From Sphaerolaimus hirsutus (Eukaryota; Nematoda; Chromadorea; Monhysterida; Sphaerolaimidae), in the NCBI GenBank assembly GCA_964036195.1, contig OZ038457.1, forward strand, positions 5,180,635-5,244,634: a stretch of 64,000 nucleotides of DNA. The letters are read 5' to 3'. The position numbers and the translations under genes were made by a program. Positions 1 through 64,000 of the stretch are shown one piece after another. Position 1 is the stretch's first letter. The number at the start of each line of letters is the position of its first letter. The notes under the pieces are model-generated. The model ran no database searches, was not told the origin of the DNA, and saw nothing but the letters and a program-made list of their open reading frames with translations.

Positions 1-157
1 ATATTGCAATATCGGCAACCTTAAGGGATGGTTTCGTATATTTTACGAACCGCCTTGCTCTCGGTGCATGTGCGTCGATGCGGCTAAACTTTAAAAAATC
101 TGTCGGGCGTATGCCCTACCCTACAAATCTGTAGGGAGTATTAAATCTGGCCCCTGG
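1..157. mobile_element. Right arm of the CAGGGGCCAGATTTAATACT foldback, cut by the window edge
   Basis: ATATTGCAATATCGGCAACC through AAATCTGGCCCCTGG matches 56200-56355 almost base for base. The other arm presumably lies just outside the window. Confidence 0.85.
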
Positions 158-805
158 GGGTATTTCTAGGAAATACGGTATGTCTGACATGTGAAATGCA
201 TGTTTTAGTGATGACTTTCTCAGCAGTGCAACATCATCTTTCATCATTGATGATTGTTTATAAGTACACATCAGAAAAAGGGAAAATATTGGAATTCACG
301 CAATTCCTACATTCTATATGCAATTCAATCTGCATAAAAGGGTATTTACATACAACAGTAGCACAATAAGACACAATAATTGAAAGAATGATAATTAGCA
401 AAGTGCCATTTCAGGATGACAGCTTCATGGGTATTATACTGAGAATACAAAGCATTATAATGTGAAAGATGACTAGATAAAAAATTTATGCTCAACACAA
501 CTCAGTGTAAAATAAATTATATCTCCAGAGACAAAAGTTAAATGGGAAGGATTGCACCGATATATTTTTAGAACTTTGTGATGAATATAAAGAAAACAGA
601 TAAATACCTAAAATACTAATTTCTGTCTGTTTTCCTAATGTAACACATTGTAAAAGCACTAATAAAAGTATAAACCAACAATCCCATGGTGTGTTTTTTA
701 CTTTTCAATGCATTAATTAAAAAACAACGAGCTATATATCTAGTTTTGTCGCTGCGACTTTGCAACATTCAAATGCCGTTTTCATTTTTCGCTACAATAC
801 GAACC

Positions 806-1059
806 TACCGTATTTCCTCGAATTACCCGCCCGGGGGAGAGAGAGTTATTTTTTCAGAGTGAAAATTTTGAGAGAAAAACGGAAAAAAATGCAATAATAA
901 CCACCATTTATAAGTTTTTACAGCCTTGTATAAGGATGTAGATGGTATAAACGATGTTCTAACGTAACACAGTAAGTGTTTTGAACGTCTGTTATGCATT
1001 TCCCTGACCACAAATTCATAGTGCCCATTTTGAAGGGGGTATTTCGAGTAAATACGGTA
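806..1059. mobile_element. CCGTATTTCCTCGAAATACCCC foldback, copy 1
   Basis: TACCGTATTTCCTCGAATTA at the left, GTATTTCGAGTAAATACGGTA at the right. The interior is nearly identical to 14230-14491 (TAACCACCATTTATAAGTTT, CGTAACACAGTAAGTGTTTT). Other family members: 1794-2191, 6570-6670, 7248-7354, 19090-19222, 38490-39353 (interrupted), 48315-48748, 56356-56735. Confidence 0.82.
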
Positions 1060-1275
1060 AATACAATTTCAAACCATGTCTGCAAACAATCTCAACAATA
1101 TTTACCACACTCTAGTACAATCTAAATAACTGCGTGCATTATGTCAAGTGACACAAAGCTTATGAGTGACAAGTAAAAATTTACTTGTCAGCTCATAAAT
1201 TCACCAGACTAGATAAAATCCTCATAAAATCCCCCCCCCCCTCCAAAAAAAGTAAATAGATATTTAAATCACACC

Positions 1276-4200
1276 CTAATTAGCTCCAGTGTAAACGGTT
1301 TTCTCCTTAAAATAAACCTCCTCATGTTCCTTATCGCAAATCAGCAGAATATCACCTCCGAAAGCCACCAAAGTGCCGATCCAGCTAATAACGTACGAAA
1401 CATGAAAATACCAGCTGGGCCGGCCCAATTCCTTCATTTCCAGGTAGAAACACACGGGCATCGTGAGGGCGGAGGTCAGGTTTAGGAGAACTGGGGGGGG
1501 GGTATTTGAGTTGACTGGGGGAGTTTGGGGAAGTAGAACGAATACACGAGAAAATGGCGCCAGACAGTAATGTCGCTTGATATAATATGGAGGGTTGGCG
1601 CCATTTTTACTGGATTCTACGCCAGAAAAAAGGGCGCAGCGCGCCATGGCGTCTTGCTGAAATGGCGCCGGGCGCTACAGAAAAGGGGTGACAAGCGCCA
1701 ATGCCAATCGCGCCTTCGAAAGGCACCAGCGCCGTGGTGCCGTTTTATCGCTGTTTCTGAGTATCAGAAGTCAGGCGCTAACTTTCTACATACCGTATAT
1801 CCCCGAATAAGCCCTCTCGAATAACTCCTACTGTTTGCCGCTGATAAAAAATACCCCCTCGAATAAACTCCCCCCTTAAATTCCCCCACTTAGTAAATAT
1901 GTAACCTTCATATTTTTGCGAATGACGTCCACTAACATTGATTTCATCAATTGAATTAGGAATTTCATTCTGACTCACAGGTTTATGGAACTAAATAATG
2001 ATCATCGGTATTTCATCAATTGATATTCAATTGATCATGATCATTGATAAAATTTATCATTTAATTGTTATTGATCATTAATTTTACTAATATTCTGAGT
2101 AAAAATAACTCCTCCCCTCGAATAACTCACCAATAAAAACTTCTCACGAAAGAATACCTCCCCTTGAGTCTTATTCTATGATATACGGTAAGTAAAATGT
2201 GAAAACTAACCAGCAAAGAGGGAGAAATACAGCGCCAGTCGATAATACAGGTACTTTTTGCCGAACTCTATCGCATTCAATCCCATCACCATAAGGACGA
2301 TTGCAGCGATGAACAAGAAAAATGCGATTATGCAGAACGCTGCCACCACTTTGACGAAGGCTGGAAAGTAGGTTGAGATTTTTGGGAGGTTTAAGGTTGA
2401 ACCTTTTGTAGTTGAGGTTGACGGTTGTGTGAATTTTTTGTCGTTGCCCAGTATTCATTGCACAGATGTTCCCATGTCTGTACTGTACCAATTTTCATTT
2501 ACTGCTGCTCCGGGAGTTTTTGAAATTATTTTTCAAAGAACAAGTTGTCAACATTGGAGTGGGTCAGAAAAATACTATTAAATTTATGCAGAATTAACAC
2601 CCAGCATATGCTGCTTGTGAAAAAGCTTGCGATAGCTCTGTACTGCAGCATAAAATGATAAACTGTCGTTTTCGTTAAAATTTTTATTTCATAACACGTT
2701 ACACGTTTAAACGGCGTTCGTCTTTGTATTTTTCATGTTTTTTTGTCGGTAAATAAAAACTCAGTCACCAGACCAGAGTCGCAAAACCCCTCTCCCAGAT
2801 TTCAATAATATCCCCACTTTACCTTTTCTTTCTAAGCTAAGGTATTCTCAAATAACAAGAGGCAAACACATTTGGCTTAGTGAGTGCACCGCAGCCAAAC
2901 TATATTTTACCCAAAAGCTGCAACAAAATCTACTCGCAGCCCGCGGCTAGCCCAGAAAACACTCGACTGCAGGAGCCATGTTTAATTTGCCCGACAGTTG
3001 TTGTTTTTCTTTCGGGCAACCCGATTCGTTTGATCGGAACAAAAAACCTCGCGTCGGAAATACATTGGAACAAACTGCCAGTAAACTCGGATTTTGGTAA
3101 ACTCATAAATCGGCTACGAACTCATTTTAGTTTACCAGAATAAGGTGTGTGTCAACTACAGTTTAAAATGACTCATTGTGGTATACTCAAATTTGTTCAA
3201 AGCTGATTTATGAGCACCGGATTTGAGTTGCTTCTTTTAGTGAACTAGTCTGTGTGTGGCAACATTTAGTCGAATTTAGGCGAGGCAGCGTAAATGTACC
3301 TAAGTTCCTATACATTTGCGATTTTATGATACGGCGGTTCAAAACGCAACCTGTCGGGCTAATCAAATAAGGTGCCAGAAAATAAATCGCTGGTACATTA
3401 CCCATCCTCACTTTTCAGTTAATATACATGTAAATACTACAGTTATGTATGCATCTACACATACAATAAGTACTCAAGTATTTACTTTTATATAGCGGAA
3501 CTGTGACCAAATGGCTAACTTTTACGCAGCTTCGAAAGTCTGACAAAAAGCTGCGTATATTTTACTAGAATTCGCATCAAAAGAGTGGTTTCAGGGCGCA
3601 GCTGTGAGTACGATTGTTGCCGCAAATGTGACAGGATTTGGCAAAGGAAAGCGTGCTGTCATTATGAAACTTGAAAAAATTGATTCAGTAGTCATTAACG
3701 CTAGAATTTTTCCTATTTTCTAGAGTTTATCAAAAGTTTCTGATCCAGCGATGACAAAAAATTCTGAACTTTTCGGGGTATTTTATGTCGTAAATGCACG
3801 CATTGTGCAAATTCCAGACCGTAGTAAATGCCCTGTAAAATGTTAAATGTCACGCAAATTGTCAAAAGTCGTGTAAATGCTTTCGAAAATGTTAAACTTT
3901 CTTTCTTCTTCACCGGCCATTTCACCTTCTTCATGATATCATACTGACTTTTGATACGTTGCATGACATTTCACATTTCACAGGGTATTATTTTACAGGG
4001 TCGGAGAATGGCTGAATGAACGCAGTTGAAGTGGGGAAAAATAAAATGCAATGTACATTCGACTACAGGCGAAGAGGTATTCAAAACATAATATTTATGA
4101 AAGTTGTCCAAAAAAATTGAAAATCCAGAATCTCATCGCAACCACGCAGAACTACCCCAAAAATAAGTAAAGTCTGTTTGAAAAATAGAATTTGACAACT

Positions 4201-6265
4201 GAACACAAAGACATTTAAAAGCACCTCTACAGAGAGCATTCCCATCCACCCCCACCCATTTCGTGATCAATTTCAATCGCAATTAATCAATGAAACCATG
4301 CCAAAACTTACCCCACTCTGGGCGGACGGCCATGCACTCGCCGGGCACGGGTCCGTCGTCCAACATGCCCTGGTCAGCCAGCAATTCGGGGTCCAGGCCT
4401 GTGGCGAAGCAGTTTTTGTTATTAGGTGCCGAATTTAATAAGGACATAGCTATACTCCGGTTACTTTACACCTAGCACGCGTGGTTCCAGCTGGAAGTAT
4501 GCCAACGATGGTTAACGCGTCCGAGTTTCATAAAAAGATGACAAAATTGATTGTGGTTATAATGTTATTCATTAACATATTCACATTGATGAATTTTTTT
4601 CATATTTTTACGGAAATCGCATGATTTGATAATCATTGGCACGCTTCCAACACGAGACATAAATCAGTGCGAGGGCAGAGTATCATGTACGCTGACTATA
4701 CCTACCTATTAAAGGCGCCCGACACGCGAGTGTTGCCTTCTAGTTGAATATGGGGACAGGGGATTAGGTAACTACACAAGGACGATTGGAACCTTACCCC
4801 GATACCCGACAATTTTTTGTACCCGATGCCCGATACCTCAACCGAACAGTGCTACAGGGCCCGATCACAGTACACGATACAAACACCCGAAAAAAACAAC
4901 CGAGGCTAAAATTCTCCCATCAAACTTCAATGAGTTCTGGCGCCAGTTCCGCAAGTGGCAAAGTATTTTACCCTTTACTCTTCAATTTACTCTTCACTCT
5001 TTACTTTCTGTTTATCATTTCACTTAATTTTTAACTTTACTCTTTAATCTTTACGTTATTCTTCACTTAAAACCTTACTCTTTACTTTGCCACTTGCGTA
5101 ACTGGCGCCAGGTTTCATATTTAGTTACAAAGTGGCAAATCCGACCCACTGGTGCACTCCTCGAACAGGCCCAATCTGGTGGCGCCGGTGCCCACCCAGA
5201 AGGTCATCATGATGGCCATGAACTGCGCGATGGCCGCCACGCCGAACGTCTGCAGCGCCACGATCTGCGACATTGGGCAATGGGTCACTGGTGGGCAATA
5301 TAGTGATGGGAAAGCACCGGGAAAGTGGCGGCTTTCGAATGGCGGGCGCCGGGCGCCATAAAAAGAGCGCCAGGCGCCAATGTGCGCCACAGAAACATGT
5401 TTTCTTTACCGCCCTTGGACGGCGCCTGCGCTGTGGCGCCATTCCAGCCCTAATTAAATATGTAAAGTTTAGATGCACGCTCTGGATATCTTAAAACAAA
5501 TTACAAGTTTCACTGTCTAAGGGGCCACCTTGTAGGTCGATAAGTGATAGAAAAATAGTGAGAAGAAGTGTGTAAGAACTAATAAATACCCTAATAGGAA
5601 TAAGTGCTTTCAAAAAAATTTGTTTAAAAGGAGTTACCACTTTTCTTCACACATTTTATGATGTAAATGCTCCAACAAACTCCCGAAGTTTAAGTGTTTA
5701 AACGTGCATATGCAGAAAAACGCGAAAAAAACACCCGCGGTTGTAAATGTGAAAAAGTGTCGTTAAAATGATCGAGCCAAACATAGAAAAACATCAGCAT
5801 TTTTTGTGGAAGGAATTCACTAGGCTGTGATTTTAGAGTATGTAAAGTCTGGTTTGTAAATTCAAACAGTAAATTCTAACTTCAGAGAAGTGAACCTATC
5901 AAAATTTGTGTATTGACATGGCGGCCGCCGCCTAGCGCTTACAACCAAACATCCCAGGAAAGTATGGTAGCAGCAATATATTGTAATCAAATTACACTGG
6001 CGCTTTAAAAAGAGCGTTCACAAGTCTGTGCCAGAAAAAAAGAGGTAGTCTACCTAACATAGATCTTCATGCGAAATTTCACGACCGAAAAATCACAATC
6101 GACGTAAAGTTGTCACTTGCAACTTTCCCTCACTCTTAACACTCGATTTGTCACTTACTTGACAAAGTCCCTAACCGCGCCCGACATGCTTACCTTGAGC
6201 GGCCTGACCGTGTTGACCGGCTCCATGGCCGACGTAGGCGCGCCCCCCTCGTTGTCCTCGCCCAT
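1276..6265 (-). CDS. vab-9: TMEM47/VAB-9-like four-pass junction protein (claudin superfamily), 5 exons
   Basis: Exons in transcript order: 6265-6194, 5264-5150, 4398-4312, 2360-2211, 1490-1276; phases agree and give 212 aa. The ATG is followed by a hydrophilic leader ending in VNTVRPLK, which corresponds to the VLTPLK stretch before membrane segment 1 in vertebrate TMEM47. Membrane segments lie near residues 25-47, 95-117, 133-155 and 171-193. The first extracellular loop carries LGLFEEC (C61) and a second cysteine (C84), the claudin-superfamily W/GLW-C-C pattern with F in place of the last W. The end (SWIGTLVAFGGDILL followed by an acidic tail) aligns with the TMEM47 C-terminus. In worms VAB-9 is a cadherin-dependent component of the epithelial apical junction; that role is transferred by homology. 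Donors are gtaagc, gtgggt, gtaagt and gttagt; the last acceptor follows a C8 run. The family is about 180-200 aa, so the model is complete. PMP22/claudin membership is sure, the exact subfamily likely. Confidence 0.87.
1794..2191. mobile_element. CCGTAT...ATACGG foldback member with CGAATAA-type ends
   Basis: TACCGTATATCCCCGAATAA at the left, TATGATATACGGTA at the right, with CCTCGAATAACTCC-like stretches internally; in TMEM47-like intron 4 (2191 is 20 nt past the exon 4 donor). Confidence 0.65.
2972..3376. mobile_element. GTCGGGC-family foldback in TMEM47-like intron 4
   Basis: GGAGCCATGTTTAATTTGCCCGACAG at the left pairs with CTGTCGGGCTAATCAAATAA and GGTGCCAG at the right. The interior includes two GTCGGGCAACCCGATT-type stretches. 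Fragments with the same core occur near 8840, 12650, 33845-33945, 43065 and 49240. Confidence 0.55.
4445..4735. repeat. Dispersed repeat, copy 1 (ATACTCCGGTTACTTTACACC)
   Basis: About 260 bp nearly identical to 41075-41330, including ACGCGTGGTTCC, CCAACGATGGTTAACGCGTC, ACGGAAATCGCATGATTT and GCACGCTTCCAACACGAGA. Internal inverted GGAAG...GCCAACG / TTGGCACGCTTCC segments suggest a non-autonomous element. Confidence 0.8.
4936..5112. mobile_element. AGTTCCGCAAGTGG foldback family, copy 1
   Basis: CTGGCGCCAGTTCCGCAAGTGGCAAAG at the left, with its complement (CTTTGCCACTTGCG, TAACTGGCGCCAG) at the right. The interior alternates TTTACTCTT units. In TMEM47-like intron 2. A second copy is at 11110-11337 in DB-gene intron 5. 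Confidence 0.75.
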
Positions 6266-7744
6266 GTTGAAAAAAATAAAAAATGTCTAAAAATAAAATT
6301 AGAATTGAAGATTTAACTTTTTAGGTAATTTTTGGTATAATATATAGCTGCGGGTGCAGCGGCGAAAGTTGTCAAAAGTACAAACAACCGTTGGGTAGAG
6401 TGTGGGTGCTCGAGTGCAGTGCTGTGCAGTGTGGCGATGGGAAAATTACTGAAATAAAGTACGTATTGAATCTTGAAAGGATTTCTGAATGAGTCTTTTT
6501 ATTTACCCCAAATTTTTTTATGTGAAATACTTTTTGAAATAGGTATTTAAAAAGTTATTGTTTTTACATTTAGGTATAGCTATTTCCAAGAAATACCCCA
6601 GGGGGTTTATTATTTCAACAGCATATTTTGAGGGGGTTAATTCAAGGGGGCTTATTCGAGGGGGTTAAAATTTTGCCAGAAGTTTTGCAAAATTCCATTA
6701 TTCGTAACATACTCAGATGCAAAACATCTAACAATAACATTACACAAATGCAACAATATCGCTCGAAAAAGTTTTCGTTTTGTTTGTGGAAAATAATGAA
6801 GTTTTTCTCTGATACATAGGTATTTAAAATATTTACTTAACAGATTCAAAGAAAACAATTGAAAAATTTATTTTAAAAACGTTTTCGAATTTCTGTTTGC
6901 CATCGTTAGTGCAGCGCGGAGGTAAAGTCAATGCACTGAGTGTGCCGTTCTGCCTGGAAGTTTTCACAACTGTTTTGTTAGCTACCCAATTGACTTTTCG
7001 TGCTTTCAGGGGGCGGAGCTACTCATTAAAATCATTCTCAACCTGGCAAAGTGCCAAGATCACGTAAAGTAATTTACAATAAACCGGAATTCGCAGCGCA
7101 AAAAACTTAAGACGTATTGAAAACGATCAATCAACACAACGACCCCTCCCCCGCTTTCAACTTCCATCATTAAAATGGGGACCGTTTTCACAAGGGGACA
7201 AGTGTCGAGACAACTAGTCTGTGTTTAACTAAAGGTTTGGTTGGCAACTTACCGTATTTCCTCGAAATACCCCCCGGGGGGTGATTGTTTCATAGTGGTC
7301 CCGAGAGGGGGGGGGGGTAAACGAGGGGGGGGGTATTTCGAGGAAATACGGTAGGTAAGTAACAAGTTGTGATATATCTGACAATGACAATTTGCAATCA
7401 TTTGCAAATTTACTTGTCACTTGACTTTTCAGTTATTACATCCCACATTTCTTGTCACTTGTCTACTTGAGAAATTGGCACCAGGGAGAATATTGATTTG
7501 ATATTTACACACAGCGTCGGCACGGTCATGATTGGAAAATGTTGTAAAAAACAATAGCCAAAGGTTTGTTTCAACTCTATTTTTGTCAATGTGTCGTGTG
7601 CCAGTCAATCAATGATCACTCGACTGAATTGTATCGACAGAATTTTGCGCCACCGGTTTTTTTTTAAACGCACACTGTCAACACTATTTTATTTTTATAT
7701 TTTACTACTCAGATCACGCATATTGATTTGTGTACTGGTATAAA
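6266..7744. other. Divergent intergenic region between the TMEM47-like and DB-module genes
   Basis: This 1.5 kb spacer should contain both promoters. It holds two remnants of the CCGTATTTCCTCGAAATA family (about 6570-6670 and 7248-7354). No convincing coding exon was seen. A T-rich tract ending in CTACTCAG at 7701-7712 precedes the DB-gene ATG by 32 nt and could be its trans-splice acceptor. Confidence 0.5.
6286..6288 (-). promoter_or_regulatory. Splice acceptor just upstream of the TMEM47-like start (possible spliced-leader site)
   Basis: On the minus strand a T-rich tract ending in TTTTTAG lies 21 nt before the ATG, with no upstream coding exon found. This fits an outron acceptor for spliced-leader trans-splicing, or a 5'-UTR intron. 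The leader itself is not in the window, so trans-splicing is inference. Confidence 0.35.
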
Positions 7745-10700
7745 ATGGATAAATTTATCACACTATCAATGTTGTGCAGTGTATTCGTCTGCGCCGCTGG
7801 GCAGATAAACTTATCGCCGCTTGAAGCAAAGTAATTTGTGTTACTTGACTTTTTTATTTTTAAGGCCGGAATTAGAGCTCAGCGTCGATTCGACGTGAAA
7901 TGATGACGTGAAATGTCGTCGTGAAATTAATTACACGAGTGTGGATCATGCTACGGGTCTACAATTTTCTAAGGATAATATATGAATCAATAGCTTAATC
8001 GTGTCCAATACTGAGTGTTATCAGCCACAACTAGAGCGAATTGAAAAATTCAATTTTTATCATTCCACGTCATCATCATTTCACGTCACAGTGTCAGGGA
8101 ACAACTTGACATTTCACGTCAGACTGCTGCTTGCACTGTGACGTGAAATGATGATGACGTGGAATGATAAAAATTGAATTTTTCAATTCGCTCTAGTTGT
8201 GGCTGATAACACTCAGTATTGGACACGATTAAGGTATTGATTCATATATTATCCTTAGAAAATTGTAGACCCGTAGCATGATCCACACTCGTGTAATTAA
8301 TTTCACGACGACATTTCACGTCATCATTTCACGTCGAATCGACGCTGAGCTCTAATTCCCGCTTAACTGAGATTATCGGCTTAAAATATTTTCCTCTGGA
8401 ATAACACCCCAGTATCAGCATAAGTGAACAAAAAACTCCCATTGGGTAGGTAACTTCATTGAAGGGATGTGTGCCAAATCCAATGCCATATATTGATTGA
8501 AAAACGACCATAATTTTGATTGCCCTATGGCGTAAATGCCGATGAGTATCGCCCTTTGAATCAATCCACAGTATTATACAAAGTTTACGTAAAATACCCC
8601 CATCTAAAAAACACCCTAAGATTAAAAAGCTATTACACCCAACATACACAAATACCCCCCCCCCCCCCTCAAAAAAAGTGAAAGACCGGTCCTGCCGCGG
8701 CATCGCGGCGACCTGCCGCCGGTGGGCCAGCCGCCAGAATCGGGCGTCAACATACCCGGCAGACCCACGCTGCAGCGACACAGACTCGGCTGGCCTCATG
8801 TGAGTCGGGCTGATTCACCCGACGGTGTTTTTTGTCGGGCAACCCGATTTATTGTGAATAGGTTTTTGTGGAGCGTGAACCGCGGTGAAGGGAGCTGAAG
8901 GGTCTTCATGCTACCCGACGCTGACGCTTCATGCAGATAGAATGTTCTTAAATCACTTCAAATATTTACCTATTGAAGAAACTCCGTGGATATTACTATG
9001 ATGCTGAGATTTAACAAACTTTTTTAAAGAAACTCCATGGACATCACGCTGACATCAAAATCTATAATTTAGTGACGTGAGTGGAGTCACCAGCATCGTG
9101 AAGGAAGTATCCTTTGGATTAAAAAACCGTGAATTGCATTTGTCCACCATCTCGACCACCCAAACCCTCAGGACAACAAGCCAGCCAAGGGTCAAGCCCT
9201 CGGCCATGGTCAAATCGACCCGCCCGCACCGCCGCACTGCCTCAAACACCCGTTCTACGAGCCGTGCACCAGGCAAGACGACGCCAGCGCGGCTGCCGAG
9301 AGATGCTGCATCGAGTTTAAGTCGTTGCCCAGCGGGTGTTCAAAGTTGTGCAATTTGGATGTGACGCTCGATGATGTCGGTGGTGGGGATGGGGGTGTTC
9401 ACGTATTTATTTTGGGATTGTTAGGTCTGTGAGTTGCGTGGTCGGCTATAAATATGAGTTTAGGGCACTGTCAAGTTCAATTTAATGTTCTTTGCCAAGT
9501 CACGGGTAATCAAATTCTAACTCTGAACAATACGTCAGCCGTTCAAGCGTGAGATTGGTCGCTTAAAGCCTGACAGTCATTTAAATCTTTACTTGTGTCA
9601 CCTGGGATTGGCGGGGACAGTGCTGCACTCTGTAAAGTGGCAAATGTCATGCAAAATGTCAAAAGTTAAATAAAATCTTCTCTTTTTGCTTTTTCACACT
9701 TTACATGGCGCGTGACTGCCACTTGAGAGAAAAATGGACCAGATCGGTCGCCAAGTGAACAAATATAGGGTTCCCAACCAGAAAACCATGTTACATTTCA
9801 CACATTTGTTGTCGCATCAAAAACTTTTTGCCTAACCGTCCGCAGATCAGCATCGCAGTGACTGGCAGCGAGTGCCCGTTCGACTCCATAAAAGATGTCC
9901 TCAGCTGCTTGGGAAGTATGTTCCTTGCAAATATTTACATTTTTCATTAGCTCCCCCTTGAAAAACTCCCAGACCTTGTAAAAGGCCCTGTAGAATGTCA
10001 AATGTCATGCAAAGTGTCAAAAGTCCCATGACTAGTGATGTAAAAGCGCCATGGCGCTTGGCGCTATTTTCCTGTGGCGCCATTGGCGCTTGGCGCCATG
10101 CCTATGAAAAGCGCCATGGCGCTTGACGTTATTTTTGACCGGCGCCAGGAACAAAATGCCTGGCGCTGGCGCTTGGCGCTAGCGCCAAAGCAAAAAGCGC
10201 CATGGCGCTTGGCGCCATTTTGCTCTGGCGCCATTGGCGCTTGGCGCCAAAGTTCTGGCGCTTTTCACATCACTACCCATGACTTTTGACACTTTGCATG
10301 ACATCTGACATTTTACAGGGTATGGTATTGGCACCAGAGAATTGGTGTTGGCCTGGTATTGGTATTGGCCCACCGACTAAAACGCTCTGCGGATTTGAGG
10401 TTCGGCGGTAAAATATATTATGCAATTACACCGCATTCCACCATATGGCAATCCCAAGCCCTGTAAAGTGTAAAGTAAAGTGTCAAATGTAAAGTCAAAT
10501 GCAAAGTTAAGTGTCAAATGTAAATTCAAGTGCAAAGTAAAGTGTCAATTGTCATGCAAAGTTCAGTAATAAAATCTTTTCTTTGTTTGTATTGACTGAC
10601 ACTTTACTTTGCATTTGACTTTACATTCGACACTTTACTTTACACTTTACAGGGCTTGGGACTCACACCAGAAAGTCAAATAACTCCCCAAACCTCGCCA

Positions 10701-11518
10701 CTTAAAAAGTCCCCCCCCCACCCAGACCAACAAGACGTGCGGGACTGCTGCGGGACCTTAGGAGTGGGACACTCCGCCCACAGCGAGCCCTGCATGCAGA
10801 TGTGCGCCGGGGATGAGGACCCCCAGTTGTTTCCCAGATTTGAATTGGAACTGGTCAAGTGTCTGGAGGTGTTCGACACTGTCAAGAAGTGTCTACATGC
10901 GGGACATCCCGGTGGGTCGATTGGGGGGGGGGGGGTGGGAGTTTTGGGAAGTTGAATGGGCTGATTTTTGTGCGTGCTTTATTTACTTCATGGACACCGC
11001 AGTTTACATGCGCGCACAAGTTTTACTTGTGCAACCCGCAACAAGAGGCAAACGCAGCGTTTTTGTCCCACATTCCTATCTATCAGGTGCTTTCATTTTT
11101 ATCTGAATCCCTGGGGCCAGTTCCGCAAGTGGAAAAGTTAAGAGTTAAAATTTAAGAGTTGAGTAAACTGACAAATGACAAGTTATGAGTAAAGTTAGGA
11201 GTGAAGAGTTGAGTAAAACTACAAATGATTTTACTCAACTCTTAACTTTTAACTTTACTCTTAACTTATCATTTATCATTATACTCAACTCTTAAGTTTT
11301 AACTCTTAACTTTTTCACGTGCGGAACCGGCACCTGGTCTAAAATTTGTCACTAAACAGGGCACTTTTCATAGTGGTCTAAAATAAAAAACGCACCCCAC
11401 AGACCCCTTAGCTGAAGAGAAGGGCAACTCGCCCGACAAACTCGACAGATTGGCGGAGTTGCTGCAGGGCGCCAACCAGGCGGGCAGGGGTTTCGGTGGA
11501 CCCGATTTGGAGTATTGA
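7745..11518 (+). CDS. Secreted DB-module (12-cysteine) protein, 6 exons
   Basis: Exons: 7745-7830, 8685-8799, 9172-9375, 9846-9915, 10726-10911, 11403-11518; phases agree and give 258 aa. Residues 1-19 form a signal peptide (hydrophobic core LSMLCSVFVCAAG). A Pro-rich region with an RGD triplet (36-38) follows. Residues 112-214 contain exactly twelve cysteines: C112, 113, 123, 127, 145, 156, 166, 167, 181, 185, 204, 214. The CC...C...C...C...C...CC...C...C pattern and the DxRDCCGTLGV stretch match the DB module (Pfam PF01682), which is extracellular, of unknown function and expanded in nematodes. Two further cysteines (90, 99) precede it. The C-terminal tail is polar. Exon 2 is the least certain: its acceptor lies 18 nt past a C-run. 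The exon 3 donor (GAT|gtcggt) is weak but keeps the frame. Expected to be exported; partner unknown. Confidence 0.85.
7861..8366. repeat. Near-perfect 0.5 kb palindrome in DB-gene intron 1
   Basis: Arms of about 230-240 bp run from TTAAGGCCGGAATTAGAGCT to AGCTCTAATTCCCGCTTAA around a short spacer near 8100-8125. The arms are almost mismatch-free (GATCATGCTACGGGTCTACA is present in both orientations). Several TGACGTGAAATGATGACG motifs occur. Probably a young foldback transposon. Confidence 0.9.
9964..10337 (+). mobile_element. CCCAGACC foldback copy interrupted by a GGCGCC element
   Basis: Lies in DB-gene intron 4. Left end CTCCCAGACCTTGTAAAA, right end TTTTACAGGGTATGGTATTGGCACCAG. A 243-bp GGCGCC element (10033-10275) is inserted in it. 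Confidence 0.7.
10033..10275. mobile_element. GGCGCC-rich foldback element with 8-bp target duplication
   Basis: Ends TAGTGATGTAAAAGCGCC and GGCGCTTTTCACATCACTA are inverted repeats. The interior is a chain of GCGCCATGGCGCTTGGCGCC-type palindromes. CCCATGAC flanks it exactly on both sides (10025-10032 and 10276-10283). Related degenerate copies are at about 1555-1765, 5285-5450, 29076-29213, 38745-38830, 43640-43700 and 63695-63745. Confidence 0.82.
10446..10670. mobile_element. CCCAAGCCCTGTAAAG foldback copy in DB-gene intron 4
   Basis: Left GGCAATCCCAAGCCCTG, right CAGGGCTTGGGACTCACACCAG. The interior is alternating TGTCAAATGTAAAG and complementary CTTTACATTTGACA blocks, a nearly perfect hairpin. 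Confidence 0.75.
11110..11337. mobile_element. AGTTCCGCAAGTGG foldback family, copy 2
   Basis: CCTGGGGCCAGTTCCGCAAG ... TTTTCACGTGCGGAACCGGC and ACCTGG, with complementary AAGAGTTAAAA blocks. It nearly fills DB-gene intron 5. Confidence 0.75.
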
Positions 11519-11834
11519 TTCCATTTGTGCACGTTTTAACGTAGAATTGACGTTTTTCAAGTGGTTACGTTGTACAATACGTTTCGACAATTCACTGATG
11601 TACGTGTTTCATGAACGGATAAGATTAAGGTTGTAAGCACGCCGGAACTTGTCCAGCAAATCATTTGAAAATGAAATACCCTAAATATCTTCTTCATACA
11701 GTTGAATGAAAAAGCTCACAGCAGTAATTACAATCTGAGACCTGGCGCCGTCGACTTCAAGCTTTTTCTAAGTAGAATATTCGATATAAAAACAATGCTC
11801 CATATTTCAATAGCAATATAAACATTTCAGGTAC

Positions 11835-11840
11835 AATAAA
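11835..11840 (+). terminator. Candidate polyadenylation signal of the DB-module gene
   Basis: AATAAA lies 317 nt past the TGA in AT-rich sequence. It is the first perfect hexamer I noticed downstream; transcript data are needed to confirm it. Confidence 0.3.
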
Positions 11841-12713
11841 AATATACAAAAATATGAAGTAGGGTAGATAGACTAAGCAACACAATAAACAAATATTTTA
11901 TGTGCCTAAATACGCCCATCTGTACAAGCACATTACTGAGACCGATACCACACTTTGTCAAGCGACGAGACAAGTTGAAAGAAAAAACTTGAATAATTTC
12001 GGCTCGTGTCAATTTTCAATCAAAAATGGGTCCGTTATTGTAAAACAAATGTATTGTAAGGTTTTTAGACACATATTTATTCATCTGCTTCGCACAATTT
12101 TGCAGTCTTTTCATCTAAACTTGGCAAAATGTGGAATTGTGTCCAGGTGATCAAAGAAAAATTTCTTGGGTACATGTCAACCGATGTAACAAAAATTAGC
12201 TAGTTACAAAGTAAAAGTTCACAGAACAATAACCTAAGTTAAATTTTTGCAAAATAATGGGAAAAATAGGCAGATTTGTGGATGCATTGGTGCCATAAGC
12301 GTGAAAACTCAAACCGATGGAATACTGGAATTTCAAAAAACATCAAAGTGAATGTCGCACAAATACAGAGAATACCACAACTCAACCAGGAGGTTGAAAA
12401 ATCCAAAAATTATTTTTCAGATTAACATCTAACGAGATTTTTTTAAAGTACCCTATCGTAGACAAACTATTTTACATAAAAAGGAAACCAACAATAATAT
12501 TCACAAGAATCATCTTTCAACCCAATGAAAAAAACACCTCCTAAATAGCCCATAAAAAACTGGACATCCGGGGTGGCCGGGCGGCAGCAAAGACTAGTGA
12601 CAAAGTAAAATACACGGGTAATGTTCAGCCAAAAAACCGTCATCCCCACGCAATGTCGGGCAAAAAACCGTGCCCGACTGCCCAACAACCCGGGAAATCG
12701 GGCAGATTTATAC

Positions 12714-12818
12714 CCAACTGTCGCCGGCGGCCGGCGCGGCGCTGGGAGACTGCATTTTGTTAACGCGCGCGTACGTTTGCTCGCCGCCGCCGCCGTTGTA
12801 CTGCGAGAAATTAACCAT
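12714..12818 (-). CDS. Candidate first coding exon of an unidentified gene
   Basis: A minus-strand ATG in good context (aaaATGG) opens 35 codons rich in G/C at third positions, with four consecutive glycines and the ending AAGDSW, then a gtataa donor in phase 0. A phase-0 acceptor (tttgtcactag) follows about 120 nt downstream. The opposite strand also has an open frame here, ending in a stop at 12852, so the coding strand is not settled. No family was recognised. Confidence 0.3.
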
Positions 12819-14229
12819 TTTTGTCGATCAATTGGTGGAAAAATTAAAGTGAGAAGTTGGAAGGATTGTGTAGGAGTACGGGCAATTTGACTGCACGCTT
12901 TACAATGAAATGCACCATATCCCATCTGAATGCAGGACCAATAGTTAATGTTTTTCATCCCATTACATTGTCCTCACCTCACCATGGGTGAATTTGGTGT
13001 ATAATTTTTCACGTGATTTTTTTTTGCATCTTTTGCTTTTTGCAAAGCGTGCAGTCCGGTCAGTTGTGGGGGCGGAACGATATTAGTTTTCGACATATCC
13101 AAAAAATTTGTTCATTTTGATGGCAACAATCTGTCGATTGTCGATATCAACATCCAATCACCGATAATCAGGTACCAATATTCGAATTAAGTACCGATGT
13201 TTTAAAAACCTTCAATCTGGCTATTCAAAACCATATATTGTTCCGGCCCAAGTTGAGGACAGGAGTGTGATTAAAGGAGGGAGTTATCAGCTAAATGCAA
13301 TAATTGCAAACGCTCAAACAGTAGGCTTTGAATGCTTTTTTTTTACACTTAAATCATGCAGTGCTGCTTTTATACGTTTTTCCCCAAAAAAGAAGAGACA
13401 TTTGCAACGAAATATTTACGTAAATATTTTTATCTTTACTACAGCTCTGAAAAAAAGATTTTTTTAACAAAAAAAGTTGATATGCTACATACAGATTACA
13501 GGGCACCCGAAGTGGCAGGTCATGCACTTTCCATAAAATGTGAATACCTACTCCGCACAGAGTTGTGCACAGCTACAAAATTATGAAAAATAAATGAATC
13601 TACACAGACATCAGTGACCAGTGCTGGATATCATAAAGAAAGATGAATATTGTTATGCAAATTATTTTTTGAAATAAATGTAAACATTGCCTGTCTACAA
13701 TGTAGAAACCCTCGAAAATTCTAAATGAGATACGTTGTTATCACATTGAATGACATGTACAAAAACAAAAGTTAATTTCTAACTAATTTCCATGTCAAAT
13801 CAGTTCACCAATCGATATCCACCACCGAAGTCACCCAAATACCGAGAAGACATGTCTACTTTTAAAAACAAATACACATCTAAAACGTACTCTGCTTTCC
13901 TCATCTCTTCTGCATTAATTTGCAAGCATTCTAAAAATTATTAGTCAACTTTTTTAAGAAAAAAAAAAGAAAAAAACGCACGGTGGCGTGGTGTTGCGGC
14001 TGGCCGCCGCGCGCACTGTACCGCCCGTGTTGCGGCTCCTCTGCGAACATTGGCGCATGTTTTTTGTCGGCGTTCACATGGTTTTGATCGGGCGACAAAA
14101 AGGTTTGAGGTTGAGAAAATTGGTCAAATTACATAATAAAAATATGGTAAAATGTCAATACAAAGAAAATTATTATTTGGGATACAAACGTATGGCCAGT
14201 TTGCGCTCAATGCATCAGAATTCACAATA

Positions 14230-14491
14230 TACCGTATTTCCTCGAAATACCCCCAGAGGGTTTATTTTTCAGAGTGGAAATTTTGAGAGAGAAACGTGAA
14301 AAATGCAACAATAACCACCATTTATAAGTTTTTACAGCCTTATATAAGGATGTAGATGTTATAAATGATGTTCTAACGTAACACAGTAAGTGTTTTGAAC
14401 GTCTGTTATGCATTTCCCGGACCACAAATACGTAGTGCCCATTTTGAGGGGGGGTATTTCGAGGGAGGGGGTATTTCGAGGAAATACGGTA
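14230..14491. mobile_element. CCGTATTTCCTCGAAATACCCC foldback, copy 2
   Basis: Complete inverted ends; near twin of 806-1059 in the same orientation, so probably a recent burst. Confidence 0.82.
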
Positions 14492-14784
14492 GACAAATGA
14501 CAAGTTTTGCAGATGCACTTTTGTCGGCGTCGACAAAAAGTAAACAAGGCTTCTTGTCGGCGCAGGCAAGAGTGTACGTGCAAAAATTGTTATTTGTTGA
14601 TATTTTGAAAAAGTAGCACTAGTGGCGCCTATAACACAATCGGACATAATCTGAAACTGGACTTCAACGGGAAATATAGACTATTCATCGATATTCTCAA
14701 CTTGAACGTTGTCGTGACATCAAACCCGTGTGAACGCCGCTTTATAAAACAAATGACTGCTACCTTGTGGGGTAAATCCCGTCA

Positions 14785-14790
14785 TTTATT
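14785..14790 (-). terminator. Candidate polyadenylation signal of the catenin gene
   Basis: AATAAA on the minus strand, 415 nt downstream of the catenin stop codon. Confidence 0.3.
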
Positions 14791-15204
14791 AGAACCGAGT
14801 TGCGACTACAAATCAAGTTTTAAATATTTAATATAAAAATCAAAAGTATAAAATGAGCAAATAAGACAGAAATGCATAAATATTCTAATACCTATCATAT
14901 GAGCTAGAATGCGGCGACACACACTAAATGGTTGACCGTGAGCGAGCCGTCAACTGAAAAACCTACTTTGGAAACTGTCAAGTATATAGTAATGCAAGCA
15001 AAATATATAGTTACCACTTCCATCCACTACTCTTTGTTGTGTTTAAAAATTACATTCAAATTTCGAATAGGTACGCGTTAATTACGGTAATTCATAATTT
15101 TCAGTTGACCTCTAGCCAACAGTCAACTAGTCTGCGCAGCTCTAACACCATTCCTAAATCCGCTACACATTACAAAAAAACAAACAGCCTAAAACCAAAT
15201 CCAA

Positions 15205-18200
15205 TCACAAACCAGTAACAATATCCGGTCGAATATTAGTTCTGGGCCTTTCCGCACCCTGCGTACTAATGGGTCTATGCAGCGTAGCGGAATCAGGCGG
15301 GTGTCTACCTTGCCCGACGCCCGACGTGCCCGACTGATGTTGGGTAAGTCGCAGTCGGGCAGTTACGAAGTCGGGTTCTGTGTAGCCGGCCCGACGGAAG
15401 GTGTCGTGCAGTTCCCGGTGCTGCCACATGGCGTAGAGAACCTGGGGGGTTTTGGTAGGTGTTTTTTGGTGAGTTGTGGTTTGGTGCCCGTCCCAGACCC
15501 TGAAAAATGTCAAACGTGTTTGCCATTTTACATGACTTTTGACACGTTGCATGACATTTGACATTTTACAGGGTCTGGGATTGTCCCCAGGGGGTAGTGA
15601 AAAGTTCAATGATTTTTGGCGAAAAACTTCAATACAGCTGATCGGAAATTTGCCAGTTTTTGAAATTTCTCACCCCGCTGAATATTTTACAGGGTCACTG
15701 GGATCAGTGGCTAACTCTGAAAGTTGTGAAGTGATACGAAACGTCATAAAAGACAGGCAAAGTTGCATTTAGTTAGTCAAGTGAAAGTAATTTGTTGACG
15801 TAAACTTCCCTACCACAACTTTTATCACCACTTGCCACTTTACAACTTTAGAAAATGGCCTGAACATTTATATCCACTCAAAAAACTACTAAAAACTAAA
15901 CTACGCAATAGGGTTCAAGCGGGACCACTTTATCACGTCGGGACCGGGACCAGAAATTTTTTTTATCATGACCGGGACCAGAAATTTTTCTTGTCGGAAC
16001 CGGGACCAGGGGATCGTACTGGGACCGGAACTGGCATATTTGTTTATCGCGACCGGGACCGGGTGTGGGATGTCAGGACCGGGACCGGTACTGCCTCTGT
16101 CCCGGAATTCTGCCGAACCATCTACTGGGACCGTGGTCCCGTTTGAATATTACTACCCAACCCCCCACTCCAAATCAACGCACATGGGCGGCATATCGCA
16201 TGACTCTAGTAGCATAGACAACTGCCTGCTGCTGCGGCGGCTGGACGTCGGGCGGCGCGGAGGCCACCAGCGGCCGGACGATGTGCATCAAACGCTCCGT
16301 GCCGCCCTTCTCGTGCAGAGACCTGAGGGAAAGTGGGGGGTTGTTAGATGATAAGTTACTGTCAATGGGCTCTACACACACTAGTTCTCGAAGTTTGAGA
16401 GCTCATAAATCAGTTTTAAACATGTTTGAGTTTACTGAAATGAGATATTTCTTAACTCCAGTTGATGGCGCCCACTGCGCATCTAGGCGCTCGCTCAGCG
16501 ATTGATCGATAATCGCTTGCTTATTGCCCATCTACGGGCTCCATAGATGTGCAATGGGTATAGATGGACAGTGGGCAGAATTAGATGCGCGGCGGGACTA
16601 GATGTGCAGTGGGATTATATGTGCACCGAAAAAGGCTAAAAAACCTCCCTTTGCGCACCTTGCAAACTCGACACTACTCCGCACAGTCTCATTGAGACAG
16701 GCGATTACGGCAGATAAAGTGGCGTCGCAGGCGGCGGAGTGCCGGTTGACTGGCTGCCCCACCGCTGGCAGCTTGCCAACTAAATCGGCCATCGCGTATT
16801 TACCTGATTTTGCGTGTGTGGGAGTGTTGATGATTTTTTTGGTTGAGTTGGCGATATTGGCGCTATGGCTATTGGCCAGTATGTAAACAAAAATCCGATT
16901 TTTTGGTATTTTCGAATTTTTATTCCGCCACTAGAAAGAATAACTTTTGAATCTTTAAACATTTTTAGAAAAATTCGAATATTTTATAATTGTTTATGAA
17001 TTTTCTGGTATTTTTTGGTTGATTATCTGAGCATGATCTATTTATATATACACGAAATAGTGATACCGTCTGAACCTCGCAGTGTAGCAGGGTTTCTGGT
17101 GCAAGAACTATATTTAAAAGAATCATTCCCATTTTTTTCTGGCATTATGCCATCAACTAGTGACACACCAATCATTCCCATTTTTTTCTGGCACTATGCC
17201 ATCAACTAGTGACACACCAATCATTCTGAATCATTCCCATTTTTTTCTGGCATTATGCCATCAACGAGTGACACACCAATCATTCTGAATCATTCCATTT
17301 TTTTCTGGCATTATGCCATCAACTAGTGACACACCAATCATTCTGAATCATCCACTATCACCCACCGATGAGATCTCTATTACTGGGGTCGATCGCCAAA
17401 TTCCGCAGCGCAGTGGCCACGGCGGCGCACACTCGCTCGTCGGGCAATCGCAAAAGTTCCACCAGCACCGGCAGACATTTCACTTTGCGCATGGCGCACC
17501 GAAAGTCGATCGAAGGCTGGAAAAACTGAGAAAGATTAATGGAAAAACAGTCGAATTAAGTCGAACCCCGCATACCGAACTTTTATACAATTTACAGTAC
17601 CGTGTCGTTTACCGACCTCCTGCCAAACCTGTGATTAGAGAGATTAGAGAAGAAATCTCTAGAGATTGTATTTTTTAAATACTAGAAAATATCAGAAAAA
17701 TCTTAGTTTTATTTATATGTTCTCCGGGTTTTTACAGATATTTAATTATATTTTATTTATAAGGAGAAAATGAAAAATACCTTATGAATATATTGATATT
17801 TCCTTTGCTTTTTCGCAGAGATTTAATCAATTTTCTTTTTGAGAGATTTTCGGGGAATAAATTAAATAATATTTTCTCAAAATCACCCCTTTTCAACGCT
17901 ACCCAAAATCACTCCCCCCCCAAAAAAACCACCTGCCAATAACACGCGGCCAAATTGTGTATAGTGCCAGCGGTAGCCTCCAACACGGTGCTGTTGCTCG
18001 ACTCGGACAACAGCTTGTAGTAGATCTTGGCCATGTAATCCTGCCACAAGTGCGCCAGTCCCGTGGGCGGCTTGCGCATGTAAAACGGCTGGTTGGCAGG
18101 GTCCGTTGAGGGCGCCGCTTGTTGTTGAGTCTTGTCGCGGTCTTTCGACTTTTTGCCGCCGAAAATCTTGGATTCTGTGGGTATGCGGGCGAGAGTTGAC

Positions 18201-21200
18201 TAAATAGTTGACAATATACCTAAATACTAAATGTTCACAAAATGGCGACTTTTATTTTTAGGGTTGAAGGAATTCCGGTGCGGGAAAAATACAGTAAAAA
18301 TATGGCTTTAGAACCACCTTAGCGCAAAGACAAATGGAAAATACAAAGAAACAATTAACATAAAGAAAAATATTCAAACAAATTTAAGCATACGTCAATA
18401 ATTTTTCGTCCAATTCACCTTCACTTCACAATTTTTATTTCTGTATTTCCCATCTCAAAACAAAAAGCCAAACCTCCCAAACAACCCAGCCCCAATTTTT
18501 ATCAACCCCCTAAACCGACTCGGCTTGGGACTGCCACTGGGCGCGGATTTGGATCTAGACGTCTGCGGTAAAGTCAACTGAGAGTGACTGGGCTTCTGAT
18601 CGTATAGAGGATCGTCCAATTCTTGGCACCTGAATGAGGGGAATTTTGTAAATTTCGGTAAACGTTGAGAAGCTTGAAATCGGCGGTAACCGGTATGGTA
18701 AACCTTGAAAATTGCGGTAACCAGTATGTGGGTAACTTTGAACATTACAGTAAGCGCATGCAAAATATTACGGTCTTGAAAATTACGGTACAAGGTCCGG
18801 TAAGTTTCCCAATACAATACAGCGCACCCAACCCACCTATAGGACACATTCCTCAACACGCAGACCACGTTCTCCACCACGGTGGTGTCCACCTCCCTCC
18901 TCGTGTCCACGGCCACCTGCAAGTAGTGCACCAGCGCGTCCAGACACTGCGCCATGTCGCGTAGCAGTTTGCGAGCCGCGTCTGACGCTGCTGACACGTT
19001 TCTGAGGGGGTGGGGGGGGGGGTGAGGGGATTTTGGGAGGATTTAGGTTTTTAAAAGTTTTTTTTGCCTAGACCGATTTATAGTGTCTGTACCGTATTTC
19101 CTAGAAATACCCGCAGGGGGTTTCATTTTTCAGAGTGGGGGTGTAAATATATTGAGGTTTTAATGTATCAATACATTGAGGGGGTGTTAATTCAAGGGGG
19201 TATTTCGCGGAAATACGTTAAACAGATTATTATGTTTCGACTGGAAGCAAAGATGCGAATAAAATTGAGTTTGCAGCATCGTAGTTTGCAGATAACCGAT
19301 TCTGTCCGAAAAATGTACAGTTTTCTCAACTCCAATCCCACATCCCAGATAAATCCAACACTTTTCATTCTTCATTACCACCCATCCCCCCCCCACAAAA
19401 AACCTCACCTCAAAACACCGGTGCCATTTCTAAACACATTCGTATTATACATCCTTCCATCAGAAGAGGCAGCCGCGGCGGCGGCCACGTTTTGTTGATT
19501 GGCGCCGGGCGTCCAGCCGGAGCCGGGCAGGAGCACCTGCTTCACGATCGACTCGCTGCACTGCTCCAAGATGGGCTGTTTGAGCGCCTGGGGGGATTGG
19601 GGGGGGTTGTGATTTGAGGGCTTTTGGTTGTGGGGAGTGAGTGGTATGTGAAACTAGAGGCATAAACAGGGTATGAGTTCAAACAGGGAAGATTTTATTG
19701 CTGAAGTTTTGACATTTTGCATGATGCTTAACAAATTTGTATGACATTTTACATCACATTTGATAAATTTGTCTGAAATTATACATAACATTCGATAAAA
19801 TTTGAATGAAATTTTACACTTGACACTTTACAGGGTGCGGCGGTACTGGCACCAGAGCGGAGTTCTCGAATCGGGAAATTGGCGGCATTTCGCCCTCGTT
19901 TGAACCCTACTAAATGTAGCTGAAAATGGTTTTGCACGGGCAAATAGTAGGATAGTTGAGTGATGCAAATTAGTAAAGTCGGCAGACGTATCGCCATACA
20001 AACATTTGCGTCAATCTCTCCAGTGGAGAGTGCATGACGGCATTAAGTATTGTGACGCAATATTTTAACGATTGGAATAGATCGGGTCACGTATGAAAAC
20101 TTGGCCCTTATCCCAGTTACCAGTTGCGTATTATACAAATGAGGGTGAAAACTGAAAGTTAGCTAAAAATCGTTAAAATTTGCTTCGCTCTGCCAATTTC
20201 CACCTTCATAATCGCTTTTTTATATACATGGTTATATAGCTATTGTGAGCCTAATTTATTCATATTAATAGAGGATTTCGTAATTTTGGCCAGCTGCCAA
20301 GTTCTCTTCTGTTGGAACGGAGCCAACGAATGAAAAATAAAATAAAAACAAAAACGGTAGTTTGAACGGTAGAACGGTAGTTTGAACGGTCAAATTCTTT
20401 ACGAGCAACGTTGAAAGTGTAGATAACTAGGGCGCAGCACGCACGGACGCAGCGAAACGTCCATTTTTCTTTTAATATGATTTTCTTTTTCAATTTCTAG
20501 CGTCCGCGTGGGACACAAGTTTCGTTGTTCGCTCTATTCACGAGCGGATTCTAACTCTCCGATTTTGTAGGGTGAAATGTCCGCCGACTTTATCTAAACT
20601 ACATGAAAGCAGGTAGAGGCGTATAAAATGAGTCACACTAAAATGTATACACACAGAATCTGGGGGTTCGCCCAATCCCTCCCACTTCCAAACAGACTCA
20701 GCTAAACAAACTAAACAAAAAATAGGAAACTCAAATGACTCACATCGCACGAGCTGAGATTCCACAAAGCACCAGTAATCTCCTCCTTGACTTGCATGTC
20801 GGGAGTTTTGTTCAATAATGAGACTAAACTGGTAATGCCGCCGGCGGCCCTGAAAACAACACAGTTGAAAATATTATTTTCTGAAATGAAAACGTTTATA
20901 TAAAAATTACACACACCTGATGGCGTGTTTATTTTCGTCATTATCGCGTCCGAAAGATAAATTTCTGAGACAGCCGCAGGCGTTTTTCTGAATCTCGGGA
21001 ACCTCGGAATTGAGCATGTCCAAAAGTCGGGGAATTCCGCCGAGCTCCCTGCAAATATTTAGATTTGTTTCATTAAATTGATAAATAGTAAAAATAGAAA
21101 AAAAAACTCTAAAAAATAAAAAAAAAAGTAAAAACCAACCTAGTTCTTCTCTTCATTTCATTGTCGTTGTAGGTGAGGTGCTGCAAATATCCAGCAGCGT

Positions 21201-21272
21201 TCATTCTTATCAAATTGTTCGGACTCGACAGGTACTCGAGCACCTCGGGCAGCGTGGGGTCGCGCCAATGCA
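15205..21272 (-). CDS. jac-1: Catenin gene, exons 17-27 encoding the armadillo-repeat domain and C-terminus
   Basis: [14 protein letters not shown] opens repeat 1, as in p120. Diagnostic stretches follow: [97 protein letters not shown]. All align with vertebrate p120/ARVCF/delta-catenin. A basic loop ([13 protein letters not shown], about residue 1190) sits where p120 has its Lys-rich insert. The last helix [11 protein letters not shown] matches p120 VLQTIWGYKEL. The tail is 65 residues ending DIVTGL. No PDZ ligand of the delta-catenin type (DSWV) is seen at the C-terminus. Confidence 0.93.
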
Positions 21273-24200
21273 CTGCGACGCAATTTATTTTTGGTACTAC
21301 TAAACTAATACCATGTGGGATTGAAATTAAAACTGAATTTTTGTAGTCCATGTGCATGAATATATTAATTCCAAATGCTTTTAATCCGTTTACATTTAAT
21401 TCAGCACAGCTGGCGCGCGATGATGAATGAATGATGGAGAATTGATGAATGTACATTGGCGGCCCACACACTAGTTGACACACGTGTGTCAACTGGTCTG
21501 TAGGGTTCAAACGATATATCGTATCGAATATCGAATATCGGATATCGACCATTTTTTAATATCGAATATCGAATATCGATATCGAAAATTTTGAAAAAAT
21601 ATCGAATATCGAATATCGATATCGAAAAGTTTGAAAAAATATCGAATATCGATATCGAATATCGACCATACGTTTGATATATCGAACCTGTATAATGTCC
21701 TTAATTAAGTTATTATTTTTGTTTTGAGATATTTGTGATTAATTTGATTTGCTTATAGTATCTAAGTTGATGAGTAAAAGTAAAGTACTTAATGTCGTCT
21801 TTGTTGGAGTGCTTACTCCACATCTCTTGTATTTGGCTTGGCCACATATTTACCTACTGAACTACCTACCTCAAATTTGAAGCCAGAAAATGCTGATATG
21901 CTGCTTTTTTGCAACATGCCCTTAATCAATTGGGTTATAAGTATGAATTGTAATATCTACCAATTTTTGTTTGTCTGATACAATTTGATTCGTCATGTTT
22001 TTTCTTCAATTTTCTCATTCTGACCATTGTAAACCTTGTTAAAATCAATTGTACTTTTCAGTAAAGAGATAATCAACCATGTTTGCAACCATATGAAAAT
22101 ACAATATGCTGCTTAAAATATGCCTTGCTATACCAAAAGCTAAATATCGAATATCGAAAATATCGAAATATCGATATCGAATATCGACCATTTTTTAGTA
22201 TCGAATATCGAATATCGATATCGAGGGTCCATATCGTATCGAATATCGATATCGAAAATTTTGAAAAAATATCGAATATCGAATATCGATATCGAAAATT
22301 TTGAAAAAATATCGAATATCGAATATCGATATCGAAAAGTGATATCGTTTGAACCCTACTGGTCTGTGTCAACTCAGATTTCGGCGTGTTACAGAGTGAT
22401 CTTCCAATGCACTGTCTGTAATATTTGTTTTTCAACATTGCCAAAATCCGGGTTGACAGACCGGTTGACCCAGTGTACGGGCCGCCATTGGGGTAGGATA
22501 AACGGCACACCAGTAAACGACGGTTCGATCAACGTAAACAATCGGAAACCAGCCACACTACCGTAACTCCATCAAATTCCGGTAAGCCCACTTCCGGTAC
22601 GGTACCCCCCCCCCCCACCAACCCCCCTCAACTGGCGCAAAGGGCGGCCTGTGTATGGGCGGGGGGCTGTCGTCTCTGTCGGGCAGCGGCGGCGACTCCC
22701 TGGTGCGGGCCAACTCTTCCTGCAGCCCGCCCGCCGGCCCCGCCCCGCCGTAGTTGTAGGGCCCGTCTGGGGGGGGGAATTGATGGTAGGGTTTGTGACA
22801 GGGTAATGTGAAAGGATGAAGGGATTTATTCTTCTCGAAGTGTAGGGGCCCTAAAATGTGAGGGCGCTTTTTTAATACTCATTTTCCAATGTTGCCGGCT
22901 CCAATCAGGTTAAATTTTCTAGTTTAACGGGGGTAAATACAACATGTGAACAAACCCTCATCGGGCGACTTGCTCAATTGGCCATTTGCCAAGTTTGGAT
23001 GGCGCTGCGGCGGCGCCACGGCCGACTGCATGTCAGGCTGATCGACTGCAGTTGATGAGCAGGCTGAAAAAATGTTGAGTGGTTGTGAGAGTAAAAATCT
23101 TGCGGATTTGGCTGATTTTAAATTGAATATGAAATAAGTGGCGACTAGCGAGTTATTAAAAAAAAATTGAAACGGTCCGAGTGAAAAAAAAGATTTTTTA
23201 ATACACAGCGCCAGATTACGGAAGGCTGTTAGCCCAGTGACGGCGGCAAATGTCAAAGTGATAAGTAACAAAAACAGAATATTTACATTCGTTACGAATG
23301 ACACACCCACACACACACATTGCTTCTACATAGGGTTACAAAAAACTACCCATTTATATACTCAGCAGTATAAATAATTATGATGATTCAATTACACAAG
23401 AACTAAATAGAAACACTATTAACAGGCAGTGCAGCCGCTGTAATCACAGAATGATATTTATATTTGAACACACAAGGTATGACACATCGGAAATTCCAAT
23501 GATATTACATCATCGCATGCCATTCAATGTTTACTCACTGTGGGGCGGATAAACTTTTAACTATCACTGGGGCTGCATGCCAATGGCCGCGCGACAGTAG
23601 AGACAATACTTTTGTTTTGTACGTGTCTGCGATGCAACTTTCCATTGGCACAAACAATACGCACACGTGCGTGCATATTTTATATACCAATATTATACTA
23701 CTTGCATAGTAAATTGTTAATAAGTTGTATCTAAACTTGATAACAGTTTGTGGTTTCTTTAAGCAAAAGTAAAAATAAGCAATTTTCAGAGAAAATTGGG
23801 CAAAATTTCTCAAAAATCGCTCCAGATAAATGCATAGCTGGCAAGGGTTCAGTATGGGGGGGGGGGGGTAACCCCCCACCACACCCGCCAGCTATCATCT
23901 ATCCTGGAGGCCGCTCAGCTATCTATCTATCCCAGAGGCAAATTTTTTGGCTACTATCACTACCCCCCCCCCCCCCCCTCCCCAATCGTCCAACTATCTA
24001 TCTGGAGCTATTTTTGAGAAATTTTACCCCGATATTCAATCAAAATCGCTTTTTTTCATAACTTTTTATAGTTGTTCACCTTCAAAATCGCTAGTTCGTG
24101 TGTTTATTGCCTATTTTCAGCTATTTTGTGCACTATATATGTTTATATACCTATTTTGAGCTGATTTTCACACACTTTTAGCGATTTTTCTCTATTTTCT

Positions 24201-27200
24201 TCCTTCTATACCTCGGAAAAGCCTACATATTGAACCCCCGCGAACCCCCCCCCCCAAAAAAAAAAAACACCGGTATATATTTTTATCAGCTATCTATCAC
24301 TCCGGGGGAGCGATTTACTATCTATATGAACCCCAGGAGGAGTCGAAATCCACTTAACCCCTGATAGCTGGTCAAAGTTTTTGTTGGGCCGGGGGGGCGT
24401 GTTCAGGGGATAGAATAGTAGTTTATTTTTTTTTTCAAAATTAAAAACAATATTGCATGTTGTTGTCATGATTTATTAAACATCAATGCAACAAAACAAT
24501 CTTTTTAAACCAACGCATTTGTTTCGTCATGAGAGTTGCAACAATGAATGCAGCTGCACATTTAACAGGGCCATTAAAATGGCGACACGACAAACAAAAC
24601 GACAATAAATAAAGTACAATTTCTCCACATTAAATCAGGTGAACAAACTAGGTAACTGGCATGGTTGAGTTTTTAATTTACTCGCAAACTGTGTACTCAA
24701 CTATTTATTGCAGAAACAATCATTAGATTAACGTGACATGAAGTGCGTGTTCACGCATTGCAACTTTGTCAACGTGTATGCAAATTTTGCATATATTGAC
24801 AAACCTGCAGTGCCATCAGCATCAATAGTAAATGTCGCCGTGTTTTTGAATCTGAAATAAAATTTCAATGAAATAGATAAGTGAAAACTACAATTTTTTA
24901 TGGTGGAAACTTCACATTCACAAAATTGAGATGTAAATCAATGGATTCCATCAGGGGTTTAGTGGATTTGGACCCCTGCGGGGGTTCATATAGATAGTAA
25001 ATCGGTCCTCTGGAGGGACAGATAGCTGAAAAAACAACTTTTATTTTGGGGGGGTTGGGGGTTGGGTTGGCCGATGTTTTTTTTAAACGTTTTTTTTTTT
25101 TAAAAACAACGTTTTTTTTTTAAAAAAAAACATGACGTCCGAAATGTTTTTTTTTTTAAAAAAAAACATCGGCCGAAATTTTTAGTACTAAGCACTAGGT
25201 ATTTTGCAAAATTTTTGCGCGCAAGCGCGCAATTTCACACACAAATTGACATTGGTGGTTGTTTTCATTAGTTTTGTTGCATTTTTAGTATCAAAACATC
25301 CATTTCTATGTGCTACCATGGGTGAATAAGCCGACATATGTTGCTGTAATATATAATATTGAGGTAATGTGCTTCCATGTACCTCCACAGTGTGTAACTT
25401 AACCCAAAGTAACAACCTCCTTTTATAACCTTGTTTGATCACCATTCCGTGCCAAACTTTACCTGAAGTCACGAACATTTGACTATAAGGTGATATACGA
25501 ACAATATGTCGACGAAAAATGGATATTTTTGACACAAATCACCACTTATAATGCTATCCCATGGCTCCACAGCCATTGTATGGTCATATTTAACATCACA
25601 GAGTATTGCCAGTGTCTGATATACCTATATATGTTGACACTAGGTCATATCTGGGAGCTTTTAAAAAAAAACGTTTAAAAAAAAAAAACGTTTTTTTTTA
25701 AAAAAAAACATCGAGTTAAAAAAAACGTTTTTTTTCCAACCCTAGTTGGGGGGAGTTTGGGTGGGGGGTTCGCGGGGGTTCGCGGGGGTTCAATATATAG
25801 GCTTTTCGAGGGTATAGAATGAACAAAAGAGAAAAAATCGTTAAAAGTAGGAGAAAAACTGCTAAAAATAGGTTTATAAGTACATATAGTAAAAAATAGC
25901 TGAAAATAAGCAATATAATTAGAATTATGAATTAGAATTTTGAAGGTAAAAAACTATAAGAAGGTACAAAAATTATTGATTTTGAGTGAAAATTGGGGCC
26001 AAATTTCTTGAAAATCACTCCAGATAGATAGATAGCTGGCCAATTTGGGGGGGTAGGGAATAGTAGCCGAAATTTTCACCTCAGGATAGATAGATAGAGC
26101 AGCCTCCAGGATAGATAGATAGCTGGAGCGTTTGGGAGGGGGGTAACCCCCCATACTGAACCCCTGGATTTGATGGAGGCAATCTCAAACCGTGTAATGT
26201 GTAACATCAATTTACAAATGTCATAAATTCATCAAATATCATGCAAAATGTCAAAAGTTCAATAAAACAATCTTTTCTTTTTTCTTTTGAGAGATATTTG
26301 ACTTACATGACACTTGACACTTGCCTTTACACTTTCTAGGCTGCAAGATGGTTGCCATATCCGATATTATCTTGGCTTGTGCCTGCCCAATAAAAAGCAG
26401 CAGTTTTTTCTCTGATACTATTTATGCGCTTATGTGTGCTAGCATTTGTGTAAATAGTTTTTAAAATAACACATCTTACATAAACTTCTGCTGAGAACCT
26501 ACAAAATTGATGAAGGCACAATCTCAGTAAAAAATCCCATAAAACATGTGCATAAAACACTTAGGGGCATTCTGGTTGACATCAAATTTGCAAAGCACGT
26601 GTGACTCTCTATATTTATATTTTACAAAATTAACATCAATTTTGACAGAAAATGGCGAAAAGTGCCGCAATACGACACATCTCATGTATGGCACTGGTTT
26701 TATTCATTGGCAGCTAGCAATCAAATCCTGGATGAATGCCAAATAATTATCTAAGATTTTCAGGTTGCATGATGTTTGCATAGATTATGATACGCTGCCC
26801 TGAAATAGGATACATGGAACGCAGCATGCACTAAGTGATCATGAATATTTTATTAAAAGACAGCTAATTTTGAGGAAGGAATGTACCTATTTAATATGCG
26901 TGCAAGCCGTAAGATTTATTATGTGCATATTTATGCGGACAATTTCAAGTCAAAGTGAAAGAATATGGCAGAAAATGTGAGACACTTCAGCAGTTGACAA
27001 ATTTGCGAACGTTTAAACGTTCCATCGCAATAACTGCGAGACAATTTTCGATGCATTCCTCCCGCGGCACGACAAACAGACACTTCCTCACACTAAATTG
27101 TTGTCATATTCATGCCTGTGCAAATAAAATGCACAGACGAGCCGTAGTAAAACGATATTCGAGCTTAGTCTGTCAACAAAATAGTGCAAATCGGATCCAA

Positions 27201-30200
27201 TACTGCGCACACCTGCGATGTACGAATTTTCAACGCTGCTATACATACCTGGCAAGCTTACCTGGCATATTTTACATATTTGCACACATAACATGCTGAA
27301 AATGCATAAATATATTTACATGCGTTAGGTATCCGGTTGGGGTCTCCAAGATTTGTACCGGAGACCGGTCCCGCAACCTGTCATTAGTCATGTAAAATGT
27401 CAGGTAAATTTGTCAAATGTCATGTAAAATTGTAACCGACATTTTACAGGGTGTGGGACTGGCCCCTGTACTGTGTAGGGTATACTGTGGAGTTTTTAAG
27501 CTTAGAAATGTCTTAAGATGATTGCTCAAAATAGCCAAATAACAAGACAAAAGTAAACGGAAGCAATCAAATGGCAAAAAGTGAAAAAACCTTGAGCAGG
27601 GGTATCTTGAATTTTGACCCTCCGAGTGGTTGGATAAATAGCAAATCGCTCCTCCGGAGGGATAGATAGCTGAAAAATTTTCTTGGGGGGGGGGGTTGGG
27701 GGGGGGGGTTTGGGGGGGGGTTTGGGGGGGGGGTTGTGGTGGTTCGATATATAGGCTTTTTCGGGGCATAGAAGGAAGAAAAGGGAGAAAAATCGCTAAA
27801 AGTAGGTGTAAAACAGCTCAAAATGGGTATACAAGATCATATAGTACTTAAAATAGCTGAAAATAGGCAGTTAGACGCATGAACCAGTGATTTTGGAGGT
27901 GAAAATCTATATATAGGTATGAAAAATAGCGATTTTGAGCGAAAATTGGGGTATAGTTTCTGAAAAATCGCTCCAGATAGCTGAGCGATTTGGGGGGGGG
28001 TTTTACTGGGTAGTAGCCCAAAATTTTGCCTCCGGGATAGATAGATAGCTGAGCGGCCTCCAGGATAGATAGATAGCTGGGCGGTTTGGGGGGGGGGTAA
28101 CCCCCCCCCCCCATTCGAGACCCCTGACCGTGAGTTTGGACAATTAGCACGAAATCACTTAAAATAGTTGCACATGACTTGCAGTGGGGATTTATTGAAG
28201 GGGTGAGTCAGCTTAAACTTCAGCACGAAATCACTGAAAATCATTTCATAGTAGCGCGGTAAATTAGTTTAAAATAAGTTTAATGCTCACATTTTCAAAA
28301 TGGGCGTATTTCCAATTGTTTCACATGAAACGGGGGGGGCAACACAACACATGTTTCAAACACGCGGAAGCCATGCATGAAAATATGCAAGATAACACCG
28401 AGAAGGTTATACCAATCAATCAATCAATCAGACTGCACATTCATTTTCGATCCATCGCGCTAACTTACTATTCAAAGGATAACAATTATCCATCACAAAG
28501 GCGGTATGAATAAAATCGTTTGTTGTCACAATCTACCTTCGATAACCTCGAAAGTGTGCGTTTTGCAATTCTATGGACGGTTTTATTTAAAATTCCTCAC
28601 ATGTTGTCCGATTTTTTTTGAAACGGTACACGGACAAATTCCGGGCCAATTTTTCACAAACAATTTCGTTTGACCTTGTTAGAAGTTCACAGCGTGATAC
28701 TGACAACTAAATTCACAACAGAAACGTTTTTCATCGAAAAACCATGAAAATGTAAAAGTGGGCGCACAACAATTTCGTTGCGTAACATGAATTTCCAAAA
28801 TATTTAAATACACTTTTACGTTGCGTACACACATTGTTCATAGTTCACATAGAGAAACCCGGCTTACTAAAGCACAAAAGACATTCATCATTGATGCTAT
28901 CGCATGCAAAGTTTACGATAGATAGCCACCGGGTGCAAATAATAAGCCCAAGAGATACATACGTAAATTCAGTGTAGTGCACCGCCCTCAACATACATAC
29001 ACAAAAGTACACAGGGATGGGAGGGAATGTACTGCTATGCAGCGCTGTATGACTATGAGAGGTGCACCTATTGAGAAGTGATGTAAATGGCGCGAAAACG
29101 CCATGGCGTTTCTTCGTTTGGCGCTAGCGGGTGTGATGCCTGGCGCCATGGAAAAATGACGTAGCGCCAGTGGCGCCATAAAGAATTTCGCAATGGCGCT
29201 TTCACTGCACTACTTGGGATGCGTTTGAGGATAAGCAGATGAGCAGTTTAAACAAAGTCTTCCATGAACCCTAAATGTAACCTTTCTGGAATGTGGCAGT
29301 GACGTGTACCAATTCAATACACTGTCAAGTGACAATCATCCGGGTAGGTGTATTAAAAACTGTCAAGTGTCATGTCAATCGAGAATTCATTTCGAAGTGA
29401 TTTGCGCAACTTTTCATTATTATTGACACTATTCGCTCAAGTTGACAGGGCGCGTAATCGGACACCAGTCAAATAAAAATTGCCAAATTTAAAACAGCAA
29501 GGCAGTATTTACTTTCGCTTTTGCTTTGAAAAAACAGTTTCTACGCTGCATGGAAGTTTCTCTTGCGGCCGGTGGTGATAGATAAAAAACAAACAAGAAA
29601 AAACGAAACAAATTATAAAAAAAAATTCCTTATGCCTAGAATAAAATTTTGCATAGAAACCCAACAACTACAAATCAAAAACTGACCAGTGACATCCACT
29701 GGAACCACATCGGACGGAACGGAAGGCTCTGAATAACCCATCGCATTTTTCGCTATCACTCTGAATTGATAACTGTGCCCGGGCGACAGGTCACCGACTA
29801 TAATTCAATTAAAATTTGTAATTATAAATATCGCCTGTGACGAAACGCAACGTGCCCAAAGTGGAGTACACGAAAACACCAACTTGTCATTTTGCACGTG
29901 TGCATGAGGATATCGTTGACTTTGTACCAAAGTCTGTCGTCGGCGGTGATGTCGACGAATTCCACGTCGTAGCCGTGCACGGGCAGCGGGGAGTGCGCCG
30001 GCAGCCAGCATAATGTCACCTGCGCGCGATTTGTGGTTGCCAAGATTAGCGGTATTATTGCGCATATTCACACAAAAATGGTACCAGGAGCGTAGTCAGG
30101 GGGCGGGGGGAGAAATGCCAGAAGTGGAAATTTCCGGTACCATTTTGCGGTGTAAAAATTTTTGCGTGTAATTTTAGGTAAACCAGAAAACAGCGGTACC

Positions 30201-33200
30201 GGTAGCGGTAATTAACGGTACGGTAACGATCCCCAGCCACAGGTCAACCAAACTCCCTCACCTGATCTTCGGTCCTATCGAGTATTTCCGGTGGGTTCGG
30301 CCGCGCGGGCACCCCCTTCACTTGCCCATGTAATTTCGGTCGCAACTGCACCAACTCCGACACATCAGAGGGTTCAGAAACGCCCAAAGTGGTGCGGCAG
30401 GCGACACGAAATTCGTAAGTAGAATTGGGCCTCAGATTGTGAACTGTTAGCTGAGTGCCGGCCACCAGGGGGCACTCACGGACCCAATAAAGTGCACTGG
30501 AAAGTGTCAAGTGTCACGCAAAGTGTCAAAAGCCATGTAAAATGCCCTGGAAAATGACAAACCGGGTTGCCATTTCACCGGGCATTTTGCATGACTTTTG
30601 ACACTTCACACAACATCTGACACCTTCCAGACCACTTCACAGGATCCGCAAGTGCCCACCACGCGTTCAGTAGCGTTTCGCCACTGCGGGTCGCCGATCT
30701 CGCGGCTCTGCACCACGTAGCCCAACAAGTTGGCGCCGAGGCTGGCCGCGGGCGACCATTCAGGCGCCGCCCAGCACAATGTCGCCCAGTCGCTGTCCGC
30801 GTCCACGATGCGGGGGGCTGATGGACGCAGGCCGACCCGCCAGGAGCCTGAAATGTGTGAGATGGTTTTCTAAATAATCGCTTCTATGAGATTATTCCGA
30901 AACGGGGATTTTTTATATCGGGGTCATTCGCGGGCTGAAAATTTGAATATTTTTCAATAATTTTCAAATTTTATTTAAAATATATAGATTGCAATTTTCT
31001 GGACCAGCAATTGATAAGCAATTGTTAAAAACGACAACTCATTTTTTTTAAAACACAAACTTGGAAACTAATTTTTAACTTACAAATTCCCACTCTTCAC
31101 AATTGGAAATCACATGTCGATGTCATGAAGATGTATAGATTAACAACAATCCCACCCACAGAAAAACCACACCACAAACCTCCATCGAAGGGTTCCTTCA
31201 CATGCCCGACCTCTCCATAGGGGCTGGTATCAAACCCGGGACCGTTTGGCGCCAAAACCCGACCCGGACCCGCCGGCGCAATTATAACCGGGTTTGACGG
31301 GCGAGAAGGCTCGGAGTAGCCGAAATCGGCGTTGCGGGCGGACACCCGGAACTCGTAGGTGCACATGGGCAACAAGTTGGTCACTGGAAATGTGTGAAAT
31401 GTTGACCTTGTTTTTTACTGGCGAAACTAGTTTGACATAGATATTTAGAGACAATAATCGTAGAAGCGTAGACGATTTCATTACACAGACGAGTTGTGTT
31501 CGAATAGCCCTGTTCATTAGCCGTCATTCAGAACGAAATGAAACGGGGAGCGTATACCTCATTTTAGATATTAGATACGCACAAAAAACTGACAGGCAAA
31601 AATTGATGTTATCATTTGAAAATGATCACATAATTACCAAATTCCAGATCAGAATAGTGAAAAAATTGGTCAAGACGCACTCAGCATAATCATGTACACC
31701 TCCATTGGTCATCAATATTTATATCCGAGCCCACATTTCAAACACAAAATCCCAACCCAAAACCCCAACCCCACACCCCAAAACCCACCTTCAAAATGGC
31801 ACTCCTTAATAGGATAATCATTCGCAGGGGTCCACACATTCTCCCCACTGGTCTTAGCGTGATGGTGCGCGTCGGCGGGCGTGACGGGTCTGAACTCGAT
31901 CAGGTAGCCCGATATGGCGCCGGGGGCCATACTGGGCGGCTCCCAGGTGAGGGTGCAGGCGCTCGTAGACACGCTGATGATTCGAGGGCAGGATGGAGGG
32001 TAGGGGACGCCTGGGGGTTGTTTGGGGGTGGGGGGAGTTTGTGGTCAGTTTATTGGTTTTACTTGCAAAGGGAGCTATTGTAATGAGCACAGATTGAATT
32101 TGGGTGGAGGTGTCAAATTACCCGATTGTCCGAGTAGGTAAACATTTTTATTTATTTAATAATTTCGGAAATAAAACTCCGACACTTTGTAGCCGAAGAA
32201 CTGAACCGGAACTGAAATCGATAACCGAAACAGATGCCCGAAACGAATTTTTTTGAAACCGAAACCCGGAACCACAAATTTTGAAAATTCCCAACTCTAG
32301 CACCGATTCACAATAGCATAACAATTAGGTATTTAGATCTCAATTCACACAAAAAAAACCCACCAGTATGCGCGGGCGCCAGTCCGCTATTAGTGCTAGC
32401 CGAGGCACTATTATAATCACTAGTGCCCATGCCCAGCGCGTGCGTCTGCTGCGGCCCCTTGGGGCTCGTCGGGCCGCCCTTCAACACTGCGGGGGCGCAG
32501 GGCGCGCCGGGCGGCCCGAAGCCGCACTCGTTCTTGGCGCACACGCGGAATTGGACCGGGGTCCAGGGGTCCAGGTTGGAGACTGGGAGTTTGGAGGGTG
32601 GGTGTCGATTTTGGTGTGTCAATTAACGAGGGATTCTATTAATCTATCGAGATATGAAAAATACAAGAATATCGATATCGATCAAAGGTTTTATCGTCCG
32701 AACCCTGCAATATTCGCGTGACTAAATTACCCGAACAACGAGGCGTAATTTTCCAATAATAATAATGGTTCATGCTGCTTAAATGAAACGTGTTTAAAAC
32801 AGATTCAACCAGCCGTCTTTCAAATTCAGATTCAAACAGCCGTCAACTAATGTATAAAGCCACAATGTCGATAGCACATAACACACAACACATCATCAGA
32901 TCGCACCAAAAACACAAAAATACAATGCACAGAAAAAGGCACCATTCTCGCCAGTCTCCTCAATTCCAGAGACCAAGGTGTTCTCCTTGACGGAGCTGCA
33001 CTTGGCGCTCGCCGCCCCCTTCGAGCTGTGCGGCCGGCGGCGTCTAGCGGACGGCGACCGGGCGTATCGACTCACCAGGGGCGGGATTCAATTGACCCGA
33101 CAGGGTTTTGTGTTTAGAGTGCCATGATTGATTGTATTTGAAAAACCTAGTACCCAGGGGACACTCCCGAGCCTGTCAAGTGTAAAGTAAAGTGTAAAAT

Positions 33201-36200
33201 GTCATGTAAAACGACAATCAAAACAAAAAATGACATTTTGACACTTTGCACGACAATTGATAAATTTGTATGACATTTGTGATTACATACAATTGACAAG
33301 TTTCGATGACACTTGACATTTTTAAAACATTGTAAGACATTTGACACTCTACTTTACACTTTACAGGGCTCGGAACTGGTAAAAAGTCAACTCGGCCTGG
33401 TTCCAAACAGAACCACGTATTTAGAATTTCAGACGCAATCAAATCGGGTACCCGAAAAAAACCCGTCGGGCCAATCAAATCCCGCACCGGAACGGGTTCG
33501 GTGCACGCGGAGCTGTTCAAGAGGAACGAGTTAGTAGAATCGGTGAACGTGCTGCTGTAAGTCTGCTGTTCTCTGCGCCAAAATGTCGTCTCCACTGAGC
33601 TCCGTCGCATTTCGCTGGAGTAAGAAGATTGGGCGTGTGATTTTTGGCTCTGTGCCAGTGACGCACCGCGGTTGAGCATTTTCCGCCGCCGCTGCCGTAA
33701 GTGATGAAAAAGTGTTATTTTTAGGTAGGTAGAGAAGCTGGGCAAAAATCGGGAATAAATAGATGATGAAAGAATAAAAAGATGATGCGAGAATAAATAG
33801 TTGTTTGATAATAAAAAGTGATGCGTTAATAAGTCCGGCACGTTTTTTTTGCCGGGCAGCTCGAAACTTCAGAAACTTAAGCTGCCCGATTAAGCTTCAG
33901 ATATAATCGAAAAGCTTGACGGGCCAATTAAATTTCGCACCAGTTCAGAACAGAAATGGCTCTACTATTTATTTACATCGAAATATATGAGCATTTTCCC
34001 GCACAAATTGCCGAGCTACTGATAAATGGCGCGCGGCAAATCAAACACGTTCAAACTGCGCTTTCAAATGGCATTCCCAATCATGGAGCGACATATGGGA
34101 AGGAACAGGATGGGAGGAACAAATTGTTATGATTTCTCACACGCAGCGGCGCATTTAGCCGCGCGACACATGAAACGGCCGCTGGTGCCAGATCCAATTA
34201 GGATGTAAGGCGCCCGACATGCTAGAAAATGCAGCGTTGAGTGGCGTGCCGGACGCCTTACACGCGCCTTAAGTTCTAATTGGGTCTGGCCCCAGGGCTA
34301 CGCAGCTATGCAGCCAGCTAATGCATAATGCATGCTTCCCACTCTAAACGGGCGGGCGGTAATTGGAACTGTAGTGCACCAGCCACGGCCGCACGTTCAT
34401 ATGCATACAGTAAACGTATATTCTTGAATAGAACCCCCCGCTCGAATAGGGCCCCAGCGAAGGTAAGTGACGAGCGAAAACTTGCACCTTGAATAACAGT
34501 TCGAATGATACAGGTAAATCTTGCACAAAGTATTAATGTAACAGAATCAATATAATAAAATGTGCTTCAAATGGGAAAAAGTGTGAAGATGCAGGGGTTT
34601 AGTAGGGGGGTTGGGGTGGGTTACCCCCCCCCCAAATCCGCCAGCTATCTATCTATCACGGAGGCAAAATTTTGGGCTACTATCCCCTAAACCCCCCCCC
34701 CAAATCCGCCAGCTATCTATCTATGTGGAGTATCTATGCGTCTAACTGCCTATTTTCAGCCATTTTTAGTACTATATGTCCTTAAATACCTATTTTTCAC
34801 TTACTTTTAGCGATTTTTCTCCTTTTCCTCCCTTCTATGCCTATATTTTGAACCCCCGCGAACCCCCCCCCCCAACCCCCCCCAGAAAATTTTCAGCTAT
34901 CTATCCCTCCGGAGGAGCGATTTGCTATCGATATGAACCCCCGCGGGGGTCCAAATCTACAAAACCCCTGTGAAGATGTAACCAGTCCCAGTTTGATGAT
35001 TTATATAAAAGTAATTAATATTTATGTATGTAAAATTTACTGCAATTAAGGTGCTCCACACGGTGATTGACATTCGAATGTCAACTGGTTGATGTCAACT
35101 CATATTTTAGTTCACGTGTCACAGAGCGATCTTCAATTGCACATGTCGTCGTTGCAGCACCGGCAATTGAAGATCGCTCTGTGACACATGAACTAAAATA
35201 TGAGTTGAAATCAACCAGTTGACATTCGAATGTCAACTACCGTGTGGAGCGCCTAAGTAATTGCAGAAATGATGATAAATGAAACTCCCTACGCAAGTAA
35301 CTTAACTCAACGGCCAGCTTGGTGTGACACAATAAAAAACTCCCGGGGACTTATTCAAGGGAATGTAATATATATTTAAATATTTACATTGGATAAGTAA
35401 AAATGAATGGATGCTGCATAAACAGTTATGAACAGGTGCCACCCCCAGACCCTGTAAAATGCCCTGACAAATGTCAAATGTAAAGTTTCAAAAATCATGT
35501 AAAATATTGTGAAAACTATCTAACGTACACAAAGATTTTACAGGGTTTCGGAGTGATCCGGGGACGGTTGGTAATCATAATCAGATTTTGAGTGTTGATA
35601 TCCATTTGAAATTTGACTCTGGCAGATTTATGATTGAAAAAGTTATCAAATCAACAAAATAAATAAGTGTGGGCATGAATACATGTAATGTAAATACTTC
35701 ATTTCGCATATATTTATCACGTTCATAATGAACCTCACCTAGGCTCAGCAAACTGAAACTGACCGTGAGATTGATTTTCACTCATTAACAAAATCTAAGA
35801 TTTCTTCAGCACCCGAAGCAACAACAGCTGGCGACATGAGATAAAACGTCAGCAGACCGCAAGGTATGCGCCCAAAGTTACTTATGTCTTAGTCGAAAAC
35901 GTGCTAGGAGGGTACTTATGTATAGGGTTGGCCGATGTTTTTTTTAAACGTTTTTTTTTTTTTTTAAACGTTTTTTTTTAAAAAAAAAACATGACGTCCG
36001 AAATGTTTTTTTTTAAAAAAAAACATCGGCCGAAATTTTTAGTACTAAGCACTAGGTATTTTGCAAAATTTTTGCGCGCAAGCGCGCAATTTCACACACA
36101 AATTGACATTGGTGGTTGTTTTCATTGGTTTTGTTGCATTTTTAGTATCAAAACATCCATTTCTATGCGCTACCATGGGTGAATAAGCCGACATATGTCG

Positions 36201-39200
36201 CTGTAATATATAATATTGAGGTAATGTGCTTCCATGTACCTCCACAGTGTGTAACTTCACTCCCAAAGTAACAACCTCCTTTTATAACCTTGTTTGATCA
36301 CCATTCCGTGCCAAACTTTACCTGAAGTCACGAACATTCGACTATAAGGCAATATACAAACGATATGTCGACGAAAAATGGATATTTTTGACACAAATCA
36401 CCACTTATAATGCTATCCCATGGCTCCACAGCCATTATATGGTCATATTTAACATCACAGAGTATTGCCAGTGTCTGATATACCTATATATGTTGACATT
36501 AGGTCATATCTGGGAGCTTTTAAAAAAAACGTTTTTTTATATAAAAAAACGTTTTTTTTTTTTAAAAAAACATCGAGTTAAAAAAAAAACGTTTTTTTTT
36601 CCAACCCTACTTATGTATGCACTTTCACAAAAAAAAGAGAAAAAATTAAAAAGGCGGAGTCAAATACAAGCAACTAGGGTTCGGATGATATGACTTTCGC
36701 TATCGATATTTGATATTCGATATTTTTTTCTGAAACTAGATATCTGTTATTCGATATTCGATATTTTGTTCTGAAACTCGATATTCGATATCGATATGAT
36801 ATGAACCCACGATATCGATATTCAATATTAAAAAATGCTCGATATTCGATATCGATATTTCGATATTTTGCTTTGGGTACAGCAAGGCATATTTTAAGTG
36901 GTATATTGTATTTTCATGTGGTTGTAAACATGGTCATGTAACAGATCATCTCTATACTGAAATGTAAATGGTGATTTAAACAGGTTCACAACCGTCAAAA
37001 TGAGAAAATGGAATAAAAACACAGAAAGTTAAACACTGGTCATTCAAGTAAAATGAAACCTTGGCGCTGGGTGTGGACTGCCATTGCTCTGACCCATGCC
37101 CACAACATCATGTTGCAAGAAAAGTAGCATATCCATCTTTTCTGGTAGGTAGGAAACCAAACGAAATACAAGAAATGTGAAGAAAGCACTCCAACCAAAA
37201 CGAAATTGTAAATATTTAAATTTTACTTATCAACTAAAAACATCAATTATAAACACCTCACATCAATCACAAATATCTCAAAGTGAAAATAATAGCTTAA
37301 TTTGGGGACACAATACAGGTTTCGATATATCAGAAAATGGTCGATATTCGATATCGATATTCAAAAATGGTCGATATCGATATTCGAATATGGTCGATAT
37401 TCAATATCGATACTTGATATTTTCTCAAAATTCTCGATATCGATATTCGATATGAAAAAACAGTCGATATCCGATATTCAATACGATATATCGTCCGAAC
37501 CCTACAAGCAACATATGTTTCGAGCCTGAAATCTTTCTTTTTCTGGAATAATTTTAATCATTATTTATGATGACGTCATGCTGGATTGTTTCCTTCAGAA
37601 AATTGCGTAAAAATCTCTAATCTCACCACATGATTAGCAAAAACCAACGATGCGTTACGATCAATAAGCTTTTCTGCTTTTTCAATTTACCTTCGGATGT
37701 ATTTAACCTGTGATAATTACCATGAAGTTTCCCCAAATGGATATTTACCTAGTCGTGGCGATCTTAATCTTAGGAGAGTTGATCGAAATGGGCGTTTCTC
37801 AATGTCGAAAGTACAGAAATTTGAAAATTGAAAATGGATCAAAGCGCCTATTTTCCACCAATTTTCAAACTATTTAAAAAAAAAATATTTGGAGACAATT
37901 TTTTTTGCACTCTCGATAATTATGTCTAAAATTTGGCCAATAACTTATACGTCCACCCTCGGGATCAAAGTTGTGGAAAAAATGCATGAATGTTGATATT
38001 TATTGTTAGAGTTTTTCAGGTCAATTGAAAAGTACCTATCTACATATTCACCATACATTTAAATTTATCTTGGTAAATATGAAAGAGATGTTTAAGGCAG
38101 CTATATTCCCAGTATGAAAGCTTGATTTTTCGCTACGTGGGAAGGGAAACATGATGCCTGGAAAATGTTTTTCAAGCATATTCCAAAAACAGTTCTGCAT
38201 ATTTGATTGCCGCGCTACAAGCGCGGGAGAAGCTTTTTTAAAATCGGGAATTAGGTTTCTTTGTATCGAGAATGGAATCCGGCATTGACTGTTGGGAGCG
38301 TGATGAGGTCGCCACGTAATATCTTAAGGATTTTTTTGAGTAGGGGTTTATTCTTCACATTTTTCAGGCTTTTTCAGGTGCCTATCTATCGGATCCGGTA
38401 TTAGCTTTAGGATAAAGAATCTCTGTCAGTATGAGTATCATTCAAAATACAAAAATTTGCCGCAATTTACCAATTTGTCTGTTCGAAATATACCGTATTA
38501 CCAGGGCCGTATCCAGGGGGGGGGGGCGGGGGGGCTGCAGCCCCCCCCCCCTCCCGGGGCGAGACCAGAAAGTGACCGGAAAATGCGACTTTTTCAACGT
38601 CAGCGTAAAAAATTTTGCGCGCAATCGCGCATTCTTCACCAGACATTAAGGTATTATCATCAGATTTGCTCCATGAGGCCGCAAATCGTTGTAAATAGAC
38701 TCAATGTTGTGCTTTTTGCTGTTTTGTATGTATATTTACATACATATACAGCGTTCCATGGCGCTGACGCCAACGCCAGTAGCGCCATGGCGTGGCGCCT
38801 ACTGATGGCGCCAGCGCCATAGCGCCATTCCGCCACAATTTAGCTAAAATTTTAGGGGGGGGGGGCTGAGCCCCCCCCCCTCGCCGGCCTCCGTAAACAA
38901 GCAGCCCCCCCGCTCAAAAATCCTGGATACGTCCCTGCGTATTACCTCGAAATACCCCCATGGGGGTTTATTTTTTCGCCAGCAAAATTTGAGGGGGGAT
39001 CAATTCGAGGGGGGGGGGGTTTATTATTACGTCAGAAATTTTCGTAAGGATCGTAGTAAATAGTAGGCATTAGCATACCCAAAACAGGTAATAAATGTGT
39101 CCAAACAGGATATATTTAGACATAAAAAAGTAGATATCTACACAAACTAGTCCATGTGTAGCTGCAATGCAAATTAACAGTAATATACATCATGTACATT

Positions 39201-42200
39201 GCATACATGACGTATTTATTATGTACATGACGTACATCATTGGGGGTATTTCGAGGGGGGTTATTATTTCCCCAGCCCATTTTGAGGGGGTTTATTCGAG
39301 GGGGGGGGGGTTAATTCAAGGGGGGGGGGGATAGTTCGAGGTAATACGGTAAGCAGACAAAAATAAATGCGCAAAATTGGTTAAGAAAACATTCAGCATT
39401 GGACGAAAGAGAGCCAATGGAGTTAACTAGTAAAATTAGTACAACGAAAATTTACAAACTCAACTACCGAGTATAAATATTTACATATGCGCCGTATGTT
39501 CGCATTTATTTTTACAAAAATAAGATAGTTATAAGCATTTTCCAGCCTATTTACAAAAGCAGCAGAAAAAACTTATCAAGCCTATAAAGTTCAGTTAGCT
39601 TGCAGAAAAGCTTCACACACCAATGTAGTGTATTTTTATGTGTATAGCATACAAACACTTGGCAAACAAACGGGCACACGTGCATTTACAAGGAGAGAAA
39701 TGTAGCTACGGCGCACTGTTAACAGCGGAAAATAAATGTTTACATAAATAATAAAAGGAATTTTGAGTTCAAATGAAACATTAACTATTTACATAGCTAA
39801 AGAGATTCGGTACGGGGTTTAATTGGACGGGCGCGTTACATCCATGATAATTTTTAGGCACACTCTTATTTTTTGTACAAAAATCTGGGCGCCGGTAAAA
39901 ATCATCACGATAACACGTAAATTGAATTTCGCAATACATTGTAACGAAAAAGCAGGGTTAGCTACCACATCTCTTTGAGAAATCGCGTAAAATTCTTACT
40001 ACAAAACAAACAGAAAGTTGGCAAAATTCATCGGCGCGATAATAAGTCCCTAAACGTAAGCGGATTTGACAACGTAAAACGCTTTCCTGTCTCAACGTAA
40101 ATACGCAATTATGCCATGTGTTATGTATAGCTGGCACTTATCCCCGCCGCACATTGCGTTTGATACAAGTTACAATAAATTTTACATAAGCGTCAATATT
40201 TGCTCAATGGATAAGTAAATAAATGAGACACATTGTGCACATGTTGCCAACTTTTCACCGCCGTTTAAACGTTTATAGATTACGCCATTTTCACACCACA
40301 CGAGTAGGGTTCAAACGGGACAAGTTTTTCGGAATTGGTACAGGGACTGACATTTTGGAAAATGCCGATTTTCAGTCGGGATTAGCATTGATCAGTTGCT
40401 TTTCAAATTTGACAGGATCGGAATATGCATTTTTATTGTCAATACAAGAATCCGGGTCTGAAAAGCCCCGAACGAAATCATGATAGGGATGGGTATACCA
40501 TTTCAACCCTACACTCGACGGACAATGTAACTCAGGCACACTCAAATTCTATTCCGACGATATGACCTTCCGATATCTTTGATATTTAAAAATCGATCGA
40601 AACTCGCACTCAAAATAAATACAAAACATGAAGAAAAAAACACAGAAAAACTCCAGAAAAAACTCACTAGTACACTGTTCATCCGCAATCAAATCGTCAT
40701 GCGCCCTACTCCAAGGTATCCTATCCCAACTGGCATCCGCACTGCCCAATCTATATTGCACCTGGTAACCCAAAATGGGGCCGCAGGTGCCTTCAGATTG
40801 GGGCCTGCCCCAGACCAATGTCACTTGAGCACCGGAACTCTGGTGCGGGCTGGCCGCCTCTGATAGCATTAATTCGGTGATTTGTGGTGCGGTTGGTGTC
40901 GATGGTAGGGCTGTGGGTGATGTTTTTGATGTGATGTTTTTGAGGAAATTTTTTTTTGGACAAGTTTTGGATACTTGGAATGAAAACGGGTTTCGCGAAA
41001 CGGCGCAATAGATTATTTTGTTTGTTCCTTTCTTTTCTTTTCAGGCTAGTTATTGGAACAAAAGGAATATTGATATACTCCGGTTACTTTACACCCTGCA
41101 CGCGTGGTTCCCGCTGGAAGTGTGCCAACGATGGTTAACGCGTCCGAGTTTCATAAAAAGATGACAAATTTGATTGTTGTTATAATGTTATTCATTAACA
41201 TATTCACAACGATGAATTTTTTTCATATTTTTACGGAAATCGCATGATTTAATAATCATTGGCACGCTTCCAACACGAGATGTAAATCAGTGCGAGGGCA
41301 GAGTATCACGTACGCCGAGTATATCTGGTAATAAGTACCGTCCCGATAACAATCCTACACTCTGCCAAATGCCTTGAACGCGAACAATTTTTAGAGGATA
41401 AATTGAAAACATTATTTCATGCGTTGGTGAAAATTCGAGATAAATTGTCAAAAAAGAATGTTGAAAATATCTAAAAGACTTTTTACTCGTTTTCCACCAA
41501 AACAAATTGCAAATAGAAATGGGAAACACCATCACATCATCAAATCTCTAGCCCACCCAAAACCCACCAAAATCGTGGGGATAGGCATTCTGATCCGAAA
41601 GTCTCACAGCACTAAAATCATTCAGCACAGTCTGCCCATCAGCCTCCTCATAAGCAGAAGTTGCAACTTGTTGAGTATATAACAAAGTGTTTCCAGGGTC
41701 CCCCGCACCACCCTGGGGGCAGTCACAGACACTGTAAAATGCCCTGTAAAATGTCAAATGTCATGCAAAGTCTCAAAAGTCATGTAAAGTGCCCTGTAAA
41801 ATGGCGGACCATATTCCAGGGCATTTTACATGACTTTGACACTTTACATGGCATTTGACATTTACAGGACAGTTTACAGGGTCTGGGATTGGCACCTGGT
41901 GAGCTTGTTGCTGACTGGTCGGAAGCACCAAACCGGAATTTGGGTCGAAACAATAGCGCTCTACAGCTTCTACGGGACTTTTTACCGGCACTTGTTTTAC
42001 ACTGTGCGTTGTGGTCATTTTCGTGACTCGGGTTACCTGGGATGGGGGGGGGGGGTAATTTGGGTAGTGGTGCATGGGTCAAGAAGCTACCCCTGCTACG
42101 GGCGCTGGCTATTTTCAATGTTTATAATATTCATTGTTTACGAACCCTCGAATAAAAATTCAGCTTTTATAACAAACGCCTTTCCCGGAACCTGCCAATC

Positions 42201-44759
42201 AGTATACGAAAACCAACCACAAAGCCTATCAAAACTTTTTATCTACCTATCGAAGTGTTCAAAATGTAACTAGGTAATCAATATCAATGCAAAAAAACCC
42301 ACAAAAATTCAACCCCAAAACCCAAAACCCCCCGCCCACCTTCTTAGTCTCAGTAGCCCGGCGTTCAATATTCGGGTCATGAGGATCCTGCAGCCACTGC
42401 TCAGTACCGGGCGCGGGCTCGGGCAGCGCGTGCTGGCCGTCGGGCGGCGGCACGTCGTAGCAACTCTCGTACGTGTACGAGTAGGCGGTGCTGTGCGCGC
42501 TCAAGGGGTCGTTCATGGTGTGCGGGTGGTCGCCGACCTGGGGTGATACTTCCGGACACTGTGAAGTGCCTGGTAGATGGAAAATGTCAAGCAAAGTGTC
42601 AAAAGTCACGTAAAATGGCCTGGAAAATGGCAAACTAACGTTTGCCATTTTATGTGACTTTTGACACTTTGCGTGACATTTTCCATCTTCCAGGGCGTTT
42701 TACAGGGTCTGGGAGCGGCACCTGGGCGACTTGTGCCGCGGCGGCGGGCTCGAGCGACTGGTGCGGCGGCGCGTCGGGCGCGTAGCTGCCGCGCGCGCCC
42801 GACGCGGTCACGATGGACGAGGGCTCGTCGGGTTCCGCGTAGCCGCCCGCCTCCGGCGTTTGCCTGAGATGAGACTGTCAATGAAGGATGATACGGTATT
42901 TGTTGAGCCGGACACTTTTTCAGGCGGTTCGACTCGTTGAATGTGAATTTCTATGCCGCTAGTGTAGGTAAAGCAGCAATTTATAATAGCCGTAGTGTAG
43001 TTAAATTCAAACTCGGTTTAAATTCAGTTTATAGTGTCAAACTATTTTAATATCGGGCAGCCCGACAAAATTTGTCGGGCTAACAATGTCACACCGTGTT
43101 ACTCGAGAATCAGTGCATACCAGGGTCCACCGCTACGCGTGGCGCACTCGCAAATGGGCATATTTTGCGGCCAATAGACAATGCCGACAGCATTAAAATA
43201 TCCATAGCGATAATTTTGGTTCATTTCTCTTGTTTATTAAATTTACATTTTTGCCGAAAAACGTTTGACAAATTTGCTCAACACGCGGGGAAAAATACAG
43301 ATAACTCGAATGTCATATTTTTAGCTAGCGGCAAGACCTGCTCAAGCCAAATACTCCAAGAAAGAAGATTTGTGAATAGGACACCGCCAGGACAAAATTC
43401 AATTAACCAGCTTCTCTTTTCAAGCTCCAACGAAATAGTCAATCAAATAACTGGAAGTAAAGTGACCAGTCAAATATAGTTTTCATACTTTGCCATTGCG
43501 GTGTAATCTCCAATGGCTTAGAAGCCGGCAAATTCGCAACCGCTACGGTATGGAATACTTGGAAACACTAGTAAATAGGGCAGTCCGGTACATTTTTATG
43601 TGCAAAGGAGACACCAGATACCGATACAGTACTAGCGGTGGAAAAGCGCCAAAAAAGGGCGCCACCAATGGCGCCATTCGGAAACAGAGCGCCAAGAAAG
43701 CGGGCTCCTACTTAACTACTTACTTTAGCAAATTTCAGTTTAAAAAATCGATTTTTAATGAACGTAAATAAAATAAAATATTTTACAAGTTTTATCGTTT
43801 TTGCAAAACGTAAATAAAAGTAAATATTTTACAAGTTTTATCGTTTTTGCAAAACGTAAATAAAAGTAAACAACCACAATCCCACAATCAACTCAAACAA
43901 CCAAAAAACCCAACAACCCCCCCAAAAACCACCCACCAATCAGCCTGCTCCGGTCTAAGAACACGCTGCGAAGTGGACTCGCTGGCGGTGGTGATCACGG
44001 GCTGGGGGCGGTGGCCGAAGTCGAACTGCAGCTGGGCCACGCACGACTCGGGTACAGTTCTGGGGGGGGGGGGTTAATGGGTGTGGATTTGAATGGGGGG
44101 CTAGTTAAAAGGGGGGCTAAAAGTGACTGGCTCACTGGGCACCAATCTCGGCTCAATAGAAAATATTTATTGTTTTAAAAGTTTATAATCGAGCTCTCAT
44201 GTCGGGCAAATGCAAAAATTGACAAGAGACTCACCTCTTGCTCCCTACCTACAGAGCGCTTCTGCGACTCGAATAAGCTCCCAGACAATATTGAAGCTAG
44301 GTAAAAAGAATACATAAATAAATCACACAAACGCGATTTAATATCCACAGAGCATTACATAAAGGGCTTACGACTCGACTTACACTTAAGTTCGGCACTA
44401 ATTGCAAATTAGCTAACTTTTTGCAAATAATGTGCCGAACTTGAGTCGGAAGCAGTTTATATGACCTCCAAAGGCCCCAATGTAGGATACCCCTTTCAAC
44501 ACAGCATTCACAATTGGGCGGGGGGGGGGGGCGCATCGCACTGCCAAATCTCGCACCTAACACTAGTATCAACTCGCTCGCACGAGTACACCTCCCTCAA
44601 CTTGGTGGTGTGCTCGGCGCTGGTCACCGTCATGTCGCCATCGTGATAAGTCTCGATTTTCGGCTGCTGAGAGACCCCATCAAATTGGTGGCCCCCCTCT
44701 AGAAGCCTCTGCTGATATTCAGCCGTGCTTAATTCGGCATCTTCCGGTATAGTTTCCAT
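15205..44759 (-). CDS. jac-1: p120/delta-catenin with N-terminal fibronectin III domains (JAC-1-like), 27 coding exons
   Basis: Exons in order: 44759-44557, 44059-43937, 42863-42722, 42537-42340, 42036-41896, 41712-41568, 40910-40668, 32582-32364, 32010-31789, 31383-31180, 30847-30660, 30474-30262, 30019-29884, 29797-29687, 23063-22956, 22766-22623, 21272-21140, 21048-20917, 20849-20744, 19587-19409, 19001-18837, 18629-18520, 18174-17933, 17516-17366, 16803-16659, 16322-16184, 15441-15205. All phases agree: 4479 nt, 1492 aa. The protein has a polar N-terminus (1-320), four FN3 domains (about 320-830), a Pro-rich linker (830-913) and p120-type armadillo repeats (914-1415). p120 proteins bind the juxtamembrane tail of classical cadherins and tune adhesion. 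FN3 domains are not typical of vertebrate p120 but are recalled for C. elegans JAC-1. The start codon (gccATGG) is the first in frame. The donor at 18520 (A|gtcggt) is the least certain junction. Two introns exceed 6 kb; two are precise foldback elements and a third nearly so. Confidence 0.93.
15484..15590. mobile_element. Short CCCAGACCCTG foldback copy in the last catenin intron
   Basis: GGTGCCCGTCCCAGACCCTG ... CAGGGTCTGGGATTGTCCCCAG, 107 bp. On the plus strand it has GT...AG ends, opposite to catenin transcription, so here it is a passenger in an intron rather than the intron itself. Confidence 0.75.
17133..17348. repeat. Four-copy tandem repeat (about 55 bp)
   Basis: Units ATTCCCATTTTTTTCTGGCA plus TTATGCCATCAACTAGTGACACACCAATC, differing by small indels, in a catenin intron 17 nt upstream (plus side) of an exon. 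Confidence 0.88.
19090..19222. mobile_element. CCGTATTTCC foldback, short copy in a catenin intron
   Basis: ACCGTATTTCCTAGAAATAC ... GTATTTCGCGGAAATACGTT. Confidence 0.7.
19660..19855. mobile_element. Diverged CCCTGTAAA-family foldback in a catenin intron
   Basis: TGACATTTTGCATGATG, ACATTTGATAAATTTG and ACACTTTACAGGGTGC blocks end in TACTGGCACCAG. The left end is eroded. Confidence 0.5.
21501..22358. mobile_element. CGATAT-repeat hAT-like element, copy 1
   Basis: TAGGGTTCAAACGATATATC ... GATATCGTTTGAACCCTA, flanked by CTGGTCTG at 21493-21500 and 22359-22366. Subterminal arrays of TATCGAATATCGATATCGA surround a 450-bp AT-rich core. In a catenin intron. Confidence 0.88.
22623..23063 (-). CDS. 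jac-1: Catenin gene, linker exons 15-16
   Basis: Exons 23063-22956 and 22766-22623 join FN3-4 to the armadillo region in matching phase 1. They encode a Gln/Pro/Gly-rich, probably disordered linker ending PPFAPVEG just before [10 protein letters not shown]. The acceptor of the second exon follows a C8 run. The gttggt donor lies next to an alternative CCA|gttgag that would break the frame. Confidence 0.82.
23842..24363. mobile_element. CTATCTATC hAT-like element, copy 1
   Basis: Ends CAAGGGTTCAG and AACCCCTG, flanked by ATAGCTGG (23834-23841 and 24364-24371). The interior has CAGCTATCTATCTAT blocks, C/G runs and TTTTAGCGATTTTTCTC. In the 6.6 kb catenin intron. Confidence 0.82.
24952..26165. 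mobile_element. CTATCTATC hAT-like element, copy 2, interrupted by a GGCCGATG element
   Basis: CAGGGGTTTAGTGGATTTGG ... CCATACTGAACCCCTG with internal AGATAGATAGCTGG blocks. The element at 25062-25744 is inserted in its G-run. Flanks match only imperfectly (GATTCCAT against GATTTGAT). Confidence 0.7.
25062..25744. mobile_element. GGCCGATG hAT-like element, copy 1, nested
   Basis: TTGGGTTGGCCGATG ... CCAACCCTA, flanked by GTTGGGGG on both sides. Conserved interior: TTTTAGTACTAAGCACTAGG, TTGCGCGCAAGCGCGCAATT, ATTGACATTGGTGGTTGTTT. Short open frames in it are shared by all copies but look non-coding. Confidence 0.82.
27366..27468. mobile_element. CCCTGTAAA-family foldback copy in the 6.6 kb catenin intron
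   Basis: GGTCCCGCAACCTG ... GACATTTTACAGGGTGTGGG and ACTGGCCCCTG; about 103 bp with complementary arms. Confidence 0.6.
27597..28126. mobile_element. CTATCTATC hAT-like element, copy 3
   Basis: CAGGGGTATC ... GAGACCCCTG; flanks ACCTTGAG and ACCGTGAG match at 7 of 8 positions. Confidence 0.75.
29687..40910 (-). CDS. jac-1: Catenin gene, exons 7-14 encoding four fibronectin III domains
   Basis: FN3-1 uses exons 40910-40668 and 32582-32364; FN3-2 uses 32010-31789 and 31383-31180; FN3-3 uses 30847-30660 and 30474-30262; FN3-4 uses the end of 30474-30262, then 30019-29884 and 29797-29687. Each shows the expected TLxW strand, a GY.V/I strand, a central W or V, a hydrophobic-x-N/D-L turn and the YxFRV...N..G.SEPS signature ([35 protein letters not shown] in FN3-1). 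Domains 1, 2 and 4 are split by a phase-1 intron immediately before the (V/I)xxL turn. Domain 3 lacks that intron and is split instead by the 185-nt foldback intron about twelve residues earlier in phase 0. FN3-1 is divided by an 8.1 kb intron. Confidence 0.88.
30475..30659 (-). mobile_element. Introner-like foldback element forming the intron that splits FN3 domain 3 (185 nt)
   Basis: The exon ends GAACGCGTG; the intron runs from GTGGGCACTTGCGGATCCTG to GGGTCCGTGAG, followed by TGCCCCCTGGTGGCC. The arms (TGTCAAAAGTCATG and its complement) fold as in the other copies. TGGTG flanks the element on both sides. The acceptor is slightly inside the terminal repeat, so the last bases of the element would be exon. 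An acceptor at the downstream CAG (30454) would shorten the FN3 loop too much. The junction deserves transcript support. Confidence 0.65.
32943..33070 (-). CDS. Candidate second alternative exon in the catenin gene
   Basis: GC-rich open frame ([13 protein letters not shown] ... [16 protein letters not shown]) ending G|gtgcct in phase 1, which would join in frame to the FN3-1 second half or to the FN3-2 exon at 32010. Its acceptor is unresolved: every AG gives phase 2, while the exon at 33488-33679 ends in phase 0 at its best donor. It may be an exon disturbed by the adjacent insertion. The plus strand is also open here. Confidence 0.28.
33075..33487. mobile_element. GTCGGGC-family foldback carrying a nested CCCTGTAAA-family element
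   Basis: Outer ends (minus strand) GGTGCGGGATTTGATTGGCC and CGGGTCAATTGAATCCCGCC are inverted repeats containing the TTGGCCCGACGGG motif. Inside, 33154-33380 is a separate foldback (CTCCCGAGCCTGTCAAG ... CTTTACAGGGCTCGG). The outer element starts at the donor GT of the candidate exon 33488-33679. A relative lies at about 2972-3376 in a TMEM47-like intron. Confidence 0.65.
33488..33679 (-). CDS. Candidate alternative first exon inside the catenin gene
   Basis: Within the 8.1 kb intron, an ATG opens 64 codons of Ser/Thr-rich, Arg-containing protein ([20 protein letters not shown]), ending CCG|gtgcgg. A good acceptor (atcacttacggcag) lies 12 nt before the ATG, but reading in from the FN3-1 exon phase meets a stop. 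So it is better explained as an alternative start than as an internal exon. Its donor coincides with the end of a GTCGGGC-family foldback (33075-33487). Content resembles p120 N-terminal regions in composition only. Confidence 0.42.
34182..34296. mobile_element. Short foldback with CTGGTGCCAGATCCAATTAG ends
   Basis: GGTGCCAGATCCAATTAGGA and TTCTAATTGGGTCTGGCCCC are inverted; ATGTAAGGCGCCCGACA and its complement follow inside. The GT...GCCCCAG ends resemble the introner-like family though the interior is unrelated. Confidence 0.65.
34592..34970. mobile_element. CTATCTATC hAT-like element, copy 4
   Basis: CAGGGGTTTAGTAGG ... CTACAAAACCCCTG, flanked by TGAAGATG (34584-34591 and 34971-34978). 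Confidence 0.85.
35050..35255. repeat. Near-perfect 0.2 kb palindrome in the 8.1 kb catenin intron
   Basis: AAGGTGCTCCACACGG ... CCGTGTGGAGCGCCT; arms of about 90 bp include AGAGCGATCTTCAATTGC and its complement. A related AGAGTGATCTTCCAATGCAC stretch occurs at 22393-22415. Confidence 0.88.
35436..35562. mobile_element. CCCAGACCCTG foldback copy
   Basis: CAG|GTGCCACCCCCAGACCCTG at the left and CAGGGTTTCGGAGTGATCC at the right, with TGTCAAATG-type arms, in the 8.1 kb catenin intron. Confidence 0.65.
35923..36609. mobile_element. GGCCGATG hAT-like element, copy 2
   Basis: TAGGGTTGGCCGATG ... TTTCCAACCCTA, flanked by CTTATGTA (35915-35922 and 36610-36617). About 95% similar by eye to copy 1. 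Confidence 0.87.
36675..37504. mobile_element. CGATAT-repeat hAT-like element, copy 2
   Basis: TAGGGTTCGGATGATATG ... ATATCGTCCGAACCCTA, flanked by CAAGCAAC at 36667-36674 and 37505-37512. The core resembles the other copies in inverted orientation. Confidence 0.88.
38502..38937. mobile_element. CAGGGCCGTATCCAGG hAT-like element inserted in a CCGTATT element
   Basis: CAGGGCCGTATCCAGG ... TCCTGGATACGTCCCTG, flanked by CGTATTAC (38494-38501 and 38938-38945), which is part of the end of the surrounding CCGTATTACCTCGAAATACC element (38490-39353). A GGCGCC block lies inside at 38745-38830. Confidence 0.87.
41075..41330. repeat. Dispersed repeat, copy 2 (ATACTCCGGTTACTTTACACC)
   Basis: Partner of 4445-4735, here in the catenin intron between exons 6 and 7. 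Confidence 0.8.
41568..44759 (-). CDS. jac-1: Catenin gene, N-terminal exons 1-6
   Basis: Six exons encode residues 1-317, starting [19 protein letters not shown]. The region is polar, rich in Pro, Ser, Tyr, Gln and acidic residues, with several Tyr-containing stretches ([16 protein letters not shown]) that could be kinase sites, as in the p120 N-terminus. No domain is recognisable. Codons end mostly in C or G, unlike the AT-rich introns. Introns 3 and 5 of this block are the 184- and 183-nt foldback introns. Intron 2 contains a 58-bp tandem duplication and a fragment of the GTCGGGC foldback family. Confidence 0.88.
41713..41895 (-). mobile_element. Introner-like foldback element forming an entire catenin intron (183 nt)
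   Basis: On the minus strand the exon ends CACCAG and the intron begins GTGCCAATCCCAGACCCTG. It ends CAGTGTCTGTGACTGCCCCCAG before exon GGTGGTGCG. The two ends are imperfect inverted repeats, and the interior (TGTCAAATG...CATTTGACA blocks) folds back on itself. No unrelated intron sequence remains. The intron is phase 0 in the unconserved N-terminal region. Confidence 0.85.
42538..42721 (-). mobile_element. Introner-like foldback element forming an entire catenin intron (184 nt)
   Basis: Exon GTCGCCCAG is followed by GTGCCGCTCCCAGACCCTG, a hairpin centred near 42637 (AACGTTAGTTTGCCATTTT against its complement), and CACTTCACAGTGTCCGGAAGTATCACCCCAG before exon GTCGGCGAC. The last 20 bases have diverged from the family but still supply the acceptor. 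CCCAGGT occurs at both borders. Phase 0. Confidence 0.85.
43740..43870. repeat. 58-bp tandem duplication in a catenin intron
   Basis: The unit ATATTTTACAAGTTTTATCG plus TTTTTGCAAAACGTAAATAAAA occurs twice in tandem just downstream (plus side) of a GGCGCC remnant. Confidence 0.85.
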
Positions 44760-45697
44760 GGCTAATTTTTGGGGGGTCACCCGGCGCGACGAATGTTTTT
44801 GTCACATTTCGGTAGTTTTAGAGGCGATAAAATTATCTATTCGTAGCGAATGGAGCGTTGCGAAATTGCCATCTTTTATCATCGGATTTGCGCTGTGATT
44901 GAAATTCGAATAGTGGATGTGTGAAAAAATCTTCCAACATTGTGCGGGGTTTTTTTTGCGGTCGGGAACAAGAAAAACCCGGCGTGAAACATTTGAGGTC
45001 GTTTGCGACAAACGAGAAAACGGTGCCCTAGATTTTGCGCGATTTCCTACTATAGAACGAAATTGTGCGCACCTTCATCGCCACACAAATTCAAATCGGG
45101 AACAATGCGATTTCACACATTTTTTTAATGTTTATACGAGGAGAATTCCGCATATTGTTAACTGACGTGAAAATTGGTAAGAAAAGACAAACTAAAAAAT
45201 CAATGTTCCAAGTAACAAGGAGAGTTGCCAGGGACGGGAAAAGTGACAAGTGGGGTTGCAAGTGATAAAAAAAGTGTCAAGTGGTGAGACATGGCTGAAG
45301 CTTATTGTTAAGTAAAACCTACAAGAGAAAAATTTAGTGTCAATAAATATAGGTAGCACATAAATATGTAGCTAAACGAAGTTGTAGAAGTCTAAGCAGC
45401 AGTTGAAATAACATAACCACATTAGAGGTCAAAACGGAAATGAGGGTGTCAAGTAGATTACTTAACAATCCATTTAATAGTGTGTGTAGGTACTAGGTCT
45501 ACCTAAATATGCACGTACAATATGTATTGTGCTTGTATTTATATCTGCCAATATACAGCTGCAGTGCAGTGCCATGTAAATATAAATATGTCCACGTGCT
45601 AAATCTTCACGCTTGCATGAGTCTGTCATACAAATAAACTGAAAATCCATCAGGGATTGAAATGGTCGGCAAAAGGTAACCTTTCTTGTTTAGATAA

Positions 45698-46403
45698 CTG
45701 GGAGCAGTCCCAGGCCCTGTAAAATGCCCTGTCAAATGTAAAATGTCATGCAAAGTCAAGGGTCTCCTAGGGGGGGGGGGGGGGGGCTGGGGGGGGCTGC
45801 CCCCCCCAAATCCGCCAGCTATCTATCTATCCCGGAGGCCGCTCAGCTATCTATCTATCCCGAGGCGAAATTTTTGGCTACTACCCCCAAACACCCCCCC
45901 CCCCCAAATCGCTCAGCTATCTATCTATCTGGAGTGGTTTTTGAGAAATTTTGCCCCAATTTTTGCTCAAATTCTCCAATTTTCGCACCTTTTTATAGTT
46001 TTTCACCTTCAAAATCGTGCTCTCCGGCTATATACATGGTTATATACCTATTTTTAGCCACTTTATAGCTACTTTTGGCTACTTTTAACTGATTATTAGC
46101 GATTTTTTCCCCTTTCTGCCTTCTTAACCGTGAAAAAGCCTATATATTGTGCCCCCGCCAGCCCCCCCCCCAGAAAAATTTTCCGGCTATCTATCCCTCC
46201 GGAGGAGCGATTTGCTATCTATCCAGCCCCCGCGAGGGCCAAAATCCTGGAGACCCCTGTGCAAAGTGTCAGAAGTCATGGAAAATTCCCGGTAAAATGG
46301 CAAACGTACGTTTGCCATTTTACCGGGTATTTTCCATGACTTTTGACACTTTGCAGTACATTTGAAATTTTACAGGGCATTTTACAAGGTCTGGGACTGG
46401 CAC
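45698..46403 (-). mobile_element. CCCAGACC foldback copy upstream of the catenin start, interrupted by a CTATCTATC element
   Basis: Minus strand: CAG|GTGCCAGTCCCAGACCTTG ... CAGGGCCTGGGACTGCTCCCAG|TT. Removing the nested element (45757-46259 plus its 8-bp duplication) leaves about 195 bp, the size of the catenin introner-like introns. With GT...AG ends in catenin orientation it could be a 5'-UTR intron, but no leader exon is proven. Confidence 0.72.
45757..46259. mobile_element. CTATCTATC hAT-like element, copy 5, inside an introner-like copy
   Basis: CAAGGGTCTCCTAGG ... CTGGAGACCCCTG, flanked by TGCAAAGT (45749-45756 and 46260-46267). Confidence 0.87.
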
Positions 46404-47274
46404 CTGAAGCAAACTCAAAGTGTTTGTAATTCAGTGTATCGGAATTCCTTTGTGTCACGTCGCAAGTGCACCCACATTAGGGATGTACAAATAGATAGTT
46501 ACACACTGGAAAAATCCTAGCTGGAAACAAATGACCCACATAAAATGGCCAGAGAAGATGTTATGTAGGGATCTATTTTGTGCAGAGACCACGTACCTAC
46601 CAGATAAATAATAATACAAATACTACAAGTTTCGAAAATTATATTCTTCACAACAACAGCATACCTCGAATGAGTCAGGTATGCGCCACGGCGATTTTGA
46701 AGGTCAAAATGGTGGAAAAAAGCGATTTTGAGTGAAAATTGAAGCACAAAAATTTGCTCGTCATACGGGTAGATACATAGTGACCGGGATTAACAAATCC
46801 GGACATTTTACCAGAATCGATATAAATATCTACCTGAATACAGTTTGTACGCCGTGCGTATTTTCCACTGAATACTCAATATCTAGCATGACATTCCATG
46901 AACACACCGAGACAAAACGGCTAGCGAGCTACACGCAGAGTTCATGTGCATTCAGCGCGGAGACACATACGCGCATTCCTGGGGGATTTCGTCGCTGCCG
47001 CCCAGCGTCGCCGACGGAACATAACATAACCTACAAGTGAAACACGGCAGCGAAGGGAGACAATAGCGTCATTTAAGTGACAAATTTAAGAGATAAAGTT
47101 TCGGATTTGATGTCAACGGCGGGGTTCCGAAAATTTTGCAACTTTATTGAGCGGGCGGGCGGGCGGCTGGTGTATCAGGAAGATGCAAATATTGGGAATC
47201 TTCGCCCGGTTTAGCAGAAAACTTCCAAACGCCCCGAAAATCACTTCACCAACAACCCGACTCATTCACAAACT

Positions 47275-47320
47275 CCTCACTTGACACTTGACACTTGACA
47301 CTTGACACTTGACACAAACA
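47275..47320. repeat. CTTGACA short tandem repeat
   Basis: Five successive CACTTGACA units immediately upstream of a GC-rich patch. Confidence 0.8.
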
Positions 47321-47375
47321 CAGCACTACACAAGCGGAAACTCAACGCAACTCAACTCAACGCACGCCGGTGCTC

Positions 47376-47467
47376 ATGCAGTGCAACGGCATGGGCTCGC
47401 ATATGACCCAGCCCACGTCCCATGGGGAACACCTCGGGCAGTTCGCTATGGCTGCGCGTTCCGACCA
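47376..47467 (+). CDS. Weak candidate first exon in a GC-rich patch
   Basis: ATG opens 30 codons with high G/C at third positions (QCNGMGSHMTQPTSHGEHLG) ending CA|gtataa. The opposite strand is also open, so direction and reality are uncertain. Confidence 0.2.
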
Positions 47468-47649
47468 GTATAAATATACTTAGTTGACTGGAATAGACTC
47501 GACTGCGGAAAAAGCTAGTTGGTTGTGGAATTGGAATGGGCATAAAAGGGGTTTAAGTTATGCGGCGAAGTGACGAGATGAAATATGTTAGTGTGGTAGT
47601 CGATTGGGCTATTTTTTTTCTACAGCAGAAAAAGTGCCGAGCATCACAG

Positions 47650-48057
47650 GTGCTCCCAAACCCTGTAAAAGACCCTGTAAAGTGTCAAAGATTCTCTAAA
47701 GTGTAAAAGACCCTGTAAAATGTCATGTGTTATGTAAAAGACCCTGTGAAGTGTCAAATGCCATGTAAAAGACACTGTAGAGTGTCATGTGTATCCAAAA
47801 AAATTTTTATCTTATCCAAATCTGATGTTTTTGTATACAAATCTTACCTTTTGAATACAACAACATAAGATTTGGATACGATAAAATAAGAGTTGGATAC
47901 ATGCCACTTTACAGGGTCTTTTACATGACATTTGACATTTGACAGGGCATTTAACATGACACATGACATTTTACAGGGACTTTTACATGACTCATGACAT
48001 TTTACAGGGTCTTTTACACTTTACAGGGTCTTTTACAGGGTCCGGGAGTGCCCCCAG
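47650..48057 (+). mobile_element. Large CCCTGTAAA-family foldback (408 bp)
   Basis: CACAG|GTGCTCCCAAACCCTG at the left, CAGGGTCCGGGAGTGCCCCCAG|GTGT at the right. The interior has several TGTAAAAGACCCTG units and their complements. Plus-strand GT...AG ends fit the introner pattern, but no exon is proven on either side. Confidence 0.72.
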
Positions 48058-48314
48058 GTGTACATTTTTGTGCATCCGTAGATGCAATCAAAAATAATGG
48101 AAAATGAATACTAAATACAACATAAAACAACATCGGGATTTGGGGGCACGTTTTCTAATTACATCGCACATTGTATAAATCACTGTACAGATGCAATCAA
48201 AATAATGAAACTAGTCAATCGGTGAAATTAATGTGCCCGAGATTTAGATTTACGGTCTTTGCAAGCGTAAACGAATGAAACCGTAAAATCTACACATTAG
48301 TTCAAAATGTCACA

Positions 48315-48748
48315 TACCGTATTTACTCGAATAATTCCCCCCACTTGAATAAATCCCCCCCTCGAATAATTCCCCCCTGTTAGATGAGTGAGGAAAAAAT
48401 AATTCCCCCGCTTGAATAATTTCCCCCCCCCCCCCAATGACGGAGGGTAGAAAATGCTCATTCTTTAACAAAACACAATCCATGAAGTCAAAGCATGCAA
48501 AAGATCTGTGTGTACTTTGATTCACGGAGTGGAAATGCAGTACATCGGAGTGCAAAGATGCATCGTTATGTGCACTACCAATGGAAACAGGGCATACATG
48601 TGTATTTAATGTGATAAAACCATGCTTAAAAATTGTGATGAAATAATAATCCCCCACTTGAATAAATCCCCCCTCGAATAATTCCCCCCTCAAAAATGTC
48701 TGACGAAAAAAAAATTCCCCGGGGGAATTATTCGAGTAAATACGGTAG
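48315..48748. mobile_element. CCGTATTTACTCGAATAATTCCCC foldback
   Basis: TACCGTATTTACTCGAATAA at the left, TTATTCGAGTAAATACGGTA at the right, with repeated GAATAATTCCCCCC units. It contains a minus-strand open frame that is only translated repeat. Confidence 0.78.
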
Positions 48749-50790
48749 ATTATTTACTTCAAAGCAAATGTAAAATTCCCATTAAAAAATTTTTAAAAAT
48801 TCAAATTACCAGTCCACTAGAAGCTATTTTGAAACAGCTCTAAAATTCAGCATGGCAAACTGAAAATACCACCCAAAAACGTTCCATTCCCTCATCACGA
48901 AATGAACACAACCGCAATTCCACTAAAACGGAATTCACTCAACCCCGACAGTAAATGGCAATGGTTCGTTTCGACGGTCGTGTGCCCAATTCAAATAAAT
49001 GGACTGGAACTCTACTGAAATGGGAAAAAGTGTATGTTGCACTTTGTAATTGCATGATAAACTTTATCCATAAAAGAAATGATAAATTTTACCGATAAAA
49101 AGTGCAAATGGATAGTATAAGTGCGGATAATAAGGGAGTAATCTGCCTGTCAAAAAAAAATTTTGCCCGGTACGCTTTTCCGCCAACTCGATAGGGTGCA
49201 CTGAATGTCAAAAACTAAAATGTTCTTCATGAGATCAAAATCGGGTTTCCCGAAAAACCCGTCGGGCGATTTACACGTCTTCCCAAGTACAAATTTCAAA
49301 ATGTGAAATTGTAAAAATAGAAGCTCACCCATTACCCAGAAAATCCAATAAATAAATCACTACAAATTCCCCGTCAGTGTGGCGTGAAAAGCAATTCCGA
49401 GCACTTGAGATTTCAATATACGTTTTAGAAGCTGGACCGAGCAGTTTGCAATGGAACCGGCGGTGTGGCACTGGGGTTTGAAACCCGACTCGACACTGAC
49501 CCGATTTGAAGTGGGGAATTCAGATCAAAAATCATGACCACGACTTAGATCTGGACATAACTCAAGTGTCCGTAATGATCAAAAATCGTGTCCTCCTAAG
49601 CAAAAATCTGGATTCTGGATGTGGGATTTGGGTATCCCTGTGACTTGACGACATGCATTTTTTCATTGTTTTACGGTATCTGCATGCGTTCGTTGTCGTT
49701 GGCTCGCTGACAACAAGAACTGAGCGTGCATGGCAATGCGTCACTTGAGTTTAAGTTTCTTTATACGGGTAGCCATCGAGTCAAGTCGAGTCGAATGTCG
49801 AGTCAAAGAGTTGCGGTGCACGGCCGTTTGCCGCAGTGCACCGCAGCGAGCCAATGAGTTGAGTGGCTAGGAAATTGGCCCCACGACTAAATCTACGATG
49901 CACATATGTACCTCAATAGTTCGCATGCGCTGCAGAAAACAAATATACGCGAGTGGGAGTGCATAGTAGCCGCCAGCTAATCAGTGTGGTGATCAGAATC
50001 TGGGGCTATTTACAACTCGTGTACATATGTACTTTGTAAATATGCTGATGGATACATGAATAGGTATGTTTGCTGCTCGTACTATTTACGAGGAAATAAA
50101 TGGCTGGTATTTTAGGACAACGTGTATAGACATTGAGCTATACTCGGCGGACCGCAAAGTATGCGCCCAAAATTATTTATTATGTATTTATGCACTTTCA
50201 CAAACAAAAAAAATATTTAAAAAAGGCGGAGTCTTGTACAAACGACGAACGTTTTGTCCTGAAATCTTTTTTTCGGTAATATTTGATAGTCATGATGGAG
50301 TGTTGCCTTCAGAAATGCATGCATAGCGTATACAAAACGTATACAAGAATGTAGTATACTAAAAGAACAAAAAAACACACATCCAACCAAAAATTCACCG
50401 CCAAACAATCACACGAAAATGAAAATATTCCACGCAGCACATCCACACACACATCCACATTCACTCTCAAGACAGCTAGCCTCAAGTGTCATCCAAAATC
50501 ACTGCACAAATCCACGCACGAACGGCAAATGGAACGTGCCGCGCAGCCCCAAGGGCTTGATAATTGCATTTCCCACGCATTTTGTTGTGCCGCGCAGCTC
50601 ACATAAACGACGTATTTACATGCGGCGGCGACAGCCATTCCATGTTAATGAACTAAATGAGTGCGGGGCATGCAAATTGATTGCGACATGGATATGCTGG
50701 CTAGAAGAGTGGAATGTGGGTGCTGTGAATGCATATTTATGTAATCTGATGTCTCAAGAATTTTATGTGAGAAATAGTGGTTTTTGGAAG

Positions 50791-51270
50791 CAGGGGTCTC
50801 CTAGGGGGGGCTGGGGGGGGCTGCCCCCACAAATCCGCCAGCTTTCTATCTATCGCGGAGGCCGCTCAGCTATCTATCTATCCCGAGGCAAAATTTTTGG
50901 CTACTACCCCCAAAGACCCCCCCCCCCAAATCGCTCAGCTATCTATCTATCTGGAGTGGTTTTTGAGAAATTTTGCCCCAATTTTCGCACAAAATCCATA
51001 ATTTTCGCACCTTTTTATAGTTTTTCACCTTCAAAATCGGGCTCTGGCTAAATACATGGTGATATGCCATTTTTAGCCATTTTAAACCTACTTTTAACTG
51101 AGTATTAGAGATTTTTTTTCCCTTTCGGCCTTCTATGCACTGAAAAAGCCTATATATTTTGCCCCCGCGAGCCCCCCCCCCCAGAAAATTTTTTCAGCTA
51201 TCTAACCCTCCGGAGGAGCGATTTGCTATCTATCCAGCCCCCGCGAGGGCCAAAATCTTGGAGACCCCTG
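50791..51270. mobile_element. CTATCTATC hAT-like element, copy 6
   Basis: CAGGGGTCTCCTAGG ... TTGGAGACCCCTG; flanks TTTGGAAG and GTTGGAAG match at 7 of 8. The interior is nearly identical to copy 5, so both moved recently. Confidence 0.83.
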
Positions 51271-52254
51271 GTTGGAAGCTGTAATTTTTGAGATATAATA
51301 CTATTGCTCTCTATAAACATGGCTTTGAAGTGACGGTCCCACAGAAATGATGGGCCAATTAAAGATAAATAATATATGTGAAAAAGTTTAAATGACAAAA
51401 AACACAATCTCAGGGGTACACTTATCACAAAATCTCAAAGTGGAAAATACCTATGAAAATGAGGATTGTAATATTGAAAGGGAAGATAAAAAGTAAAAAA
51501 TTCCCATCATCTTGAGTCCATCAAAAAATATACATTCCACCTGAATATATAAAAAAACAAGCCAAAACTGACAATCCTAACAAATGGGACTATACCTAGA
51601 TTCAAAATACATTTTGCCAATTTCAAACCGAGTAGATGCTACCTACACCTACTGGCACAGAAACGGAGCTAACTTTGGCACTCATAAAGCCACTGGCAAA
51701 TAAAAGTGGCAGTAAAAAATAATTGAATTGCATATTTTCATGGCTACAGGCAGTCATTCGCAAGTCGCTCCGCTGCATAAGCATAAAAATGTGTGAAAGG
51801 AACAAAATTTGCAAAAATTTGCAAAAATTTGGGTCATTTTGAAGAATAAAAAAAATTGCACCCGAAGCGGTTGAAAACGCCCATAATTCACGCGCACTAC
51901 TGCGAAATACCCCGACAGGCGATAATTTATGAGTGCGTAAAAGCGTCATGCATACATAGACCAAATCAAAAAAATCGGAACGATGCAATGAATCTGAATT
52001 AGGTAGGTGCAAGGAAATAATGGCCACCACAGAATATGGGCACCATAGAATGTAAGCGGGGGGGGGGGGGACAATTCCGCACAGAAAACGTGTTAGCTGA
52101 GAAGAAAGTGGCAAAAACGGCCAGTGTGCATCGAGCGCTCATGGCTGCCGCCAGCCGCTGGTACAAGCATCCGGCGGCCGCGCGGCAGCTAGCACAGCGG
52201 CCTCTTCAGTGCCGCGCATGTGATCAATAAATGCACGCGGGCGGGCACTCACTC

Positions 52255-53345
52255 AGCGAGGGAAACCCATTATTTAACCACAGCGACTCGTAACCCATCG
52301 ACTCGCAAGCCAAAGTACATCAAGATTAAAGCCAAAGTGCCTCGTCTCTAAAGCCGCAGTCAATCAATCGACCCATCACCAAAAGTGTATCATTATTTAA
52401 CCCCATTGTGTCATTATTAAAGCCATGCGTACATAATGCATATTTTGTGTCATTATTAAAGCCATGCGTACATAGTGCATATTTTGTGTCATTATTAAAG
52501 CCATGCGTACATAGTGCATATTTTGTGTCATTATTAAAGCCATGTGTACATTATATTTACTTCATATTTATATGTATTTATTTACATGCCAGAGGATACA
52601 TGAAAATCACTCATTGAAAAAAACACATTTTTTATTTAAAAAATAGGCATGAAAACAGTGTTTTTAAAGAACCTCAGCCAAAAAGTTTAGTACTGAAACA
52701 GGTATTTAGTAATTTTTAGTATGCAAGCATGCATATTCATTAGTTTTGAGACATTTTTAGTATAAAACTATTACATGGTCATCAGTATTTTTTCCAAAGG
52801 TGGCGCCAGCCATTCCTGTGGAATTTTATAGATAAAAAATTGATAGTTGAACAAAATCGATGAAAAAATGCAAAACAGACACGAAAATACAAGGGAAAGT
52901 AATGCAGCAGAATATAAAAGAAACCGTTTCTTTCTCTGTATGATGCTCTCATGCAGGATATGCCATTTACGTCTGTTATCCATCTCTTTGTTCACACCGA
53001 AATTCTCCATGATCCACTTCATCGAGCCAAACAGAAATAAGCCACACGTGTCCATTCAAAAGCGGATTACCCCAAAAATGGAAGTGAACTTACCACCACA
53101 TGTATTTAAAAACTATACATCCATTTTGTATGTGTATCATTATAAGTATTTCCCTGTATTGCGGCTTGCGAGTCGACATATTGGCTTTAATAATGACACA
53201 CAATGGCTTTAATAATGACACATTTTTTATGACAGTTTTGGCTTTAATGTCGCTATACTTTGGCTTACCTAGCGAGGTATTTTGGCTTTACAGTCGATGG
53301 GTTAAATCTCGGGTAGCTTTAATCTCGCTATACTCTCTCACTCAG
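52255..53345. mobile_element. 1.1 kb foldback with TTTAATAATGACAC arms
   Basis: The left arm (GCGACTCGTAACCCATCGAC, GCCAAAGTGCCTCG, TTATTAAAGCCATG units) is complementary to the right arm (GGCTTTAATAATGACAC, AGTCGATGGGTTAAATC). A 38-bp unit is tandemly repeated about four times at 52400-52545. The core has a diverged TTTTAGTA motif related to the GGCCGATG family. Confidence 0.72.
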
Positions 53346-55097
53346 CAGCTCTATGGTCTAGGTATTTATGCATGTGAGTATGGCGCTGCGAGGTACCGTT
53401 GCGTATCTTATCAGTGCGTATCCTTATTTTTGGAGTGATGCACATCTGTGATTTGTGGAGATATGCAAATGTAAATGTATTGATGTGTACAGGGACGTAG
53501 CTAGGATTTTTGAGCGGGGGGCTGGGCGGATTGTATATGAAGGCCAGGGAATGGGGGGGGCACCCCTAAACTTTGCCCCAGTGGAAAAAAAATTGTGCCT
53601 TGGCGCCAGTGCCATTCCTAGGTACCACACCATGGTGCCATTGGCACCAAATACTGCTGTACATGTATGTATTTTACATACATTTACAGCCCCCTGGCTA
53701 CATTGTTGGATGTGCACCCTATTCCTAGTTTTATATGCATAAAGTCACCATGTCTGATACATTATTTTTGATCATCAATATCATAGCAATAAGTAAATTT
53801 ATCTCGAAATCTGATATGTGATATGATAAGTGCTGATGTTATGACAATCTCCATTTGCTGATGCAGTGTATGCAAAGTTTAAGCTTGCAGCATTCACCAC
53901 AGTTGGATTACATGGACTACGATCTGTGATAGATGGGGATTTGCAATGGTACATGTCATTAGATGCTTTTCAGCCCGTTCTTCCGTCAACCCATCATCAT
54001 TTACAAGTCCATATCCCAGTGGGGTACGCAATGACACTGCACGCAAAGAGAACCTCCTCATGTACATGTACGCATTCGTGCTTCAGCTAGACAGAACTGG
54101 GAAATCTGTCCATTATTTCAGGCGTTCAAGATGCCCGATCAGAACATTTTCAGCGCGCAGAACGAAAGAATTCGGCGGTTTCAAATTCCGAAATGACTAG
54201 ATAAATAACACGGAATGTTGCAAACATTCCGATGACAAACCTCCACGAGGCAGTGGTCTCTGTATAGTGAAACATGCGACAATGTACCCTTTCATGCAGA
54301 ATGGAAATGGAATTGCGCTTATGCAAAGCTGAGAGTATAGAAAGCTAGCTGGCTTTCAAAGCAGCTAGAAAAAATGTTGGTGCAGTTTGTAGCATACAGC
54401 CTCAAGGGAAAAATATTGTATGGAAGAAAACCATCCAAGAATGGGGGGGCGTTTGTCGCCCCCCCCCTCATTCTAATTAAATCCTAAATATTTGTTAAAT
54501 TATGTTATTTAATTTGTTTCAAAATATTAATTAATTTGTTTCAATATGCATTCGATATTTAAAAATAGCAGACATTTCATACGATAGAAATCTGTTTGTA
54601 AAACTATGTAGACCCCTCTCCCTAACCCAACCCAGAACCCCAAAAATATTTTCCAAATACACACGGCACCACCCCAAAAAAAAAGTTTTTTTCGGATGCA
54701 GCCTGACTAAATATGCTTTAAAAAAGTTACGGAATGTACATATACGACGTTCAACACTGTGCCGCGAAAATTACAGAAATATAATTATAAGAGCAAGAAT
54801 CAAATTTAATTTGCGCCGCGTGCCGCAAATCTCATTTCGTTCTCAACGGGAACAAATTCAATTTAGCATCCAAAGGGGAAAACTCTGAATGGGCGTGAAA
54901 TTGCGCTAGCTAACATCTTTACAGTTTTTTTATCACACGACTGTCTACAAAAACAATTTTTGTACGCGGTCGCACTGCTCAAATTGTATAGGCAGCGCTA
55001 AGCCAAAATATTGGATCACTTCACTGCTACTTTGCCACTTTATACAAGAGTTTTGTACAAACAAACAAGGTAGATACAGCCAGAAACACCGAGAAAT

Positions 55098-55230
55098 CAG
55101 CCCCAGACTATGTAAAATGTCATGTAAAATGTCAAATGCAAATATTGCTGCCTATATTGCATTTGAGATTCAACATGAAATAAATGGCACATAGCACATG
55201 GCATTTTACAGGGTCTGGGACTGGCCCCAG
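55098..55230. mobile_element. CCCAGAC foldback copy with CTGGCCCCAG end
   Basis: Left CAGCCCCAGACTATGTAAAATG, right TTTTACAGGGTCTGGGACTGGCCCCAG; intergenic. Confidence 0.65.
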
Positions 55231-55713
55231 GCAAAACAAATATGAAATGAAAAAACGACTGACCGAGTATTTTTATGCAGTCCACTCAAAAATCAGCTGA
55301 AACACCGTGTAAGCTGGATATAGTTATTGAGCTGAGCAGCACACAAAAATTTGTCAAAATAGTAGCATTGCATTTCAATTTGCACCTGTGAATGTGGGGG
55401 GTAAAAATTGATGAAAAACATGGAAAAGACACGGCATGGATAGGAAAATACAAGTGACGGAAAAACTGGTCCCATGTGGCGCTTCTGTAACGGTAATGAT
55501 AGATTGCATGAGCTTTTTCCAATTTCAGTTGGTATGAGCCATGTAAATTTATCATGCATTGAGCCAGCCAAATGAATAACCTACCTATTTTGCATACCTG
55601 TTTGAAAGGGGGAAGGTACTTTCTGGGAACTTTTAGGGTAGGAGTACCCAGGGGGGAGTACCCCAGGAGTACCCAGTTACAAGTTAACAACTACCCTAAA
55701 TTCTCTAATAAGA

Positions 55714-56355
55714 CCCCAGGGGCCAGATTTAATACTCCCTACAGATTTGTAGGGTAGGGCGTATGCCCGATAGATTTTTTAAAGTTCAGCCGCATCGACG
55801 CACATGCACCGAGAGCAAGGCTGTTCATAAAATACACGAAACTATCCCTTAAGGTCGCCGATATTGCAATATGACGTATATCGCTTCGATTTTGGCTCGG
55901 AAATCACGATTTCGTCATTTCTCGGCCGTCTGCCAATTCGTTTTTTATTTTATTTTGTCGGGCAGGTTACTCGCATAAGTCGCGCTTTTGTACGCTCGTG
56001 CATGCATTTCTTTCTTGTCGCTGCCCTCATGGTTTCGGTTGCAGACAGTGAACACTAAAAAAGTGACCACCTGACTACACAAAAGCGTGACCTATGCGAG
56101 TAACCCGCCCGACAAAATAAAAAGAAAAACGAATTGGGAGACGGCCAAGAAATGACGAAATCGCGATTTCCGGGCCAAAATCGAAGTGATATACGTCATA
56201 TTGCAATATAGGCAACCTTAAGGGATGGTTTCGTATATTTTACGAACCGCCTTGCTCTCGGTGCATGTGCGTCGATGCGGCTAAACTTTAAAAAATCTGT
56301 CGGGCGTACGCCCTACCCTACAAATCTGTAGGGAGTATTAAATCTGGCCCCAGGG
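55714..56355. mobile_element. 642-bp foldback, ends CAGGGGCCAGATTTAATACT
   Basis: The two arms (about 280 bp each) are near-perfect inverted repeats, including TAGGGTAGGGCGTATGCCC and the paired Tyr/Gln-free AT-rich stretches up to the spacer near 56045. The right arm is repeated at the window start (1-157). Confidence 0.85.
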
Positions 56356-57428
56356 GAATTATTTTTTCCTCGGACGTTTTTGAGGGGGAGTTATTCAAGG
56401 GGGTGTTATGCGAGGGAGGAGTTATTTTCTCCTCGTAAAACTTCGACTTGATTCATTGTATGGGTGCAGTCTGTAAACTCATGTAATTAAGGTATTTACC
56501 TGCCCAACAACAGTAAAAACATGTGTATACATAATGTATCTGCTGTCACTACTCTAGGCTGATATACTTTTGTATTTTTGTATTGTATCGTTCTCATCCA
56601 GAGGGGGGGAGTTATTAGAGGGGAGTTATTTTTTCCTCACCTCGCAAACAGGATGGGGGGTTATTCAAGGTGGGGTTATTCGATGGGGGCTTATTCAAGG
56701 GGGGTTATTCGAGTGGGGTCTTATTCGAAGATTTGCGGTATTCAGAGTTTTCGGCTACGATGCCAGTTTTTAACCAATATTTCTTATTTATCACAATATC
56801 TCCTATCTGAACTGTCAAAAATTACTTCAAAAAACAATGCAGAAATTGAAATTAATGACCCCTACAAAGGCCCATCAGTTGGAGTGGAAAATTGGAGCAT
56901 GGTTTACACCTATTTTTCTACCTAGAAAATATGAAAAACACGTTTATTTATGTAGGTATGTAAATATTTACAGCACGCTATTTATTTTTGTAATGTTTTG
57001 TCTATTCAGTGCGTGCTGGATCTGATATCATGTTTAGCATTCAAAAAATCACCCGTAATTTATTTTTGAAAATCGCAATGAACATAAATATATATAAGAT
57101 TTATAAATATTTATATTTATTGTAAACTGGAAATTTTCGGGATTAACAGTGCCGATCCCGATCCTGAAATGCTAAGCGCAATCCCGATCCCAAACCTTTT
57201 CAAATCCCAAACCCTATCCGGTCATTCGGTCAATTTGTCAAATTTTTCCGGGATCGGGATTTGAAAACTTTTGGGTTCGTTCGATATCCAAATCCCAAAT
57301 GGGTTCGCAAAATCCAAAAATTTTCGGGATACGGGATCCCGTTTCAACCCTATCCCGATCGAAAAAATTTGAAATGCTAATCCCGATACTAGTAATTTAT
57401 ATATATTCCGAAAACTGATTACCTAGGC

Positions 57429-58118
57429 TAGGGATGGAAAAAAGCGGTTTTTTCAACGACCCCGCCTTTTTTAAAAAAAAAGCGCTTTTTTCGCTTTTTT
57501 TCAAAAAATGTCGAGACATTACCTAAAAAGCTCCCAAATATGGTTCTAGGTAAATATATACACGTATATCAGACAAGTAGCAGTACTTGTGATTATACAT
57601 AGCCATAGAATGGCACTGTAGTCATGGGACATTATTGTGCTGATTTCTGCCAAAAAATCCACTTTTAGGTCGACTCGACTTTTATTGCCGTTTGTGAATG
57701 TTTTGTGACTCTAAGTGAAGTTAGGCATGGAATAGTGCTCAAAGAAGGTTATAAGAGAAGGCTAATACATTGAGACTTATGTTTCCAACTGTGAAAAAGT
57801 GTGTGGAAGCACATTGGCCTGATATTATATACTACAATGACATATCACAACTTATTATTACATCATAGCTTGCAGGAATCGAAGGAATGCCACTAAAAAT
57901 GCTTCAAAACCAATTCAAACCATAACCGATGGTAATGTGCGTGTGAAATTGCGCGCTTGTGCGCAAAAAATTGCAAAATACCTAGTGCATGAGTACCAAA
58001 AATTTTGCCAGCGCTTTTTTATAAAAAAAAGCGCTGGGACCCTTGCGCTTTTTTTAAAAAAAAAGCGGCGGTTTTTTTATAGAAAAAAGCGCTTGAAAAA
58101 AAGCGCTGGCCATCCTTA
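57429..58118. mobile_element. Diverged GGCCGATG relative with AAAAAGCGC ends
   Basis: TAGGGATGGAAAAAAGCGG ... GCGCTGGCCATCCTTA, flanked by ACCTAGGC (57421-57428 and 58119-58126). The interior retains TTGCGCGCTTGTGCGC and the GGAAGCACATTGGCC-like stretch of the family. Confidence 0.83.
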
Positions 58119-58791
58119 ACCTAGGCATATCAACCAAGGTATAATCTTTTAAAGCGACCATATTTATATGATTTTTCCGGAAAAATAGACATTTTTCTAA
58201 TACTAATCATGCTGCAGTTTTCCCGCGTGACAGATCACGCGGGATAACATGAAAATGTAACAAATTTCTATGCATTCAGCATAACAAATAGTGGTAGATC
58301 ATAGGCGATTAAAGGTAGATAGATCACTGATTGGACCGCATGATTTACAGACAATGTTACTGTATTTTGATGAATAAAATCACTTGATAAACTGAGCACC
58401 GAAGTCACCGATTGTGAAAACAACGCGATTTAAGGAAAGATAGGTAAAATTTATGGGTCACATAGGGTTGGCCGATGTTTTTTTCAAACGTTTTTTATTT
58501 TAAAAAAAACATTGGCCGAAATTTTTAGTACTAAGCACTAGTGTTGGCCGATGTTTTTTAAACGTTTTATTAAAAAAACGTTGTTGTTTTTAAAAAACAC
58601 GAGGTCCGAAACGTTTTTAAAAAAAACATCGGCCGAAATTTTTAGTACTTGTTTTGCAAAAAATTTTGCGTGCAAGCGAGCAATTTCACACAGAAATTGA
58701 CATTGGTGGTTGTTTTCATTGGTTTTGTGGGACTTTTAGTATCAAAGCATCCATTTCTATGTGCTACCATGGGTTAATAAGCCATCGCTGT

Positions 58792-59554
58792 TAGGGTTCA
58801 AACGATATCACTTTTCGATATCGATATTCGATATTTTTTCAAAATTTTCGATATCGATATTCGATATTCAATATTTTTTCAAAATTTTCGATATCGATAT
58901 TCGATACGATATGGACCCTCGATATCGATATTCGATATTCGATACTAAAAAATGGTCGATATTCGATATCGATATTTCGATATTTTCGATATTCGATATT
59001 TAGCTTTTGGATTAGCAAGGCATATTTCAAGCAGCATATTGTACTTTCTTATGGTTGCAAACCTGACATGAAAAACATGACGAATCAAATTGTATCAGAC
59101 AAACAAAAATTGGTAGATATTACAATTCATACTTATAACCCAATTGATTAAGGGCATGTTGCAAAAAAGCAGCATATCAGCATTTTCTGGCTTCAAATTT
59201 GAGGTAGGTAGTTCAGTAGGTATGTGGCCAAGCCAAATACAAGAAATGTGGAGTAAGCACTCCAACAAAGATGACATTAAATACTTTACTTTTACTCATC
59301 AACTTAGATACTATAAGCAAATCAAATTAATCACAAATATCTCAAAACAAAAATAATAACTTAATTAAGGACATTATACAGGTTTGATATATCGAAAATA
59401 TGTTCGATATTCGATATCGATATTCGATATTTTTTCACAATTTTCGATATCGATATTCGATATTTTTTCAAAATTTTCGATATCGATATTCGATATTAAA
59501 AAATGGTCGATATCCGATATTCGATATTCGATACGATATATCGTTTGAACCCTA
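58792..59554. mobile_element. CGATAT-repeat hAT-like element, copy 3, nested
   Basis: TAGGGTTCAAACGATATCAC ... TATATCGTTTGAACCCTA, flanked by ATCGCTGT at 58784-58791 and 59555-59562. It interrupts a copy of the GGCCGATG element; the uninterrupted site is visible at 36190-36215. Confidence 0.88.
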
Positions 59555-60124
59555 ATCGCTGTAGTATAAAATATTCAGGTAATGTGCTTCCATGTACCTC
59601 CACATTGTGTGACATTACTCCCAAAGTAACAACATCCTTTTATAACTTTGTTTGATCACTATTCCGTGCCAAACTTTACCTGAAGTCACGAACATTTGAC
59701 TATAAGGCGATATATGAACGATATGTCGACGAAAAATGGATATTTTTGACACAAATCACCACTGTTAATGCTATCTCGTGGTTCCACAGACATTATATGG
59801 TCATATATAACATCACAGAGTATTGCCGCTTGTTTGATATACCTATATATGTTGACACAAGGCCATATCTGGGAGCTTTTAAAAAACGTTTTTTTTATAA
59901 AAAACATTTTTAGTTAAAACATGAGAGTTAAAAAAACATGAGAGCTAAAAAAACGTTTTTTTTTTCAACCCTACTAAGCACTAGGAATTTTGCAAAAAAA
60001 ATGTTTTCGTGCAAGCGCGCAATTTCACACACAATTTGACATTGGTGGTTGTTTTCATTGGTTTTGTGGCATTTTTAGTATCAAAGCATCCATTTCTATG
60101 TGCTACCATGGGTTAATATAGGGT

Positions 60125-60285
60125 GGCAGACGGTACGGCCTTGCGGTAAACCGTACGGTACGGTAAATTTCCCATTTTGCGGTAAACGGTACGGTACGGT
60201 AAATCTTCAATTTTGCGGTAAACGGTACGGTACGGTAAATCTGAAAAGTGCGGTACGCGGTACGGTACGGTAAATTTCCAATGTC
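60125..60285. repeat. Tandem GCGGTAAACGGTACGGTACG array
   Basis: Four to five units of about 34 bp inside the composite element. Similar CGGTAACC wording occurs at 18655-18800 and 30185-30225. Confidence 0.75.
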
Positions 60286-62040
60286 AGAAATGTATCAATG
60301 CGGAACTATGTAGGGGCTTATTTATTGTGTAGAAGGAAGAAATGGAGAAAACGTTGCAAAAAGTGGGTGAAAAAATGCAGTAGCTGAAAATAGTTGAAAA
60401 TGAGTATATGACCATACATCAAACCTATCATTGCAACAACAAAGCTCATAAAAGAAAGTAAATACATTGAGGGTGATGTTTCACACCTTGATGCTTCCAT
60501 GTACCTCCACAGTGTGTAACATCACTCCCAAAGTAACAACCTCCTTTTAAAACATTGTTTGATCACTATTCCGTGCCAAACTTTACCTGAAGTCACGAAC
60601 ATTCGACTATAAGGCGATATATGAACGATATGTCGATGAAAAATGGATATTTTTGACACAAATCACCACTGTTAATGCTATCTCGTTGTTCCACAGACAT
60701 TATATGGTCATATATAACATCACAGAGTATTGCCGCTTGTTTGATATACCTATATATGTTGACACAAGGCCATATCTGGGAGCTTTGAAAAAAAACGTTT
60801 AAAATTAAAAAACAACTTTAAAAAAACATTGAGTTGAAAAAAAACGTTTTTTTCAACCCTAGTCACATACCATACCGGGAATAGATTTGATAGTCAATTT
60901 CACTATATTTGGAGACATCGTAATAAACAATCTAAGCAACTTTAACTTAAATCCGTTTAACGGTAGTTGAAAAAAGCATTAAATACACAACTACACCATA
61001 CCACAAGTGTATCCACTTCACAAAACCAACAAGCAGCGAAAAACCGCACCTTGGAAAAGCCGCGATTTTCATGTACCTATACACATCGACATTATTCATA
61101 CGGCTTTTTTACGGTGGCACAACTCAACCGTGAATTTTATGTTTATGTTTGCCATCCGGAAAAAGTGCACCGGCCGCGCGGAATGAATGTATTTATCTAC
61201 ATTTTTACGGGTGCAGCGGGCAGATTTTGAAGTAAAATTTTAAAAGGGAGGAAATGAATGGCGCCAAATTTGAATGTAAAAAAAGTTGTGAATAAAACGG
61301 ATAGGATGCATGATTAATTGACTTTTGGAATGTTGCACACAGTTCTATTCACACATTTACACAGCCTTTGAACGTTTTTCTTAGAAGCTTAATAAACAAT
61401 TTCGGCACAAAATATTGAGCAAAACGAAATCAACGCCATGCACTATGTTTCTTTAACGCAATTTTGTGGTCAAACCATCTCCGAAAAAATCCACTTGACC
61501 TCCCAGAATTCTCTGAATGGTGTCCGGGTCAATTTACCACTCAAACGCGTGCGCTAAAGGCGAGATTTTGTTGTCGCGAGAATTGGCACTTTTTTTAACT
61601 TAAAAATGTAATCCCATTTGCGGAGGCAGATATGTCAAGTTGGTTTTTATCCGTATTGACATGTTTTCCGGTGTCATTAAAGTTTGCTTTTGTCATTCAA
61701 TTTGTCACAAATTAGTCATTCGTCACAAGCCGATGTGACTACCAGAATATAAATACTATAGGTACTTCATACAAACGATTCCGTTGTCTTTTTCAAATTA
61801 TTACAATTTCCAAATTTATTGAAAATACGGCGGAAAACTAGTGTATATCTGGAGCAGTTATACTGTGACGACATGAACTAATGTGAACCGGCAAACATGA
61901 ATAACCGACCCATATGTATTTTGGATGGAACACACTGTAAATTAGTGTTCCGACGGGTAAACACGAACAGATACCACAAGTTCCAATCAGACCATCGGTA
62001 TACGCCATGCATGACCGAAAGTGATAAATTCACATGGAAC

Positions 62041-62679
62041 TAGTGTTGGCCGATGTTTTTTTAAAACGTTTTTTTTAATAAAAAAACATGACGTCCGAAA
62101 TGTTGTTTTTTTTTAAAAACATCGCCCAAATTTTTAGTACTAAGCACTAGGTATTTTGCAAAATTTTTGCGCGCAAGCGCGCAATTTCACACACAAATTG
62201 ACACTGTTGGTTGTTTTCGTTGGTTTTGCAGCATTTCTAGTATCAAACCATGCATTTCTATGTGCTAACATAGGTGAATAAGCCGTCATATGTTGCTGTA
62301 GTATATAATATTGAGGTAATGTGCTTCCATGTACCTCCACAGTGTGTAACATCACTCCCAAAGTAACAACCTCCTTTTATAACCTTGTTTGATCACTATT
62401 CCGTGCCAAACTTCACTCGAAGTCACGAACATTCGACTATAAGCCGATATACGAACATGTCGACAAAAAATGGATATTTTTGATACAAATCACCACTTAT
62501 AATGCGATCCCATGGCTCCACAGCCATCATATGGTCATATATAACATCACAGAGTATTGCCACTGTCTGATATACCTATATATGTTGACACAAGGTGATA
62601 TCTGGGAGCTTTAAAAAAACGTTTAAAAAAAACGTTTTAAAAAAAACATAGTTAAAAAAAACGTTTTTTTCCAACCCTA
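62041..62679. mobile_element. GGCCGATG hAT-like element, copy 4
   Basis: TAGTGTTGGCCGATG ... TTTTCCAACCCTA, flanked by CATGGAAC (62033-62040 and 62680-62687). Confidence 0.87.
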
Positions 62680-62771
62680 CATGGAACACCCACAAAAAGC
62701 GCCAGGCAGCACCAAAACGAGAACACTTAACACGCACTGAACACAACCAAAAAACAACAACAAAAACTTAC

Positions 62772-62852
62772 CTTTTCTGCCAAAATACTGCAAATAAATG
62801 TGGGTAGTTGCGAGCCCTGCCAAAAGGAATCCAACAGCTGTAGTTATCAAAA
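62772..62852 (-). CDS. Candidate exon encoding a membrane segment
   Basis: Acceptor gttttcgcag and strong donor gtaagt bound 81 nt. One frame (2 + 26 codons + 1) reads LITTAVGFLLAGLATTHIYL, a clear membrane helix, then QYFGRK. The arrangement (short helix, then basic residues) recalls Tim14/DNAJC19-type N-termini, but no J domain was found downstream, so the family is unassigned. A phase-compatible last exon may lie near 61530. Confidence 0.4.
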
Positions 62853-63402
62853 CTGCGAAAACACCAACATCAATTGATTAATTAATTAATTGGGTAGATT
62901 AATTACACCATAGGCATGCAGGTAAGGTTCTTTCTAGGGTTCGTTAGAAACACCCACATGCAGTGTTAAGTGATGCAGAGAACAGCACAAACGCACACGC
63001 AGTGCTTTCCAGACGTAAAAAAAGTTATGGTGCATAGAATGCGATTTTATTGCCGATGTTACGACGTCATAAAGAAAAAAGCTATAAAAAAGCTGGTAAA
63101 TATGACATGAGAATAGAACTGCAGAATATCACTTGTCATTACAGGAAATTCGCTTTGCGGCTATTAGCAAGCATATTTAATGTGAATAATCCATATTTTA
63201 GATCTATAAACATCGAACAAAGCATCCATGTATACGAAATAGAAAACAAAGTTGGCACAGTGACAACTAGAAATATATTTATAATAGCTAAATGTTTTAG
63301 TTTCGCCAAAACACAGCATACCAACTTGAAATATATTTAGAATCCCTGACCATAAATGATCACAAAAGCAGGGAAGAAGTAAACAACAATAGATTAACTC
63401 AC

Positions 63403-63504
63403 CATAATTATGAAATGGCATTTACGAGTGACTAAAATGTTTCCGACTATATCAATCTTGTAGTCGACTGCAGTGACATTTACACTGAATGTACCATATT
63501 CCAT
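63403..63504 (-). CDS. Candidate exon upstream of the membrane-segment exon
   Basis: Acceptor tttattcag, donor gtgagt, 34 open codons (MEYGTFSVNVTAVDYKIDIV). It ends in phase 0 and so does not join the membrane-helix frame at 62852. About 75 nt around its start resemble 12890-12960, so it may be part of an old repeat. Confidence 0.22.
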
Positions 63505-64000
63505 CTGAATAAAGAACCAACAAAAATAAATGTTGTATTACCACATTAGACTGCTTCCGCTATGGATGAATTCAGTGGATGATTTCTCACGCGGTAAATC
63601 TTTACAGATGAAAAATTTCTTTATTCATCAATATTTATATGGTAACATTATCCGTAAAGCAGAACGCAGTATATAAAAAACACAACGTATATAATACCAT
63701 GAGTGGAAAAGCGCCACAAAAACATGCAAAGGCGCCATTCAAAATAAAAGGGCAGGGCACCAGCCAGAAAAAGTGCCATACCATCCAATCACCACATATT
63801 CAGGTATCTTGCGGCGTTCCAAAAATTATGAGACAGTGCGCTGAGCTAACTGATGGCGCAATTGTCGTAATATTAATTTAACATTGGGGTTAACATTTTG
63901 GACAAAGTTCTGCTATCTAAATAGTGTTGTTCTCTAAGTTTTCACAAACAAACGTTTAAAACACACACATAAGTGGCACAAAATGCACACTGGCAGGGAC

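Follow-up and report, generated by a model that had tools for sequence, protein, structure and literature searches.

The locus examined here raises the question of whether a mobile element can supply an animal gene with whole introns, and which bases of the element or of its target would then serve as splice sites. Within the window (the whole stretch of 64,000 nt that was analysed), two minus-strand introns of 183 and 184 nt, hereafter introns A and B, had been described in a preliminary description as one and the same foldback element from the first base of the donor to the last base of the acceptor. Each of them starts with GTGCC, ends with CAG and lies in phase 0, with the borders CACCAG/GTGCCAATCCCA...GACTGCCCCCAG/GGTGGT in intron A and GCCCAG/GTGCCGCTCCCA...GTATCACCCCAG/GTCGGC in intron B (slashes mark the exon-intron limits). 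Global alignment of the elements, which are 180 and 181 nt long, gave a score of 85.5, compared with a mean of -7.2 (sd 5.6, maximum 8.0) in 200 shuffles, which excludes a chance likeness, and foldback arms are present in both, so that the proposal of a single shared foldback element was borne out. Joining the predicted exons yields frames that stay open for 90 nt on either side (QQQAHQ/GGAGDP for intron A and AAQVAQ/VGDHPH for intron B), and stops are encountered in the reading frame if the element is left in, in agreement with the earlier observation that the exon frames meet at the intron ends. The further claim, that the terminal repeats provide both splice sites, held for the donor GT and failed for the acceptor, the AG of which belongs to the 3' copy of a duplicated CAG target; the run of C followed by AG noted before consists of the CCCC of the element and the CAG of the target. 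Each intron is composed of a single foldback miniature element (MITE) and one of the two copies of a duplicated 3-bp target (Table 1). No known RNA family was detected at the gathering threshold between positions 41500 and 43000.

Table 1. Positions of the predicted introns, their target copies and coding flanks, other family matches in the window, and the conserved genes interrupted by CTG/CTG copies elsewhere in the genome
Feature	Position	Strand	Remarks
Intron A, GT-AG, 183 nt	41713..41895	-	Element 41716-41895 plus 3' target copy (CAG, gene sense) 41713-41715
Intron A, 5' target copy (CAG)	41896..41898	-	Last 3 exon bases ahead of the donor
Intron B, GT-AG, 184 nt	42538..42721	-	Element 42541-42721 plus 3' target copy (CAG, gene sense) 42538-42540
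Intron B, 5' target copy (CAG)	42722..42724	-	Last 3 exon bases ahead of the donor
Intron A, downstream coding flank	41623..41712	-	90 nt read, phase 0
Intron A, upstream coding flank	41899..41985	-	Read together with 41896-41898
Intron B, downstream coding flank	42448..42537	-	90 nt read, phase 0
Intron B, upstream coding flank	42725..42811	-	Read together with 42722-42724
Family copy, nearly full length	30466..30653	.	Sequence match, candidate only
Family copy, partial	46260..46406	.	Sequence match, candidate only
Full or partial element match	3805-4010
Full or partial element match	9630-10638
Full or partial element match	15483-15590
Full or partial element match	27391-27468
Full or partial element match	33174-33366
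Full or partial element match	35433-35505
Full or partial element match	45698-45757
Full or partial element match	47647-48057
Full or partial element match	55098-55230
CNOT9, interrupted locus	C1:10595698-10596238
RARS, interrupted locus	C1:8232967-8233457
EFTUD2, interrupted locus	C1:20014771-20015242

The host gene had been named p120-catenin. On the same strand, further along, two Arm-repeat exons have matches to Arm proteins; designed Arm proteins score highest, followed among natural chains by catenin delta-1 (3l6x, E = 1.4e-18), with plakophilin 1 close behind. The N-terminal exons that hold introns A and B have no Pfam match, and their place in a p120-catenin gene is putative.

The consensus ends of the element are GTGCCAGTCCCAGACCCTGTAAAATG and TTTTACAGGGTCTGGGACTGCCCC, and its arms pair across most of its length; in two-ended copies one terminus is mostly GGGGC and the other GTGCC. 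RNA folds placed a terminal helix near the element ends in 88 of 88 copies (median offset 0 at either end), and 82% of the bases were paired on average. Identical 3-mers flank 52 of 90 two-ended copies from 79 sequences (CTG 29, CAG 21 and CGG 2; 46 of 73 after deduplication, since overlapping loci led some copies to be counted twice), and identical 4-mers flank none of the 90, which argues for a duplication of 3 bp, mostly CWG. Fourteen of these copies were dropped as duplicates or as lacking the GTGCC end, and intron B of the window was missed by the screen. The genome-wide search with the element that had been suggested earlier was performed with GTGCCNNTCCCAGACCCTGTAAA at up to two mismatches and returned 17,113 matches (8585 + 8528) in the 348-Mb genome and none for the reversed pattern, although matches do not equal elements, 26 of the 119 in the loci analysed hitting the other element end. 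Among the 100 exact end matches listed, 72 fall in the 70 loci sampled. The window alone contains more than ten full or partial family matches besides introns A and B.

Exact two-ended copies of similar length were classified throughout the genome by their 5'/3' target, resulting in 370 CAG/CAG, 228 CTG/CTG, 108 CTG/CAG and 39 CAG/CTG copies, with reversed controls of zero in each of the four classes. A copy with CTG as target on the strand of the gene cannot be a GT-AG intron, and its predicted end is TG. Three such CTG/CTG copies interrupt conserved genes, the joined exons of which align without gaps to solved proteins, namely CNOT9 (120 residues, junction 60/61, E = 3e-65), EFTUD2 (94 residues, E = 7e-40) and RARS (97 residues, E = 1e-32). 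In six more genes with CTG/CTG copies, encoding a nucleobase permease, a sugar transporter, an E1 dehydrogenase, a 7TM receptor, OSCP1 and CHGN, Pfam matches above the cut-off span the junction, and a calpain match at one further locus (L074) is marginal. Homology support was obtained for 6 of 20 CTG/CTG loci sampled, these being 20 of the 228 places, taken in list order on contig C1 with those already in hand skipped. OSCP1 harbours two introners, one CAG/CAG and one CTG/CTG (L029:227-403 and 1050-1238), and so does CHGN, one CTG/CAG and one CTG/CTG (L037:1501-1766 and 2545-2708), the same situation as that of introns A and B in the window. The exact protein joins and the frame would, to within the register of the 3-bp repeat, call for TG as the productive 3' end, and splicing at GT...CTG/exon is the simplest reading. 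The continuity of the encoded proteins strongly indicates that CTG copies would be removed as GT-TG introns.

With similar sequence reaching both splice boundaries in the window introns and in the conserved-gene joins, and with a dispersed repeat that bears the marks of transposition (terminal repeats, a 3-bp duplication and end matches by the thousand), the earlier proposal that this animal has an introner family of DNA-transposon origin, in which a MITE makes whole introns, is well supported.

The position of the copies relative to coding sequence was analysed by codon models and by homology, a copy being termed sense when GTGCC faces the 5' side of the gene. In the three main target classes the flanks have an average GC content of 0.55-0.62 within 60 nt and of 0.40-0.44 at 300-600 nt. 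The codon model relied on was trained on 13 homology-supported joins and applied to ±90 nt with a threshold of 3; it called 20 of 62 C1-locus copies coding, all of them sense (some training copies included), compared with 26 of 1377 random positions. For the 77 copies outside training it gave 18 sense calls, one antisense and 58 neither, distributed over CAG/CAG (8 sense, 0 antisense, 15 neither), CTG/CTG (8, 1 and 21), CTG/CAG (0, 0 and 7) and other targets (2, 0 and 15). Since 58 of the 77 remained uncalled, many copies are not shown to be introns. Outside training, the same model gave 15 sense versus 2 antisense calls at ±60 nt and threshold 3 (random 38/1377), and 14 versus 1 at ±90 nt and threshold 5 (random 16/1377). 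A self-trained model without hold-out (±90 nt) produced high scores only on sense copies, and a weak leave-one-out model (±60 nt) returned 16 sense, 1 antisense and 57 unclear among 74 copies (random 26/1018). A Pfam scan of 70 copies on both strands, covering 62 sense and 63 antisense peptides, yielded matches to five families, each of them on the sense side: OSCP1, cation ATPase and carnitine acyltransferase at CAG/CAG copies and CHGN at a CTG/CAG copy, these four above the cut-off, and IP_trans below it. Two further peptide sets were chosen by eye, one of 10 peptides (9 sense and 1 antisense) and another of 10 (all sense). The orientation bias is strong, and it bears on the possibility that CTG copies are GG-AG introns read in antisense, an idea suggested by the GG donors described for the copepod Eurytemora affinis in the accessible text of PMC5714493. 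This candidate is not supported, as every homology-supported CTG copy is sense; the single antisense model call remains.

The two mixed classes differ in number (108 CTG/CAG versus 39 CAG/CTG, p = 1e-8), a departure from neutral mutation, which would make them equal. The asymmetry fits selection changing TG ends into AG, and it is the counts that carry this proposal, because CTG/CAG copies are not more diverged from the end consensus than the others and none of the seven outside training was called coding by the codon model. The mean mismatches per 50 nt were 2.25 for CTG/CAG (n = 8), compared with 3.14 for CAG/CAG (n = 28) and 2.58 for CTG/CTG (n = 36), so that a greater age of the CTG/CAG copies is unsupported. 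At the sampled loci, 34 of 36 CTG/CTG copies and 10 of 28 CAG/CAG copies have G as the first exon base past the target (Fisher p = 8e-7), and the excess is also seen against mirrored CAG sites (p = 0.003); it may reflect either selection for a TG end followed by G or a preference in the choice of target.

We consider the most probable reading, at roughly 0.85, to be that these introners are short non-autonomous MITEs which insert at CWG in exons and are spliced as GT-AG or GT-TG introns. The element would insert at CWG, duplicating these 3 bp, with one of its ends starting GTGCC. Where GTGCC points toward the 5' side of the gene, the donor would be formed by the leading two bases of the element and the intron end by the target copy downstream, and removal of the element together with one target copy would restore the mRNA exactly. 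A CAG target in gene sense would give a GT-AG intron, as in introns A and B, and a CTG target a GT-TG intron, which is apparently still used; a later T-to-A change at the 3' end would convert the latter into a CTG/CAG copy spliced as GT-AG. Being nearly palindromic, the element could form a hairpin that brings both splice sites together in the RNA, and this pairing may enable splicing despite a weak donor and the TG end. A fuller version, which we favour with moderate confidence, holds that the CWG-targeting MITE yields working introns on either target strand, that the TG end is constitutive in essential genes, including that of the core spliceosome protein EFTUD2, that some copies mature to AG, and that the 3' end is chosen largely by the hairpin and not by AG. 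GTGCC is a weak donor by the textbook consensus, and this counts against the main reading. So do the human TG acceptors, which are judged unable to act constitutively in the accessible text of PMC2374985.

Among the alternatives, the one that survives best, though it is unlikely, is that only the CAG copies are spliced as introners and that the CTG copies are spliced at another AG and not at CTG. In 8 of 10 copies examined an AG in a T-rich context lies 19 nt before the intron end, and in 5 of 10 another is found at -31; human TG sites, as far as the same source was accessible, likewise rely on a nearby AG (PMC2374985). However, GT occurs in the 5' repeat at 0, at 18 and, in some copies, at 6, and by arithmetic on these offsets, pairing any of these 5'-end GTs with the AG at -19 or at -31 would lengthen the mRNA by 1 mod 3 nt, so that use of the internal AG would shift the frame. 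Moreover, AG is missing from the last 40 nt of the EFTUD2 copy (L096), and the exonic AGs of the ten copies examined lie at unrelated distances, where their use would delete conserved residues.

It is less probable still that the conserved genes contain unspliced insertions, present in broken alleles, in pseudogenes or through assembly error. Splicing of the copies in these genes is predicted from protein continuity, and second copies in fragments, such as those of EFTUD2, do occur in the assembly. When the joined peptides of CNOT9, EFTUD2 and RARS were searched against the genome, 11 matches were returned, in which CNOT9 and RARS are represented only by the two halves flanking the element, with no other copy in the assembly, and EFTUD2 by its two halves, two further fragments and three weak relatives that share 38-45% identity. 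The match extends past the junction in two of the relatives, and, judged by the PDB matches of the EFTUD2 peptide, these are probably elongation-factor-2-like genes rather than EFTUD2 copies; a near-identical uninterrupted copy of any of the three genes was not found in this assembly. The extra EFTUD2 fragments (L101, C13:19278850-19279500, and L102, C1:20026300-20026900) adjoin runs of N, both carry the element, and look like gapped, unmerged haplotype pieces. Against the unspliced-insertion reading, frames and proteins are otherwise intact, all supported cases share one orientation, and random breakage would generate neither this bias nor the CTG/CAG excess.

Elements that landed in pre-existing introns surely exist, and one antisense Pfam match barely over the cut-off, to GDT1 at locus L062, starts 25 residues past the junction and fits an element lying within an ordinary intron. 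As a general account, however, this is very improbable, since in the supported genes nothing but the element and one target copy makes up the intron, and the exon side bears the matching 3-bp duplicate, in two different target classes. Excision from the DNA of some cells, in the manner of internal eliminated sequences, would also remove the element with one target copy irrespective of AG or TG, but it predicts neither the orientation bias nor the excess of CTG/CAG over CAG/CTG, the elements are kept in the assembly, and we regard it as the least credible alternative to splicing of CWG-targeting MITEs.

The genome contains at least 163 matches to DDE_Tnp_4, the Harbinger transposase domain. A Harbinger transposase was considered as the autonomous partner; in the one copy read (L100:2189-2821, C1:20514088-20514720), introner ends were absent within 5 kb. 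Many of the DDE_Tnp_4 copies listed have near-equal scores and four in-frame TGA in common at the same reading; in copy L100 the in-frame TGA look like a frame broken by short introns. On the mitochondrial contig C762 (L079), the COX1 frame is open when read with the invertebrate mitochondrial code; long tandem repeats occur near the end of the stretch read. Among the open-access titles listed on introners in connection with horizontal transfer, copepods and arthropods, none dealt with this family, and no paper in the open-access collection searched combined introners with Lepidoptera.

If spliced as proposed, the family would constitute a countable animal example of a transposon minting introns, and the presence of one family on two target strands would amount to a natural experiment on the strictness of the spliceosome's need for AG. 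Among the CTG/CAG copies there may be introns in the course of gaining a standard acceptor, and annotation restricted to GT-AG would overlook the GT-TG introns.

The published systems are compared here as described in the accessible portions of each report, by description and not by sequence in the case of the introner survey. In that survey of 3,325 genomes, introners with target duplications were found in only two animal groups, and one introner type carries the 5' splice site and borrows the 3' site from the duplicated target (PMC9860276). The present family resembles them in that non-autonomous DNA elements form whole introns with a target-derived 3' site, but GC and GA donors are described there and TG acceptors are predicted here. 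The hairpin introners of the dinoflagellate Amoebophrya likewise have ends joined by inverted repeats, direct repeats of 3-5 nt at the exon borders and non-canonical ends (PMC7789003); their ends and repeats are highly varied, whereas in the single family here the donor is fixed and the acceptor is mainly of two types. The NuwaI group of PHIS (Harbinger-like) transposons, recorded only from animals, including one crustacean, makes a 3-bp CWG duplication, and its repeats usually start with GGG (PMC4482050); such elements are mobilised by a NuwaI transposase accompanied by a second, Myb/SANT gene. A CWG duplication is found here as well, in 50 of 52 identical 3-mers (CTG or CAG; the other two are CGG), with GGGGCA at one end of the element and GTGCC at the other. 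A kinship to CWG-targeting Harbinger-like transposons is proposed. Work on tunicates and copepods indicates that animal spliceosomes can relax (PMC13326754, PMC5714493, PMC7072748). Human TG 3' splice sites, reported from 36 genes, share with the present case the use of TG by U2-type introns, but are alternative sites tied to a nearby AG (PMC2374985), whereas the TG end here is apparently the sole productive one. A precedent is the green alga Micromonas, in which the introner classes IE-B and IE-D have GT-TG splice sites, comprise 25 and 6 members, are mostly in phase 2 and, in the accessible text, are reported with no peculiar secondary structure (PMC3879977). Introners, and GT-TG introners among them, were thus already known from this alga; the present family, with its animal host, its foldback element, its 228 exact CTG/CTG copies, examined by sample, and its capacity to make GT-AG introns as well, looks like a new variant.
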